Below are positions 1 through 60,000 of a DNA stretch of 60,000 nucleotides, in pieces. Origin of the DNA: Bolinopsis microptera. Taxonomy: Eukaryota > Ctenophora > Tentaculata > Lobata > Bolinopsidae. The position numbers and the translations under genes were made by a program. Position 1 is the first letter of the stretch, and every line of letters starts with the position of its first letter. Under the pieces are notes generated by a model. It was given only the letters and a program-made list of their open reading frames with translations, did no database searches and had not been told where the DNA came from. The stretch covers positions 7,437,246 to 7,497,245 of the forward strand of contig NC_087081.1 in assembly GCF_026151205.1 (NCBI RefSeq). Direction: 5' to 3'.

Positions 1-840
1 GTATTTAAATATTCATGTTTTAGGGTGCTATTACCTGTCCTGATAAACGTTGGTTTCTTTGTCTTACATTGCATGGACGAAGGAACAGCTCCTTCTTGCG
101 GTGTCTGTATGATACATTAGAATCGTTTACAGCAATAAACCTGCAAATGTCTTTGTTAAATGTGACATTAAACTATATTCTGGATTGTTGAGAGATATTA
201 AGGTTAGAATTTCGTCTCTCCCTCAGAAAAGCTAGCGTAAATTCAAAATCACAGATTAGTTAAGATAAAGATACTTTTAAGGATCAATTCTTACCTTGGG
301 TATTTGAGAATGATTGTGAACAAACTCAGAAATAGCAGAAAAATTCCCCATTAAACATTAAATCGTCAGTAACACAAGGCTAATCGCTAAGTGCTATAAA
401 ACGCACAATTATTCGATCAAAAGCTTGAGTGTCTTACCATCAACTTACACTCAATAGGTCCGTGTTAGTACACTTGCTGTCGTCGAGAAGAATCTGATCC
501 GCTTCATGACGAGAGTTGCTAATAAGCTCCGATATATCTCGTCTGCTTTTATCTTTTTAAGGTTTGAGGAGTCTACGTCAACACCTGTGATGATGAATTG
601 TTGTGAATTTTTACTCGACCTCGTGGAGAAATAGCTGATATCAAGAAAAACGCAAGAAAAACGATAGCTAATCGAGAAAGAATTGGACATTGTTACACTA
701 ATAAGTTTTTCTGAATGTCAAATATCGATTTAAGTCTACAAATATTTTGCGAGAAAATCTTAACAAGTGAATAAGTAAATAAACAATATTTTTAGGTAAC
801 TTACTTTATTGATACTGGTGATTTAGTCTCGCTAGCTCAT
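1..840. repeat. Diverged duplicated segment, copy 1
   Basis: This stretch and 1200-2110 share a run of similar blocks in the same order. Examples are ATTCATGTTTTAGGGTG near each start, AAATCGTCARTRACACAAGGC, a shared CATCAACTTACA/TGTCAACTTACA block, the exon-like core, and GTTACACTAATAA near the end. Copy 2 has roughly 200 extra bases around 1655-1890. This looks like an old tandem duplication of a gene segment. The edges are approximate because they were placed by eye. Confidence 0.6.
455..700 (-). pseudogene. Decayed exon-like copy of the 1452-1681 frame
   Basis: On the minus strand this region aligns with the open frame at 1452-1681. It shares an FSC(A/V)FL motif at its N-terminal side and RRD-x2-EL...EADQ(V/I)L-DD at the end. 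In copy 1 the second half lies in another frame from the first, and the aligned frame contains a TAA next to the AAAGATAAAAG stretch, so the copy looks frameshifted or stopped. After the shared end the frame goes on briefly to a GTAAGT donor-like site. I do not recognise the domain. It could instead be a rapidly evolving exon with a different splice pattern. Confidence 0.35.
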
Positions 841-1199
841 CATTGTACTTCCTTGCTTCAGGAAAACAGCCTTTTCACAGTTGTTCTTTGTTACTCAATT
901 ATAAGCACCTGAAATTATCAATGTAAAAATTTGTTCCAGTACAACAAAAACCTATTTTATCAATAATATTCAGTGTCACAATGGTGTTACAAAGTTAATT
1001 GATTATATAATACCAACATACTATTTGATATTTCTGCTGATTTCCTCCTTGTTTCTAACGAACCAATTGTTGTCCTGTATTCACTTTGCTATTCCAGATG
1101 CAACATGATATAGATTTGAAGTAGTCGGATTCTAATATAAGTAATGTTGGATCGTGAGCCGTTTAACTTTATTTTGAGAATGCCCCCGTTGGTCAGTAT

Positions 1200-2110
1200 T
1201 AGAATATTCATGTTTTAGGGTGTCATTACCTGGCCTGCTTCTTTGTCTTACCTTGAGTGATACAAACTCAGAAAATCTGGGAGATGTCTCCGTATTAATA
1301 TTAAATCGTCAATGACACAAGGCTTATTGCCAGTTTCACAATACGCACAACCATTTGATGATCAAATATTAATCACGCAATGGAATATTAGATGATTGGG
1401 ATAAAAATCTTGTGTATTTTATTGTCAACTTACATTATAGTTAAGCTTATATTAGTCGTCGAGAATTAGGACCTGATCCGCTTCAATATGATGAGGAATG
1501 CCCATAAGCTCCAGGAAATCTCGTCTGCCTTTATACTTATAGTAGTGGACTTCAGAACCTGTGTTGAAGAAAATTGTTGTGAATTTTGCTTGAACATGTG
1601 GAGAAGCAGCTGGTATCAGAAAAGCGCAAGAAAACTTTTTAAAATCGAGGAGTAACGTTAAAATGCTATCAGTGGGCTCGGCTGAAAAAAGGGTCAAGAT
1701 ACTGCGCCAAAATAAATTCTTTTAATGATTTTCTTATCCAGTACTACTTCTTTGTTGATTTACATTTAAGACCGTTTTTTACGCAATTTCATGCTCATAA
1801 CTTTCTCGCGATCCAGGATTACAGACTTTTACATTCGCGCGGTCTTACAGGATATTGGTTCATTTGCAATGAACTCGGTGAACTGAATTTCGAAGAGAAT
1901 CGAATTATGTTACACTAATAAAGTTTAGTTAATCTTAGATTTACGTCAAAATAAGTATTTCCGGAAGATGTCAAGAATTAAGTATTAGTAAGTAAACAAA
2001 TTTTGCAGGTCGATAACTTACTTTTTGGATTCTGGTCACTGCAAGACTCTATAAATTCCATATCTTCGTGCAAATCAGTTATAGTGGTCTGGTACTACTC
2101 CAGGGATCCT
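1200..2110. repeat. Diverged duplicated segment, copy 2
   Basis: This is the second copy of the segment at 1-840, with the same order of blocks and a longer middle. It carries the better preserved exon-like frame (1452-1681). Boundaries are approximate. Confidence 0.6.
1452..1681 (-). CDS. Possible terminal exon, unidentified protein
   Basis: An open frame of about 76 codons ends in TAA. It is preceded on the minus strand by a good 3' splice site, a pyrimidine run CCCTTTTTTCAG at about 1682-1693. The exon would start in phase 1 (two bases completing a codon). That is the phase in which the exon at 6595-6884, also on the minus strand and upstream, ends, so the two could belong to one gene. 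Visible features are a hydrophobic start (ILTLLLDF), two close aromatic/Cys segments and an acidic end (EADQVLILDD). No family was recognised. A decayed paralogous copy lies at 455-700. It may be a real exon or a pseudo-exon. Confidence 0.35.
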
Positions 2111-3287
2111 CGTGCTACTCTGTACTCTGTAGTCGAATAGTTAGTCGATTTCTTCATGGTAATGTCTATTATTTATCCTGAAAAGAAGATCAATTAACGC
2201 ACCGATCTTTATTTTCTGTTGACACTTGCAAATATACCAAGCAAATTGGGGTATGTCGTAAATTAGATATAAATTAAAGTTTTAAATTAAAATTATTATT
2301 AATACTAATAGTAACTATGAAATAGATAAATACAATATAAATACTTAAATATTTGAAAGTTTAACTAAAGCCCTCAAAATAGTAGTAGATCATGATATAC
2401 GTCTATTCATGTTTGTGTAAGCAGATTAGTATTCATAAATTAATGTTGATAATCTAAGAACATACCAAACCATGAGCTCAGTTGAGTTCCGTCTGATGAA
2501 TTTTGGCTTACTGTCCGTCTCAATAAAGTACGATATGACTACAACGATGTAATCAACCTATAATTTGACATATTATTGGGTTATGCTGTTATATGTGACA
2601 GGGAGAGATTTCAGAGTTTAAGCGAAAATAACCAATTTCGTTGACTAAGATAACAATAACATAAGTGTCAAGTACATTAATTATTAGCATAAAATAAGTT
2701 CCAAACCTTAGAGGTAGTTTTAAGCATGGAAATAAAAACGTGACATTAAACAAAAGAAATTGATAGAAATTATCAAGGTTTATCGATCAGCATAGATGTA
2801 ATCTTAGTTTAACCAAATTGATTTACCAATGTGTTATGCAAAAATAGTGCTGCACTAAACAGTAAATTAGTAAAACATTTCACGGCTAAAATATGCAATC
2901 ATTTTTAGGGAAAATTTAATTATATAGCTTCATTATCCAAATATAAACTCTCAAATTAAACTGTGAGCAAACCTGGTTGGAAGCTGATTAAGATCCATTA
3001 GTTATCGCCATCTGTTTATCTTTTAGTCTTGATACAATCGTCATTTTCGGTATACTTCACCTGAAATATGACAAAAACAGTTAATTGATATCAATTTCAC
3101 TCTAGAAATAAGCTATAAACTTATAAAATACTCATTCTTTTTCCATATTTTATGTAAAATTTGAGTATGATATGTTACATTTATTTGGAGCTATTAGATG
3201 AAAACATGAAACTTGTAAGTGAAGTTATCCCTTATTTTTGTCAATTATGGCCATCAGGAATTGGGTTTTCGCGATAAGCATGCAGTC
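2111..3287. other. AT-rich non-coding stretch
   Basis: No open frame, RNA gene or repeat that I could support was seen here. It would be intronic or intergenic DNA between the duplicated segments and the LINE. Confidence 0.5.
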
Positions 3288-3297
3288 TTACTTACTT

Positions 3298-5566
3298 TGG
3301 TTACTTTGGTTGTGTTTATCCTCGTAGCAGGAAGGGTCATCAGATTTCTGACCACCTCGATGGCGAGTAGTCTACCAGGGAATTAGACCAGCTGCAGCTA
3401 TAACCGGAAGTCGGAGGGTTGTCCGGTATCAAAGCAATAAACTTGGACAAACTAACTTTAAACGACTCAAACGTAGCTTCAGCTTTAATATTATCAGGCA
3501 CTTTGTTCCACAGTTTTGGTCCTCTTACAGCAAATGAGCTGTCATAGAGTGTCTGGTTGCTCGAGGAACTCAGCCTAGACAGGGAAGGGATGATTGCTCG
3601 GGTACCATGTCTGGATGTTTTTGTGAACCTTATATTGCTGCAATTGGGGACAACATTGTGAAGGATCTTCCACATCATCAGAATAGTGTACCGTTCCCTT
3701 CTGCGCTGCAGTGACATTAGCTTTAGATGTGAAAGCCTCTCCCAGTAGTTCATATTTTCCAGACCGCATATACGATCGGTGAATGTTCGCTGGACCCCCT
3801 CCAAAAGCTGGATCTCAGTCACCTTAACAGGGTCCCACAGCGGACAACAGTACTCTAGTAGGCTTCTGACCAAAGACTTATATAGGGTAGTCATTACGGT
3901 CCTATCACGAGTTTTGAAGACACTAAACACCCATGACAGTGTGCTTCTAGCTTTCTTGACCATATTACCGATCTGTTTGGACCAGTTCAGATCGCTTGAT
4001 ACCATAACTCCGAGGTCTCTAACGTTCTCAACGGGATGTAGTATTTCCTCGCTGGAGACCTTGTAAAGTAGAGTTTCCACGTAAAAAGGAAGTTCAGAAA
4101 AGGTACTTTTTCTATTGTGGAGATGATTCAGGAGCTCAAACTTCTGTTCGTGGAGCTTCATGTTGTTGCAGCGTGACCAGTCGAGAATACCGTACAGATC
4201 AGCCTGAAGCAGCAGACAGTCCTCAAAGCAATCGATACGTTTGGAGACCCTAGTATCGTCAGCAAAAGAAGCTTACCTTAGAAGAGGTAACAGCTAGCTC
4301 TAGATCGTTAATAAACAAAATGAACAATAGTGGTCCTAACACACTTCCCTGAGGGACACCACTTAGAACCCTGGCACTGTCCGAATGAACACCGTTTAGG
4401 ACTACAACCTGTTCACGGTCAGAGAGAAATGACTGGATCCAGCTTAGAAGTTTGCCGTGAAATCCGTATCTCTTTAACTTTAACAAGAGAAGGTCCAAGT
4501 CAACTTTGTCAAACGCCTTGGCAAAGTCGAGGTATATGGAGTCTGTGTCTTTCCCCTGAGTAAACCCTTCAAAGATGTCATCAAAGTGATCGAGCATTTG
4601 GGTCAAGCAGCTTCTGTTCGATCTGAAACCATGTTGTTTGTCAGATAACAAATTGTTGGTTTCGAGATGCTGAACCATGTGTTTCCTAACCACTCTTTCA
4701 TAGACTTTGACTACATGTGAGGTCAGAGTAACCGGTCTGTAGTTAGCAGCATCACACCTGCTACCTTTCTTGAAAAGCGGTGTGACATATCCAGTCTTGT
4801 AGAAAGTTGGGACTATGCCTGTATACATGGACTCAGACCAGAGGAGATGAATCGGAACACTCAAGCTTGAAGCACATCTTTTGAGGAGAATAGCAGGAAT
4901 ACCATCGGGTCCGGGTGCAGAGTCCAGCTTAATCTCAGATATAGCTTCCACGATGTGGTTAGGTGTGAGTACCAGTTCTGTATCCCTGCTAGTGAGAGGT
5001 GGTACTGTAAATGTAGGTAGTGACTTATCAGGGCAGTTGGGGTCACTAAAGACAGAACAGAACTGTTGCTGCAGTATATTAGCTAACTCTTTCCGTTCAG
5101 TCACCAGTTTCTTATCACGGTTTAGAAGAGTTGAAATATTGTGCTTAACTTTAGAAAAATATTTAGCGTATGAGTAAAAGTATTTAGGATTGACTTTAAT
5201 TTTATCCACTGCTCTCTTTTCACCTTTATCAAGATGGTGGACTATAGCTTCCTTGATCTCATAGCAAATTAATCCAATTTCGTCTTCAAGTTTCTTGATT
5301 CGAGCTAGGTCATTGGCACACTTTGCAGCAGAGAGACGGGTTTTAAGTCGTGACTTCTTCCTTCTCAGCGAATTATAAAGCTTCGGCTGGCCAGTTGGTG
5401 GTCGTTTCCGAGGAACATTTTCCAGGCATATATTAAGCACTGTCCGTGTAAACTCTGCGGGAAATTCTTCAAAAGTGCTTGCGTCTCTCAAGTCCTTCCA
5501 ATTCACTCTGTTCAGGATCTCAGTAATCGGTTCGAAGTCTGCCCGATTAAAGTCATCACTTTAAAT
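3298..5566 (-). mobile_element. 5'-truncated non-LTR retrotransposon (CR1/Jockey-like)
   Basis: The insertion is bounded on both sides by TTACTTACTT (3288-3297 and 5567-5576), a likely target-site duplication. On the minus strand its 3' end is a short tail of AGTAACCAA/AGTAAG repeats just after the stop codon, without a poly(A). The 5' side begins abruptly within the reverse transcriptase ORF with no endonuclease, as usual for incomplete target-primed reverse transcription. Because the tail itself is AGTAAG-rich, the exact 3' border and TSD length are uncertain by a few bases. The clade call rests on motif style only. Confidence 0.85.
3340..5550 (-). pseudogene. LINE reverse transcriptase, frameshifted and 5' truncated
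   Basis: The first part (minus strand, 5550-4259) holds the RT fingers and palm. Visible motifs are LDSAPGPDGIP, the NYRPVTLT motif, KQHGFRSNRSC, the first catalytic Asp in YLDFAKAFDKVD, and SGVPQGSVLGPLLFILFINDL. The second part (4272-3340) starts with the FADDT box, the catalytic double Asp, in another frame. It continues with LGVMVSSDLNW and the C-terminal region of LINE RTs (SLLEYCCPLW, LQRRRERYTILMMWKILH). The break is a 1-2 base indel near 4262-4272, so no full enzyme can be made. The frame extends upstream of the first Met to about 5550, where homology ends at the truncation point. Confidence 0.9.
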
Positions 5567-5860
5567 TTACTTACTTGTGACCCTCGTTAGAAATCCCCTC
5601 TAATCCCCCGCAAAAACTTAACGGTCGAGTATATTTGTTTGCTGAGTTTCAAACCGGCGTCTCATAATGTTGACTGCTAAAATTTGTAGAGTTGATTTTA
5701 AATTTCAGTGTTCATCCTATACTGGCTTTATATAAAGAAACAAAAGATATCTTAGTTAATAATTATTATATCTGGTTATAACTCCGAAATCATATCATGT
5801 CAGTGTTTACAGTGAGCGCGAAGTGCATGGGTACACATTTTTTGCTCTGCAACCGAACGT

Positions 5861-6377
5861 TTTTTTTTATCTAGACACTTATTTTACTTCGGTGTATTCC
5901 AACAGCCACAATGTTACACAAGTGCAACCAGCCAATTACAGGAAGCCGAAGGATCTTTTTGGCCAGTGACGGTTAAGGTAGTGTGTACCATACTTTCTTC
6001 GTCCGAGACTTTGCTGCAATGTGCAGCTCCTCATTTAACCCTCACACCCGATTTCTCGAGTATTCGGCTGAGTAGACCGGGGGGCTGCATAGACCACTCA
6101 TGATCCTTAGCTGAACGTCGACGACGCTCACCCCACGACCAGGCAGTCAGTGGGTTTCGAACTCGCAACCTAACGATTGTAAGACAGGCGTTCTAACCAA
6201 CTGCGCTACCTGGCCAGGGACAAAAGGAAATCGCGGCATGTACGGAATCGCGATTTTTCCCATTATTTGCGACAAATTTTATGTATAGTTTAATATACCG
6301 CGAAATGTAATTCGCGGTATCGCGATTTTTGGCCAAAATCGCCGCGAAATCCTTTTGTCCCTGTACCTGGCTGATAA
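5861..6377 (-). mobile_element. tRNA-derived SINE, interrupted by a MITE
   Basis: Read on the minus strand, 6214-6137 resembles a tRNA. There is an A box TAGCGCAGTTGG (6208-6197), a B box GAGTTCGAAACC (6164-6153), acceptor-like arms CCAGG/CCTGG and a TAC-like anticodon loop in CTTACAA. The anticodon and T stems pair poorly, so this is a tRNA-derived head and not a working tRNA. About 270 bases of body follow, ending in an A-run at about 5861-5870. The 5' end is displaced beyond the MITE, which inserted inside the head and duplicated TACCTGGC. The 5' border of the SINE is uncertain. Confidence 0.65.
6215..6363. mobile_element. hAT-type MITE, 149 bp
   Basis: Both ends are inverted repeats of about 23 bases starting CAGGGACAAAAGGA, with two mismatches. 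The element is flanked by a perfect 8 bp duplication TACCTGGC (6207-6214 and 6364-6371). An 8 bp TSD with CAGGG termini fits the hAT superfamily. The inside is AT-rich with secondary CGCGATTTTT/AAAAATCGCG inverted repeats and has no coding capacity. It sits inside the tRNA-like head of the SINE, so it is younger than that copy. Confidence 0.9.
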
Positions 6378-6594
6378 AAACTTTTTTTAAACATCCTGAA
6401 ATAAAGATGTTCGGTTAGGGCTATCATCTGATAAAAACTTTTTTAGATTACTCCAATGAATCAGTTGTGGGATATAAAGAAACTTAAAAACGCTTCATTG
6501 TGTGTTTTCACACATATTTCACTCTAATGTACACCGTGAACATATCCTACCTGCTAATAGGTATATAGTAAGTTTTTATAATGAGTAGTCTCAC

Positions 6595-6884
6595 CTTGCT
6601 TCCCGATTACCACTATCTCGTACACAATAAAGGTATCAATCCTCTCTAGCCTCACCGTATCTCTGTATTTGCAGCTGGATTCAGGTGATAGGATATCAGG
6701 TGCTGCTCCCTCTGTGTACACTGTGAGGGTGTAGTCGCTACAGTAGCTGCCACCCTCACAGGTACTACAGTCTCTAATAGAGCAGGTCCAGGTGTAGTGA
6801 GGATTACCACTACTACTAAGCCGCATCACTTGTTCAACACAGTGAACCTGGTCTAGTGTTATCTTTAATGTAATGTACTGTGAG
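6595..6884 (-). CDS. Internal exon of an extracellular protein gene
   Basis: An open frame of 96 full codons lies between a 3' splice site (CAG at 6887-6885) and a donor reading CAAG|GTGAGA at 6595/6594. It starts in phase 2 and ends in phase 1. The product is Cys-rich (about seven Cys), with WTCSIRDCSTCEGG and SYCSDYTLTVYTEG segments and an IVYEIVVIGKQGE beta-strand-like end. This suggests a secreted or ectodomain beta-sandwich module. The small 74 bp exon of the receptor gene (49815-49888) has the same phase pattern. I do not know the family. Flanking exons were not found with certainty; 1452-1681 is phase-compatible downstream. Confidence 0.55.
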
Positions 6885-7152
6885 CTGGTCACAACACACA
6901 AGTCCAAACGCCATCATTTCATTTTTATTATAATAAAAAATCCCCTGGACCTTGAGTATTGTGTATTTAGGACTTTAGGAGACGTGCAGTATGATGGGTT
7001 GTACTGCCCGTTACTCACTTTGACTACGGTATGCCCATAACAAGTTTTTTTAACCATTGAAGGAGAGGGACAAATCTTAATATGCTAAACTAATGGTAAG
7101 CGCCCATTAAAATAGGATAAACTATGCTCATCCTCATGGGACTCAGTGTCTA

Positions 7153-7564
7153 AACGGTCAACGTTAGAACTGATATATTACTACTATTGGACACCGCCAC
7201 ACTAGCACCTTTCTTCGCTATTCGACAAGTTGGATTTGAAGCCCAACACCAGTACGACAACTCCACTACGTGCCTCAGTTTCGAAGCACCTCCGTACGCT
7301 GTGTACCAGAAGGGAGAGTGGTTCGTCCTAAACACGCCCCGAGAGTGCCCGACTTTCAGACGAGCTATGAAGTGCACCAGAGAGTCCTACATCTCCACTC
7401 CCATGGGACTGTTACTGCGCACGAAAGAGAAGAACGTACAACTCGCCTCCCAGAAATCAGCAGCGACAGGCGAACACCAACCACACCGACAAACCACGTC
7501 CGAGGTCTCGGCAATCGACATGCCGACCTACCAAATAGTGTTCGTAGAGTGGACTCACCGTTAG
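7153..7564 (+). CDS. Uncharacterised open frame, GC-richer than surroundings
   Basis: A frame of about 135 codons runs from an upstream in-frame TAA to a TAG at 7562. The segment is visibly richer in G and C than the flanking AT-rich DNA and uses codons evenly, as a real exon might. There is no ATG near its start; the first good in-frame ATG is about halfway along, so it would be a terminal exon or a fragment. A second overlapping frame is open too, which weakens the case. No domain was recognised. It lies directly before the first 18 bp satellite block. It could be a piece of an unknown transposon. Confidence 0.25.
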
Positions 7565-7596
7565 TTTCTCCATTATATAATTATAATATACTTAAA

Positions 7597-9592
7597 GTGA
7601 AACTCCTAGTTACAGTATTACCCCCTAGTTACAGTATAACCCCTAGTTAAAGTATAACCCCCTAGTTACTGTAAAACCCCTAGTTACAGTAAAACCCCTA
7701 GTTACAGTAAAACCCCTAGTTACAGTATAACCCCTAGTTACAGTAAAACCCCTAGTTACAGTAAAACCCCTAGTTACAGTAAAACCCCTAGTTACAGTAT
7801 AACCCCTAGTTACAGTAAAACCCCTAGTTACAGTAAAACCCCCTTGTTACAGTATAACCCCTAGTTAAAGTATAACCACTAGTTACAGTAAAACTCCTAG
7901 TTACTGTAAAACCCCTAGTTACTGTATTACCCCTAGTGACAGTAAAACCCCTAGTTACAGTATAACCCCTAGTTACTGTATATATAACCCCTAAGCCCCT
8001 AGTTACAGTAAAACCCCTAGTTACAGTAAAACCCCAAGTTACAGTATAACCCCTAGTTACAGTATAACCCCTAGTTAAAGTATAACCCCTAGTTACAGTA
8101 AAACCCCTAGTTACAGTAAAACCCCTAGTTACAGTAAAACCCCTAGTTACAGTATAACCCCTAGTTACTGTATAACCCCTAGTTACTGTATAACCCCTAG
8201 TTACAGTATAACCCCTAGTTACAGTAAAACCCCTAGTTACAGTAAAACCCCTAGTTACAGTCTAACCCCTAGATATGGTATAACCCCCTAGTTACAGTAA
8301 AACCCCTAGTTACAGTAAAACCCCTAGTTACAGTAAAACCCCCTTGTTACAGTATAATCCCTAGTAATAGTGAAACCCCTAGTTACAGTTAAACTCCTAG
8401 TTACTGTATAACCCCTAGTTACTGTATTACCCCTAGTTACAGTAAAACCCCTAGTTACAGTATAACCCCTAGTTACTGTATATATAACCCCTAAGCCCCT
8501 AGTTACAGTAAAACCCCTAGTTACAGTAAAACTTAAAGTTACAGTATAACCCCTAGTTACAGTATAACCCCTAGTTAAAGTATAACCCCCAGTTACAGTA
8601 AAACCCCTAGTTACAGTAAAACCCCTAGTTACAGTATAACCCCCAGTTACAGTAAAACCCCTAGTTACAGTATAACCCCTAGTTACTGTATAACCCCTAG
8701 TTACAGTTTAACCCCTAGTTACAGTATAACCCCTAGTTACAGTAAAACCCCTAGTTACAGTAAAACCCCTAGTTACAGTCTAACCCCTAGATATGGTATA
8801 ACCCCCTTGTTACAGTATAATCCCTAGTAATAGTGAAACCCCTAGTTACAGTTAAACTCCTAGTTACTGTATAACCCCTAGTTACTGTATTACCCCTAGT
8901 TACAGTAAAACCCCTAGTTACAGTATAACCCCTAGTTACTGTATATATAACCCCTAAGCCCCTAGTTACAGTAAAACCCCTAGTTACAGTAAAACTTAAA
9001 GTTACAGTATAACCCCTAGTTACAGTATAACCCCTAGTTAAAGTATAACCCCCAGTTACAGTAAAACCCCTAGTTACAGTAAAACCCCTAGTTACAGTAT
9101 AACCCCTAGTTACTGTATAACCCCTAGTTACAGTTTAACCCCTAGTTACAGTATAACCCCTAGTCACAGTAAAACCCCTAGTTACAGTAAAACCCCTAGT
9201 TACAGTAAAACCCCTAGTTACAGTAAAACCCCTAGTTACAGTAAAACCCCTAGTTACAGTATAACCCCTAGTTACAGTAAAACCCCTAGTTACAGTATAA
9301 CCCCTAGTTACAGTAAAACCCCTAGTTACAGTAAAACCCCTAGTTACTGTATAACCCCTAGTTACAGTATAACCCCTAGTTACAGTAAAACCCCTAGTCA
9401 CAGTAAAACCCTTAGTTACAGTATAACCCCTAGTTACAATATAACCCCTAGTTACAGTATAACCCCTAGTTACAGTAAACCCTGATATACAGTATAACCC
9501 CTAGTTACAGTATAACCCCTAGTTACAGTATAACCCCTAGTTACAGTATAACCCCTAGTTACAGTATAACCCCTAGTTACAGTATAACCCCT
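7597..9592. repeat. 18 bp satellite, block 1
   Basis: Tandem monomers ACAGTATAACCCCTAGTT, with the common variant ACAGTAAAACCCCTAGTT and rarer changes. A marker variant containing GTATATATAACCCCTAAGC recurs at 7979, 8478 and 8941. The pattern between markers is nearly the same each time, giving a higher-order period of about 460-500 bases (26-28 monomers). Open frames through it (SITPSY or TVTRGY repeats) arise because 18 is divisible by three. Confidence 0.97.
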
Positions 9593-11481
9593 TGTAAGTA
9601 TCCCAGGCCCGGAGCTATGCTAAGTTAAAGTCCATATTAAATCATGGAACTTTCCAGTATTAGCCACATTAGTCCAGACAGGACTTACAGTTATTTTCCA
9701 GCCCTGCTTTTAGTCGGCTTTCTCTTTGGTAATGGATGTTTCGGCAACCCTGTACGGTAAATTGTAATGTTACACATTGCACCAGTCCAGCGGAGCGCCA
9801 CGAAGCTCATTAAAACATCCCCAGTGCAAACCCCAATTACCAGCAGTATTAAGAAAGCCGGCTTGAGCCTGATGCTAATTCACCTTAGCCAATCAGATCA
9901 CGCTAACAGCCCTCCTAGAACTGGTCCCAGAAACACGTTGACAGAAATTTCGATTTAAAAAGTTTTGACAAACAAATTTCCTGGGATCAGGGCAAGCCAC
10001 TGTTGCCACTTCCAGGCACAAATCTGCTAAAAGATTTCAACACAAATTTTAAGGCCTGGGAAGTCTAGAATCCAAAATTCCGGTGCTGACCGGAATCAGA
10101 GAATTTTGACTCAGTAGCCGACGGACAGTTTTTAGTTCGGAGGATTTTGTTCACCTTCTCATCATCATTTTGGACGTTTCCCCGTCACAGTTATGGTAAC
10201 TCAGCGTCCCAAGCTGGAACCATAACTTATAACTTTTAAAAATCATCCCCTTATCCATTTTATGGTTTATCTACCTAGACCTTCCAATTGCTAGGTAATA
10301 AACCCCTAAAGTCTAAGCCTCATCATCCTCATCCCTTACTCACCAGTATGTTGTAAATTATTACTTGTTTAGTGATTTTATCCACCTCACAATTCCTTCC
10401 GGACGTTTCCCCGTCACAGTTATGGTAACTCAGCGTCCCAAGCTGGAACCATAACTTATAACTTTTAAAAATCATCCCCTTATCCATTTTATGGTTTATC
10501 TACCTAGACCTTCCAATTGCTAGGTAATAAACCCCTAAAGTCTAAGCCTCATCATCCTCATCCCTTACTCACCAGTATGTTGTAAATTATTACTTGTTTA
10601 GTGATTTTATCCACCTCACAATTCCTTCCGGACGTTTCCCCGTCACAGTTATGGTAACTCAGCGTCCCAAGCTGGAACCATAACTTATAACTTTGAAAAG
10701 TCATCCCCTTATCCATTTTATGGTTTATCTACCTAGATCCTCCAATTGCTAGGTAATAAACCCCAAAAGTCTAAGCCTCACCATCTCCATCCTTAATCAC
10801 AAGCATGTTATAATGCATCGTCACCACCGTTTTAGTTTTACCTTCTATCGGGTGATCAACTTTATTATTATTTATTTTGTTTGTCGATGTTTATACAACT
10901 ATTTGAATCCTTACCATTTGACGTTAGTGTCACCTTTATCCAAGCTTTTTACTAGTACCCAAAAAGCCAACTTGAAATTAAGGCCAAATCAACACTCGCT
11001 ATGAGCAACTAGTAAATATTCAGCACTTCCTAAGCCATACGGACGGCTTTACTATGCTTGCATTAAGACTATAATCCTGGCAGGACATTGAACTCCGTGA
11101 CCTAGCTAACTGCACGAGCTTAAGATAGGCCATATAAATCATGTGCTAACCAGGCACCTTATTGGTTTATTGGCGGTCCTCCTGGCATAAGGACCTGGAG
11201 CCATAATATAAATTCTATCCGCCGCAAGCTCGTGCCTTGTATCGGTCTGCTCTTTATTCGTCTTGGTGCCGATTAATCATGATCCGATCCGGACCTCTCC
11301 CTCCTCTTGGACTCAACTTCACCTCAGGTAATGTACCCTTTCTTTGTTTTAAATACATCTGAATGAATTGTAAAACAATGCCTCTAAGTAAACTAGGTTT
11401 CCCGATCGATGACCATCCCGTTACTTAGCACCTTAGTATTTCTCTAACATATAGCCCAAGGCTTAAAAGGCGGCCCTTACA
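9593..11481. mobile_element. LTR-like element (solo LTR) inserted in the satellite
   Basis: The 1.9 kb insert starts TGTAAG and ends CTTACA, the TG...CA ends of an LTR. It is flanked by a 5 bp duplication CCCCT (9588-9592 and 11482-11486) taken from the satellite monomer. It has the same terminal hexamers as the LTRs at 17212 and 24410, but its sequence differs. It holds a three-copy 229 bp repeat and, on the plus strand, a TATA-like ATATAAATTC near 11206 followed by a GGTAATGT donor-like site near 11327. No protein gene was seen. A solo LTR left by recombination is the simplest reading; a short non-autonomous element is the alternative. Confidence 0.75.
10172..10800. repeat. 229 bp tandem repeat, about 2.8 copies
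   Basis: Units start with GGACGTTTCCCCGTCACAG at 10172, 10401 and 10630. The first two are nearly identical and the third is more diverged and incomplete. The array lies inside the LTR-like element. Confidence 0.95.
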
Positions 11482-11673
11482 CCCCTAGTTACAGTAAACC
11501 CTGATATACAGTATAACCCCTAGTTACAGTAAAATCCCTAGTTACAGTAAAACCCCTAGTTACAGTATAACCCCTAGTTACAGTAAAACCCCTAGTTACA
11601 GTATAACCCCTAGTTACAGTATAACCCCTAGTTACAGTAAACCCTGATATACAGTTAAACCCCTAGTTACAGT
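11482..11673. repeat. 18 bp satellite, block 2
   Basis: A short stretch of the same monomers, including two GTAAACCCTGATATACAGT variants. It lies between the LTR-like element and the hAT element. It was continuous with blocks 1 and 3 before the insertions. Confidence 0.95.
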
Positions 11674-12911
11674 CAGTGGCGTAACGTTACTTTTTGGCGC
11701 CCCCCCGCTCAACTCAAAAAGCGCCCCCCTTTCTGGAGCGCGCTCGCTTCGCTCGCTAGATTTGTCCGAGGGCCGTTGCCATCACAATTTTTTTAATTTT
11801 AAAACGGAATATAAATGTGTGCCAATAAAATTTAAATTTGGAAAGTGAGAAGCCGCGCGCAAATAATTTTACATGTAAGCCGCGCGATTTAGTAATTAAA
11901 TCGCCAGTAATTTGCGCATGATTGTTTTCGCGTTGGATAAAATATTATCTCGTGATACCTGTTAACGGTTGTGATTGGACTATGCAGAGTGACGACGCGT
12001 TATGGTAATAATAAATGTATCATGTACTGGACACTAATAATAAGTCGGTTACACAATGTCAGAATCTTGTTCGCGTTTCATTGTCGTTTGACATTATACA
12101 TTACATTCGAAACAGCCGTTAGGTAATTTGTCATTTGTCTGATTAGTGGTGTTACTGTTAATTTGTGATAAACAATGAAACAATTTTGTGAATTGTGTGT
12201 TTCATATTGTTAGTGTAACGAGGAGAACTGTTTTAAGCTGCTGTATATGTTACAAAAATGTATACTATATTAAGGTTACCGGTTGTTCATGTAAATTGTA
12301 ATCATCAATGGGGTAAAATATCAAATATGCCGTACTTAGTTTACGCGAACATTATGCGAATGTATGTTATTATAAATATCCTCACAGCTGGTTGAATATG
12401 TAGAACTGCATTGGGAGTCTGGGCGGTGTACTGTGTACAATCAATATTTACTACTGAGTTGTTTTAGCAGTTTCTACGTTTAGCTCAGTCTTTATTACGA
12501 GGAACTGATTCAGTGGAGATAAGTCAATTTTGTAGGACTCATTTTAGTCGAAGTTTAGACTTTAGGCAACGATGCCGTTTCTTACTTGTCCGTTGTCGCA
12601 GGTTAATATTATTCATATGTTATTGATAATGATAACTGTGTTCAATGAGGAGTGTTGGTTGGTGTCTTCTAGATGTGTGTTGTCTGTAGATGATAACATC
12701 GATAGAATAATACTGAATATTATAGGTACTGATCATGATTGGTAGTACTCTTAAACTTGGTAGTACTCTTAAACTGTTTGCACTTCAGTGTTGAGAAACA
12801 CTGAGAAATTATGTAATGTTGGTTGTTAGTTAATTTCGTTCTGTATTGAATTGGTAAGTTTGTCAGAAACATAATGTAGCTAATATGATATAATAGAACG
12901 TTACTCGTTTT

Positions 12912-14040
12912 ATTAAGCAAATCGTCGAGGAAACAAATATTACACACTGAGTGTAACACTAAACTAATGTATGGGACACACCTTAGAAACACTTAATAAC
13001 TGATTTATAACCGATCATATCCTTGACGCTCCATTGGGACAGTTACCATGGCAACATACGGGGGATTCGGGGAATGGTTAAAGAATTCTACTGACAAGCT
13101 TGATCAGTAAAACATTACTGCCGCTAGATTACAAGTATGCCACGTCATTTCAATAGGCAATGAGATAGATCAGTGCACTTTATACGCATTCAATTATAGC
13201 ATTACTTGGTTAGCAAATCACGTGATATCTCTGGAATTATCACCATGGTAACTGGGTAGGTGTTCAGACTCCACAGATGTAATATATCAACTGACCTCTT
13301 CGTTTTAACATCCATGTTCAACGGATAAATGGAGCTTAAATAGTTGGTACGATCAAATTTAATCTTTACACAAATGTTTTCGTGTTATTAAGCAAATCGT
13401 CGAGGAAACAAATATTACACACTGAGTGTAACACTAAACTAATGTATGGGACACACCTTAGAAACACTTAATAACTGATTTATAACCGATCATATCCTTG
13501 ACGCTCCATTGGGACAGTTACCATGGCAACATACGGGGGATTCGGGGAATGGTTAAAGAATTTACTGACAAGCTTGATCAGTAAAACATTACTGCCGCTA
13601 GATTACAAGTATGCCACGTCATTTCAATAGGCAATGAGATAGATCAGTGCACTTTATACGCATTCAATTATAGCATTACTTGGTTAGCAAATCACGTGAT
13701 ATCTCTGGAATTATCACCATGGTAACTGGGTAGGTGTTCAGACTCCACAGATGTAAATGTAATATATCAACTGACATCTTCGTTTTAACATCCATGTTCA
13801 ACGGATAAATGGAGCTTAAATAGTTGGTACGATCAAATTTAATCTTTACACAAATGTTTTCGTGTTATTAAGCAAATCGTCGAGGAAACAAATATTACAC
13901 ACTGAGTGTAACACTAAACTAATGTATGGGACACACCTTAGAAACACAATTAATGTAGTGATATACTTAATAACCGATTTATAATCGATCATATCCTTGA
14001 CGCTCCGTTGGGACAGTTACCATGGCAACATACGGGGGAA
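12912..14040. repeat. 475-480 bp tandem triplication inside the hAT element
   Basis: The block starting ATTAAGCAAATCGTCGAGG occurs at 12912, 13387 and 13867. The first two units are almost identical over their full length; the third stops near 14040. Each unit contains TTACCATGGCAACATACG, an imperfect dyad. The near identity suggests recent expansion within the transposon. Confidence 0.93.
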
Positions 14041-14719
14041 TGGTGAACTTATATATTATACAACTGAAAAGTGCGTGTGTGAGCTGTACTCACTGTACTG
14101 ATTGTCCATTATCTAATGCTGTTAGCGAGTTTTTATGGTAGTATGGACTATGGTTGTTACCAGATGATGATGTTAAACATTTAAATGTATACTTTTCTAT
14201 TTATTGGTAGTTGTTCGAATGATTATTGTTATTTGTTAGAACTTGCAGTTGTAGCCGACTTTGTTTTGCTGCCAGAAGTAGTAATGATTTGAAATGGCTA
14301 TTGTATGGTGTCACAACTAGTAACTACAAAGAGTGACCTATTTTTGTAGGAATTGTTTCCGTACGTTTAAAAAAATGTATTAATAAACAAACTTTTACAT
14401 TAATGAAATTCCCGGATATAGCATGTGTTTATATGAACTACATGCCGAATGCCGATATGTGTGGAGTGTGGTTGCTCACTGTATATGCAGAGTTGGGATG
14501 TGATTGAAAACATTGAAGTAAGTATTGAGGTTTATTTTGAATCATGTAAATAGCTTTAATATTGTGGCATCTGTGGAGTTATGTTAGGTATTATGCCATG
14601 TGGTGAAATTTGTAGAAGGAAGTGGTTTACAGATTTATTTGTAAATTAACATCAAATTTCCCAAATCAGGTTTCGTTACCGTTGGAAGATTTCATGTACA
14701 TAGTACATACTATGCAAAA

Positions 14720-15085
14720 TGTGGAGTCAATTGTACGCTGACGAAAGCTGCAAAACAACTGAGCCAGCTCGACAAGCACGACCTGACTGAAGCATTAAAT
14801 CTTATTTGTCTGTGAATATTTCGCTACGTAGCTTGTCAGCCTTCAATTTGATTTTGGTGCCAATCTGAATAACTGTACAGCCAGTGCTGAAAAATCCTTT
14901 AGCAAACTGAAGCTATTTAAAAACTCCGAAGCACAATGGGTAACTAAACGATAGATTAAGCAGTTAACAGTTTAGCCATCATCTCAATCAAGAACTTAAC
15001 AGCAAGACAACTTGACAAGAAAGAGCTGGCCCATTTTGATGCTCTTTCCAAACCTAAGAGAGTTGCTTGGAATATGAACTGTACG
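14720..15085 (+). pseudogene. hAT transposase C-terminal remnant
   Basis: Fragments in different frames resemble the C-terminal dimerisation region of hAT transposases. One reads ASAEKSFSKLKLFKN (about 14879-14925), close to the SAEKSFSKLK motif common in this family. After a stop and frame change comes LAIISIKNLTARQLDKK, followed by an acidic/hydrophobic end (about 14970-15080). Upstream, QLSQLDKHDLTEALNLICL is another likely piece. This matches the strand and position expected near the right terminus of a hAT element. It is clearly non-functional. Confidence 0.75.
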
Positions 15086-15591
15086 GTAATGTAAATATTA
15101 TGTAGTATTGAAAAATGTAAATTGATTTTTATTTCCATATTTTTATCTGTTATTGCTACCTGTTAGATATTGGTGTTTTATTTTTGAAGTATCATTAATA
15201 CTACAATAAGTGACTGCCGATGAAATTGGGATCTAAGTTAAAAGTAAACAATGATATCTAAAATTGCCACAAAATCAAAACATTCTCACGCGCGAATTTT
15301 GTATACCACGTTTGTATAAAAAATGCAATATCGTTATCATTTACCACGTGTTTTTAGCGCGCGCTGGCTGCTTGCTTTGCACTATATTTAATTTTAGAAT
15401 TTTACAAATCTTACAACAGTAGCACGATATTTAACAACTTTTGGACCTTATATACCAAGTATTTTATTACCAGGAGCGCCATATTTCTAGGGGGCGCCAA
15501 ATTATGAGGAGGGGCGGCAGAATTTTGGCGCCCCCCTCTCACGGCGCCCCCCCGCATAGCGGGGTCTGCGGGGCCTTACGTTACGCCACTG

Positions 15592-17211
15592 GTTACAGTA
15601 TAACCCCTAGTTACAGTATAACCCCTAGTTACAGTATAACCCCTAGTTACAGTATAACCCCTAGTTACAGTATAACTCCTAGTTACAGTTTAACCCCTAG
15701 TTACAGTATAACCCCTAGTTACAGTTTAACCCCTAGTTACAGTATAACCCCTAGTTACAGTATATTGTATAACCCCTAGTTACAGTAAAACCCCTAGTTA
15801 CAGTAATACCCCTAGTTACAGTAAAACCCCTAGTTACAGTAAAACCCCTAGTTACAGTATAACCCCTAGTTACAGTATAACCCCTAGCTACAGTAAAACC
15901 CCTAGTTACAGTATAACCCCTAGTTACAGTATAACCCCTAGTTACAGTATAACCCCTAGTTACAGTATAACCCCTAGTTACAGTATAACTCTTAATTACA
16001 GTATAACCCCTAGTTACTGTATAACCTTTAGTTACTGTGTAACCCCTAGTTACAGTATAACCTCTAGTTACAGTAAAACCCATAGTTACAGTATAACCCG
16101 TAGTTACAGTATAACCCGTAGTTACAGTAAAACCCCTAGTTACAGTATAACCTAGTTACAGTAAACCCTGATATACAGTAAAACCCCTAGTTACAGTATA
16201 ACCTCTAGTTACAGTATAACCCCCAGTTACAGTATAACCCTTAGTTACAGTATAACCCCTAGTTACAGTATAACCCCTAGTTACAGTATAACCCCTAGTT
16301 ACAGTATAACCCCTAGTTACAGTATAACCCCTAGTTACAGTAAAACCCCCTTGTTACAGTATAATCCCTAGTAACAGTGAAACCCCTAGTTACAGTATAT
16401 TGTATAACCCCTAGTTACAGTAAAACCCCTAGTTACAGTAAAACCCCTAGTTACAGTATAACCCCTAGTTACAGTATAACCCTTAGTTACAGTAAAATCC
16501 CTAGTTACAGTATAACCCCTAGTTACAGTATAACCCCTAGCTACAGTATAACCCCTAGTTACAGTATAACCCCTAGTTACAGTATAACCCCTAGTTACAG
16601 TATAACCCCTAGTTACAGTATAACCCCTAGTTACAGTATAACTCTTAATTACAGTATAACCCCTAGTTACTGTATAACCTTTAGTTACTGTGTAACCCCT
16701 AGTTACAGTATAACCTCTAGTTACAGTAAAACCCATAGTTACAGTATAACCCGTAGTTACAGTATAACCCGTAGTTACAGTAAAACCCCTAGTTACAGTA
16801 TAACCTAGTTACAGTAAACCCTGATATACAGTAAAACCCCTAGTTACAGTATAACCTCTAGTTACAGTATAACCCCCAGTTACAGTATAACCCTTAGTTA
16901 CAGTATAACCCCTAGTTACAGTATAACCCCTAGTTACAGTATAACCCCTAGTTACAGTATAACCCCTAGTTACAGTATAACCCCTAGTTACAGTAAAACC
17001 CCCTTGTTACAGTATAATCCCTAGTAACAGTGAAACCCCTAGTTACAGTATATTGTATAACCCCTAGTTACAGTAAAACCCCTAGTTACAGTAAAACTTA
17101 AAGTTACAGTATAACCCCTAGTTACAGTATAACCCTTAGTTACAGTAAAATCCCTAGTTACAGTATAACCCCTAGTTACAGTATAACCCCTAGTTACAGT
17201 ATAACCCCTAG
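15592..17211. repeat. 18 bp satellite, block 3, with higher-order repeats
   Basis: The same monomer as block 1. A marker TATATTGTAT recurs at 15761, 16396 and 17049, 635 and 653 bases apart; the difference is one monomer. Between markers the string of rare variants (CTCTTAATTACAG, ACCTTTAGTTACTG, ACCCATAG, ACCCGTAG, GTAAACCCTGATATACAG) repeats in order. This is a true higher-order repeat of about 36 monomers. Confidence 0.96.
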
Positions 17212-18295
17212 TGTAAGAGCCCAGCCGTCGTTAAACGGGCTGTGAACTACAAAAGGTGGCCTGGAATAATACGTCAAACAACCTAGGGCGGAGAGTTTAT
17301 TTAAGGCTCCATAGAAGCTTTCCTATAGCTCCCAAACATGATCAAACCTGGATAGCCCGGGCAAGCGGGTCAATACTTACCTGCATCATGTCCTCCTTCA
17401 GGTCCACCAGGGTCTCGGGTTCGTAACGTTCCACTAATTTAGTGGCACTCGAAAGCCTCCGAGAGACACGGCATCATTCCGTATTAGTAGTGTTGTTATT
17501 TTAACGTAATTTCAATGACAATTTGCAGCACAGGATTGCTCCTGGCTGGTGACCCTTGTTGTCACTGATTTATATAATAACACCAGTAAGGTACGCCTAT
17601 TTAGGGGGCCAGAATATAGCTTCTGACATCAAGGTAATTATACCAAGCAATGATATATATAATCGTAATATCGTCATAATAATTTAACGTAAATTCTAAT
17701 CCTAAAGCCTTCTAGGAGTACTCACTCCGGTGGTCGTAGATCTCTGGTGAAGCTTAGAGGCGTAGAATCCGACAAGGTTCGACGTGGTGGCTACTCCGGG
17801 AGTACTGCGACAGTGGCGTATCATCATCAGCCGCTCGAGGGTGAGGTCCAGAGAAATCGGCAGAGTTCATCAAGGTGGTGAAGTCCTTCCGGATACTTCC
17901 ATCTTAAGTCACGAGTGGAAAAACGTAACGTACTCTGGATCGGTCCAAGAGAAGTGATGCGACGTGACACGTGGGTCACAGGTCGCTAGCGGTGGCTTGA
18001 GACCGACAGTCTCGGCGGCACTTCTGTGTAACCTACCGAGGCTGGCCGCGCTTGGTTCGTTATCAGACCAATTACCATTGTGGTATCTTATCACCCAATT
18101 GAATGGTGAATCTTATCGAGTTCGGTGCCCGTCCTAATTATCGACACTTCAGCTCTCGGCTGGTGCGGCCGTAGGGTCGGGTTTCTGTAACCATGGCAAC
18201 CGATGTTACCATGACAACCGATGTCCGCTGGTCCAGAGGAGAACTATCTGGCTAAGGTCCGGTCTTGGATAACGTCAGATCCGGGGGTTCTTACA
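17212..18295 (-). repeat. 3' LTR of the gag-only element
   Basis: 1084 bp, starting TGTAAGAGCCC on the plus strand and ending GGTTCTTACA. Compared with the other LTR it lacks single bases (for example in the GGTCCACCAGG and CCGGGAGTACTG stretches) and differs at GGCTAAGG versus GCATAAGG. Confidence 0.95.
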
Positions 18296-18312
18296 GCTTT
18301 CTTTCTTTAAGT
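18296..18312 (-). promoter_or_regulatory. Candidate polypurine tract
   Basis: On the minus strand, AAAGAAAGAAAGC directly precedes the 3' LTR. This is the usual place and composition of the plus-strand primer of an LTR retroelement. Confidence 0.6.
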
Positions 18313-18499
18313 TGACGCCCACGTCAATTATTTGGGGGTACATCTCCGTTGAGCATCGGTTGTTCTGCTGTCGTTGTCGAACTTTCATCACCGTCGGCTG
18401 TAAGGGTTCGTAGTTCCGGTTTTTCCTACGCGGACTAGAAGGCTGTGTAAGTTAATTGACGGCATGCTGTAAATTAGACATAGTTAAATAAAAGTCAAT

Positions 18500-18660
18500 T
18501 AAAAGTGGCCCTCTATAAGGAGCGGCAGTGATATAAACTAAAATCAGCCCTCTATAAGGAGCGGCGGTGATATAAGTTAAAAGCGGCCCTCTATAAGGAG
18601 CGGCGGTGATATAATTTAAAAGTGGCCCTCTATAAGGAGCGGCGGTGATATAAATTGGGC
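18500..18660. repeat. 39 bp tandem repeat, four copies
   Basis: The core CCCTCTATAAGGAGCGG recurs at 18509, 18548, 18587 and 18626. Each core holds an imperfect dyad, CTCTATAAGGAG. It lies between gag and the 3' LTR. Confidence 0.95.
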
Positions 18661-19395
18661 ATGCGTAATATTTTCACTATAATTTAACTTAGTAGTCTTG
18701 TTTAGTTAATTAAATCGACGTACATAGTTATCGTAGGCAATACACTTCTAGTGTCTTTGGTATGCGACAATGAATAGTGTTGCTTATAGTTAAGAATAGG
18801 TTTAAACCTAAAAACAAAATTTAAAATTTGCCCTTTCTTTATTCTCGCGGCAAAATACGTTAGTCATTGTTCGTCAAGAAAAGGGTTTAATAGTTTATTA
18901 TGTGTCTCTTATAACCCAGCGTCCTTAACCGAAATTCACTCCACGGCGTTGTACGTCTGGTTGTGTTGAGTCCATGTTAGGGGGCGTGTCAGCGTTCTGA
19001 AGGGAATTGAGTGTTATTTTATAATTATTTATGTTAGCGTAGCGATCTAAAAGAAGGTATACTGTATAAAAAGTGGATTTTAGGGTAGCGCAATCAGAAT
19101 ACGCCAGAGTTAAAATAACTTATTTAAAAAAAACATTCCAATTTAATTTGGTAAATTTGTATAGTGGGTTAACTCGATATAATTGATTAAAAATAATATA
19201 GTTGTTTAAACGATACGGCACCTGTTTACCGTTGATACTTAGTCCTGTTTGTTTAGAGACCCGTCGGAGTTTCCGGGTAAATATTCCGGTAGGGTGCGAC
19301 GATTGTCGGTTCCGCGGCTACCACCAGTGATACGTGGCTTGCTGAGCGTGTCAATGGTCCTGGTTGCTGAGACACGTAGGTTACCGTGGATCTGT

Positions 19396-20295
19396 TTAAT
19401 TTTGGTGGAATCGGTGGGAATTGTAGTCCATTTGGTCGTTAGGGACGAATATCCAAGAACCGTCTCGTAGTTGAGAGTTAAATTGGTTACTGGGTACTGG
19501 AGGGTTAGGGAATGAATGTTGTGGACCGTCGTAGTGGTACCCGTCCTGATGGCTGGTTGGACCTCCCGTGCCGTCGTGTTGGCCACCTGGTGCTCGATTG
19601 CTGGCAACTTGGTTTATCGCAAGTTGGTCCAATCTAAGTGACAAGTTGTCCATTCGTTGTCCTAGTTCATCACGTGGTGGTTGATTGGTTACGTCGTCTT
19701 CGGACGTGACGGTGTTTGCTGTTTTGGATGAGGCAGCTTGACAGCCGTGTAACATAATGGCGGCGTCTAGCAATTGCTCCATGTCGAGCTCCTGTAGCTC
19801 TCGTAGCCGTGACGCCAGGTACGCGTCGTTTATATTCGCTATGAAGGACTCGCGAAGTGATCCTCTTCTCATTGCTGGGTCGTTGGGGTACGCCTTGTTG
19901 GATAACTTGAACAGTTCCAGGTGGTACTCCCAAATCCCTTCAGTGCGAAGTCTTTTTCGGTTCCTTAGTTCCGTGACGTATCGCTCGCTGTTTCTATTCC
20001 ACCCTTCGGCTCGTCGGAGTTGGGCAATAATGTCGTCGATATCACCAGCTGCGTCTTGTACGGTCCGAGAAATCCCTTCTAGGGCCTTGTCCTCCAACAG
20101 GCTGATGAGGAGGTCAGCCTGTTCGTCAGCGGGGCAATTGATGGATCGGGCGTATGCACGAAAACGTTGGAGGTAGAGTTCGAGATCCATGCCACTTTTG
20201 AACTGCGGCGGTGCTCGTACGAACATTGGGTGGAGTCTCGGCGGGTTGGCGGCGGCGGCTGCAGCCGGACGCATAGGGGCTTGCTCATCGGCCAT
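19396..20295 (-). CDS. Retrotransposon Gag-like capsid protein
   Basis: A 299-residue frame starting at an ATG (20293-20295). After an Ala/Pro-rich start (residues 1-30), the block from about 32 to 190 reads like a Ty3/Gypsy-type capsid region: FKSGMDLELYLQRFRAYA, then ADLLISLLEDKALE, and later IWEYHLELFKLSNKAYP with an ESFIANINDAYLASRLREL helix. A long polar tail rich in Gln, Asn and Gly follows. I see no CCHC zinc knuckle and no protease downstream. Another frame is open across the last third (19239-19607), which could be a -1 extension or chance. In such elements Gag forms the particle that packages the RNA. The family assignment is by pattern and is moderately sure. Confidence 0.75.
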   Translation of the reverse strand: MADEQAPMRPAAAAAANPPRLHPMFVRAPPQFKSGMDLELYLQRFRAYARSINCPADEQADLLISLLEDKALEGISRTVQDAAGDIDDIIAQLRRAEGWNRNSERYVTELRNRKRLRTEGIWEYHLELFKLSNKAYPNDPAMRRGSLRESFIANINDAYLASRLRELQELDMEQLLDAAIMLHGCQAASSKTANTVTSEDDVTNQPPRDELGQRMDNLSLRLDQLAINQVASNRAPGGQHDGTGGPTSHQDGYHYDGPQHSFPNPPVPSNQFNSQLRDGSWIFVPNDQMDYNSHRFHQN

Positions 20296-23200
20296 TTCTG
20301 AGGGAATACTGGTTAATGGCGTGCTTCGCGTCCATGCTCATTGTTGAGGTTGAACTTTGGGTTGACATGTTCTGATATGAAGAGGGTTAATTTGAGTGTT
20401 AAAAATTTCTTTTCCTTTAGCCACAATATAATATAATAGCACTTATAGTGACAAAAGTTTACATTAAAATTTGAGGGAGAGCGGTGTTATGCTTCTTATC
20501 TAACCATACTACTCACACTTGCCTTCATTGAAAGTGCAAGTGCCGTCACACTATATTCTTAACAAGGCACCAGTCATCACCTAGTGTACATAGGTGGCTA
20601 TCCTACTATCAGTTCCTTAACGTATGCTTATCTAACCTGGTCCTTCTTCGCCCAGTAACTCACATTTGTACTGATTTCTAAATTGGCGGAATCGGCAATA
20701 CTCGGCCGTAACATCTGCAGGAATTCAAATTTATACTTATATAGCGCTTATCAATTCTCACATTTCACACATTCATCACACGACATACTCACGTGAGCCA
20801 GTCGATACCTAATTAGTACACTTATTTTAATCCTATTTATTTATACGAAACTGACTCACCTTCGCCCTTTTTGCGGCATCGATCATTGTCGGCATCTGCA
20901 GGAATATATAACTTCTACTTCACGTGAGATCTCTACACCATCACTCTACACTATCATTTTCATTCTCGTATAATCTGGGGCCCAGCTGGCATAAACTTCT
21001 TATAACTTTATAACATCACTCGTCATATCTTCTGCTTCTCATTACTTAATACTTACATATCTGATATCACACATTCACCATTCAGACTCATGAGTCACGT
21101 GCTGTTTCGATTCTCTTACTTCAGGCACTATTCTCTGGTCAATAACACTAAATATAAAATCCAGCGGGTATACCTTATTTCGCACAGAACAGCAGCTTAC
21201 TCATACGGTTACAATCCAGCACGGTTCTAATTACTCACTTTCTCTACACTCACACACTTACACACTTACACATCAACTTTATTCTAATCACGGGGCCCCT
21301 GCCAGCATACTTACGCTTCATGCGTCTCAACTCTTCATCATTCTTCTCTTCAACTTGACGACATGATTAAGTTTCTCTCACAGTACCGCTCTCCCAGTGG
21401 AGTAACATCAACAATTTTTGGGACGTTATATAATAATACACGTGAGGTGGCCTATCAAACATAAGTTATAAGTTCGAATTAAGAAATTTAAAGTGGTATA
21501 AAACAAGTACTATATCAGCAATTCGGGATTAAAACTGTATCCCCTTACATGTACATTTTAAAAATAATAAAATACAACCCTTACATCAAGAATTAAAGAT
21601 GTTAAACTACAATTGAGTACGTCGTAGCATTTATCAGGTACAGTATTACGTCATGATACTTATCGTAATACGTCAACTAAACTTATGTTGCGCAATTAAC
21701 AGTCCTGTCTTATATTGCCAAAATGGTTAGGGGCGTCGCGGCAGCTGCCACGATAGTGTGGGGTGGTGTTCGATCTCGTGTGTGGTACGAGGGTCGTTTG
21801 TGCGGTATGTTTAGAGTGAGAACGACCTGCGGAATTAGTATGATGATCGTGGAAAGTTAGTCGGGTGGAACCGGTAAAATGCCGGTAACTGTGGTAACAG
21901 GAGTAACTGTCAGACTGTGTGAGATTTCATAAATGTGTGAATTTCATTGGAACCCAGCTCCCGAAAGACACGTGACGATCGCTAACTGAGTGGCCAGTCT
22001 CACTAGTATGAAACTTAACTGTTACAAGAACGACCTAATTAAACGACATTCCGAAGGCCCCGTCAATAGTCTGGGATGTGTGTTCGAGACCAACAATTCT
22101 TAAAATACTTACGGTGCTGGGGTGTTAATTCCTTTTTACCATCAAAAAGATCAAAACCAGACGCTAAACAATTGCACAACTGCACTGGAAGCACTAAGTT
22201 AATATGCGTTCAATTGCACATGTTTTATTAAATAGGGCGACTAAATGGTATCTTTCGTATAGGAGGTGGTCTAAAATCACATGATAATCTTAAGGTGGTT
22301 TCGCTAAGCGTGTTAATTGCTTAATCAACTTGATTGACTATCAAGCCTCGGTAGGTCATTTCGGGTATTCTCTTTGCAATTAACAATGACATACGATTAG
22401 GGGATGCTCGTTAACAACTGACGGTTCGAAGGGTTGACCTACTTCGTGGTCTCGTGGGTATGTGGTTACGTCGTGTGGTTTAATCATTACGTCATGGTTG
22501 GTACGGCTCACCGGTGTTTGCAGTACCATCTTTTAGTTAGGAGCATTTTACTCGATTTATTTACAAGTATTAAATGAGGCATAGGGCAGTTTACTACTAC
22601 TACTTATTACTGGTACAATGGTGGATATGCCGATAGCTGGACAACATCCGGCCGGAAGGGACAAGGACCACAAAACAGGGAGCCAGGAATGCAGGCACAT
22701 TTACGGCGCCAACGACATCTTCAGGCCCAAGTTATTTGTTATACTTATATAGTACTGTTGAAAGTATTAAAAATTAAGCTAATACGTAGCGGACTACTCC
22801 GTTATTTGAATCGTGGATATTAAATAATTACGACAACAGTCATGCTCTTACCTGTCGTGGGGATAGTTTAGGGATCTGAAAGTAGGAACCCAGGGGGAGT
22901 GCAGGAATAAATTGATTTATGTGGAAATTGGGGGGGCGAAAGTCAAGTTACAGAAATTGAATTTTATACCACAAAAACCGCGATACATTGGCCCCGGTGG
23001 CCCCGGTTTCTAAACGGAGGTGGCGAATTTACTACTAGATATACGTAATTACAACAACGACAACAACCACCCACCTTTTCTACACTATAATTTACCATGT
23101 CGATGCAACACATCTACTGTGATTGGGAGCCCGTTTATGGTAAATACTTATTACTGGTACAATGGTCTGGGTACCGTACAATTTTACGGTATCATCAGCT

Positions 23201-24409
23201 ACGAGTGATTTCAAACTTACTACTAGGAGATGGTGGTTATTGTAATCCACCCAGTGCTTCCCTCTCTTTTCGAAGTGTTCATCGACTTCTTAGAACGTGT
23301 CTACTTGTAAGTACTGAACGACGTATACGACGCAGAGTTGTTTTTACGCGTTAATAAAAATAATTAGTTGCGTTGATGATGATATGGTGACCATTAGGGT
23401 CATTCCCCCCCTTTGTGAGTGGCAAAATTCTTAGCTTCCATCAACTAGCTGGTGTCATTTGAGGCCAGTTTTGGTAATCTCCATATCTAAAGTGATGGTG
23501 GAGCGTGGAATTTGTATCGCCTCTCGAAGCTGGAGTGCTGCACGCATACAACACTTCAGCCAGAGTTGACATGACAACCAGATTATATTTGTCTAACTAA
23601 CACAATTCTCGTTACTCTGGTTACAGCGAATGTCGTGGGGTTTTTGAGTTCGTGAGACGTGAGCGTGTAGGTAACCAAAGTAACGTTATAGTGAGTGTAC
23701 ATGATCTTAGTTAGCAAAATATAGGGAACGCATCTCCATCCTTCACCGAAGAACGGTCAAACATTACTTTCATTATCTCACTGACGTCCAGTTGCTGTGG
23801 CTGGCAACTAACCTCGACGTTTTTAATAATTTAATTTAACTTCAACACTGTGGCTCGAAATCACAATTCGTGATTATTCTGTTAAATGAACTTCTTTCAA
23901 AAGTGTCTCATGTACATATTTAATAATTTAACGAAAAGTAACCATTATCCTAGCTTTGGTCGGCCAAACCATTTACTCATTAATAATCCATAAACTGGGA
24001 TCGTTATTTTTCATCAGCCGAATATTTCAAGCACACTGACCTGTTTCCTCACTGGTTCATCAGACAGGGGTATCCTTGGCGTCGGTCGTGTTCTTTAAGG
24101 AGACATCTACTGTCGGCGTTTGGAGTGTTCTGATTCGATTCGTGCTTCTCGTATCCTCCTCGGCATGGTACTTCTTTGGTTGGTTCCGTCCACGTCAATC
24201 CAATATATGAGGGGGAAATAATGTTAGAGTCGGCTAATCCTACAACGCCTGTGTCTTAATAAAATGCCGACGATGGCTCGACTGGTAACTACTGTCGACT
24301 GATAATATCCCACAGTGCGTAACGTTGCTTTTAGCATGAATATTGTATACGGATCAAATAATGCCTGTCAATCATAAGCTATTCGAGTCCCGTATATCTG
24401 GGTCCAATT
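20296..24409. other. Long non-coding leader of the LTR element
   Basis: About 4.1 kb between the 5' LTR and gag without a supported coding frame. The phrase CTTATTACTGGTACAATGG occurs twice (about 22602 and 23148). A candidate primer-binding site starting TGGACCCAGATATACGGG lies on the minus strand at 24406-24389, three bases inside the LTR. I could not match it to a tRNA. Confidence 0.6.
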
Positions 24410-25497
24410 TGTAAGAGCCCAGCCGTCGTTAAACGGGCTGTGAACTACAAAAGGTGGCCTGGAATAATACGTCAAACAACCTAGGGCGGAGAGTTTATTT
24501 AAGGCTCCATAGAAGCTTTCCTATAGCTCCCAAACATGATCAAACCTGGATAGCCCGGGCAAGCGGGTCAATACTTACCTGCATCATGTCCTCCTTCAGG
24601 TCCCACCAGGGTCTCGGGTTCGTAACGTTCCACTAATTTAGTGGCACTCGAAAGCCTCCGAGAGACACGGCATCATTCCGTATTAGTAGTGTTGTTATTT
24701 TAACGTAATTTCAATGACAATTTGCAGCACAGGATTGCTCCTGGCTGGTGACCCTTGTTGTCACTGATTTATATAATAACACCAGTAAGGTACGCCTATT
24801 TAGGGGGCCAGAATATAGCTTCTGACATCAAGGTAATTATACCAAGCAATGAATATATATTATCGTAATATCGTCATAATAATTTAACGTAAATTCTAAT
24901 CCTAAAGCCTTCTAGGAGTACTCACTCCGGTGGTCGTAGATCTCTGGTGAAGCTTAGAGGCGTAGAATCCGACAAGGTTCGACGTGGTGGCTACTCCGGG
25001 AAGTACTGCGACAGTGGCGTATCATCATCAGCCGCTCGAGGGTGAGGTCCAGAGAAATCGGCAGAGTTCATCAAGGTGGTGAAGTCCTTCCGGATACTTC
25101 CATCTTAAGTCACGAGTGGAAAAACGTAACGTACTCTGGATCGGTCCAAGAGAAGTGATGCGACGTGACACGTGGGTCACAGGTCGCTAGCGGTGGCTTG
25201 AGACCGACAGTCTCGGCGGCACTTCTGTGTAACCTACCGAGGCTGGCCGCGCTTGGTTCGTTATCAGACCAATTACCATTGTGGTATCTTATCACCCAAT
25301 TGAATGGTGAACCTTATCGAGTTCGGTGCCCGTCCTAATTATCGACACTTCAGCTCTCGGCTGGTGCGGCCGTAGGGTCGGGTTTCTGTAACCATGGCAA
25401 CCGATGTTACCATGACAACCGATGTCCGCTGGTACAGAAGGAGAACTATCTGCATAAGGTCCGGTCTTGGATAACGTCAGATCCGGGGGTTCTTACA
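24410..25497 (-). repeat. 5' LTR of the gag-only element
   Basis: 1088 bp, same ends as the 17212-18295 copy. It is 5' because gag is on the minus strand. It should hold the element's promoter; none was pinned down. Confidence 0.95.
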
Positions 25498-26663
25498 CCT
25501 AGTTACAGTATAACCCCTAGTTACAGTATAACCCCTAGTTACAGTATAACCCCTAGTTACAGTAAAACCCCTAGTTACTGTATAACCCCTAGTTACAGTA
25601 TAACCCCTAGTTACAGTAAAACCCCTAGTTACAGTATAACCTCTAGTTACAGTATAACCCTTAGTTACAGTATAACTCCTAGTTACAGTATAACCCCTAG
25701 TTACAGTATAACCCCTAGTTACAGTAAAACCCCTAGTTACAGTATAACCCTTAGTTACAGTATAACCCCTAGTTACAGTATAATCCCTAGTAACAGTGAA
25801 ACCCCTAGTTACAGTATAACCCCTAGTTACAGTATATTGTATAACCCCTAGTTACAGTAAAACCCCTAGTTACAGTAAAACCCCTAGTTACAGTATAACC
25901 CCTAGTTACAGTAAAACCCCTAGTTACAGTATAACCCCTAGTTACAGTATAATCCCTAGTAACAGTGAAACCCCTAGTTACAGTATATTGTATAACCCCT
26001 AGTTACAGTAAAACCCCTAGTTACAGTAAAACCCCTAGTTACAGTATAACCCCTAGTTACAGTATAACCCTTAGTTACAGTATAACCCCTAGTTACAGTA
26101 TAACCCCTAGTTACAGTATAACCCCTAGTTACAGTATAACCCCTAGTTACAGTATAACCCCTAGTTACAGTAAAACCCCTAGTTACAGTATAACCCCTAG
26201 TTACAGTATAACCCCTAGTTACAGTAAAACCCCTAGTTACAGTATAACCCCTAGTTACAGTATAACCCCTAGTTACAGTATAACCCCTAGTAACAGTAAA
26301 ACCCCTAGTTACAGTAAAACCCCTAGTTACAGTATAACCCCTAGTTACAGTAAAACCCCTAGTTACAGTATAACCCCTAGTTACTGTATAACCCCTAGTT
26401 ACTGTGTAACCCCTAGTTACAGTAAAACCCCTAGTTACAGTAAAACCCCTAGTTACAGTATAACCCCTAGTTACAGTATAACCCCTAGTTACAGTATAAC
26501 CCCTAGTTACAGTATAACCCCTAGCTACAGTATAACCCCTAGTTACAGTAAAACCCCTAGTTACAGTATAACCCCTAGTTACAGTATAACCCCTAGTTAC
26601 AGTAAAACCCCTAGTTACAGTATAACCCCTAGTAAAACCCCTAGTTACAGTATAACCCCTAGT
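25498..26663. repeat. 18 bp satellite, block 4
   Basis: The same monomer, again with TATATTGTAT marker units (about 25831 and 25984). It borders the LTR element on the left and the 405 bp repeat on the right. Confidence 0.96.
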
Positions 26664-27910
26664 TTCAATTTTCTTGTTGTGTCCACAACTATACCGTTGA
26701 TCAGAGTCACATCTGATGACTTCAGTGAAAGGGCTGATGACTTCAGTGAAATAGCTGGTGACCTAGTGAAAGTGCTGGTGACGATGAGAAAGACCATAAA
26801 CCAGGGATTCCTTCGGGAGCATGTAAGATTATATCCAAAGTTTGTTCGCCAATGGGGTGTGTCTGGGTGTCAAAGATCTTCAAGGTGGGTGCTACTTGTG
26901 ATGAACTCTAGAAGGATGGGATGGTAATACTCGGTCTGGCCGTCTGGAAGCCCATAGAATTCCAGTTCAGAAACCGAGTAAGGAGGTGCGGCTACTGATG
27001 AGAAGCCTCCTTAAAGTTTATTTGGGTTAGAAACGACATCTGGGTCCCTACCCTCGCACAAGATTATTTTCAATTTTCTTGTTGTGTCCACAACTATACC
27101 GTTGATCAGAGTCACATCTGATGACTTCAGTGAAAGGGCTGATGACTTCAGTGAAAGAGCTGGTGACCTAGTGAAAGTGCTGGTGACGATGAGAAAGACC
27201 ATAAACCAGGGATTCCTTCGGGAGCATGTAAGATTATATCCAAAGTTTGTTCGCCAATGGGGTGTGTCTGGGTGTCAAAGATCTTCAAGGTGGGTGCTAC
27301 TTGTGATGAACTCTAGAAGGATGGGATGGTAATACTCGGTCTGGCCGTCTGGAAGCCCATAGAATTCCAGTTCAGAAACCGAGTAAGGAGGTGCGGCTAC
27401 TGATGAGAAGCCTCCTTAAAGTTTATTTGGGTTAGAAACGACATCTGGGTCCCTACCCTCGCACAAGATTATTCTCAACTTTCTTGTTGTGTCCACAACT
27501 ATACCGTTGATCAGAGTCACATCTGATGACTTCAGTGAAAGGGCTGATGACTTCAGTGAAAGAGCTGGTGACCTAGTGAAAGTGCTGGTGACGATGAGAA
27601 AGACCATAAACCAGGGATTCCTTCGGGAGCATGTAAGATTATATCCAAAGTTTGTTCGCCAATGGGGTGTGTCTGGGTGTCAAAGATCTTCAAGGTGGGT
27701 GCTACTTGTGATGAACTCTAGAAGGATGGGATGGTAATACTCGGTCTGGCCGTCTGGAAGCCCATAGAATTCCAGTTCAGAAACCGAGTAAGGAGGTGCG
27801 GCTACTGATGAGAAGCCTCCTTAAAGTTTATTTGGGTTAGAAACGACATCTGGGTCCCTACCCTCGCACAAGATTATTCTCAATTTTCTTGTTGTGTCCA
27901 CAACTATACC
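26664..27910. repeat. 405 bp tandem repeat, 3 units plus 32 bp
   Basis: TTCAATTTTCTTGTTGTG recurs at 26664, 27069, 27474 and (variant) 27879. The period is exactly 405, and the array ends after 32 bases of a fourth unit. Units are nearly identical, with a few substitutions. Inside each unit is a shorter 21-24 bp repetition around TGACTTCAGTGAAAG. An 82-codon frame is kept in each unit because 405 is divisible by three, but it has no recognised domain. The array is embedded in the 18 bp satellite without a clear target-site duplication. Confidence 0.95.
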
Positions 27911-29765
27911 CCTAGTTACAGTATAACGCCTAGTTACAGTATAACCCCTAGTTACAGTAAAACCCCTAGTTACAGTATAATCCCTAGTAACAGTGAAACC
28001 CCTAGTTACAGTATATTGTATAACCCCTAGTTACAGTAAAACCCCTAGTTACAGTATAACCCCTAGTTACAGTAAAACCCCTAGTTACAGTATAACCCCT
28101 AGTTACAGTAAAACCCATAGTTACAGTAAACCCCTAGTTACAGTATAACCCCTAGTTACAGTATAACGCCTAGTTACAGTATAACCCCTAGTTACAGTAA
28201 AACCCCCTTGTTACAGTATAATCCCTAGTAACAGTGAAACCCCTAGTTACAGTATAACCCCTAGTTACAGTATAACGCCTAGTTACAGTATAACGCCTAG
28301 TTACAGTATAACCCCTAGTTACAGTATAACCCCTAGTTACAGTATAATCCCTAGTAACAGTGAAACCCCTAGTTACAGTATATTGTATAACCCCTAGTTA
28401 CAGTAAAACCCCTAGTTACAGTATAACCCCTAGTTACAGTAAAACCCCTAGTTACAGTATAACCCCTAGTTACAGTATATTGTATAACCCCTAGTTACAG
28501 TAAAACACCTAGTTACAGTATAACCCCTAGTTACAGTAAAACCCCTAGTTACAGTAAAACCCATAGTTACAGTAAAACCCCTAGTTACAGTAAAACCCCT
28601 AGTTACAGTATAACCCCTAGTTACAGTATAACTCTTAGTTACAGTATAACCCCTAGTTACTGTATAACCTTTAGTTACTGTGTAACCCCTAGTTACAGTA
28701 TAACCCCTAGTTACAGTAAAACCCATAGTTACAGTATAACCTCTAGTTACAGTATAACCCGTAGTTACAGTAAAACCCCTAGTTACAGTATAACCTAGTT
28801 ACAGTAAACCCTGATATACAGTAAAACCCCTAGTTACAGTATAACCTCTAGTTACAGTATAACCCCTAGTTACAGTATAACCCTTAGTTACAGTATAACC
28901 CCTAGTTACAGTATAACCCCTAGTTACAGTATAACCCCTAGTTACAGTATAACCCCTAGTTGCAGTATAACCCCTAGTTACAGTATAACCCCTAGTTACA
29001 GTATAACCCCTAGTTACAGTATAACCCCTAGTTACAGTATAACCCCTAGTTACAGTATAACCCCTAGTTACAGTATAACCCCTAGTTACAGTATAACCCT
29101 TAGTTACAGTAAAACCCCTAGTTACAGTATAACCCCTAGTTACAGTATAACCCCTAGTTACAGTAAAACCCCTAGTTACAGTATAACCCCTAGTTACAGT
29201 ATAACCCCTAGTTACAGTATAACCCCTAGTTACAGTATAACCCCTAGTTACAGTATAACCCCTAGTTACAGTAAAACCCCTAGTTACAGTATAACCCCTA
29301 GTTACAGTATAACCCCTAGTTACAGTAAAACCCCTAGTTACAGTATAACCCCTAGTTACAGTATAACCCCTAGTTACAGTATAACCCCTAGTTACAGTAA
29401 AACCCCTAGTTACAGTATAACCCCTAGTTACAGTAAAACCCCTAGTTACAGTATAACCCCTAGTTACTGTATAACCCCTAGTTACTGTGTAACCCCTAGT
29501 TACAGTAAAACCCCTAGTTACTGTAAAACCCCTAGTTACAGTATAACCCCTAGTTACAGTATAACCCCTAGTTACAGTAAAACCCATATTTACAGTAAAC
29601 CCCTAGTTACAGTATAACCCCTAGTTACAGTAAAACCCCTAGTTACAGTAAAACCCCTAGTTACAGTATAACCCCTAGTTACAGTAAACCCTGATATACA
29701 GTATAACCCCTAGTTACAGTATAACCCCTAGTTACAGTATAACCCCTAGTTGCAGTAAACCCTGA
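27911..29765. repeat. 18 bp satellite, block 5
   Basis: The same monomer to its end at GTAAACCCTGACTCG. The TATATTGTAT marker recurs (about 28012, 28379 and 28474). The ordered rare-variant string known from block 3 reappears at about 28630-28815, so blocks 3 and 5 share higher-order repeats across the LTR insertion. Confidence 0.96.
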
Positions 29766-29899
29766 CTCGGGGTTTTACTAATGATTTCCCTCATTTCTAA
29801 ATAGACTACTTTTTTTAAAACTGGGATTACAACCACAACTTTTTACTGTAATCAAAGACCTAATTCGATGTGCAGAAATATAATCTTAATCCAACATTC

Positions 29900-30824
29900 C
29901 TAACTCACCCTTAACATTCCACCCATCAGGAAGAGGACCTGCCTACTAGTTACCATAGTTACACTACTAGTTACCATAGTTACACTACTTGTTACCATAG
30001 TTACACTACTAGTTACCATAGTTACACTACTTGTTACCATAGTTACACTACTTGTTACCATAGTTACACTACTAGTTACCATAGTTACACTACTAGGTAC
30101 CTTAGTTACACTACTAGGTACCTTAGTTACACCTCTAGGTACCATAGTTACACTACTAGTTACCATAGTTACACTACTAGTTACCATAGTTACACTAGTA
30201 GTTACCATAGTTACACTACTAGTTACCATTGACACATGACTAGTTACCATAGTTACACTACCAGTTACCATATTTACACTACTGGTTACCATAGTTACAC
30301 TACTAGGTACTATAGTTACACTATTAGGTACCTTAGTTACACTACTAGTTACCATAGTTACACCACTAGTTACCATAGTTACACTACTATTTACCATAGT
30401 TACACTACTAGTTACCATAGTTACACTACTAGTTACCATAGTTACACTACTAGTTACCATAGTTACACTACCAGTTACCATAGTTACACTACTAGTTACC
30501 ATAGTTACACTACCAGCTACCATAGTTACACTACTAGGTACCTTAGTTACACTACTAGGTACCTTAGTTACACTACTAGTTACCATAGTTACACTACTAG
30601 TTACCATGGTTACACTAGTAGTTACCATAGTTACACTACTAGTTACCATAGTTACACTACTAGTGACCATAGTTACACTACCAGTTACCATACTTACACT
30701 ACTAGTTACCATAGTTACACTACTAGTTACCATAGTTACACTATTAGTTACCATGGTTACACTACTAGTTACCATAGTTACACTAGGTTATACAGTGTAA
30801 CTCACCCTCAACATTCCACCTACC
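29900..30824. repeat. 21 bp satellite between direct repeats
   Basis: From about 29945 to 30790 a 21 bp unit containing CTAGTTACCATAGTTACA repeats about 40 times. Variants include CTAGGTACCTTAGTTACA. The array is flanked by two similar 26 bp copies of AACTCACCCT(T/C)AACATTCC (about 29900 and 30798). Its CTAGTTAC core is shared with the 18 bp satellite. Open frames (TSSVTMV repeats) follow from the period of 21. Confidence 0.95.
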
Positions 30825-30844
30825 GGGCGTAGTCCCGAGTTACA

Positions 30845-32872
30845 GAGATGCAGTAGTGGGCCCCCACACATCCTCTAGTCCTCTAGCTACTCCGCTTCTA
30901 CCCACTGATAATAGAGTGGGAGATAAGTCTGAGAACGATGCTGCTAATGGTCTTGATAATTTGGGAACCCAGGTTCGTCATGGGCTTCATTGTTTAAATT
31001 AGTTAGGAGTAAAATAGTTGCAGTTTCAAGCTGACGTTTAAATTGTCCGATTTAAATTGGACAAGACAATGTTAATTTAAGATTGGAAAATCCCTCTTCC
31101 CACTCACAAATAAACACAATAAACACAGGATTTTGCATGTTGAAAAGTGAGACTTGTTGGACGTTTTAGGTCGATATTCTGACCATTGAAACTTTTTATA
31201 CCGAAAGAATATTGATCTTCCCTTACAAAATATCATGATCAACTACAGTCTGCATTCTACAATATTGTGACTTACTGTGGAATGGTTTGTTTATAGATTT
31301 TGCCTGTAGCCTCACAGAGTCACAGTGAATTGATGACTATACAAGATTTGGAGAGGTACAAAATACGTTTTAATTTGAGCATTAATTATCTAGAACCATA
31401 GAAGATGTGGTATACTTTAATTTATTATTGAAAAAATGGACAATAATCTTTCTTAAATAAGTTTCCTTTTCCTGGTAGTCGTAAAATTCAGAAGACAATA
31501 GTTTGTGAGGCTGTGGTAGAGTTTGTTAGTTAAGAATCGTTCGGTTTACCTTTATAATACTCTATATTTTGCACATAAAATAAGTATTTTTTCGAAATTT
31601 TCCATCAGAATAGTACCGACTAAACGTTGAAATAGTTGTTTTCGTTGAACAGCATGTGGCACTATTCAAAAAGCCTGAAATGTATTACCAATTACGTGGT
31701 GGAAGAAGGATGAGGATTTTTGGTGGGAATCTCTAGTTTGGTTTCGGTGGGATGATGATTAATCACTCTACACTCTACTGTCACGTGACTTCTTAAACAC
31801 GTCCTCTAGGTGGCTCTGAATGATTGTTCGAAATCCCGACCCTACAATCTTATCGCAACCCTAACTAAATCCCAAACTGAAGCATATGCTGAAACCCTGA
31901 CGAGAAATTAGACCAACTTCGTCAGTCATCTCATGGTCATATCACGTGATCGAGACAGTTTTTCGCCGATATCTCGCAAGGGGAGAATTTTAACCCTATG
32001 TCATGTGGGGTGATTCGGAGTCAGCGTTCAAAAATACATTTTTTAACTGTCAGGGGCCCTTTTAGAAAAATATCGAAGATCGACTGTAGAAGGATTTAGT
32101 ACGCTCGGTTTTGGTGGAAACCAATCTGAAACTGGTCAAAATGGGGACCCGTGGAAAAACTTAGCTCATGATATTACTATTGGCAAGCTAGCACGTGGAT
32201 ACTTGCACGCGCACCAACTGTTTTATAATATTAATGGTCGTTTGTCGGCCGCGCTGCGTATCAAGTATACTACTAGAACTTTTAATGTTAGCTTTTATTT
32301 GTAAAATAGTAATAGAGTAGATCAGTCTCATGTTAAAGTGGTTACTTGCGAAGACTTAATTTATTTCTTAAAACTAAAATGAACTATAATTTGCACTAAC
32401 TTTCGTTAATTTCAGTAAGACGTGTAACTCAATTCCTACCAAAATATTATGGTAAAATAACGGATACTCTGGCCTGGCAGTCAAATATGATGTGAGCCGA
32501 AATGATACCGCATTTATATTTAGGTGTCCCAATTGTAATTATAATCATAAAAACTGTGTTATTTCAGTTAAAATGCTCCCTATTATGTTTTTAAGTCTTT
32601 ATTAAAGTATTATGAAACGTTAAATTTTACAGGCTCGAGACAAGTGAGACAATTTCATAAACCAGAAACTAGAAAGCAATCAAACCACTCAATACAATAA
32701 ATTCCAGGCTTTTCACTGAAAACATAAAATATAAGCTCTTCTGCTTAAGAGTAAATATATCCTAGTACTAAAAATAACAGTCACAAGAATTTAGCCTTAG
32801 TTAGAAAAAAAAGATAACATTAATAATCAAGCAGCCAAGAAAATATATGTAAAAGCGTAATAATAAAATATA
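30845..32872. other. Non-coding AT-rich stretch
   Basis: About 2 kb without a frame, repeat or RNA signal that I can support. Confidence 0.5.
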
Positions 32873-33727
32873 TTATAAACCCCTCCGGGATAGAATAAGA
32901 TTCTGATAATCCCGGCTCCCGCTAAATAGATTCTGATAATCCCGGCTCCCGCTGTTAGTGTTTTCCTTGTCATACGTTGTATGACCCGCCGCGCACGAAG
33001 TGCGCGGCTCCCCCTGTAGCGTCGAAGACGCTATAGTGAAGCGGCAGTGGGGGTCACCGCGTGATACAATGTTTTCCCGCTGAATAAATAACCCCGGCAC
33101 AGCTTTTATAATCCCGCCCCGCTAATTTGGCTCAACAAGATTTGTTTTGTTTTGATATTCCATGAGAATTTCAACCGCGCACTGTCACGTGTTTTGATGA
33201 CGTGTATCACGTGACTAACTACTACGACGCGCATTGGTAAAAAATGTCACGTGACCTATGGCTTAACGTAAGAACTATAAATACACTCGATCTACGTATC
33301 GGTCTAATTGCAGGCGCTGGCAAAACTCCAGCACACTGCTTACATTACTTAAACTCTTACATTAATTGGACCAGTTCCAAAATTTGTCTCGACGGTTACA
33401 TTTGATTTTGTCGTGTTTGATATAAGCCATGTATTATAGTCGTCTACTTTGATGAACTTCATGACACGATATCATTATTAGCTTTTATCGCTTGCCAGGC
33501 TTAACTCGACGCCCCTTATCGATATTCATATTCATTCAACGTTCTGACTGAGGAATAATGTTTAGATATAACGCCAATTTCAAAAGTCATAGTACCTTAG
33601 TTGTGTTTATTTGGTAGTCCCCAATTCCATTTCATATTTTCCATAATGATCTCATATAGCTAGAAGTAGAATTAAGAGTAAAATGTCAAATTTGTTGGTC
33701 CTAGCACTAACCCGGAGGGGTTTATAA
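32873..33727. mobile_element. Terminal-inverted-repeat element, 855 bp
   Basis: Perfect 17 bp inverted ends TTATAAACCCCTCCGGG (32873-32889 and complement at 33711-33727). The outer TTATAA is itself palindromic, so it may be a target-site duplication. Inside are two direct copies of GATTCTGATAATCCCGGCTC (32900 region), then two hairpins with GAA loops: GCGCAC-GAA-GTGCGC (about 32991) and TAGCGTC-GAA-GACGCTA (about 33018). There is no transposase. The superfamily is unassigned; a TTAA-like target could hint at piggyBac. Confidence 0.65.
33186..33305 (+). promoter_or_regulatory. Promoter-like cluster: three E-boxes and a TATA box
   Basis: CACGTG occurs at 33186, 33208 and 33248, two of them as TCACGTGAC. 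A TATAAATA box lies at 33276-33283, with a start expected near 33306. It lies inside the TIR element. No coding frame follows, so the transcript, if any, would be non-coding or the element's own. Confidence 0.4.
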
Positions 33728-33909
33728 CACATAACACCGGCACGCTTAAGTTATATTAAAATAACCCCTCGTGCTAAAGCACGTCGGGGTTATTTTCATA
33801 ATAATCCCTCGTGCTTCGCACTCGAAATTATTATAAATTTTTCCCGCGCGTCGCGGGAAAAATTGAAATATAATCCCTGCGCATGCCGGGGTTATGTGTG
33901 TTATATAAC
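33720..33909. repeat. Foldback segment with serial hairpins
   Basis: The ends are imperfect inverted repeats: TATAACACATAACACCGGC at 33723 and the complement of TATAACACACATAACCCCGGC at about 33887-33907. Inside are three strong hairpins in a row: 33758-33795 (AATAACCCC stem, CGTGCT/AGCACG inner stem), 33800-33832 (AATAAT stem, CGTGC/GCAC inner) and 33835-33864 (AATTTTTCCCGCG/CGCGGGAAAAATT). It touches the right end of the TIR element, with which it overlaps by a few bases. Confidence 0.75.
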
Positions 33910-34182
33910 TAATCAGTGAGAAATCACAAAATACCAACAACAAAAAAGAAATAAACGATAGAAAATAAACAATCAAATTTTAAATAAAAAATTGTCTTAT
34001 ATTGGACAGTAATTGGATTGTCATGCTGTAACAAGAATTGTTATTATGTATAATAATCTCAAAATTGGACGTACAATATTACTTTAATTGACGACGAGTG
34101 GGTTATACGGGTTCCTGCTAGTTCCTATAATGCGATAAATCCGGCCCTGTGTCAAAATGTCCTTGATTAAAAAAGTTATATA

Positions 34183-34332
34183 TGTGAATTCTGGTGGGGA
34201 GGTGAAGCATTTTTTGTGACACATGGCAGCGATTTTAGGGTTTGAATAGTCGATTCTCGATAGTCGATTCTGATTGTTTAAAGTCTGTCACGTGTCAAAA
34301 GATATGCTTCACCTCCCCTCCAGAATCCACAT
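34183..34332. mobile_element. 150 bp MITE-like inverted repeat
   Basis: The arms start TGTGAATTCTGGTGGGGAGG (left) and the complement of TGTGGATTCTGGAGGGGAGG (right). They share GGTGAAGCAT and GACAC(A/G)TG further in, about 45 bases each with some mismatches. A TA dinucleotide borders each side. There is no coding capacity. Confidence 0.7.
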
Positions 34333-34704
34333 CTATACATCAACTTACAGTAGCTGCTCAAAATAAAAATGGATTGTTTGAAAAACCAATGACTATAAAT
34401 TCGTGGATCATAAAACTATTGAAATAACGAAGTAGCAGCTTTACAGTTCCTGGGCACCAATATTTTTAACACCTTATTAAGACACCATTGTAATTGTGAT
34501 CAGCTGTGGCTTGAAAGGAAATAATGTCCATCTACTTTATCATCTTCCCTAAGATCGTTCATACATTTGGTAGCTGTCCATTACGTAATATCACCCTGAG
34601 AGTAGAAATGTTAATCACTAATAAACCAATTAAGACTTATAAACTGTTGATGAAAGTATTCAGCCATCATTTTTATCCAAGTGTGGGAATCTATATCGTG
34701 TAAA

Positions 34705-34758
34705 TTTATTTTGTATAATGTAAAATGTACATTCATCTTGATGATAACAGTTTTTAAT
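34705..34758 (-). terminator. Poly(A) signals of the receptor gene
   Basis: Downstream of the receptor stop on the minus strand lie ATTAAA (34758-34753) and AATAAA (34710-34705), 73-126 bases past the stop. Either could direct cleavage and polyadenylation. Confidence 0.6.
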
Positions 34759-34830
34759 AAAACATATATCCTGCTTATTCGAAGAATCTATGTAAATCTG
34801 TAAAATCCTACATTATCATTAGTAGGTCTA

Positions 34831-37800
34831 TTATTCCATCTGAATTGGCGTTTCTGCGACGATATCCTCGTTTGCTCTTACTTGCGATGCTCCCTCTATT
34901 TGATCTCCCATTTCTACTACAGTAACTTGCAATCTTAAACAAGTAGCGCCTCTTAAAAATCTAGCAGCAAAATTTCTGAAAGCTTCACCAAACAACTCTC
35001 TGAGAGTGTTATCATATAGCAAAGGGTTGATGACCGAATTGAGGGGTAAAACTATCATAGCGAAGCTTACGTACCAATCTGTAGCGTCGATTGTTTTGAG
35101 ATTGTGGAGCCCACTGATTATCATAAATGGAACCCAACAGGCAAAATCTGTGGCTATGACCAGCGCAATCCTGGTCTGTATTGCTCGGTTTCTGCGGATA
35201 GCATCTGGATTGCTACTTTGCCCAGAATTTCTGGACGATTTCCAAGATATAATGTTGATCATCAAATAAGACACGGTTATCACCAAAAAGCAGAAAAGGT
35301 TTACGCCCAACATAAGCCAAACTATCATATTTCCTTTCACGTCGATCATTTCTGTTTTCATATCCGATGTTATGCGGTTTCTTCTAGGATCATCACTACG
35401 AACAAAGTATTTGAAGAGGCACACACCATCATTTCCGTAAAAGTGTACTGCACTTCTACTCAAGCTTTGGTTGAACATTCCATCAACTTTCTTGCCAATC
35501 TCAGCCCAAGTTGTATTCGCCAACAAATTTTCAGTTTTGTAGTATGCTTGAAGAATTTTAATATGCTTCATTTTGTTTGGGAATCCGATAAATAGCTTGT
35601 AGAGTGGATCATAGAAGAAACCTTGCACAAAGTAGTCCTCTAAGGCGGGGACCAATGGTATGATTGCTACTGATATCGAAGCAGTAACGATTCCAATAAC
35701 GATCCCAATTAATTTTGCTAATGCTCTTTTATTGACAAGGGCTGGAATGCTAAGAGAGCTGTTCAGAATTCCCCACATCCTGATCAAACTCAAAAGAGTC
35801 ATCGAAAATAAAGAAAGTTGTGATCCCGCAGTGCTGATAACTCCAAGAACAGAACAAGAATTTCCTGATAACCACTCAGCTTGCTTCCTGCAATAATTCT
35901 TTCCGAAAATAATGCTGTCGAATACTGATAGTGCGATCAAGTAGACTCCTATTAGGAAATCACCCATTCCGATTACACAAATTAGTACTGTAGTGTATAG
36001 ATTGCTTCTTGTTTCAGAGTCATTAATACAACTCGCTACTTTGCACACGGTGATGATATTAAAAATTGCTGCTAAGAGGCCCAACAACCAGCAATAAAGT
36101 TTCAAAAACCAGTTTTGGAGGATTTCTTTGCCACACTCTAGATTGCATTCATCTGAAAGATCAAAACAATCAAATCTACCATCACACTTCTGGGAATGAG
36201 ATATCAAGTGCTCTTTTACTTGATCTGTCCGGTTGTTTGTATTCTCACAAACTATATGATTTGTACAGTTTTGTTCATCCGACATGTCACCACAGTCATC
36301 AACAAGGTCGCAAACTTGGCTGTACTTTATGCATTTAGTATTCTTACATTGGAAAATTGTATTTTCATATTCAACTACATCAGACATTGTCACAAAAGTC
36401 AGGTTATTGTTGTTTGCCAGAGTTTTGACTCGGTCAGGATACTGACCAAGACATGAATCATGTTCTAAAAAAGTGTCCTGAATAGGACACGTGGAGTTTA
36501 AGCATAATCCCATGCAACTGATAAATGCATAATATTCACCGAAAAGACTATTGCAGTTTACTCGAGAGGTCGGCACATTGAGCATTATATTGACACCGAA
36601 AGCAGATCCTGCTGGCCCCTGAAATTCCCGTATATGACATGTTACATTTGTAGAGTCCAATGATTTGCACAAATCTCGTCCAGCACATCTTTCATTCACA
36701 GCAGTGGTATTGATACTCGGAAAATCTCGCGAAATTCTGCAGACCTCATTTTCAATCTCACAAGAGTTCACACCATCACAAAGAAAGTCAAAATCAACAT
36801 AGCCTTGATCAGAATCTCCAGGACACAACAAAATATCCTGGCAGGTTTTGTCTCCCAAGACAACTCTATAAGCCAAATCATTTTTCTCTCCACAATATTT
36901 CCAAAGGTTTCTTTCTTCATCTTCTCCATTGAGACAATCGGTTTGGTTGTCCATTATCCATTTTATGGGTATTGTTATATTTCTATCGCCACCAAAACTA
37001 CGAGTACAGTTGAAGAATCCCACTGTTGTTAGGTGGCATATGTCACGGGTCTCATCACTATTATCTTCACAGTCACTAACTCCATCACAGAGTTTGTGTT
37101 TGTGAACAACACAGTTTGCAGATATTGACCTACAATCGTTTTCTAGATTATCGTCACAGAGACTAATCTTTTCATTGGTCAGCTTAAATTCACTTCCACA
37201 GAACACATACTTTGATACACTCGACATGAAACCATTTATCAAACAGGAACCACCCACTCTGTTTACATCAGTGCAATTTGTTTGTTCTAGATATCCGTAA
37301 CAGTACGGATAGGTGTACGAGTATTCTTCACTGTGATCAAATACACTACACCTGGTGTAGTTAAATATGGGGACTGTAATGTCCTCTCCCCTCCTCACTT
37401 TCTTATAATAATGTATACATGTTGGTATTGTGGTGTTGTTACAGTGCTTCTCATCCTCCTTGTTATAACAATCATCATCTGCATCACAAACATAGATTAC
37501 AGGTATATATTTACTGTCATATTTACTAGGACAGTTAACTCCGTATGTGTGACCCTCACATACACTCTCATCCTCACAGTAGTCAGAGTCGCATTTGTCG
37601 TCACACTGATCTTCGTTATTGCCGTTAATGAAGCTCTGTGATGATTCCTCACCAGAATTTCTGCTACAGTTCTGGTTACACGCTACAAACTGTTGTTCTT
37701 CTAGATTTGTATCGTTCCTAAAATAACCTCCACAGAAATAAATGCTCTGTAAGGTAATTTTCGTATGAAAACCACATGCCTGATAACCGTACGGGTCATT

Positions 37801-37991
37801 TTCACATACAGTAGAAACACTAAAGAGTGTGTTACTCTCAGTGCCTGTTGCATAATAAGTAGTGTTCGAATAAGCACACTTGTGAAAGTACTCTTTTTTA
37901 CTCTCATTATAACACAAGTGTTTCAAAAATCCCCCGATATTAGTCACAGTGCAGTTTTTGTTTGATTGCTGCAAAATTTCGTCAACACATC
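34831..37991 (-). CDS. LDLa-rich rhodopsin-type GPCR, terminal exon
   Basis: One exon of about 1050 codons encodes most of an LGR/relaxin-receptor-like protein. The acceptor is TTCAG|GATGTG at 37992/37991, entering in phase 1; there is no initiator ATG because upstream exons supply the N-terminus. Counting from the TTG at 37974, LDLa signatures (CD-x3-DC...DE-x-C) lie near residues 163, 296, 399, 555 and 597, among many Cys and N-glycosylation sites. Seven helices follow at about 622-646, 658-685, 706-735, 752-776, 881-906, 932-957 and 966-990. The third helix ends SLIRMWG instead of ERY/DRY, helix 6 has TDFACWVPF and helix 7 NPLLY, all LGR-like. The loop after helix 4 is unusually long (about 100 residues). 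The C-tail is short. The ligand is unknown; signalling through G proteins at the plasma membrane is inferred from the family. Confidence 0.93.
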
Positions 37992-38648
37992 CTGAACAGC
38001 GAAATGTTATTATTTAAAAAAATAGAACCAAAACCCAAAATCTGATACCCTATTATATCATTTTTATGTCGCAATGCTTATACGGGATATTTAGTATTAA
38101 TTGTATAATGAAATAAATCGTAACTTAATTAGAAAGTTTATGGATAGTTTAAGTTTTTGAGGTAAACTATACTGGAGTGGGTCCGAGCAATATACTCGTG
38201 CTACTGACACCCGGGAATGGTAATGCACGGATACAGTTAACGCTGTGTAGCAAGAGCTTCAGAGGATCGTGCCTGCTGCAGGTATGCTGAGTGGCAGATG
38301 CGACGAGCGCACTACTTCCAGCGGACATCAAGATGGCAGTCTGGCCATCAGAGTTATTCAGAACACTCTCCCTTTTAACTAGAAACATGTTGATGTCAGA
38401 GATTTTAGCCTAATTTTGCTGTAAGAACATTCTCACAGCTTAATGACTTACGGTTCTGTGTACTGAGGCACAAAACCCCCTATTTTACTCTCCCTCACTG
38501 TCTGTGTGTGGCTGCAGACTCTCAGTTCTCTTATCAGTCATTTTTGGTTGCTTGAGATGTTGGACTTGTTGCTAGTGGGCTACAGACCCCTAGCTCTCGC
38601 AAAGTACCCGTTTATTAACATTACAACGAACTAAACAATAACAGCACT

Positions 38649-39386
38649 ATGGTTTCAGCCCTTACCTCTCCTTCTGACAGTCCAGCTCATGATGATGCTA
38701 CACCTTTAAACCCTTCGGGGAGAGATGCAGCTGATGGTATCTGTGTTAAAAGAAGGTCCAACAAAAAACCAAAAATTAACAAAAATCTCAGAATCCTTTT
38801 ACCTTTTACTTACAATGTAAGATCTCTCACTGAAGAATGGAAGCAATGGGAACTTGTGTGCAAAGCCAAAGCCTTCGACATACCTGTGATTGCACTTCAA
38901 GAGCATCGTATTAAGAAGACTCCTTATATAATGCGTGATGGCTACAAGTTCCTCCTAGCATCTCCTCCCCCTAAAAGTAGAACGCTCCTCGGACTTGGCT
39001 TCCTTCTTTCCCCTTGGGCTCAACGCTGCTACATCGACCATAACGTCTTCTCAGACAGGATAATGTGTGTTTCTTTTACCGGTGAAGTTTGCACACACTT
39101 AGTTACTTGTCATTCACCCACTAATGTGTCTACAGACCTTGAAGTTGAACAGTTCTATGCAGAGTTAACTTCTTGTGTCCGATCTTTTCCACCTCATGAC
39201 GTAGTAGCTATAGCTGGCGACCTGAATGCTCACCTTGGAAAGGCACCTGCAACACCAACGCGTTTTATGAATGTACTAACGGAAACGGACAGCACCTTCT
39301 CGACTTTGCCCAAGAAAACGCGTTCACCATCGGTGCGCTAAAGTTTAACAAAAAGTATTCTAAAAAGGTGACTTGGACAGCACCAA
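38649..39386 (+). pseudogene. LINE A ORF, N-terminal and endonuclease part
   Basis: Starts at ATG 38649 (MVSALTSPS). It carries the start of an AP-endonuclease domain: YNVRSLTEEW, IALQEHRIKK (catalytic Glu region) and AGDLNAHLGK (Asp/Asn of the active site). A missing base near 39242 relative to LINE B shifts the frame after HLGK. The frame is then cut by the LINE B insertion at 39386. Confidence 0.88.
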
Positions 39387-42300
39387 GTGTTGTTGTTCCT
39401 CTCTCTGAAGTGGGTCCGAGCAGTAGACCCGCGCTACTGACACCCGGGAATGGTAATGCACGGATACAGTTAACGCCGTGTAGCTAGAGCTTCAGAGGAT
39501 CCTGCCCGATGCAGGTATGCTGAGTAGCAGATGCGACAAGCGCACTACTTCCAGCGGATATCAAGATGGCAGTCTAGCCATCAGAGTGTTTCAGAGCACT
39601 CTGAGTGTTATATTACACTCCTTACTCTTACCAGAACTCTGTTGATGTCACAGTTTCTAGTTCAACCCTGCTGTCAGAACCTCCTCACAGCTCGATGACC
39701 CCGGTCCTGTGTTCTGAGGCACATTACCCAGTACCCTTCTACCACCTTCCCTTCCTTTCTGTCTGTGTGTGGCTGCAGACCCTCAGATTAATCCTCAGTC
39801 ATTTTCCGTTGCTTACGAACATGGATATGATGCTAGTGGGCTACCAACCTCTAGCAATACCTTGGTACTCGCAAAGTTTTTTGCCACGCACCCGCTTATC
39901 TATATTTCACCGAGCTAGACAACTTAAGCACTAGGGTTCGAGCCCCTAACTCTCTTTCTGATAGCACAGCTCATGATGACGCTACACCTTTAAACCCTCC
40001 TGGGAGAGATACAGCTGATGGTATCTGTGCTAAAAGAAAGACCGACAAAAAACCAAAAATAAACAAAAAAATCTCAGAGTCCTTTTATCTTTCTACCTAC
40101 AATGTTAGATCTCTCACTGAAGAATGGAAACAGTGGGAGCTTGTATGTAAAGCTAAAACATTCAACATCCCAGTGATAGCACTACAAGAACACCGCATTA
40201 AGAAGTCTACTTGCATAATGCGCGATGGCTACAAGTTCCTCTTGGCTTCTCCTCCCCCTAAAAGTAGAACCATCCTAGGTCTAGGCTTCCTCCTTTCTCC
40301 TTGGGCCCAACGCTGCTACATTGACCACAACATATTCTCAGACAGGATCATGTCCGTTTCCTTTACTGGTGATGTACACACTCATCTAGTAACCTGTCAC
40401 TCCCCTACAAACGTTTCTACAGATCTGGAAATTGAGCAGATCTATGAAGAGCTATCTACTTGTGTACGTTCCTTTCCACCCCATGACGTAGTAGTTATAG
40501 CTGGTGACCTGAACGCTCACCTGGGTAAAGACACCTGCAACAACAACGCGTACTATGAGTGTACAAACCGAAATGGACAGCATCTCCTAGACTTCGCCCA
40601 AGAAAACACATTTACCATCGGCGGGTTAAAGTTTAGCAAGAAAGCTTCCAAAAAAGTGACTTGGACAGCACCAAATGGTCAACTGCATCAGAATGACCAC
40701 ATCCTCATTCGTTCTAAATGGCAGAACTCTTTTAAAAACTGTGAGTCATACGTCAACCCTTCAGTTCAATCTGACCATCGGATTCTTACAGCGACCATCA
40801 AACTGTCAATAAGGGCCAACATCACCCGGCCTAAGGTTATTAAGTATGACTGGGAAAAGTTAAAGAGTGATACACCACTGTTGAATGTCTTCCAACTTCA
40901 GCTCCAGAACAGGTTCAACGCCTTAATGGACATTGAAAGTGAGTCGGAAGACCTGATCCTACAAAATCAGCACATTTACACCAACATGATAAGTGCTATC
41001 AACGACACAGCTGAAAAGGTTCTTCCTAAAAGGAAGAAGACGAGCCTAACGGCCCAGATTTCGTCCAACCCTGAGTACCTAGCAGCTGTCAAGGCACGAG
41101 ATGCTGCTTTGAAGGATAGTCACAAAAGGAAGACACGAGCCGCTACTAAAGCCCTGCGTGACGCCACCCTCAAAGTCAGAGAGGTCGAGACGAGTATACA
41201 AGAACAGTTTGTGAACAACAAAATCGACCAGGTTGATCAATTGTTCATGCCGCAACCCATAAACAACCCAGGGTTTGCACCATGGCAGACAAAGTCAAAC
41301 AGTTCCGGTATCGCGTGGAAACTAATTAATGATCTGACAGATCGTAAACCTAAATCTATGTCACCTCTACCTGGATATAGAAAAAAGGCAGAACGATCAA
41401 AGGCGTGGACTGACCACTACAGCAAACTGCTCTACAACCCTGCTGACTCCACCAGAATGAACAGCATCAGAATGGACAGCATTGATGTTTCTGAACCAGA
41501 GCTCCCTATTCTGACGTCTCCATTCACAGCAGATGAACTATCAACAGCCCTTAAGCAGACAAAGGACACGTATGGTCATGACGGCATACCTTCGCTTCTT
41601 TACAAGTGTGTTGACTTGAACACCACGTTACTCTCCTTGTTCAACAACATGTTGGCCACTGGTAAAGCCCCGGAAGAACTGCTTGTCACCGCGATTCTCC
41701 CTATACCGAAAGGTGCTAAAAGGTTCTGTCCTGAAAACAGCAGAGGCATATCCATCCTTCCTGTTGCCACCAAGATCTACAACAGGCTGCTTCTCAATCG
41801 TATCAGAACTCATATTGAACCTCGCTTACGGTACAACCAGAATGGTTTCCGTCCTGGAAGGGGCACTCGTGAACAGATCTTGGCCCTTAGGCGAATAATT
41901 GAAGAAGTCATCAACTTCCAGCTCCCCTGCGTCATCTCCTTCATTGATTTCTCTAAGGCGTTTGATTGCATCTTTAGATCTCATCTTCCTAACATTCTGG
42001 CGTCCTATGGCTTCCCTAAGATAATAATCAAAGCCATTATGTCCCTTTACATCAACACCAAAGCCAAGATCATGACCCCTGAAGGTACAACTCTTGAATT
42101 CCTGACCAACCTTGGAATTCTCCAGGGCGATGTTCTTGCTCCGCTTATCTTCATTATCGTCCTGGACTTCATTCTTAGACTGGCAATAGGTCCACACGAT
42201 GGGCTTAAAGTAGGTTGTGATTACATAGCAGATTTGGACTTCGCCGATGACTTAGCTACAATCACACCCAGCTTCAGCGATAACAGCCGCCTCTGTCAAA

Positions 42301-43021
42301 GTATCTCTGATATTGCAGCCCGGTATGGTTTACTCATCAACATCGAGAAGACAAAATACATGTTCTACAACCTACCACGGCCTGTTAACTCGGATGATAG
42401 GGTCTTCATTAACAGCAACCCTCTCGAAGAAGTCCACGACTTTAAATATCTAGGATCCTACATCGCTTCAACCAGCAAAGACATCAATGTCAGGAAAGGC
42501 CTTGCATGGAAAGCACTTGAAAGTCTAGATGTTTTCTGGAAATCTGACATGTCTAGAAAGATCAAGACTAAAATTTTCAGAACTGCAGTCGAGCCTGTTC
42601 TTTTATATGGCGCAGAAACATGGACTTTGAAGAAAGCTGACACTAAAGCACTAGACGGTGTTTACACACGCATGCTACGAAGGGTCTTTGGTATCTCATG
42701 GAAATCCCACACACCTAACGCCGTCCTCTACGGAAATATCCCATCGGTGACTGATACCATCAAAACACGAAGACTTCGTTTTGCAGGGCATGTCTACCGT
42801 CTACAGGACCAACCTGCTCAGCAACTCCTTTTCTGGCAACCATCTTACGGCAAAAGGTATCGAGGACGACCACACAAGACCTTTCCGGACGTCCTTCAAG
42901 AAGATACTGGTTTAGAGCCCCACATGATACGTCTGCTCATGAGTGATAGAGATAAATGGAGACATGCGTTGACACGAAACTCGTTCCAGATTTCATCTGG
43001 ACCGACCTAGGCAGGTAGGCA
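39387..43021 (+). mobile_element. LINE B (RTE-like), nearly intact, nested in LINE A
   Basis: A 3635 bp insertion flanked by a perfect 12 bp duplication GGACAGCACCAA (39375-39386 and 43022-43033), the mark of target-primed insertion. It has about 550 bases of 5' UTR, one long ORF and a 3' end GACCTAGGCAGGTAGGCA in which the GCAGGTAG motif starts to repeat in place of poly(A). It is younger than LINE A. Confidence 0.96.
39933..43010 (+). CDS. LINE B endonuclease-reverse transcriptase polyprotein
   Basis: The frame is open from about 39909 to TAG at 43008-43010. The codon aligned with the LINE A ATG is AGG here (39933), so translation would need another start; the frame from there is about 1025 codons. 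Domains: AP-endonuclease (about residues 45-290; LQEHRIKK, GDLNAHLG, TWTAPNGQLHQNDHI and the SDHR catalytic box), a linker rich in Lys/Arg, then reverse transcriptase with NSRGISILP, IDFSKAFDCIF (first catalytic Asp), LGILQGDVLAPLIF and LDFADDLATI (catalytic pair). The C-terminal part has FKYLGSYIAS, LYGAETWTLKK and the RYRGRPHKTFPD tail. All key residues seem present. It would nick the target DNA and copy its own RNA there. The only visible defect is the lost start codon. Confidence 0.9.
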   Translation, partial: RVRAPNSLSDSTAHDDATPLNPPGRDTADGICAKRKTDKKPKINKKISESFYLSTYNVRSLTEEWKQWELVCKAKTFNIPVIALQEHRIKKSTCIMRDGYKFLLASPPPKSRTILGLGFLLSPWAQRCYIDHNIFSDRIMSVSFTGDVHTHLVTCHSPTNVSTDLEIEQIYEELSTCVRSFPPHDVVVIAGDLNAHLGKDTCNNNAYYECTNRNGQHLLDFAQENTFTIGGLKFSKKASKKVTWTAPNGQLHQNDHILIRSKWQNSFKNCESYVNPSVQSDHRILTATIKLSIRANITRPKVIKYDWEKLKSDTPLLNVFQLQLQNRFNALMDIESESEDLILQNQHIYTNMISAINDTAEKVLPKRKKTSLTAQISSNPEYLAAVKARDAALKDSHKRKTRAATKALRDATLKVREVETSIQEQFVNNKIDQVDQLFMPQPINNPGFAPWQTKSNSSGIAWKLINDLTDRKPKSMSPLPGYRKKAERSKAWTDHYSKLLYNPADSTRMNSIRMDSIDVSEPELPILTSPFTADELSTALKQTKDTYGHDGIPSLLYKCVDLNTTLLSLFNNMLATGKAPEELLVTAILPIPKGAKRFCPENSRGISILPVATKIYNRLLLNRIRTHIEPRLRYNQNGFRPGRGTREQILALRRIIEEVINFQLPCVISFIDFSKAFDCIFRSHLPNILASYGFPKIIIKAIMSLYINTKAKIMTPEGTTLEFLTNLGILQGDVLAPLIFIIVLDFILRLAIGPHDGLKVGCDYIADLDFADDLATITPSFSDNSRLCQSISDIAARYGLLINIEKTKYMFYNLPRPVNSDDRVFINSNPLEEVHDFKYLGSYIASTSKDINVRKGLAWKALESLDVFWKSDMSRKIKTKIFRTAVEPVLLYGAETWTLKKADTKALDGVYTRMLRRVFGISWKSHTPNAVLYGNIPSVTDTIKTRRLRFAGHVYRLQDQPAQQLLFWQPSYGKRYRGRPHKTFPDVLQEDTGLEPHMIRLLMSDRDKWRHALTRNSFQISSGPT

Positions 43022-43033
43022 GGACAGCACCAA

Positions 43034-45274
43034 ATGGTCAACTGCATCAGAATGACCACATCCTCATTCGCTCAAAATGGCAGAATTCACTTAAAAACTG
43101 TGAGTCATATATTAATCCCTCGGTTCAATCTGACCATCGGATTGTCAAAGCGACCATCAAGCTGTCAGTAAGGACCAACATCGTCCGACCGAAGGTTATC
43201 AAATATGACTGGGAGGAGTTAAAAAGTAACACTGCAACTTCAACAGCCTTCCAACTCCAGCTTCAACTTAATGACGCAGGCCGCAGCAGAGAAAGTACTT
43301 CTCAAAAGGAAGAAGACTAGTCTAACTGCTCAAATTTAATTCAATCCTGACTCCTGAGTACCGGGCTGCTGTCAAGGCACGAGATGCTGCGTTGAAAGAT
43401 AGTCACAAAAGGAAGACACGAGCTGCTATAAAACTATAAAAGCCCTACGTGATGCCACCCTTGAACTCCTAGGAAGGTCAAAACCAGCATACAAGAATCG
43501 TTTGTTAATAAGACAATTGATCAAGTAGATCAGCTGTTTATTCCGCAACCCGCAAACCACTCAGGGTATGCAGCATGGCAGACGAAGTCAAACAGCTCTG
43601 GTATTGCGTGGAAGCTTATAATTGACCTTACCAATCATAAGCCTAAATATATGTCTCCATTACCTGGACACAGAAACAAGGCAGATCGAGCAAAGGCGTG
43701 GACTGACCACTACATCAAACTGCTTTACAATCCTGCTGACAACATCAGAATGGGTAGCTTTGAAGTCCAAAAGCCAGAACTCCCAATTGAAACGTCACCG
43801 TTCTCAGCAGATGAACTATCTACAGCTCTCAAGCAGAATAGGGACACGTACGGTTATGACGGAATTCCTTCTCTGCTGTACAAGTGTGTTGACTTGGACA
43901 CTACTATACTATTACTGTTCAACAACATGCTAACTACTGGTAAAGCCCCGGAAGAGCTTCTTGTCACTGCCATTCTTCCTATACCCAAAGGAGCTAAAAA
44001 GTTCTTTCCTGAAAATAGCAGAGGCATCTCCATCCTCCATGTTGCCACGAAAATCTACGACAGGCTGCTTCTAAACCGAATCAGGAGCCACATAAAACCT
44101 CGCCTCCGATACAACCAGAATGGTTTCCGGCCTGGAAAAGGGACTCGTGAACAGATTCTGGCTCTTAGACGTATCATCGAAGAGGTTGTGAACTTCCAGC
44201 TACCTTGTGTCATCTCCTTCATTGATTTCTCAAAGGCCTTTGACTGCATCTTCAGATCTCACCTTCCCGACATCCTGGCTTCCTACGGTTTTCCTGATAT
44301 AATCATAAAAGCCATTATGTCACTCTACATCAACACTAAGGCTAAAATCATGACCCCTGAAGGTATAACCTTAGAATTCCTTACCAACCTCGGAATTCTC
44401 CAGGGCGATGTTTTTATCATCGTCCTGGATTTTATACTAAGACTGGCAATAGGGCCACGTGATGGGTTTAAAAATGGCAGTAACTACATTGCTGATTTGG
44501 ACTTTGCCAATGACCTAGCAACAACTACTGACAGCTTCAGCGAAAATGGCCGCCTTTGCCAAAGCATTTCTGACATAGCAGCCCGTTATGGTCTCCTTAT
44601 TAACATCGAAAAGACCAAATACATGTCCAACAACATCCCGCGACCTGTCAACTCAGACGAAATAGTCTTTATTAACGGCATCCCTTTAGAAGAAGTTCAT
44701 GACTTTAAGTACCTAGGATCTTTTATAGCCTCAACAAGCAGAGACATCAATGTCAGGAAAGGCCTCGCATGGAAAGCTTTACAGAGTCTGGATGCTTTTT
44801 GGAAATCTTATATGTCTATGAAGATCAAGACTAAGACATTTTCGAACTGCAGTAGAACCTGTTCTGCTGTATGGCGCAGAAACCTAGACTTTTAAAAAGG
44901 CTGATATTAGAGCACTAGACGGTGTTTATACTAGAATGGTACGAAGGGTCTTTGGTATCTCATGGAAATCACATACACCTAACTCCGTTCTTTATGGAAA
45001 GATACCATCGTTGACAGATACTATAAAGACACAAAGACTTCAATTTTGCAGGGCATGTCTACCGTCTACAGGACCAACCTGCCCAACAACTCCTTTTTGG
45101 CAACCATCCTACGGCCAGCGTTATCGAGGACGACCATATAAGCCCTTTCCTGATGTTCTACTCGAAGACACTGGAATGGAACCTGACCAGTTGCGTTTGC
45201 TCATGTGTGATAGAGATAAATGGAGCAAAGCGTTGACACGAAACTCGTTCCTGATTTCATCGAGATCGACCTAG
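43034..45274 (+). pseudogene. LINE A ORF, RT part, disrupted
   Basis: Homologous to LINE B from the TAPNGQLHQNDHI region to the end. It is broken by a deletion of over 100 bases around 43255-43270, several frameshifts (43320-43640 and 44840-44940) and a 15 bp deletion that removes the LAPLI part of the QGDVLAPLIF motif. The catalytic FADD box reads FAND, losing one metal-binding Asp. The longest surviving frame is 43651-44895 and the tail is 44936-45274. Confidence 0.92.
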
Positions 45275-45285
45275 GCAGGGCATAC

Positions 45286-45437
45286 CTGTATTACTAAAGC
45301 AGTGGAGCCAAATATTGTCCTCATGTTGACAGTTGTGTCTCAAAATGCGAAAATCGCAATCTGATATGTCAATATCATTCTCTTTACAGCTTACGTCATC
45401 CATTACTATTGACATGTCAGTTCGTTTCAGCCAATCC
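45286..45437 (-). CDS. Receptor gene exon: second half of SRCR domain
   Basis: A 152 bp exon between TTTAG|GGATTGG (45438/45437) and ACAG|GTATGC (45286/45285). It encodes the C-terminal half of a scavenger-receptor Cys-rich domain: MDDVSCKEND, the ISDCDF core, then HNC-x5-DNIWLHC, close to the family's usual HNCxHxEDxxVxC end. It enters in phase 2 and leaves in phase 1, fitting both neighbours. The LINE A 3' end lies directly after donor position +6. If the donor fails, reading on gives a stop after eight codons (MPCLGRSR). Confidence 0.88.
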
Positions 45438-45553
45438 CTAAATGATTGAATGGTTTGGTGCAGATTGCAGAATGTTCGGATATTCAAAATAGCAAAGAAA
45501 CAGCATTTCCATTGCAACAGAAACTAAAATGTTGACACATAAATCAAACTCAC

Positions 45554-45794
45554 TCAGGAACATATTTCATGTTTCTCGGATTACTTCCCCAGTCAGAGAA
45601 GTGATATCCAATTGTCCAGCAAAAACGCTGTGCCGAATACCAGTTAAACGCATCCTTGCAAACTGTTCCATTTTTCACCATACCAGTTTGCTTGTTAAAA
45701 ATTGTTGCGACCAAAAGACCCCCGCTATCACTAAGTTTTTTCGTTCCAGTCACCATGTTGATAAGAGATGCTCTCTCAAACTCCCACACACGCT
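45554..45794 (-). CDS. Receptor gene exon: first half of SRCR domain
   Basis: A 241 bp exon between TTTCAG|AGCGTG (45795/45794) and CCTGA|GTGAGT (45554/45553). It encodes a linker and the N-terminal half of the SRCR domain: GTVCKDAFNWYSAQRFCWTI resembles the GTVCDDxWxxxxAxVxCRxLGY pattern of the family, followed by GYHFSDW. The last codon is split as GA|G across the intron to the next exon, giving Glu-Asp-Trp. The 116 bp intron between the two SRCR halves is short. SRCR domains bind ligands or partners outside the cell. Confidence 0.87.
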
Positions 45795-46023
45795 CTGAAA
45801 CGATAATGATAACAGTGAGTAAAGAATCGTTTTTTTGAAAGAGCGAATTTACCCTCATTCAACGTTCATTGATCCTCCCATGACTGGTTTAATAATACAC
45901 GACATCGCAGTATCGGATCAAACAATGTCTAAAATATAAATTTAATTACACTTCTTAAAATAATAGCATTGTCACCCAAATCTGTACTAACTTACTATGG
46001 TACTATACTACCAAAGCACTAAC

Positions 46024-46488
46024 CTATATTATAATAAGAGGTAGTGCTGCCTGTACTAAGCTCTATTCTGCTCACTTCTCTTCCCCAATAAGTGTTCCAT
46101 TTTACATAACTACACGTTTCAGATGATGCTGTTATGTCGAGTACCTGTTTTCCATTGCAATATACTTTGATCCTGTAGCCACGTTTCTCTACTACCCAGT
46201 GTTTATCTGTTCCTGTAGGTAGACTCTGGAAGGGAGTGTAGCCTAACTGACAAAAGTGAAGCCAATACTCTACACGAGTACTGAACCGGATACCAATACC
46301 TCCTACTTCTTCTCCTTCCTCACTATAGAAATATATCCCTATCTCCTCCCCACTACCGACAGTGCTGTCTGTTCTCAGGTGCAGGTAAGAAGTATCCAGA
46401 TCAGCAGGGATGCTTTTGTAATTAACCACAGGGCTCCACATATCTGTTGATTTGTAAGTTATGATAAACTGGGTTGAAATGTTTTGAG
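46024..46488 (-). CDS. Receptor gene exon: beta-sandwich-like ectodomain
   Basis: A 465 bp exon of 155 codons, phase 1 at both ends, between GTTGCAG|CTCAAAAC (46489/46488) and ATATAG|GTTAGT (46024/46023). The sequence alternates hydrophobic strands and turns: SYLHLRTDSTVGSGEEIGIY, EVGGIGIRFS, WVVEKRGYRIKVYCNGKQVL, SYVKWNTYWGREVSRIEL. It has three Cys. It resembles carbohydrate-binding-like domains such as the farnesoic acid O-methyltransferase (FAMeT-like) module of invertebrate surface proteins, but I am not sure of that family. The exon joins in phase to the SRCR exons, so it is likely an extracellular module of the same receptor. Confidence 0.75.
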
Positions 46489-46499
46489 CTGCAACACGG

Positions 46500-46755
46500 A
46501 TCTTAGAAATGTCGATTATTAGAATTATAATATTATATAATATATATATATAATATATATATTTAATACTTTCAACACTACTATATAACAAATAATTTGA
46601 GATAACGATGTTTAATAAATGATACAAAGAATTTCGAAGATCTAATCAACACCGACTTTTAATGTGTAGGAGTACAGCAACGAAATATATATATTATATA
46701 TAAGTTTTTTAAATATTTTCAACACTACTACATAACAAATAATTTGAGGATGACT
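46500..46755. repeat. AT microsatellite and a duplicated 30-base block
   Basis: TA-rich runs at 46530-46562 and 46685-46703 are each followed by TTTTCAACACTACTA(T/C)ATAACAAATAATTTGAG-like blocks (about 46568 and 46718). This is a local direct duplication in an intron of the receptor gene. Confidence 0.8.
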
Positions 46756-48950
46756 GTAAAGGTACATTTTACCGACAATTGAAGTCAAGGCGTTGTTTTA
46801 CTGACAGTTGTGGCTGACTAACAATATATATATGAGAAGACTTGTTTATGAATATCTCAGTTATAATTAATAATTTGATTAATACGGTAGATAGAGTGAG
46901 TTATTTTCAGAGTGCAAATTTTAAAACCATAGAACCATCTTATAATGAACATTATGGAATGATAAAAGGCTTATCATGGTTGACGGTCAAAGTTACAGAA
47001 TGGAAACGTGCAATATGTATATCGTAATATACATGATTTAATATGTATTACCTAATGCTTTTCATACAAGTTACAACAAAGTCTTCATGACCATGTTATA
47101 TATTCTGGGTTTGTACAGGATATTACTCGCTCAAATTATTACAATAGCGATACATAATACTCAATAAATTTAATAGATTTGTAGTGTTGCAATTAGTTTA
47201 AGATTATATATGAATCAGTAATAACTAGCAGGAACCCGCCTAACCCTAAAGTGGTATCAAGACTCAAGAGACTAAAATAATTATTACCTAATTAATTCGC
47301 GTTTTTGACACCACTTGGGGGTCCAAATTCTGGGCACTAAAATTCTTATTCCTCGGCCAATTTTTTATTTTGTCATGCGCTGATTTGAAGGCCATTAAAG
47401 TATTTGAACCAGTCAAAAAAATATAAGTTGTATATCTTTTACGGTTATAAAATCATCACGGGAAAGTTTTAATATGTGATTTGTTACGAGCATTTTTTAT
47501 ATGTTCGTAATTATTTGTTTTTCGCCCCTCAGGAATGAATAAACCCTTTCAAGATTCCTTTACTGCATAATTAATTTTTATTTCGTCCGAGGGGCTTTCC
47601 ATAAATCATTTTTTTAGCTTATTATAACCATTGATACAAAGGCCATCATCTTTCGCCAGCTCTTTAATATCCACCTTGAAGCTACATTTTATATCCTTGA
47701 ACTACACAATATAAACTAAGGCATGTTTTAGTGTTGGCTTTTTGTCACAACAAGACTGCAACCTATAGTAACAACTATAAACAGAACCCCTTATGTCTAC
47801 TAAAAAATTTCTTCTAATCCTAATATGAGCATTGTCTCTAAAAACCTAACTGAACTAGCGTTTCGGTGTGTGCAAAAGCTTTCAGGCACGCGCATTCCTT
47901 GCCCCGTTAGTTACCTGTCCTTCCAAAACCAAACTAGCAGTCAAGGACAAAAAGTCATACACCAAATGGGCATTATATTTTATGAATTGTTTTACATCTT
48001 TTTATTCTGTAAAATGTGCAAAAATTAAATTTCTTCTTTCATTGAAAAATTTCTTGTTTCATTGAACTACTTGGTCCATTTATTGATGTTTCACTTTTCA
48101 CAGCAGTTTCCTTTTCAGAGTTTGAGTTTATATTTAGAAACTAACCATACTATTTTTTAGATTTATGTCACTCATAATGGCTCCGGCTGAAAGTACTATG
48201 ACTCATTTTATCTAGAAGATTGTAGTTTCATTGCTTCTGAAGTAGCTATCGCCTATCAGTTCGCCGGTCAATGTTGGGTATAATACTCTTGTTATTTGTT
48301 TTTTAATTCAGTTTCACACGTAAGGTGCATTCGTGTAGATTTTTTTAATTGTGTATGGAGTTGGACATGGGTGAGGTTAGCACGTGGGATTTTAGGGTTA
48401 GTGTTAGTCACGTGAGGGTTTATACGTGCATTCTTCTTTATTTTTCTTTAGAGATTTAATGGTTTAGTATTTTAGGATTTTAGTAAGTAGGGGGAGGTTT
48501 GGTCGAATTTGTCAATACCTTGAGATATTGACGAAATCGATTAAATCTTCCCGGGGGATATAGTGTAATGTGGAAGCTGGTTTCAGCAGTTTAAGTGTAG
48601 TGATATTTTAGTTAGGATATTGTAGTTTAGTGAATTAAAACCCCTATGATTAGTGTTTGATTAGATTAGATTAGTGTTGTAGATTAGGATTGGTTTTGGA
48701 GGTCACGCGGTAGTCAGGGTAGTTAGTTAGGTTATATTATTGGACACACTGAGCCAAGTGTGGCCGCGTAACGCAGTGCTGGTAATTCTCATCTGCCCCG
48801 TTACAATCAGTTCTTTGGGTGGCTTGCTAGGTGCAGTTTAAATAAGTTACCGCTGCTGAAAAACACTGTAACGTGGCCGGCGAGTGACTAGTTCCGTTTA
48901 TTGATTGACTGTAATTTATCACGTTTCGAAACTTGTTGTACGAATACACT
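46756..48950. other. Intronic or intergenic non-coding stretch
   Basis: No supported gene. A weak inverted pair GCCCCTC/GAGGGGC lies at 47525 and 47590. If the 49815-49888 exon belongs to the receptor gene, this is its intron. Confidence 0.45.
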
Positions 48951-48958
48951 GTTTCCTT

Positions 48959-49388
48959 TGTTCATACCTTACTTAGGATCCGATCAAGTCATTCGATCAT
49001 ATTGAAAGTAATACGGCACTCAGTAGCCTGTAAGAGTTAAAGTACAATAGTTACCGATACTTGAGTTATCGTATTATTCATTTATCACAGCACGTGTTGC
49101 TTGCAGAGCTAGAGGTTTGTAAGTATCCGTGTACGACACTTCATTATCGTACCCTTGTTATATCTTTTCAATTACAGTACTTCAGATTGTTCCCCTTCTC
49201 TGTACCCGTACGATACTAAAATCTCGTACCTATCGTGTTAGATTAGCGTTCGATACTTGATTATATCGAGGGTTTTGTGGGGATTTGTCGCAGGACGACT
49301 AAGTCAGTATAGTGTGTAGAGAGTAGTACTTGTGAGCAGGCAGTGTTTACCATTGGTACGCCCCGGGAGGATTAGTCTGGTCGCTACA
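48959..49388 (-). mobile_element. Possible solo LTR
   Basis: On the minus strand the segment starts TGTAGCGACC, a start common in Ty3/Gypsy LTRs, and ends GAACA. A 4 bp CCTT flanks both sides (48955-48958 and 49389-49392). A purine-rich AAGTAAAATAAGG precedes it. The short duplication can arise by chance, so this is weak. Confidence 0.3.
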
Positions 49389-49434
49389 CCTTATTTTACT
49401 TTACAACTATCCTCTGCACTGGATCCCACAACAT

Positions 49435-49581
49435 GGTAAAAGAGGTAAAACTCGGAAAAACTGGTTGTCATGTGTCCAAGAGGATGCAGCAATCTTCACA
49501 GGTGTCGATAACATCAGGATAGAAGATGCAGAACAACGAGCAACAAACAGGGTACAATGGAGAGGTCTAATACACCGGTGA
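49435..49581 (+). pseudogene. Fragment of a LINE C-terminus
   Basis: A 48-codon frame reads GKRGKTRKNWLSCVQED and later EQRATNRVQWRGLIHR before TGA. This matches the style of the last residues of LINE reverse transcriptases (GK-R-GR-x-W-x5-ED ... R-x-WR-LI). An AAGTACAAGTAAGTATAAGAA tail-like run follows at about 49623. The rest of the element is missing, as in a strongly 5'-truncated copy. Confidence 0.6.
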
Positions 49582-49814
49582 AAGGAGTTACTATGTGGTG
49601 CAGGCCACTCCAACGACCTTTTCAAGTACAAGTAAGTATAAGAAGATGGTTAGATATTATATAAAGTTTGAAATTGAAGGAGTTTGAGGTAACTAAAGGA
49701 GTAGAGGGCGCTGAAGGCAATCTTCTGAGATAGCTGGAAAACATTTTTTTCCGGAGATACCGTAATTAAGTATGTACTATTTTAGAGAATTCACAGTTCA
49801 GAGCAGTGACTCAC

Positions 49815-49888
49815 CCTGGTTTTCCTTCACAGTTTCAACATCTTCTGTGTCCTCAGTTCTCACACCATCATTAAGCACCAGCGTTAAA
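49815..49888 (-). CDS. Likely small upstream exon of the receptor gene
   Basis: A 74 bp segment between a strong acceptor (TTTTTCTACCTGCAG at 49903-49889) and a strong donor (CAGG|GTGAGT at 49815/49814). It is open as LTLVLNDGVRTEDTEDVETV followed by KENQ. It starts in phase 2 and ends in phase 1, which fits the phase-1 start of the 46488 exon and gives ENQ-Ala-Gln-Asn across the joint. The peptide is acidic with no domain. The splice sites are convincing; membership of this gene is inferred from strand, order and phase. Confidence 0.55.
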
Positions 49889-50118
49889 CTGCAGGTAGAA
49901 AAATTTAGCAACATTATATTAGGTTAACAATCACCATGGCTTTTTTAGAAGAAACAAGATTTATATCCGATTATAAGTATACCCTAACCTCTATAGCTCT
50001 ATCTATAATATACCAGGCATCTCGGGGAAAATAAAAGTGCATTGTATAGAATAAACCCGGTATAAGGAAAAATCAGATATACCCCATTAGAGTATTACAT
50101 TATTGTGCCGGGTACAGG

Positions 50119-50668
50119 ACATAAGGATGGGGAACACGAGGGCGGGGAACACGAGGGCGGGGAACAAGAGGGCGGGGAACAATAGGGCGGGGAACAAGAG
50201 AGCGGGGAACAATAGGGCGGGGAACAAGAGGGCGGGGAACAAGAGGGCGGGGAACAAGAGGGCGGGGAACAAGAGGGCAAGGAACAAGAGGGCAAGGAAC
50301 AGGAGGGCGGGGAACAAGAGGGCGGGGAACACGAAGGCGGGGAACAAGAGAGCGGGGAACACGAGGACGGGGAACAAGAGGGTGAGGAACAAGAGGGCGG
50401 GGAACAAGAGGGCGGGGAACAAGAGGGCGGGGAACAAGAGGGCGGGGAACACGAGGGCGGGGAACACGAGGGCGGGGAACAAGAGGGCGGGGAACAAGAG
50501 GGTGGGGAACAAGAGGGCGGGGAACACGAAGGCGGGGAACACGAAGGCGGGAAAAAAGAGGGCGGGGAACAAGAGGGCGGGGAACAAGAGGGCGGGGAAT
50601 AATAGGGCGGGGAACAAGAGGGTGGAGAATATACGGGCGGGGAACAAGAGGGCGGGGAACACGAAGTT
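50119..50668. repeat. Purine-rich 15 bp satellite
   Basis: About 36 copies of GGGCGGGGAACAAGA and variants (ACACGA, AATAGG, GGGCAAGG). The plus strand is nearly all purine with GGG-C-GGGG runs in most units. All three frames on one or both strands stay open because the period is 15, giving AGNKR or PALLF repeats that are not genes. Confidence 0.96.
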
Positions 50669-51064
50669 GGCGAACACAGCCCTTGTGTTTGGTTCCAATT
50701 GTGTGGTATTGTCATGGAATAAAGCTCAACATGTAGTCGACACAAAATTCGATAAGAGCTATTATGATAAATCACATTTCTTCCACAAAACTAGCTAATT
50801 AACTTAAAGTTTGGGGAAAAGAAGGGGCCGATATATCGAGGTACTCGATATAGAGTGGCACGGTATATAGATTATAGACTTAGAGAGGTTAGCTTGTAAA
50901 ACGTCGGTCTGTTCATTCATAATTCATGATAGGAGGTAGTACGCGGCACAAGCCATGCGTTACGGAGTAAGTTATTTAAATTGATAGATCATTTCCTTTT
51001 GTTTGGAAAATGAATACACTGGGACGGTCCACTCAACCTAATTTTTATTTAAAATGTATATATA

Positions 51065-52037
51065 CAGGGTGAGTTGAAAATAGTGTGTAGAATGTAAAAA
51101 TCGATAATTTTTTATGAAGGAGCAAATTTTGAAAGGTGAATTGCTATCAGTTCATAAACGTTACAAATTTCATTCTTGCCTCTCATTTGATTCTAACTCA
51201 TAATTTGGTTGATTTTTGGCAGTTTTCCAAAAATTCGTAAATTCGTCCTAATGGGGTTCTCAAATCGCGTGCCCTGAAAATCGAGTCTAAAAATCTATCT
51301 TCTTCTACATTTTTTGAGCAATCACCCTGAAACTTTCAGGATATGTTTTAGGGATCATTTAGAAGATATGAGCCGGACAGAATTTTGAGAGAGGCCTTTA
51401 AAAAAATTTTATTCGATTTTGAAAATCGTGGACCTCGAAAAACCATCAAAAAACGAGGTCCAAGATTTTAAAAATCGAATGAAAAATGTTTAAAGGCCTA
51501 TCTCAAAATGTTGTCGGGCTCATCTCTTCTAAATGATCCCTAGAACATATCCTGAAAGTTTCAGGGTGATTTCTCAAAAAATGTATGAGAAGATAGATTT
51601 TTAGACTCGATTTTCAGGGCACGCGATCAAAAATCGCTCGCGCAATACAATTACCACACACGCGCTGACCTTTGACCGGCATTAATTTCGGCTAGGAACG
51701 ATATTTTTCCACGGGATCAAAAGCATCTGATAGATATTGCTCCCCTCTATCAGAAACAACTAAAAAGTCGATTTTGAGAACATTTCCACGAAGACCCCCC
51801 CGCCCCCTTAATACAGTCAAGTCGGCTATAGACAATTGTCTTACACGTTATCAACATGTCCTATCAACAATAAAGGACAATGGGTTGAGCAAATTAATAC
51901 TTATTAAGTATTTTTATTGCATTATTATAATATTTAAATATTTTCATTACCTAAATATGCAAAAATTAAGTGGAAATTTCATTTGTCAAAAAAATTAGAG
52001 CCATTTACTTTCTACACACTATTTTCAACTCACCCTG
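51065..52037. mobile_element. Mariner-like MITE, 973 bp, with internal palindrome
   Basis: The inverted ends CAGGGTGAGTTGAAAATAG continue to TGTGTAGAA (28 bp, perfect), followed by a looser GTAAA. A TA dinucleotide flanks each side (51063-51064 and 52038-52039), as for Tc1/mariner. In the middle lies a second inverted repeat with arms of about 174 bases (51264-51437 and 51454-51627) around a 16-base loop. No transposase frame is present. Confidence 0.9.
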
Positions 52038-52039
52038 TA

Positions 52040-52093
52040 CTTTGAAGAATAAGAGGTTCGGGTATATATACCCGAACCTCTTATTCTTCAAAG
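52040..52093. repeat. Perfect 54 bp palindrome
   Basis: CTTTGAAGAATAAGAGGTTC followed by GGGTATA, then the exact reverse complement with no spacer, centred at 52066/52067. It begins right after the TA that flanks the mariner-like MITE. Confidence 0.98.
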
Positions 52094-52574
52094 TGTTAAT
52101 TAATTAAGTTAACTTGAATAGAAAAATGTGTTTTATTTGAGAAAAGACACATATATATCAGTATTTCTTACCCTATCAAAGATGAGATCACGAAGCACCT
52201 CATATTGTCGTTGTAAAAAGTGCTCCTAAATTCTCATCAACTCTAGCAATCTTGAAGAAGTAAAATAAAACATAGCAAACAGTCGAATAAACTTAATAAG
52301 TTAAATTAAAGACACATAGCCCATAGGAAGGAATGATGGGTAGCGGGACGGTAAACAGTTTGTCAATTTGGAGGGTAGGGTCACGTGATGGGAGAAGGAA
52401 TATGATTCATAATTGGATAAATAAGTTTTATTAATTATAGAGGAATAATTTCGTACAATGGTATGTTTATTTGCATTAATCTTAATGAGTTAATGGAGGG
52501 CGCAAAATGGAGGGTTCATTCAACTATTTGGAAATCGTGAAATGGAGTGTTCTATAGATGTGGATACTGGCGGG

Positions 52575-52700
52575 GAGGTGATACATGTTTGTTTACTTTA
52601 ATAGTAAGCCCCTGTTAGGCGGGTTGAAGAGGTGATACATGTTTGTATACATTTTTAGGGTAAGCCCCTGTTTGGCGGGTTGAAGAGGTGATACATATTT
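52575..52700. repeat. 54-56 bp direct repeats
   Basis: GAGGTGATACAT recurs at 52575, 52629 and 52685, the first two followed by TAAGCCCCTGTT(A/T)GGCGGGTTGAA. The stretch ACTGGCGGGGAGGTGATACA at the start resembles the arm of the MITE at 34183. Confidence 0.9.
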
Positions 52701-53510
52701 TGTATTATGGAACGCTTGTAACACTTGTAACGCCTTCTTGTTACCCCCCTTTGAAGGCCCCGAATTATTTTCTAAACGAAAGCTCAAAAATAATCGAGAA
52801 ATCGACCTTCTTATTAACTCATTTTGATGACTGTTTCTGACCTAAAATTGCACGAAAATCGATTTAGCTAGGTTTCAGACACTTCCTTATCCCTCAAAAT
52901 TGATGTTTTATAGTTGATACGAGCAACAAGCAACATATATTTTGATCCTTCGGTTCTACTCATGACGGCCTAGGGAGTTAAGCTGAAACCGAAAGATCGA
53001 GGCAATCCTCACCTTAACTGATCAAACTGGTACTAACACAATTTTCAGATATAAATGTTCTTTGCGATACGTTTATTGCAGCTTTGCAACTTGAGTGAAG
53101 ACCAGAGTACGAAAACACACAGCAGGTAAGCAACTCAATTTTGGTGACTGTTCCTCACGAACATTCTGATCCTGTAACATAACAACAAGGAGATCGTATC
53201 CTAAACAAATCGAACAGGTACTAATTACTATCACAATTTCCAGAGCAGAGCATGATAACAAAGTCAAAAGACACACAATGAAGGTAGGTTACGAACACCA
53301 CAATATAACAATCATACTAACAACTGGATTACATTTATTCTGATATGATGACGGGCAGCCCTGATTTGCTTCGTGATCCTCAACGAGCGACCAATTGTAA
53401 TAGAGGTGTTATGTCACGTGACACCGATCCGTCCAATCACAAACATGAGTGTCACACTTAAAGTGATTGTTATCATCAAATTGTACAGCTTTAGTTATAT
53501 TGGTAACACT

Positions 53511-53575
53511 TGTTATATTATGTTATATTATGTTATATTCTGTTACATTATGTTATATTATGTTATATATTATGA
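53511..53575. repeat. 10 bp AT-rich tandem repeat
   Basis: TTATATTATG repeated about six times with small changes. Confidence 0.9.
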
Positions 53576-54465
53576 GTAATATCATTGTATTGTGCGACTT
53601 AAGAAATATAAATATTATACCCAGATTTCTACAGGCTATATAAGTATAACGGATAACCTGGAAAAGTAAACAAAAGATCAATTTTTTCAATAAACCTGTT
53701 CCATTTTGATACGGTATTCTGTACAAACCAGTTTATGCTACTCTATCGCAGATTTGGTTCAGAATCCAGCATCATGGTGAGAAACGGTTGATAAGTCATT
53801 GTCACGTGATCGTAGCCATCAAAATCACGGGGTCGGGAGAAGATGATTAGTGATATAACAGTCAGATTATATACGACTAACTGATGTAATCTAATCATAA
53901 TCTTTTGTTGAGCAGACTGAGAAACACTCTGACTAAGATTTAATAACATTGGAACCTCTTGCAAAGCTCGGGCACTCCACTGCACCAGTAACATCCGTTT
54001 GTTAAAACACAATATGTACTGTCGACTCTTACTCTGGCCCCCATCATTCCTAAGTCATGGCAACACTAGACATAATTCAGTCATTTGTAATTGGGTTACG
54101 GCAAAACGTGCGACCATTAAAAAAAGCTAAAACTAACTTCCACTAGCACAAAACGTGCTCACAACAAAGGTGAACCACAGAACAAGCCTGCGTGTAGAAC
54201 GCTATAAGTATAAGCTGAACAAAGAAAACATTACACTATACATTCACTACACATTTAGCTATAATACTGTATCAAACACAGCAGTATATTAAAAAGGAGC
54301 AATACAACAGTATTATGCTTCCTACTGAAACACATTGGTAGTTAACATGAACAATCTTAAGCAATTAAACAGACGATTTACACGTCGTGTACTTTGAAAT
54401 CTCCTGCTAAACAAGCATTTCGTTTAAATAATCCCGCTCAAAATCTTAAACAATGGTGTTCAGGT

Positions 54466-54574
54466 CACGTGTTTAGGACACGTGTTCAGGTCACGTGTTC
54501 ACTGTTCAGGACATGTTATAAGTAATGTAAATGTTTGACAAGTAGTGACTAGTGAGGTTGTGATGGGTATAAAG
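54466..54574 (+). promoter_or_regulatory. E-box array and TATA box before the 15 bp satellite
   Basis: Three CACGTG sites at 54466, 54479 and 54492 lie exactly 13 bases apart in a tandem CACGTGTTYAGGW unit. A TATAAAG box follows at 54568-54574, about 80 bases before the satellite array. CACGTG is the target of bHLH-type factors (USF, MITF/TFE, Myc/Max). Promoter function is inferred. Confidence 0.4.
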
Positions 54575-54654
54575 CAAGCAATTCAAGTGTATAGGTACAC
54601 CAAGTATTTAGTATATGTCTATAGGTAATAGTGGGGGAGGCGGAGTATCAATGT

Positions 54655-55705
54655 GAAGTTCTGTGCTGTACTGTGAAGTACTGTACCGTGAAGTACTGTA
54701 CCGTGAAGTACTGTACCGTGAAGTACTGTAATGTGAAGTACTGCACCGTGAAGTACTGCACCGTGAAGTACTGCACCGTGAAGTACTGTACCGTGAAGTA
54801 CTGTACCGTGAAGTACTGTACCGTGAAGTACTGTACCGTGAAGTACTGCACCGTGAAGTACTGCACCGTGAAGTACTATACCGTGAAGTACTGTACCGTG
54901 AAGTACTGTACCGTGAAGTACTGTACTGTAAAGTACTGTACTGTGAAGTACTGCACCGTGAAGTACTGTAATGTGAAGTACTGCACCGTGAAGTACTGTA
55001 ATGTGAAGTACTGCACCGTGAAGTACTGCACCGTGAAGTACTGTACCGTGAAGTACTGTACCGTGAAGTACTGCACCGTGAAGTACTGCACCGTGAAGTA
55101 CTGCACCGTGAAGTACTGTAATGTGAAGTACTGCACCGTGAAGTACTGTAATGTGAAGTACTTCACCGTGAAGTACTGCACCGTGAAGTACTGTACCGTG
55201 AAGTACTGTACCGTGAAGTACTGCACCGTGAAGTACTGCACCGTGAAGTACTGCACCGTGAAGTACTGTACTGTGAAGTACTGTACCGTGAAGTACTGTA
55301 CCGTGAAGTACTGCACCGTGAAGTACTGCACCGTGAAGTACTGCACCGTGAAGTACTATACCGTGAAGTACTGTACCGTGAAGTACTGTACCGTGAAGTA
55401 CTGTACTGTAAAGTACTGTACTGTGAAGTACTGCACCGTGAAGTACTGTAATGTGAAGTACTGCACCGTGAAGTACTGCACCGTGAAGTACTGCACCGTG
55501 AAGTACTGTACCGTGAAGTACTGTACCGTGAAGTACTGTACCGTGAAGTACTGTACCGTGAAGTACTGTACCGTGAAGTACTGCACCGTGAAGTACTGCA
55601 CCGTGAAGTACTGCACCGTGAAGTACTGTACCGTGAAGTACTGTACCGTGAAGTACTGTACCGTGAAGTACTGTACCGTGAAGTACTGTAATGTGAAGTA
55701 CTGTA
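54655..55705. repeat. 15 bp satellite with 480 bp higher-order repeat
   Basis: About 70 units of AAGTACTGTACCGTG, with variants GCACC, GTAATG, CTATACC and GTACTGTA. The rare units AAGTACTATACCGTG and AAGTACTGTACTGTA occur in the same order at 54871-54930 and 55351-55410, 480 bases (32 units) apart, with long identical runs around them. Each unit has the palindrome AGTACT. The continuous KYCTV frame is a product of the 15-base period. Confidence 0.96.
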
Positions 55706-55841
55706 CTTATAATACTGTAATTATATAGATTATAGGTGTTATTAAAGTATGCCTAAATTATAAGCGTAAAATAAACCTTGTCATCATGTGAGCAGTCCAA
55801 ACTTTACGAAAACAACCTAACTTTGTACCGGGGAGCGGATC

Positions 55842-55962
55842 ACTAAAAATAGAGACTGAATCGTAAACTAAAAATAGAGACTGAATAGTAAATTAAAAAT
55901 AGAGATTGAATCGTAAACTAAAAATAGAGACTGGATCGTAAACTAAAAATAGAGGCTGAACG
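55842..55962. repeat. 25 bp tandem repeat, five copies
   Basis: The unit ACTAAAAATAGAGACTGAAT plus CGTAA repeats with a few substitutions. Confidence 0.93.
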
Positions 55963-56871
55963 TGGAAATTGAAGGTACGAAAATGAAGATCTGAGCAGTT
56001 GTTTATTATACTTGTTACTCGTAAATTTAGCCCCAATTATCACCTGCTGTTCATGAGGTACAGTTATTGGTCGAAAAACCGTTTAAAATTAAAATGTTTA
56101 TTTTATACAAGTCGAGGTGAGTTGCACAAATAATACGGTCTAAATTTCTTCGAAATAACCCCAGGCAAAGCGCTGGTGATAATGAAATAACGCAAGTTAT
56201 ACTTAACAGACTGTGCAGATACTATGAGGGTTTAAAAACTGCAGATCTTATAAGTTAAAATACAAGAGACGTGAATCTGACGATTGGCGTGAGACGTTTT
56301 ACTACAATGCATTCTTTTTCTTGTTATGGTATGCAGTTTTACTGTAACACATTGATATGGTTGATATCCGAGTAGGACTCTTCAATTAGAATCGCCGGTC
56401 CTTTGACCCTCCTGATGTGAAGTTTTTTAGTGTGAAGTTTTTTCAATGCATTCATTTCCTGTTTTGATACTCGATATTACCGCCGAGTTTTCAAGTGAAG
56501 CTGAATATTGGTGGGGAGTTTTTACTACAATGTATTCTTTTTTCTTGTTATGGTATGCAAATAAATCAATTATATCACTAGATTATAGATCAGTCTTACA
56601 AACCATAAATAATCATCGAGTTCTCATTAAACAACAATTTGGAAAGAAAGGAATCAGGTACCATTCACTGTTTCTCCTAAGTTAAAAGTAAATAATACGC
56701 CATGATGGTGGCGTGGTAGATACAGCAAGTTACAATTAATACAGCACGTTGCACTGAAACGCTATATGAATCTTGGTTATATTGTGGTATAGTAGTATAA
56801 TAGCTTAATAGTGAATTAAATATACCAAACACAAATCATTGGTTCTTTTACATTTTCTACTAATACTAATA

Positions 56872-56958
56872 ATGTTTGGTGGCTTATTTGGCGGCAAAAT
56901 GATGACAGCACCAGGTGGAGCTACAATGTCAGGAGAAAAGATTTTGTTAATTTACTAA
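56872..56958 (+). CDS. Tiny ORF resembling a CHMP4/Snf7 N-terminus
   Basis: A 28-codon ATG frame starts MFGGLFGGKMMTAPGGATMS and ends in TAA. The Phe/Gly start is reminiscent of ESCRT-III Snf7/CHMP4 proteins, which begin with a short F-x-K-x-F-G-G segment. The following residues do not match well, and no second exon was found. It may be a first exon, a remnant or chance. Confidence 0.15.
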   Translation: MFGGLFGGKMMTAPGGATMSGEKILLIY

Positions 56959-57014
56959 TCAACATACCTTCATCGTTTCTGACGGTGACATTTTTGTAAG
57001 AGTGTACAGTAGAC

Positions 57015-57275
57015 TGTTGATAACCGCCTAATGGCTGGTTAATAGCCAGTTTATAACCAGTTAATAACCGATTAATAGACAGTTAACTGCTAATTAGTTA
57101 AAGGCGAATAGCCGGTTAATAGCCAATTAATACCCAATTAATTACCGGTTGAAAGCAGAATAATTACCAATTAATAACCGGTAAACAACCGGTTAGCAAC
57201 CGGTTTATAACTTTATAACAACCCGTTAATAGATGATCAGCAGCCACTTGATAAATGATAACCAGTTAATAAGAT
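57015..57275. repeat. Degenerate short-period repeat
   Basis: A loose 10-12 base repeat around CCGGTTAATA / CCAGTTAATA appears about 20 times with many changes. It is AT-rich and non-coding. Confidence 0.8.
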
Positions 57276-58439
57276 TTAATTTTGGAACTGGCAGTCTCTT
57301 ATCAGGCGACCCAAATATCTACTGTTGTGTTAGGTGTGAAGCTTTTTCAATGCATTCATTTCATGTTTTGATAATTAACATTCAGCTAGATTAATTAAAT
57401 TGTTCACACGTTGATATCCGAGTAGGAAGGTAAGAGGACATTATAATTTAATATTCATCCGTTAACGTAAATATTTGTTATCGGTTACAAACCCACAATT
57501 CATCCGTGCACTTTAAACAAAACCAAATTGACACTCCTTATATGGGCATCACGTGAGCACTATGACTTGATCATATAAATATACATTTAATAAACGGTCT
57601 AAGAGTTTACCGCTTAACTTTTACTTGAATAAAGTTCACTTTTGATTGCAGTGCATTTTTTATGCTTTGAACAAGTAATTAATAATTTTCGGGGAGCCAA
57701 TATTCAAATCTTACCTATTACTTTAGAAATTGTAAAGGTAACTATCATGTGACATCTTATAACCCAGCAATTATAAACCTAGGTGAACTAAATTCCCATC
57801 CTAATACTTCTCTCAAATGAAAACATCTATTATTAACAAAATCTGTAATCGCCAAATCCAGAATACTCCGTTGTAATTAACTTTATAACCCAAATAATAC
57901 TAAATCAAAACATAATGTTAACCCAATTATCGAATTGAACTGTTTTACCCTAATTTTTATTGTAATAAATGGCATAAATTGAAATTTTTTTTTGACTGAA
58001 AAATAGATAAAACTGTGCTCTTTATAGTTAAACCGAAACAGATATATTGATTTTTTTTATTAAATACTTTTCAAATTTTACAGAGTACAGCAATAGATGA
58101 ATATAAAATAGAATCGTTCAAAATATCGCCCCCATCTGTAAAATATGATGGGCACCCAAACACGGTAAACACATAGTGAACTATGTCCGCAGTAACTTGG
58201 ACCCATTACATCGAATTAATCTAAATCCAAAAATTTATGAAAAACTATTTAATAACAAACAAATCCATGGTGAATAACTGTGGATATAGAGTCAAAATTG
58301 GAATTTCAATACGTCAAATTCCAGATACATTAGATACAGGTCTGAAATGGTCATTAATGTGTGAGAAGGTGTGCGGGTGAAGTGTGATATGATGTTGAAA
58401 GTATAGGAAGGTAGATAAAAAAATTAATAAAACAAAAAT
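57276..58439. other. Non-coding AT-rich stretch
   Basis: Apart from one of the dispersed repeats near 57336-57430, nothing I can support. Confidence 0.5.
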
Positions 58440-60000
58440 AATAATAATATGGGGAGCAAAGAGACTAGGCTAGACTGTTGTTTCACTATCCAATAAACAT
58501 TTCCATAGATGCTTAGTGACCTCAGCTTTGAAAAGACTAGTAGACACAATCTGTCTTACCTGTAAAGGGAGTCCATTCCACAGTATATGGGTTCTGTAGA
58601 AAAATGATTTTGCCAGTGGGCTATTTGAGGTACATGTGGTGTGTGAATTCTGACTTAACTTAGGTAAAATTGATGACACAATAGACAGACTGTCGAGGTG
58701 GCAACGTCTTAGTCGAGAAGTGCCCTGATATAAAGAGAGATAGTGAGGCAGCGATACAGGAATTAAATTGTTAAGAACTTTGTGGAAAAAAATAAGATCA
58801 TTCAAGTCAAACTTTTGAGACAAAGGGAGAATGTCGACAAGCTTGCACTTTTTGACATATTGCTCAGGTGGATAACTGCGGCCCTCTTCAGACAGAATCC
58901 ATTTAATAGCTCTCTTTTGGAGACTTTCTAATTTATCACTAAGTGATTTATTACAAGGGCGCCAGATTATGGAACAATTTTCGAATTGGCTACGAACCAG
59001 GGAGAGGTAAAGCGCCCGGCGACGTTTCTGATCAATGACAATATGGCCATCTCTTCTGACCATACCAAGTTGTTGGCAGGCCTTAGTATAAATTCTGTCG
59101 CACTGACTATTCCAACTTAGCTTAGGAGTAACATCAACTCCAAGATCTTTTTCTAACTCTACATACACAAGAGGAGAGCCATCAAGATTATATGCGAATG
59201 GAGGAGATAAAGATGGTTTTCCTGAAACAATAAGCACTTTACATTTTGCTGGATGGAATCGCATTTTGTTTCTTAGTGCCCAGTCAGAGAGATAGTCTAT
59301 ATCCATTTGTAAATTAGTATAATCAGAAGATGAATGTATTTTACGCCAGATTTTTGTATCATCGGCATACAAAACAATATCAGTATTATCCGAAAGGCCA
59401 AGAGGAATATCATTGATAAACAATACAAAAAGTAAGGGACCAAGAATAGAGCCCTGGGGGACACCAGAATTAACTGAGAGGGTAGATGACATCTCATTAC
59501 CAATAACCACTCTTTGGTAACGGCCTTGAAGGTAATTGGTAAGAAATTTGAGAAGTGTACCATCAATGTTATATAAGGTCTTTAGCTTATGAAGAAGGAT
59601 ATCATGATTTACAGAATCAAATGCCTTAGCAAAATCAAAATACACAACATGATTGATAATGTTTTCGTTAAGAGACAATGCCAGGCTATCACAAAAGTCA
59701 ACCATATTGGTTGTGCATGACTTGTGCTCTAGAAAACCATGCTGCCTGGGATCAAGAAGGGTACTTGTCAAAGAAAGCAGTTTACGTTTAACAATGCGCT
59801 CAAAAACTTTCATGACTAAACAAGTAAGGGATATTGGTCTATAGTTTTCAACCTCACTTTTCTTACCTTTCTTAAATATTGGGACAACATTTGCAAGTTT
59901 CCATTCTTGTGGAATGTAACCGCTGTTGTAAGATCCACGAAAAATGCATGTTAGAGGGTAAGCTAAACCTACGGAACAATTTTTGAGAATTTTACCGTGT
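58440..60000 (-). mobile_element. 3' part of a CR1/Jockey-like LINE, runs off the window
   Basis: The element continues beyond 60000. On the minus strand its 3' end after the stop is short and finishes near 58440 in an ATTATTATT run instead of a poly(A), a tail type seen in CR1/L2/Jockey-group elements. It differs from the LINE at 3298-5566 in sequence but shares its layout. Confidence 0.85.
58470..60000 (-). CDS. LINE reverse transcriptase, C-terminal part, open
   Basis: The frame is open from the window edge to the stop at 58470; the Met at 59813 is internal because 62 more codons precede it in frame. Motifs in order: GYIPQEWKLANVVPIFKKG, NYRPISLTC, RQHGFLEHKSC, VYFDFAKAFDSVNHD (first catalytic Asp), SGVPQGSILGPLLFVLFIND, LYADDTKIW (catalytic pair), and KDLGVDVTPKLSWNSQCD. 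The C-terminal region reads LVRSQFENCSIIW and LQKRAIKWILSEE. No frameshift or stop was seen in the 510 codons visible, so this copy may be recent or active. The endonuclease lies outside the window. Confidence 0.93.
   Translation of the reverse strand, partial: HGKILKNCSVGLAYPLTCIFRGSYNSGYIPQEWKLANVVPIFKKGKKSEVENYRPISLTCLVMKVFERIVKRKLLSLTSTLLDPRQHGFLEHKSCTTNMVDFCDSLALSLNENIINHVVYFDFAKAFDSVNHDILLHKLKTLYNIDGTLLKFLTNYLQGRYQRVVIGNEMSSTLSVNSGVPQGSILGPLLFVLFINDIPLGLSDNTDIVLYADDTKIWRKIHSSSDYTNLQMDIDYLSDWALRNKMRFHPAKCKVLIVSGKPSLSPPFAYNLDGSPLVYVELEKDLGVDVTPKLSWNSQCDRIYTKACQQLGMVRRDGHIVIDQKRRRALYLSLVRSQFENCSIIWRPCNKSLSDKLESLQKRAIKWILSEEGRSYPPEQYVKKCKLVDILPLSQKFDLNDLIFFHKVLNNLIPVSLPHYLSLYQGTSRLRRCHLDSLSIVSSILPKLSQNSHTTCTSNSPLAKSFFYRTHILWNGLPLQVRQIVSTSLFKAEVTKHLWKCLLDSETTV

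Follow-up and report, generated by a model that had tools for sequence, protein, structure and literature searches.

Relaxin receptors (RXFP1/2, type C LGRs) combine a class A, LGR-type seven-transmembrane (7TM) domain with LDLa in the ectodomain. The single LDLa of RXFP1 is described as an N-terminal module that is tethered to leucine-rich repeats (LRRs) and is required for activation (PMC4837482). GRL101-type LGRs, which the available description classes among the leucine-rich-repeat receptors, join several LDLa modules to an LGR 7TM, and the same source describes LRR-bearing LGRs from Mnemiopsis, giving 7–26 LRRs for comb jelly and sponge together (PMC4079206). SRCR domains are reported in the ectodomains of sponge and amphioxus 7TM receptors of the adhesion class (PMC4302439; PMC2246102). 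The ctenophore Mnemiopsis leidyi has an expanded SRCR repertoire that includes SRCR/LDL combinations; where the Fig. 3 legend of that report deals with SRCR, no 7TM is named (PMC11797021). Eight of the 12 differentially expressed SRCR genes reported there are up on Vibrio re-exposure, in a set whose kinship with the family described here is not established (PMC11797021). A further report gives 538 full-length predicted GPCRs and predicted peptide-GPCR pairs for M. leidyi (PMC9525235).

We analysed a 60,000-nucleotide stretch of the Bolinopsis microptera genome, hereafter the window. The receptor encoded there shares the LGR-type 7TM with the relaxin receptors, the GRL101 type and the ctenophore LGRs, and LDLa with the first two. 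It differs from the relaxin receptors in placing several LDLa modules by TM1, in its SRCR and beta-rich (beta-) domains, and in that no LRR was detected. The presence of SRCR/beta-domain cassettes with no detected LRR likewise separates it from GRL101, and the LRR-bearing ctenophore LGRs are set apart from it by their description only. Unlike the sponge and amphioxus SRCR receptors it matches 7tm_1, with neither GPS nor 7tm_2 among its matches. No description of an SRCR class A receptor was found in the open-access literature searched, largely at listing level.

Gene structure in the window

The features of the locus are as follows.

34831..37991, minus strand: last coding exon, with a Cys-rich ectodomain, about five LDLa modules, the LGR-type 7TM, tail and stop (Pfam, PDB, acceptor position)
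38173..45282, plus strand: nested non-LTR retrotransposon insertion that occupies the intron between the SRCR and 7TM exons, absent from loci L001, L002 and L004
45286..45437, minus strand: SRCR exon 2, the membrane-proximal SRCR (profile match on the joined exons; found with its splice sites in paralogs)
45554..45794, minus strand: SRCR exon 1 (both splice sites exactly where expected in paralogs)
46024..46488, minus strand: exon of the unnamed beta-rich domain, phase 1-1, the fastest-evolving module
49815..49888, minus strand: putative 74-bp upstream exon, weak (open in phase, AG/GT)
34779..52647, no strand assigned: segment shared, with gaps, with a duplicate at C10:1.587-1.601 Mb (blastn); its limit at 34.8 kb is the end of the fetched piece

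The first-pass annotation had proposed five minus-strand exons with matching phases, and the coordinates, AG/GT sites and phases all agree with it. The joined exons form a single open frame of 1,363 residues without a stop. Introns between domains are phase 1, and the intron within the SRCR is phase 2. For the 74-bp exon, a counterpart was seen in a single near-identical duplicate (L010) and in no other locus, and support for this exon is weak. It is the only upstream exon candidate found for the window copy; no SRCR or beta-domain exon turned up in the 23 kb that precede its beta-domain exon. L001, L003, L009 and other loci do have an upstream SRCR exon. Searches of the window for tRNAs and with Rfam returned nothing.

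Receptor class

Pfam profiles were run on the joined window exons, and the SRCR, LDLa and 7TM parts named in the first-pass annotation all scored over their curated cut-offs. SRCR gave 35.4 bits against a cut-off of 26.1, placing the domain in the SRCR superfamily; LDLa (Ldl_recept_a) gave 47.7 bits over five stretches; and 7tm_1 gave 41.9 bits against 30.5, as expected of class A. The 7tm_1 profile is also above cut-off in L008, L025, L028, L029 and L030. Seven residues typical of the class A core (D677, R737, W952, P954, N988, P989 and Y992) are invariant across nine paralogs. We take these to be the D of TM2, the R of TM3, the W and P of TM6 and the NPxxY of TM7. The acidic residue preceding the R of TM3, judged by eye, is not kept.

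Compared with solved structures (PDB only), the nine best 7TM matches are LHCGR, RXFP1, TSHR and FSHR chains. LHCGR scores E 6.2e-13 (51.9 bits) and RXFP1 E 1.1e-12 (51.0 bits). Entry 8w1z, named only as a family-1 GPCR, follows at 2.2e-7, and the first receptor named as anything other than LGR type or family-1 GPCR is at 4.5e-5. By these matches the 7TM is LGR-type class A. The likeness to relaxin-type receptors noted earlier stands for the LGR-type 7TM and for LDLa, but the label is too narrow, since there is little to choose between the scores of the LH receptor and relaxin receptor 1 and the LDLa modules lie next to the membrane. They directly precede TM1 rather than sitting at the far N terminus, so the type C order of an N-terminal LDLa followed by LRRs is not what was found. 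The earlier remark that no LRRs are seen also held up. An LGR ectodomain would carry LRRs, but Pfam listed no LRR family at E ≤ 1 for the window exons and none at E ≤ 0.1 in six other 7TM open reading frames. Neither 7tm_2 nor GPS/GAIN, the marks of an adhesion GPCR, is among the Pfam matches of the window exons and the other 7TM open reading frames.

A family of related loci

At least 194 related loci are present in this one comb-jelly genome. An iGluR of the genome, searched against the PDB, has Mnemiopsis ML032222a as its top match, though the two are distant relatives. The beta-domain, SRCR exon 1, SRCR exon 2 and the LDLa/7TM exon follow one another in the same order and on the same strand in 13 of the 22 7TM loci read, two of which rest on adjoining pieces (L010 with L011, L016 with L033). 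In 10 of the 13 the 7TM exon follows after less than 600 bp, and only about 190 bp separate the SRCR and 7TM parts in L001. The fetched piece lacks the full order in the other nine loci, seven of them without a beta-domain match there. Ten of the 22 have the acceptor of the 7TM exon exactly where expected. Frames are damaged in four of the 13 full-order loci: a stop interrupts an SRCR exon in L003 and in the second L016 cassette, and the 7TM frame is broken in L013, L033 and L031 (L016 and L033 being one locus). L024 holds SRCR (41.7 bits) and LDLa together with the initial portion of the 7TM in one uninterrupted frame with no intron; its 7TM is incomplete because the 3' end runs into Ns. Cassettes are repeated three times in L031/L032 and twice in L016, and other family members have Cys-rich repeats in place of the SRCR/beta-domain cassettes.

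Of 103 7TM exons, 25 have a beta-domain match less than 20 kb upstream on their own strand, compared with none upstream on the opposite strand and one downstream. The count draws on 103 7TM rows out of 104 and on 149 beta-domain matches out of 151, since it omits unlisted rows as well as the second pieces of one locus. The linkage exceeds chance: 1,000 random placements, made with rounded guesses for the sizes of some contigs and leaving out matches on small contigs, gave a mean of 0.57 and a maximum of 5. The recurrence of order and strand among relatives and the L024 fusion bear out the claim that one gene joins SRCR and LDLa to the 7TM. The chimera is very probably real, and SRCR and 7TM very likely belong to one protein.

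SRCR exons and the beta-domain

Both splice sites of the window-type SRCR exon 1 are exact in 14 of 15 complete copies; in the exception, L031, the donor is shifted by 6. The beta-domain has at least 151 matches in its own genome, some holding stops, and a Cys and a Trp are invariant across 13 members. Of 14 copies, 8, among them that of the window, have an in-frame acceptor at the homologous position. The acceptor of L009 sits 9 nt further in, and none was seen at the homologous place in L001, L014, L004, L006 and L007, although an alternative in-frame AG lies 51 nt upstream in L014. The beta-domain is likely to be included in the transcript of the window copy.

The beta-domain had no significant Pfam or PDB profile match. 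The best PDB profile match was a protein-arginine deiminase (E 0.11, not significant); among the 13 members searched with Pfam, one matched Laminin_G_3 at E 0.029 and one DUF3242 at 0.014. The first-pass annotation had called 46024–46488 a beta-sandwich and FAMeT-like. A single-sequence structure model of the window copy alone is all beta with 12 strands and of low confidence (pLDDT 57), and Foldseek found nothing at E ≤ 0.001. Its best Foldseek match, a galectin (E 0.049, TM 0.22), is only a hint of a galectin/ConA-like sandwich. The FAMeT label (Methyltransf_FA, PF12248) was abandoned: Pfam listed that family for none of the 13 members at E ≤ 10, a setting at which HMMER filters drop most matches above about 0.1. 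A genome search with PF12248 also gave no match, but its controls were equally silent, so that this falls short of proving absence.

Rates of evolution

Among recent copies the 7TM is conserved and the beta-domain is the fastest-changing module. Omega is 0.18–0.22 for the 7TM and 0.57–0.58 for the LDLa ectodomain (four sequences each), 1.6–1.8 for SRCR exon 1 (six sequences, not significant) and 2.1–2.3 for the beta-domain (seven sequences; 1.06–2.3 over all copy sets). The seven beta-domain sequences gave an MG omega of 2.27 (2dlnL 12.4, significant) and an NG86 ratio of 1.81 (bootstrap P 0.0025), and six gave an omega of 2.11 (p 0.0011). A core region picked post hoc, after the alignment was viewed, had an omega of 3.4, as against 1.5 outside it (p 0.16). 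Restriction to the 86 codons away from gaps gave 1.46, not significant. Copies with the homologous acceptor intact gave 1.49 (p 0.17), and the three with an altered acceptor 2.12 (p 0.011). A second set, which includes copies with broken SRCR exons, gave 1.06 (p 0.86) with pairwise ratios of 2.00, 0.75 and 1.12, and the window against L003 and L009 gave 0.51–0.55. Stop codons were skipped in these counts, and the second set kept L003 and the second cassette at C10:10.25 Mb, which have SRCR-exon stops; none of the 10 beta-domain copies in the two sets holds a stop. Because significance varies with the copies used, we do not claim that positive selection on the beta-domain is shown. This domain may instead be under relaxed constraint.

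Interpretation

An upstream SRCR/beta-domain protein next to a separate LDLa/LGR-type GPCR would account for the 7.3 kb, with a retrotransposon, that lie between the two parts in the window, and for the many beta-domain matches with no listed 7TM exon nearby. Such a pair of genes is very improbable given the recurring order and strand, the short interval in L001 and the single L024 frame. A different possibility is that the family is functional but that the copy in the window is a duplicate in decay, without 5' exons and with an intron filled by transposons, and gives no working receptor. This would fit the failure to find, within 23 kb, the upstream SRCR exon that L001, L003, L009 and others have, as well as the sister copy L013 with its broken 7TM frame and the similarity to the near-identical copy, which truly ends near 52.6 kb within the fetched DNA. 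Nevertheless, each of the four main exons is intact, as are the splice sites, with no stop in frame, and in the 7TM part five synonymous and five non-synonymous changes distinguish it from its 99% copy. We regard decay of the window copy as a minority reading, though a serious one.

The beta-domain might instead be a relaxed and often skipped exon, its symmetric 1-1 phase permitting this, rather than a diversified binding domain. The five copies lacking an acceptor at the homologous place, the omegas near 1 (the intact-acceptor and second sets) and the stops in some genomic matches point that way; the invariant Cys and Trp, the stop-free copies of the dN/dS sets and the low omega of the window against L003 and L009 point against it, leaving this account unlikely. 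We are similarly doubtful that these are relaxin-type peptide or hormone receptors with an endogenous ligand, their copy number reflecting ordinary duplication and not recognition diversity. The LGR-type 7TM, the need for LDLa in RXFP1 activation (PMC4837482) and the peptide-GPCR pairs predicted in M. leidyi (PMC9525235) favour that view, against which stand the number of loci, the failure to detect any LRR, the changing head cassettes and a distal domain that evolves far faster than the 7TM.

We think it probable that the window encodes a member of an expanded ctenophore class A GPCR family with an SRCR-headed architecture, acting as recognition receptors; on the recognition role taken by itself our judgement is evenly poised. 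The signalling core is the LGR-type 7TM with several LDLa modules directly ahead of TM1. It is fronted by phase-1 exons that form exchangeable cassettes of SRCR, beta-rich domain and SRCR, of which some loci have two or three. The head may recognise a surface or soluble ligand of microbial, prey or self origin. In the manner of the relaxin receptor 1 LDLa, the membrane-proximal LDLa modules would be repositioned against the extracellular loops on binding, with activation of a G protein as the outcome. Duplication and cassette change may diversify what is recognised. A family of this size suggests an extensive repertoire for recognition; we found nothing of the kind described in the open-access literature searched. 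More tentatively, ctenophores may have a large recognition system of their own, with changing SRCR/beta-domain and other Cys-rich cassettes mounted on an LDLa/LGR core. Recognition of self or non-self would in that case be coupled directly to G-protein signalling, and variety would arise as cassettes are duplicated, symmetric exons are skipped and diversifying selection acts on the distal domain.

If the SRCR-headed family is real, a lineage among the deepest in the animal tree possesses a large family of class A GPCRs that have scavenger-receptor-type heads rather than leucine-rich repeats, and that also form a candidate recognition repertoire. The LGR membrane core and LDLa would then be separable from LRRs, which bears on the origin of relaxin- and glycoprotein-hormone-type receptors.

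Large intron

The 7.1-kb intron between the SRCR and 7TM exons of the window is a nested retrotransposon insertion. Its transposon origin, like the family of related loci, had been missed in the first-pass annotation. The inner retrotransposon copy lies at about 39390–43021 and is absent from the copies at C10:1.59 Mb and C13:4.27 Mb.

Exon organization of the window gene

The first-pass annotation joined five minus-strand exons into one receptor gene. The joining holds at the level of reading phase: phase 1 introns separate the domains, and a phase 2 intron interrupts the SRCR domain.

49815-49888, minus strand: putative 74-bp exon, AG/GT sites
46024-46488, minus strand: beta-domain exon, AG/GT sites
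45554-45794, minus strand: SRCR exon 1, AG/GT sites
45286-45437, minus strand: SRCR exon 2, AG/GT sites
34831-37991, minus strand: LDLa/7TM exon, AG/GT sites

The joined frame encodes 1,363 residues and is open up to the stop at 34831. Pfam matches above the cut-off confirm the annotated domains, with SRCR at 35.4 bits, 7tm_1 at 41.9 bits and LDLa in five stretches, and the reported absence of leucine-rich repeats (LRRs) was borne out at E<=1. The ectodomain, excluding the 74-bp exon, has 904 residues, 63 cysteines and 19 N-glycosylation motifs. Related loci of the same genome were read as pieces (L001 to L033). At 34831-34840 the window's frame extends three residues (QME) past the stop of L002, L004 and L007, whose frames end after ETPI; L001 continues as the window does.

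The window 7TM is LGR-type as judged by sequence. A phmmer search of PDB ranked the LH receptor (6.2e-13) and relaxin receptor 1 (1.1e-12) highest, then the TSH and FSH receptors, followed by a family-1 GPCR (8w1z, named only so; 2.2e-7), the mu-opioid receptor (4.5e-5) and LGR4 (1.3e-4). Core residues are conserved in nine paralogs. The earlier description as LGR-like therefore stands for the 7TM, and the gene is not filed as a full LGR or relaxin receptor because the defining LRRs of the LGR family were not detected. Nor was the gene assigned to the adhesion receptors, since GPS and 7tm_2 are absent among the Pfam matches.

SRCR and 7TM exons recur together in related loci

The window belongs to a genome of 264.65 Mb that includes 13 large contigs; an iGluR from this genome has its nearest PDB match in a Mnemiopsis entry, though as a distant relative, which points to a ctenophore. 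The 7TM-exon loci examined number 22, the window among them. The order beta-domain, SRCR exon 1, SRCR exon 2, LDLa/7TM exon on one strand was found in 13 of the 22 (two based on adjoining pieces). Spacing before the 7TM exon is below 600 bp in 10 of these 13, and the L001 introns are ~220, ~120 and ~190 bp. A same-strand beta-domain lies upstream within 20 kb of 25 of 103 7TM exons, compared with none on the opposite strand and one downstream, counting the beta-domain matches listed, which are those nearest the window's. Random placement (1,000 runs) gave a mean of 0.57 and a maximum of 5. Across the union of at least 194 loci, again among the beta-domain matches listed, the linkage counts are 25 and 1, and 21 of the 26 7TMs most similar to the window's have a linked beta-domain. 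In L024, SRCR (41.7 bits), LDLa and 7TM share one uninterrupted frame until a run of Ns. The order, the strand-specific linkage and the L024 frame together mean that the SRCR-7TM joining has support beyond splice prediction alone.

In L027 the 7TM exon, at 38% identity to the window's, is still preceded by a beta-domain at 33% and a single SRCR exon at 24% (E 0.001), which Pfam SRCR matches as well. L005 has its SRCR exons within the piece and a beta-domain match directly upstream in the genome search. We did not find the beta-domain in the fetched pieces of L008, L024, L025, L026, L028, L029 and L030. Frames are damaged in 4 of the 13 full-order loci; stops occur in SRCR exons of L003 and the second L016 cassette, and 7TM-exon frame breaks in L013, L033 (the locus of L016) and L031. 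The broken copies are consistent with birth and death of genes.

Three genome searches with different 7TM queries identified at least 194 distinct loci, a lower bound since each scored 103-112 of 547-578 candidates. The 538 predicted full-length GPCRs reported for M. leidyi (PMC9525235) make such a number plausible. L031/L032 carry three SRCR-beta-SRCR cassettes and L016 carries two. The window gene itself may be a truncated family member: an upstream SRCR exon was not found in the 23 kb upstream of its beta-domain exon, a counterpart of the 74-bp exon was seen only in a near-identical duplicate, and similarity to that duplicate stops near 52.6 kb. Other LGR-type receptors are headed by Cys-rich repeats, two in L008 (30-3629) and six in L030 (2646-7100), with the pattern W-DGRCG...NPCC...CG-T...C-C--CVDY and without a Pfam match; by eye, we take them to be hevein-like.

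The beta-domain is an unnamed, rapidly changing module

The label 'FAMeT-like' was not retained for the beta-domain: PF12248 gave no match in the genome search, where controls were silent too, and no Pfam family or PDB profile matched significantly. Single-sequence structure prediction of 46024-46488 gave an all-beta, poor model without significant fold matches. The beta-domain is an unnamed module. It has at least 151 matches in the genome, many without a listed 7TM nearby and some with stops. Tandem matches at C4:15.50 Mb, C6:1.62-1.64 Mb and C13:11.60 Mb (29-38% identity to the window's) have no listed 7TM within 20 kb and are perhaps a separate protein family.

Comparison of four closely related copies whose 7TM exons are intact gave dN/dS values of 0.18 (7TM), 0.61 (LDLa region) and 1.60 (beta-domain). 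Maximum likelihood gave a beta-domain omega of 2.1-2.3 in seven copies. Synonymous change was 0.083-0.090 in the beta-domain compared to 0.077-0.095 in the 7TM exon, so the high ratio is not explained by low dS. As counter-evidence, omega was 1.49 (p 0.17) using only copies whose acceptor is intact at the position matching the window's, 2.12 in three copies with an altered acceptor, and 1.06 in a second set. The rate contrast between beta-domain and 7TM is firm, and diversifying selection on the beta-domain is possible. By eye, L001 and L014 have lost the AG of the beta-domain acceptor, and in L004 it has shifted out of phase; an alternative in-frame AG lies 51 nt upstream in L014. Skipping of this symmetric exon could occur without a change of frame.

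Comparison with known receptors

The LDLa module of relaxin receptor 1 is regarded as what actually activates the membrane domain, under the drive of hormone binding (PMC4837482); here several LDLa modules stand immediately before TM1. The SRCR/beta-domain head would bind a putative ligand and, once bound, would move the LDLa modules against the loops. Our open-access literature search found no SRCR class A receptor; the SRCR-bearing GPCRs it returned were adhesion-class, from sponge and amphioxus (PMC4302439, PMC2246102). LRR-bearing LGRs are reported in Mnemiopsis (PMC4079206). A Mnemiopsis immune-gene paper describes SRCR expansion and SRCR/LDL combinations, and no 7TM is named where the legend to its Fig. 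3 deals with SRCR (PMC11797021). A choanoflagellate GPCR survey lists Rhodopsins with LRR and LDLa; "SRCR" is absent from its main text.

Insertions and repeats

The segment 38173-45282 in the large intron is not present in L001, L002 or L004. It consists of two non-LTR retrotransposon copies on the plus strand, one nested in the other; the type and the long endonuclease/RT-like frames of both were assigned by eye. The inner copy (~39390-43021) has an exact 12-base repeat at its ends, is missing from close duplicates at C10:1.59 Mb and C13:4.27 Mb, and is the younger of the two. The donor adjoining the insert remains GT. Other features of the window are as follows; the Gag-like frame is perhaps an LTR element.

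3340-5560, minus strand: reverse-transcriptase-like frames, non-LTR type by eye
19396-20337, minus strand: Gag-like open frame, 313 residues, by eye
7601-9592, 15592-17212, 25498-26664, 27908-29762: 18-bp minisatellite, four arrays of one common unit
29943-30785: 21-bp repeat array
50129-50661, 54666-55706: 15-bp repeat arrays
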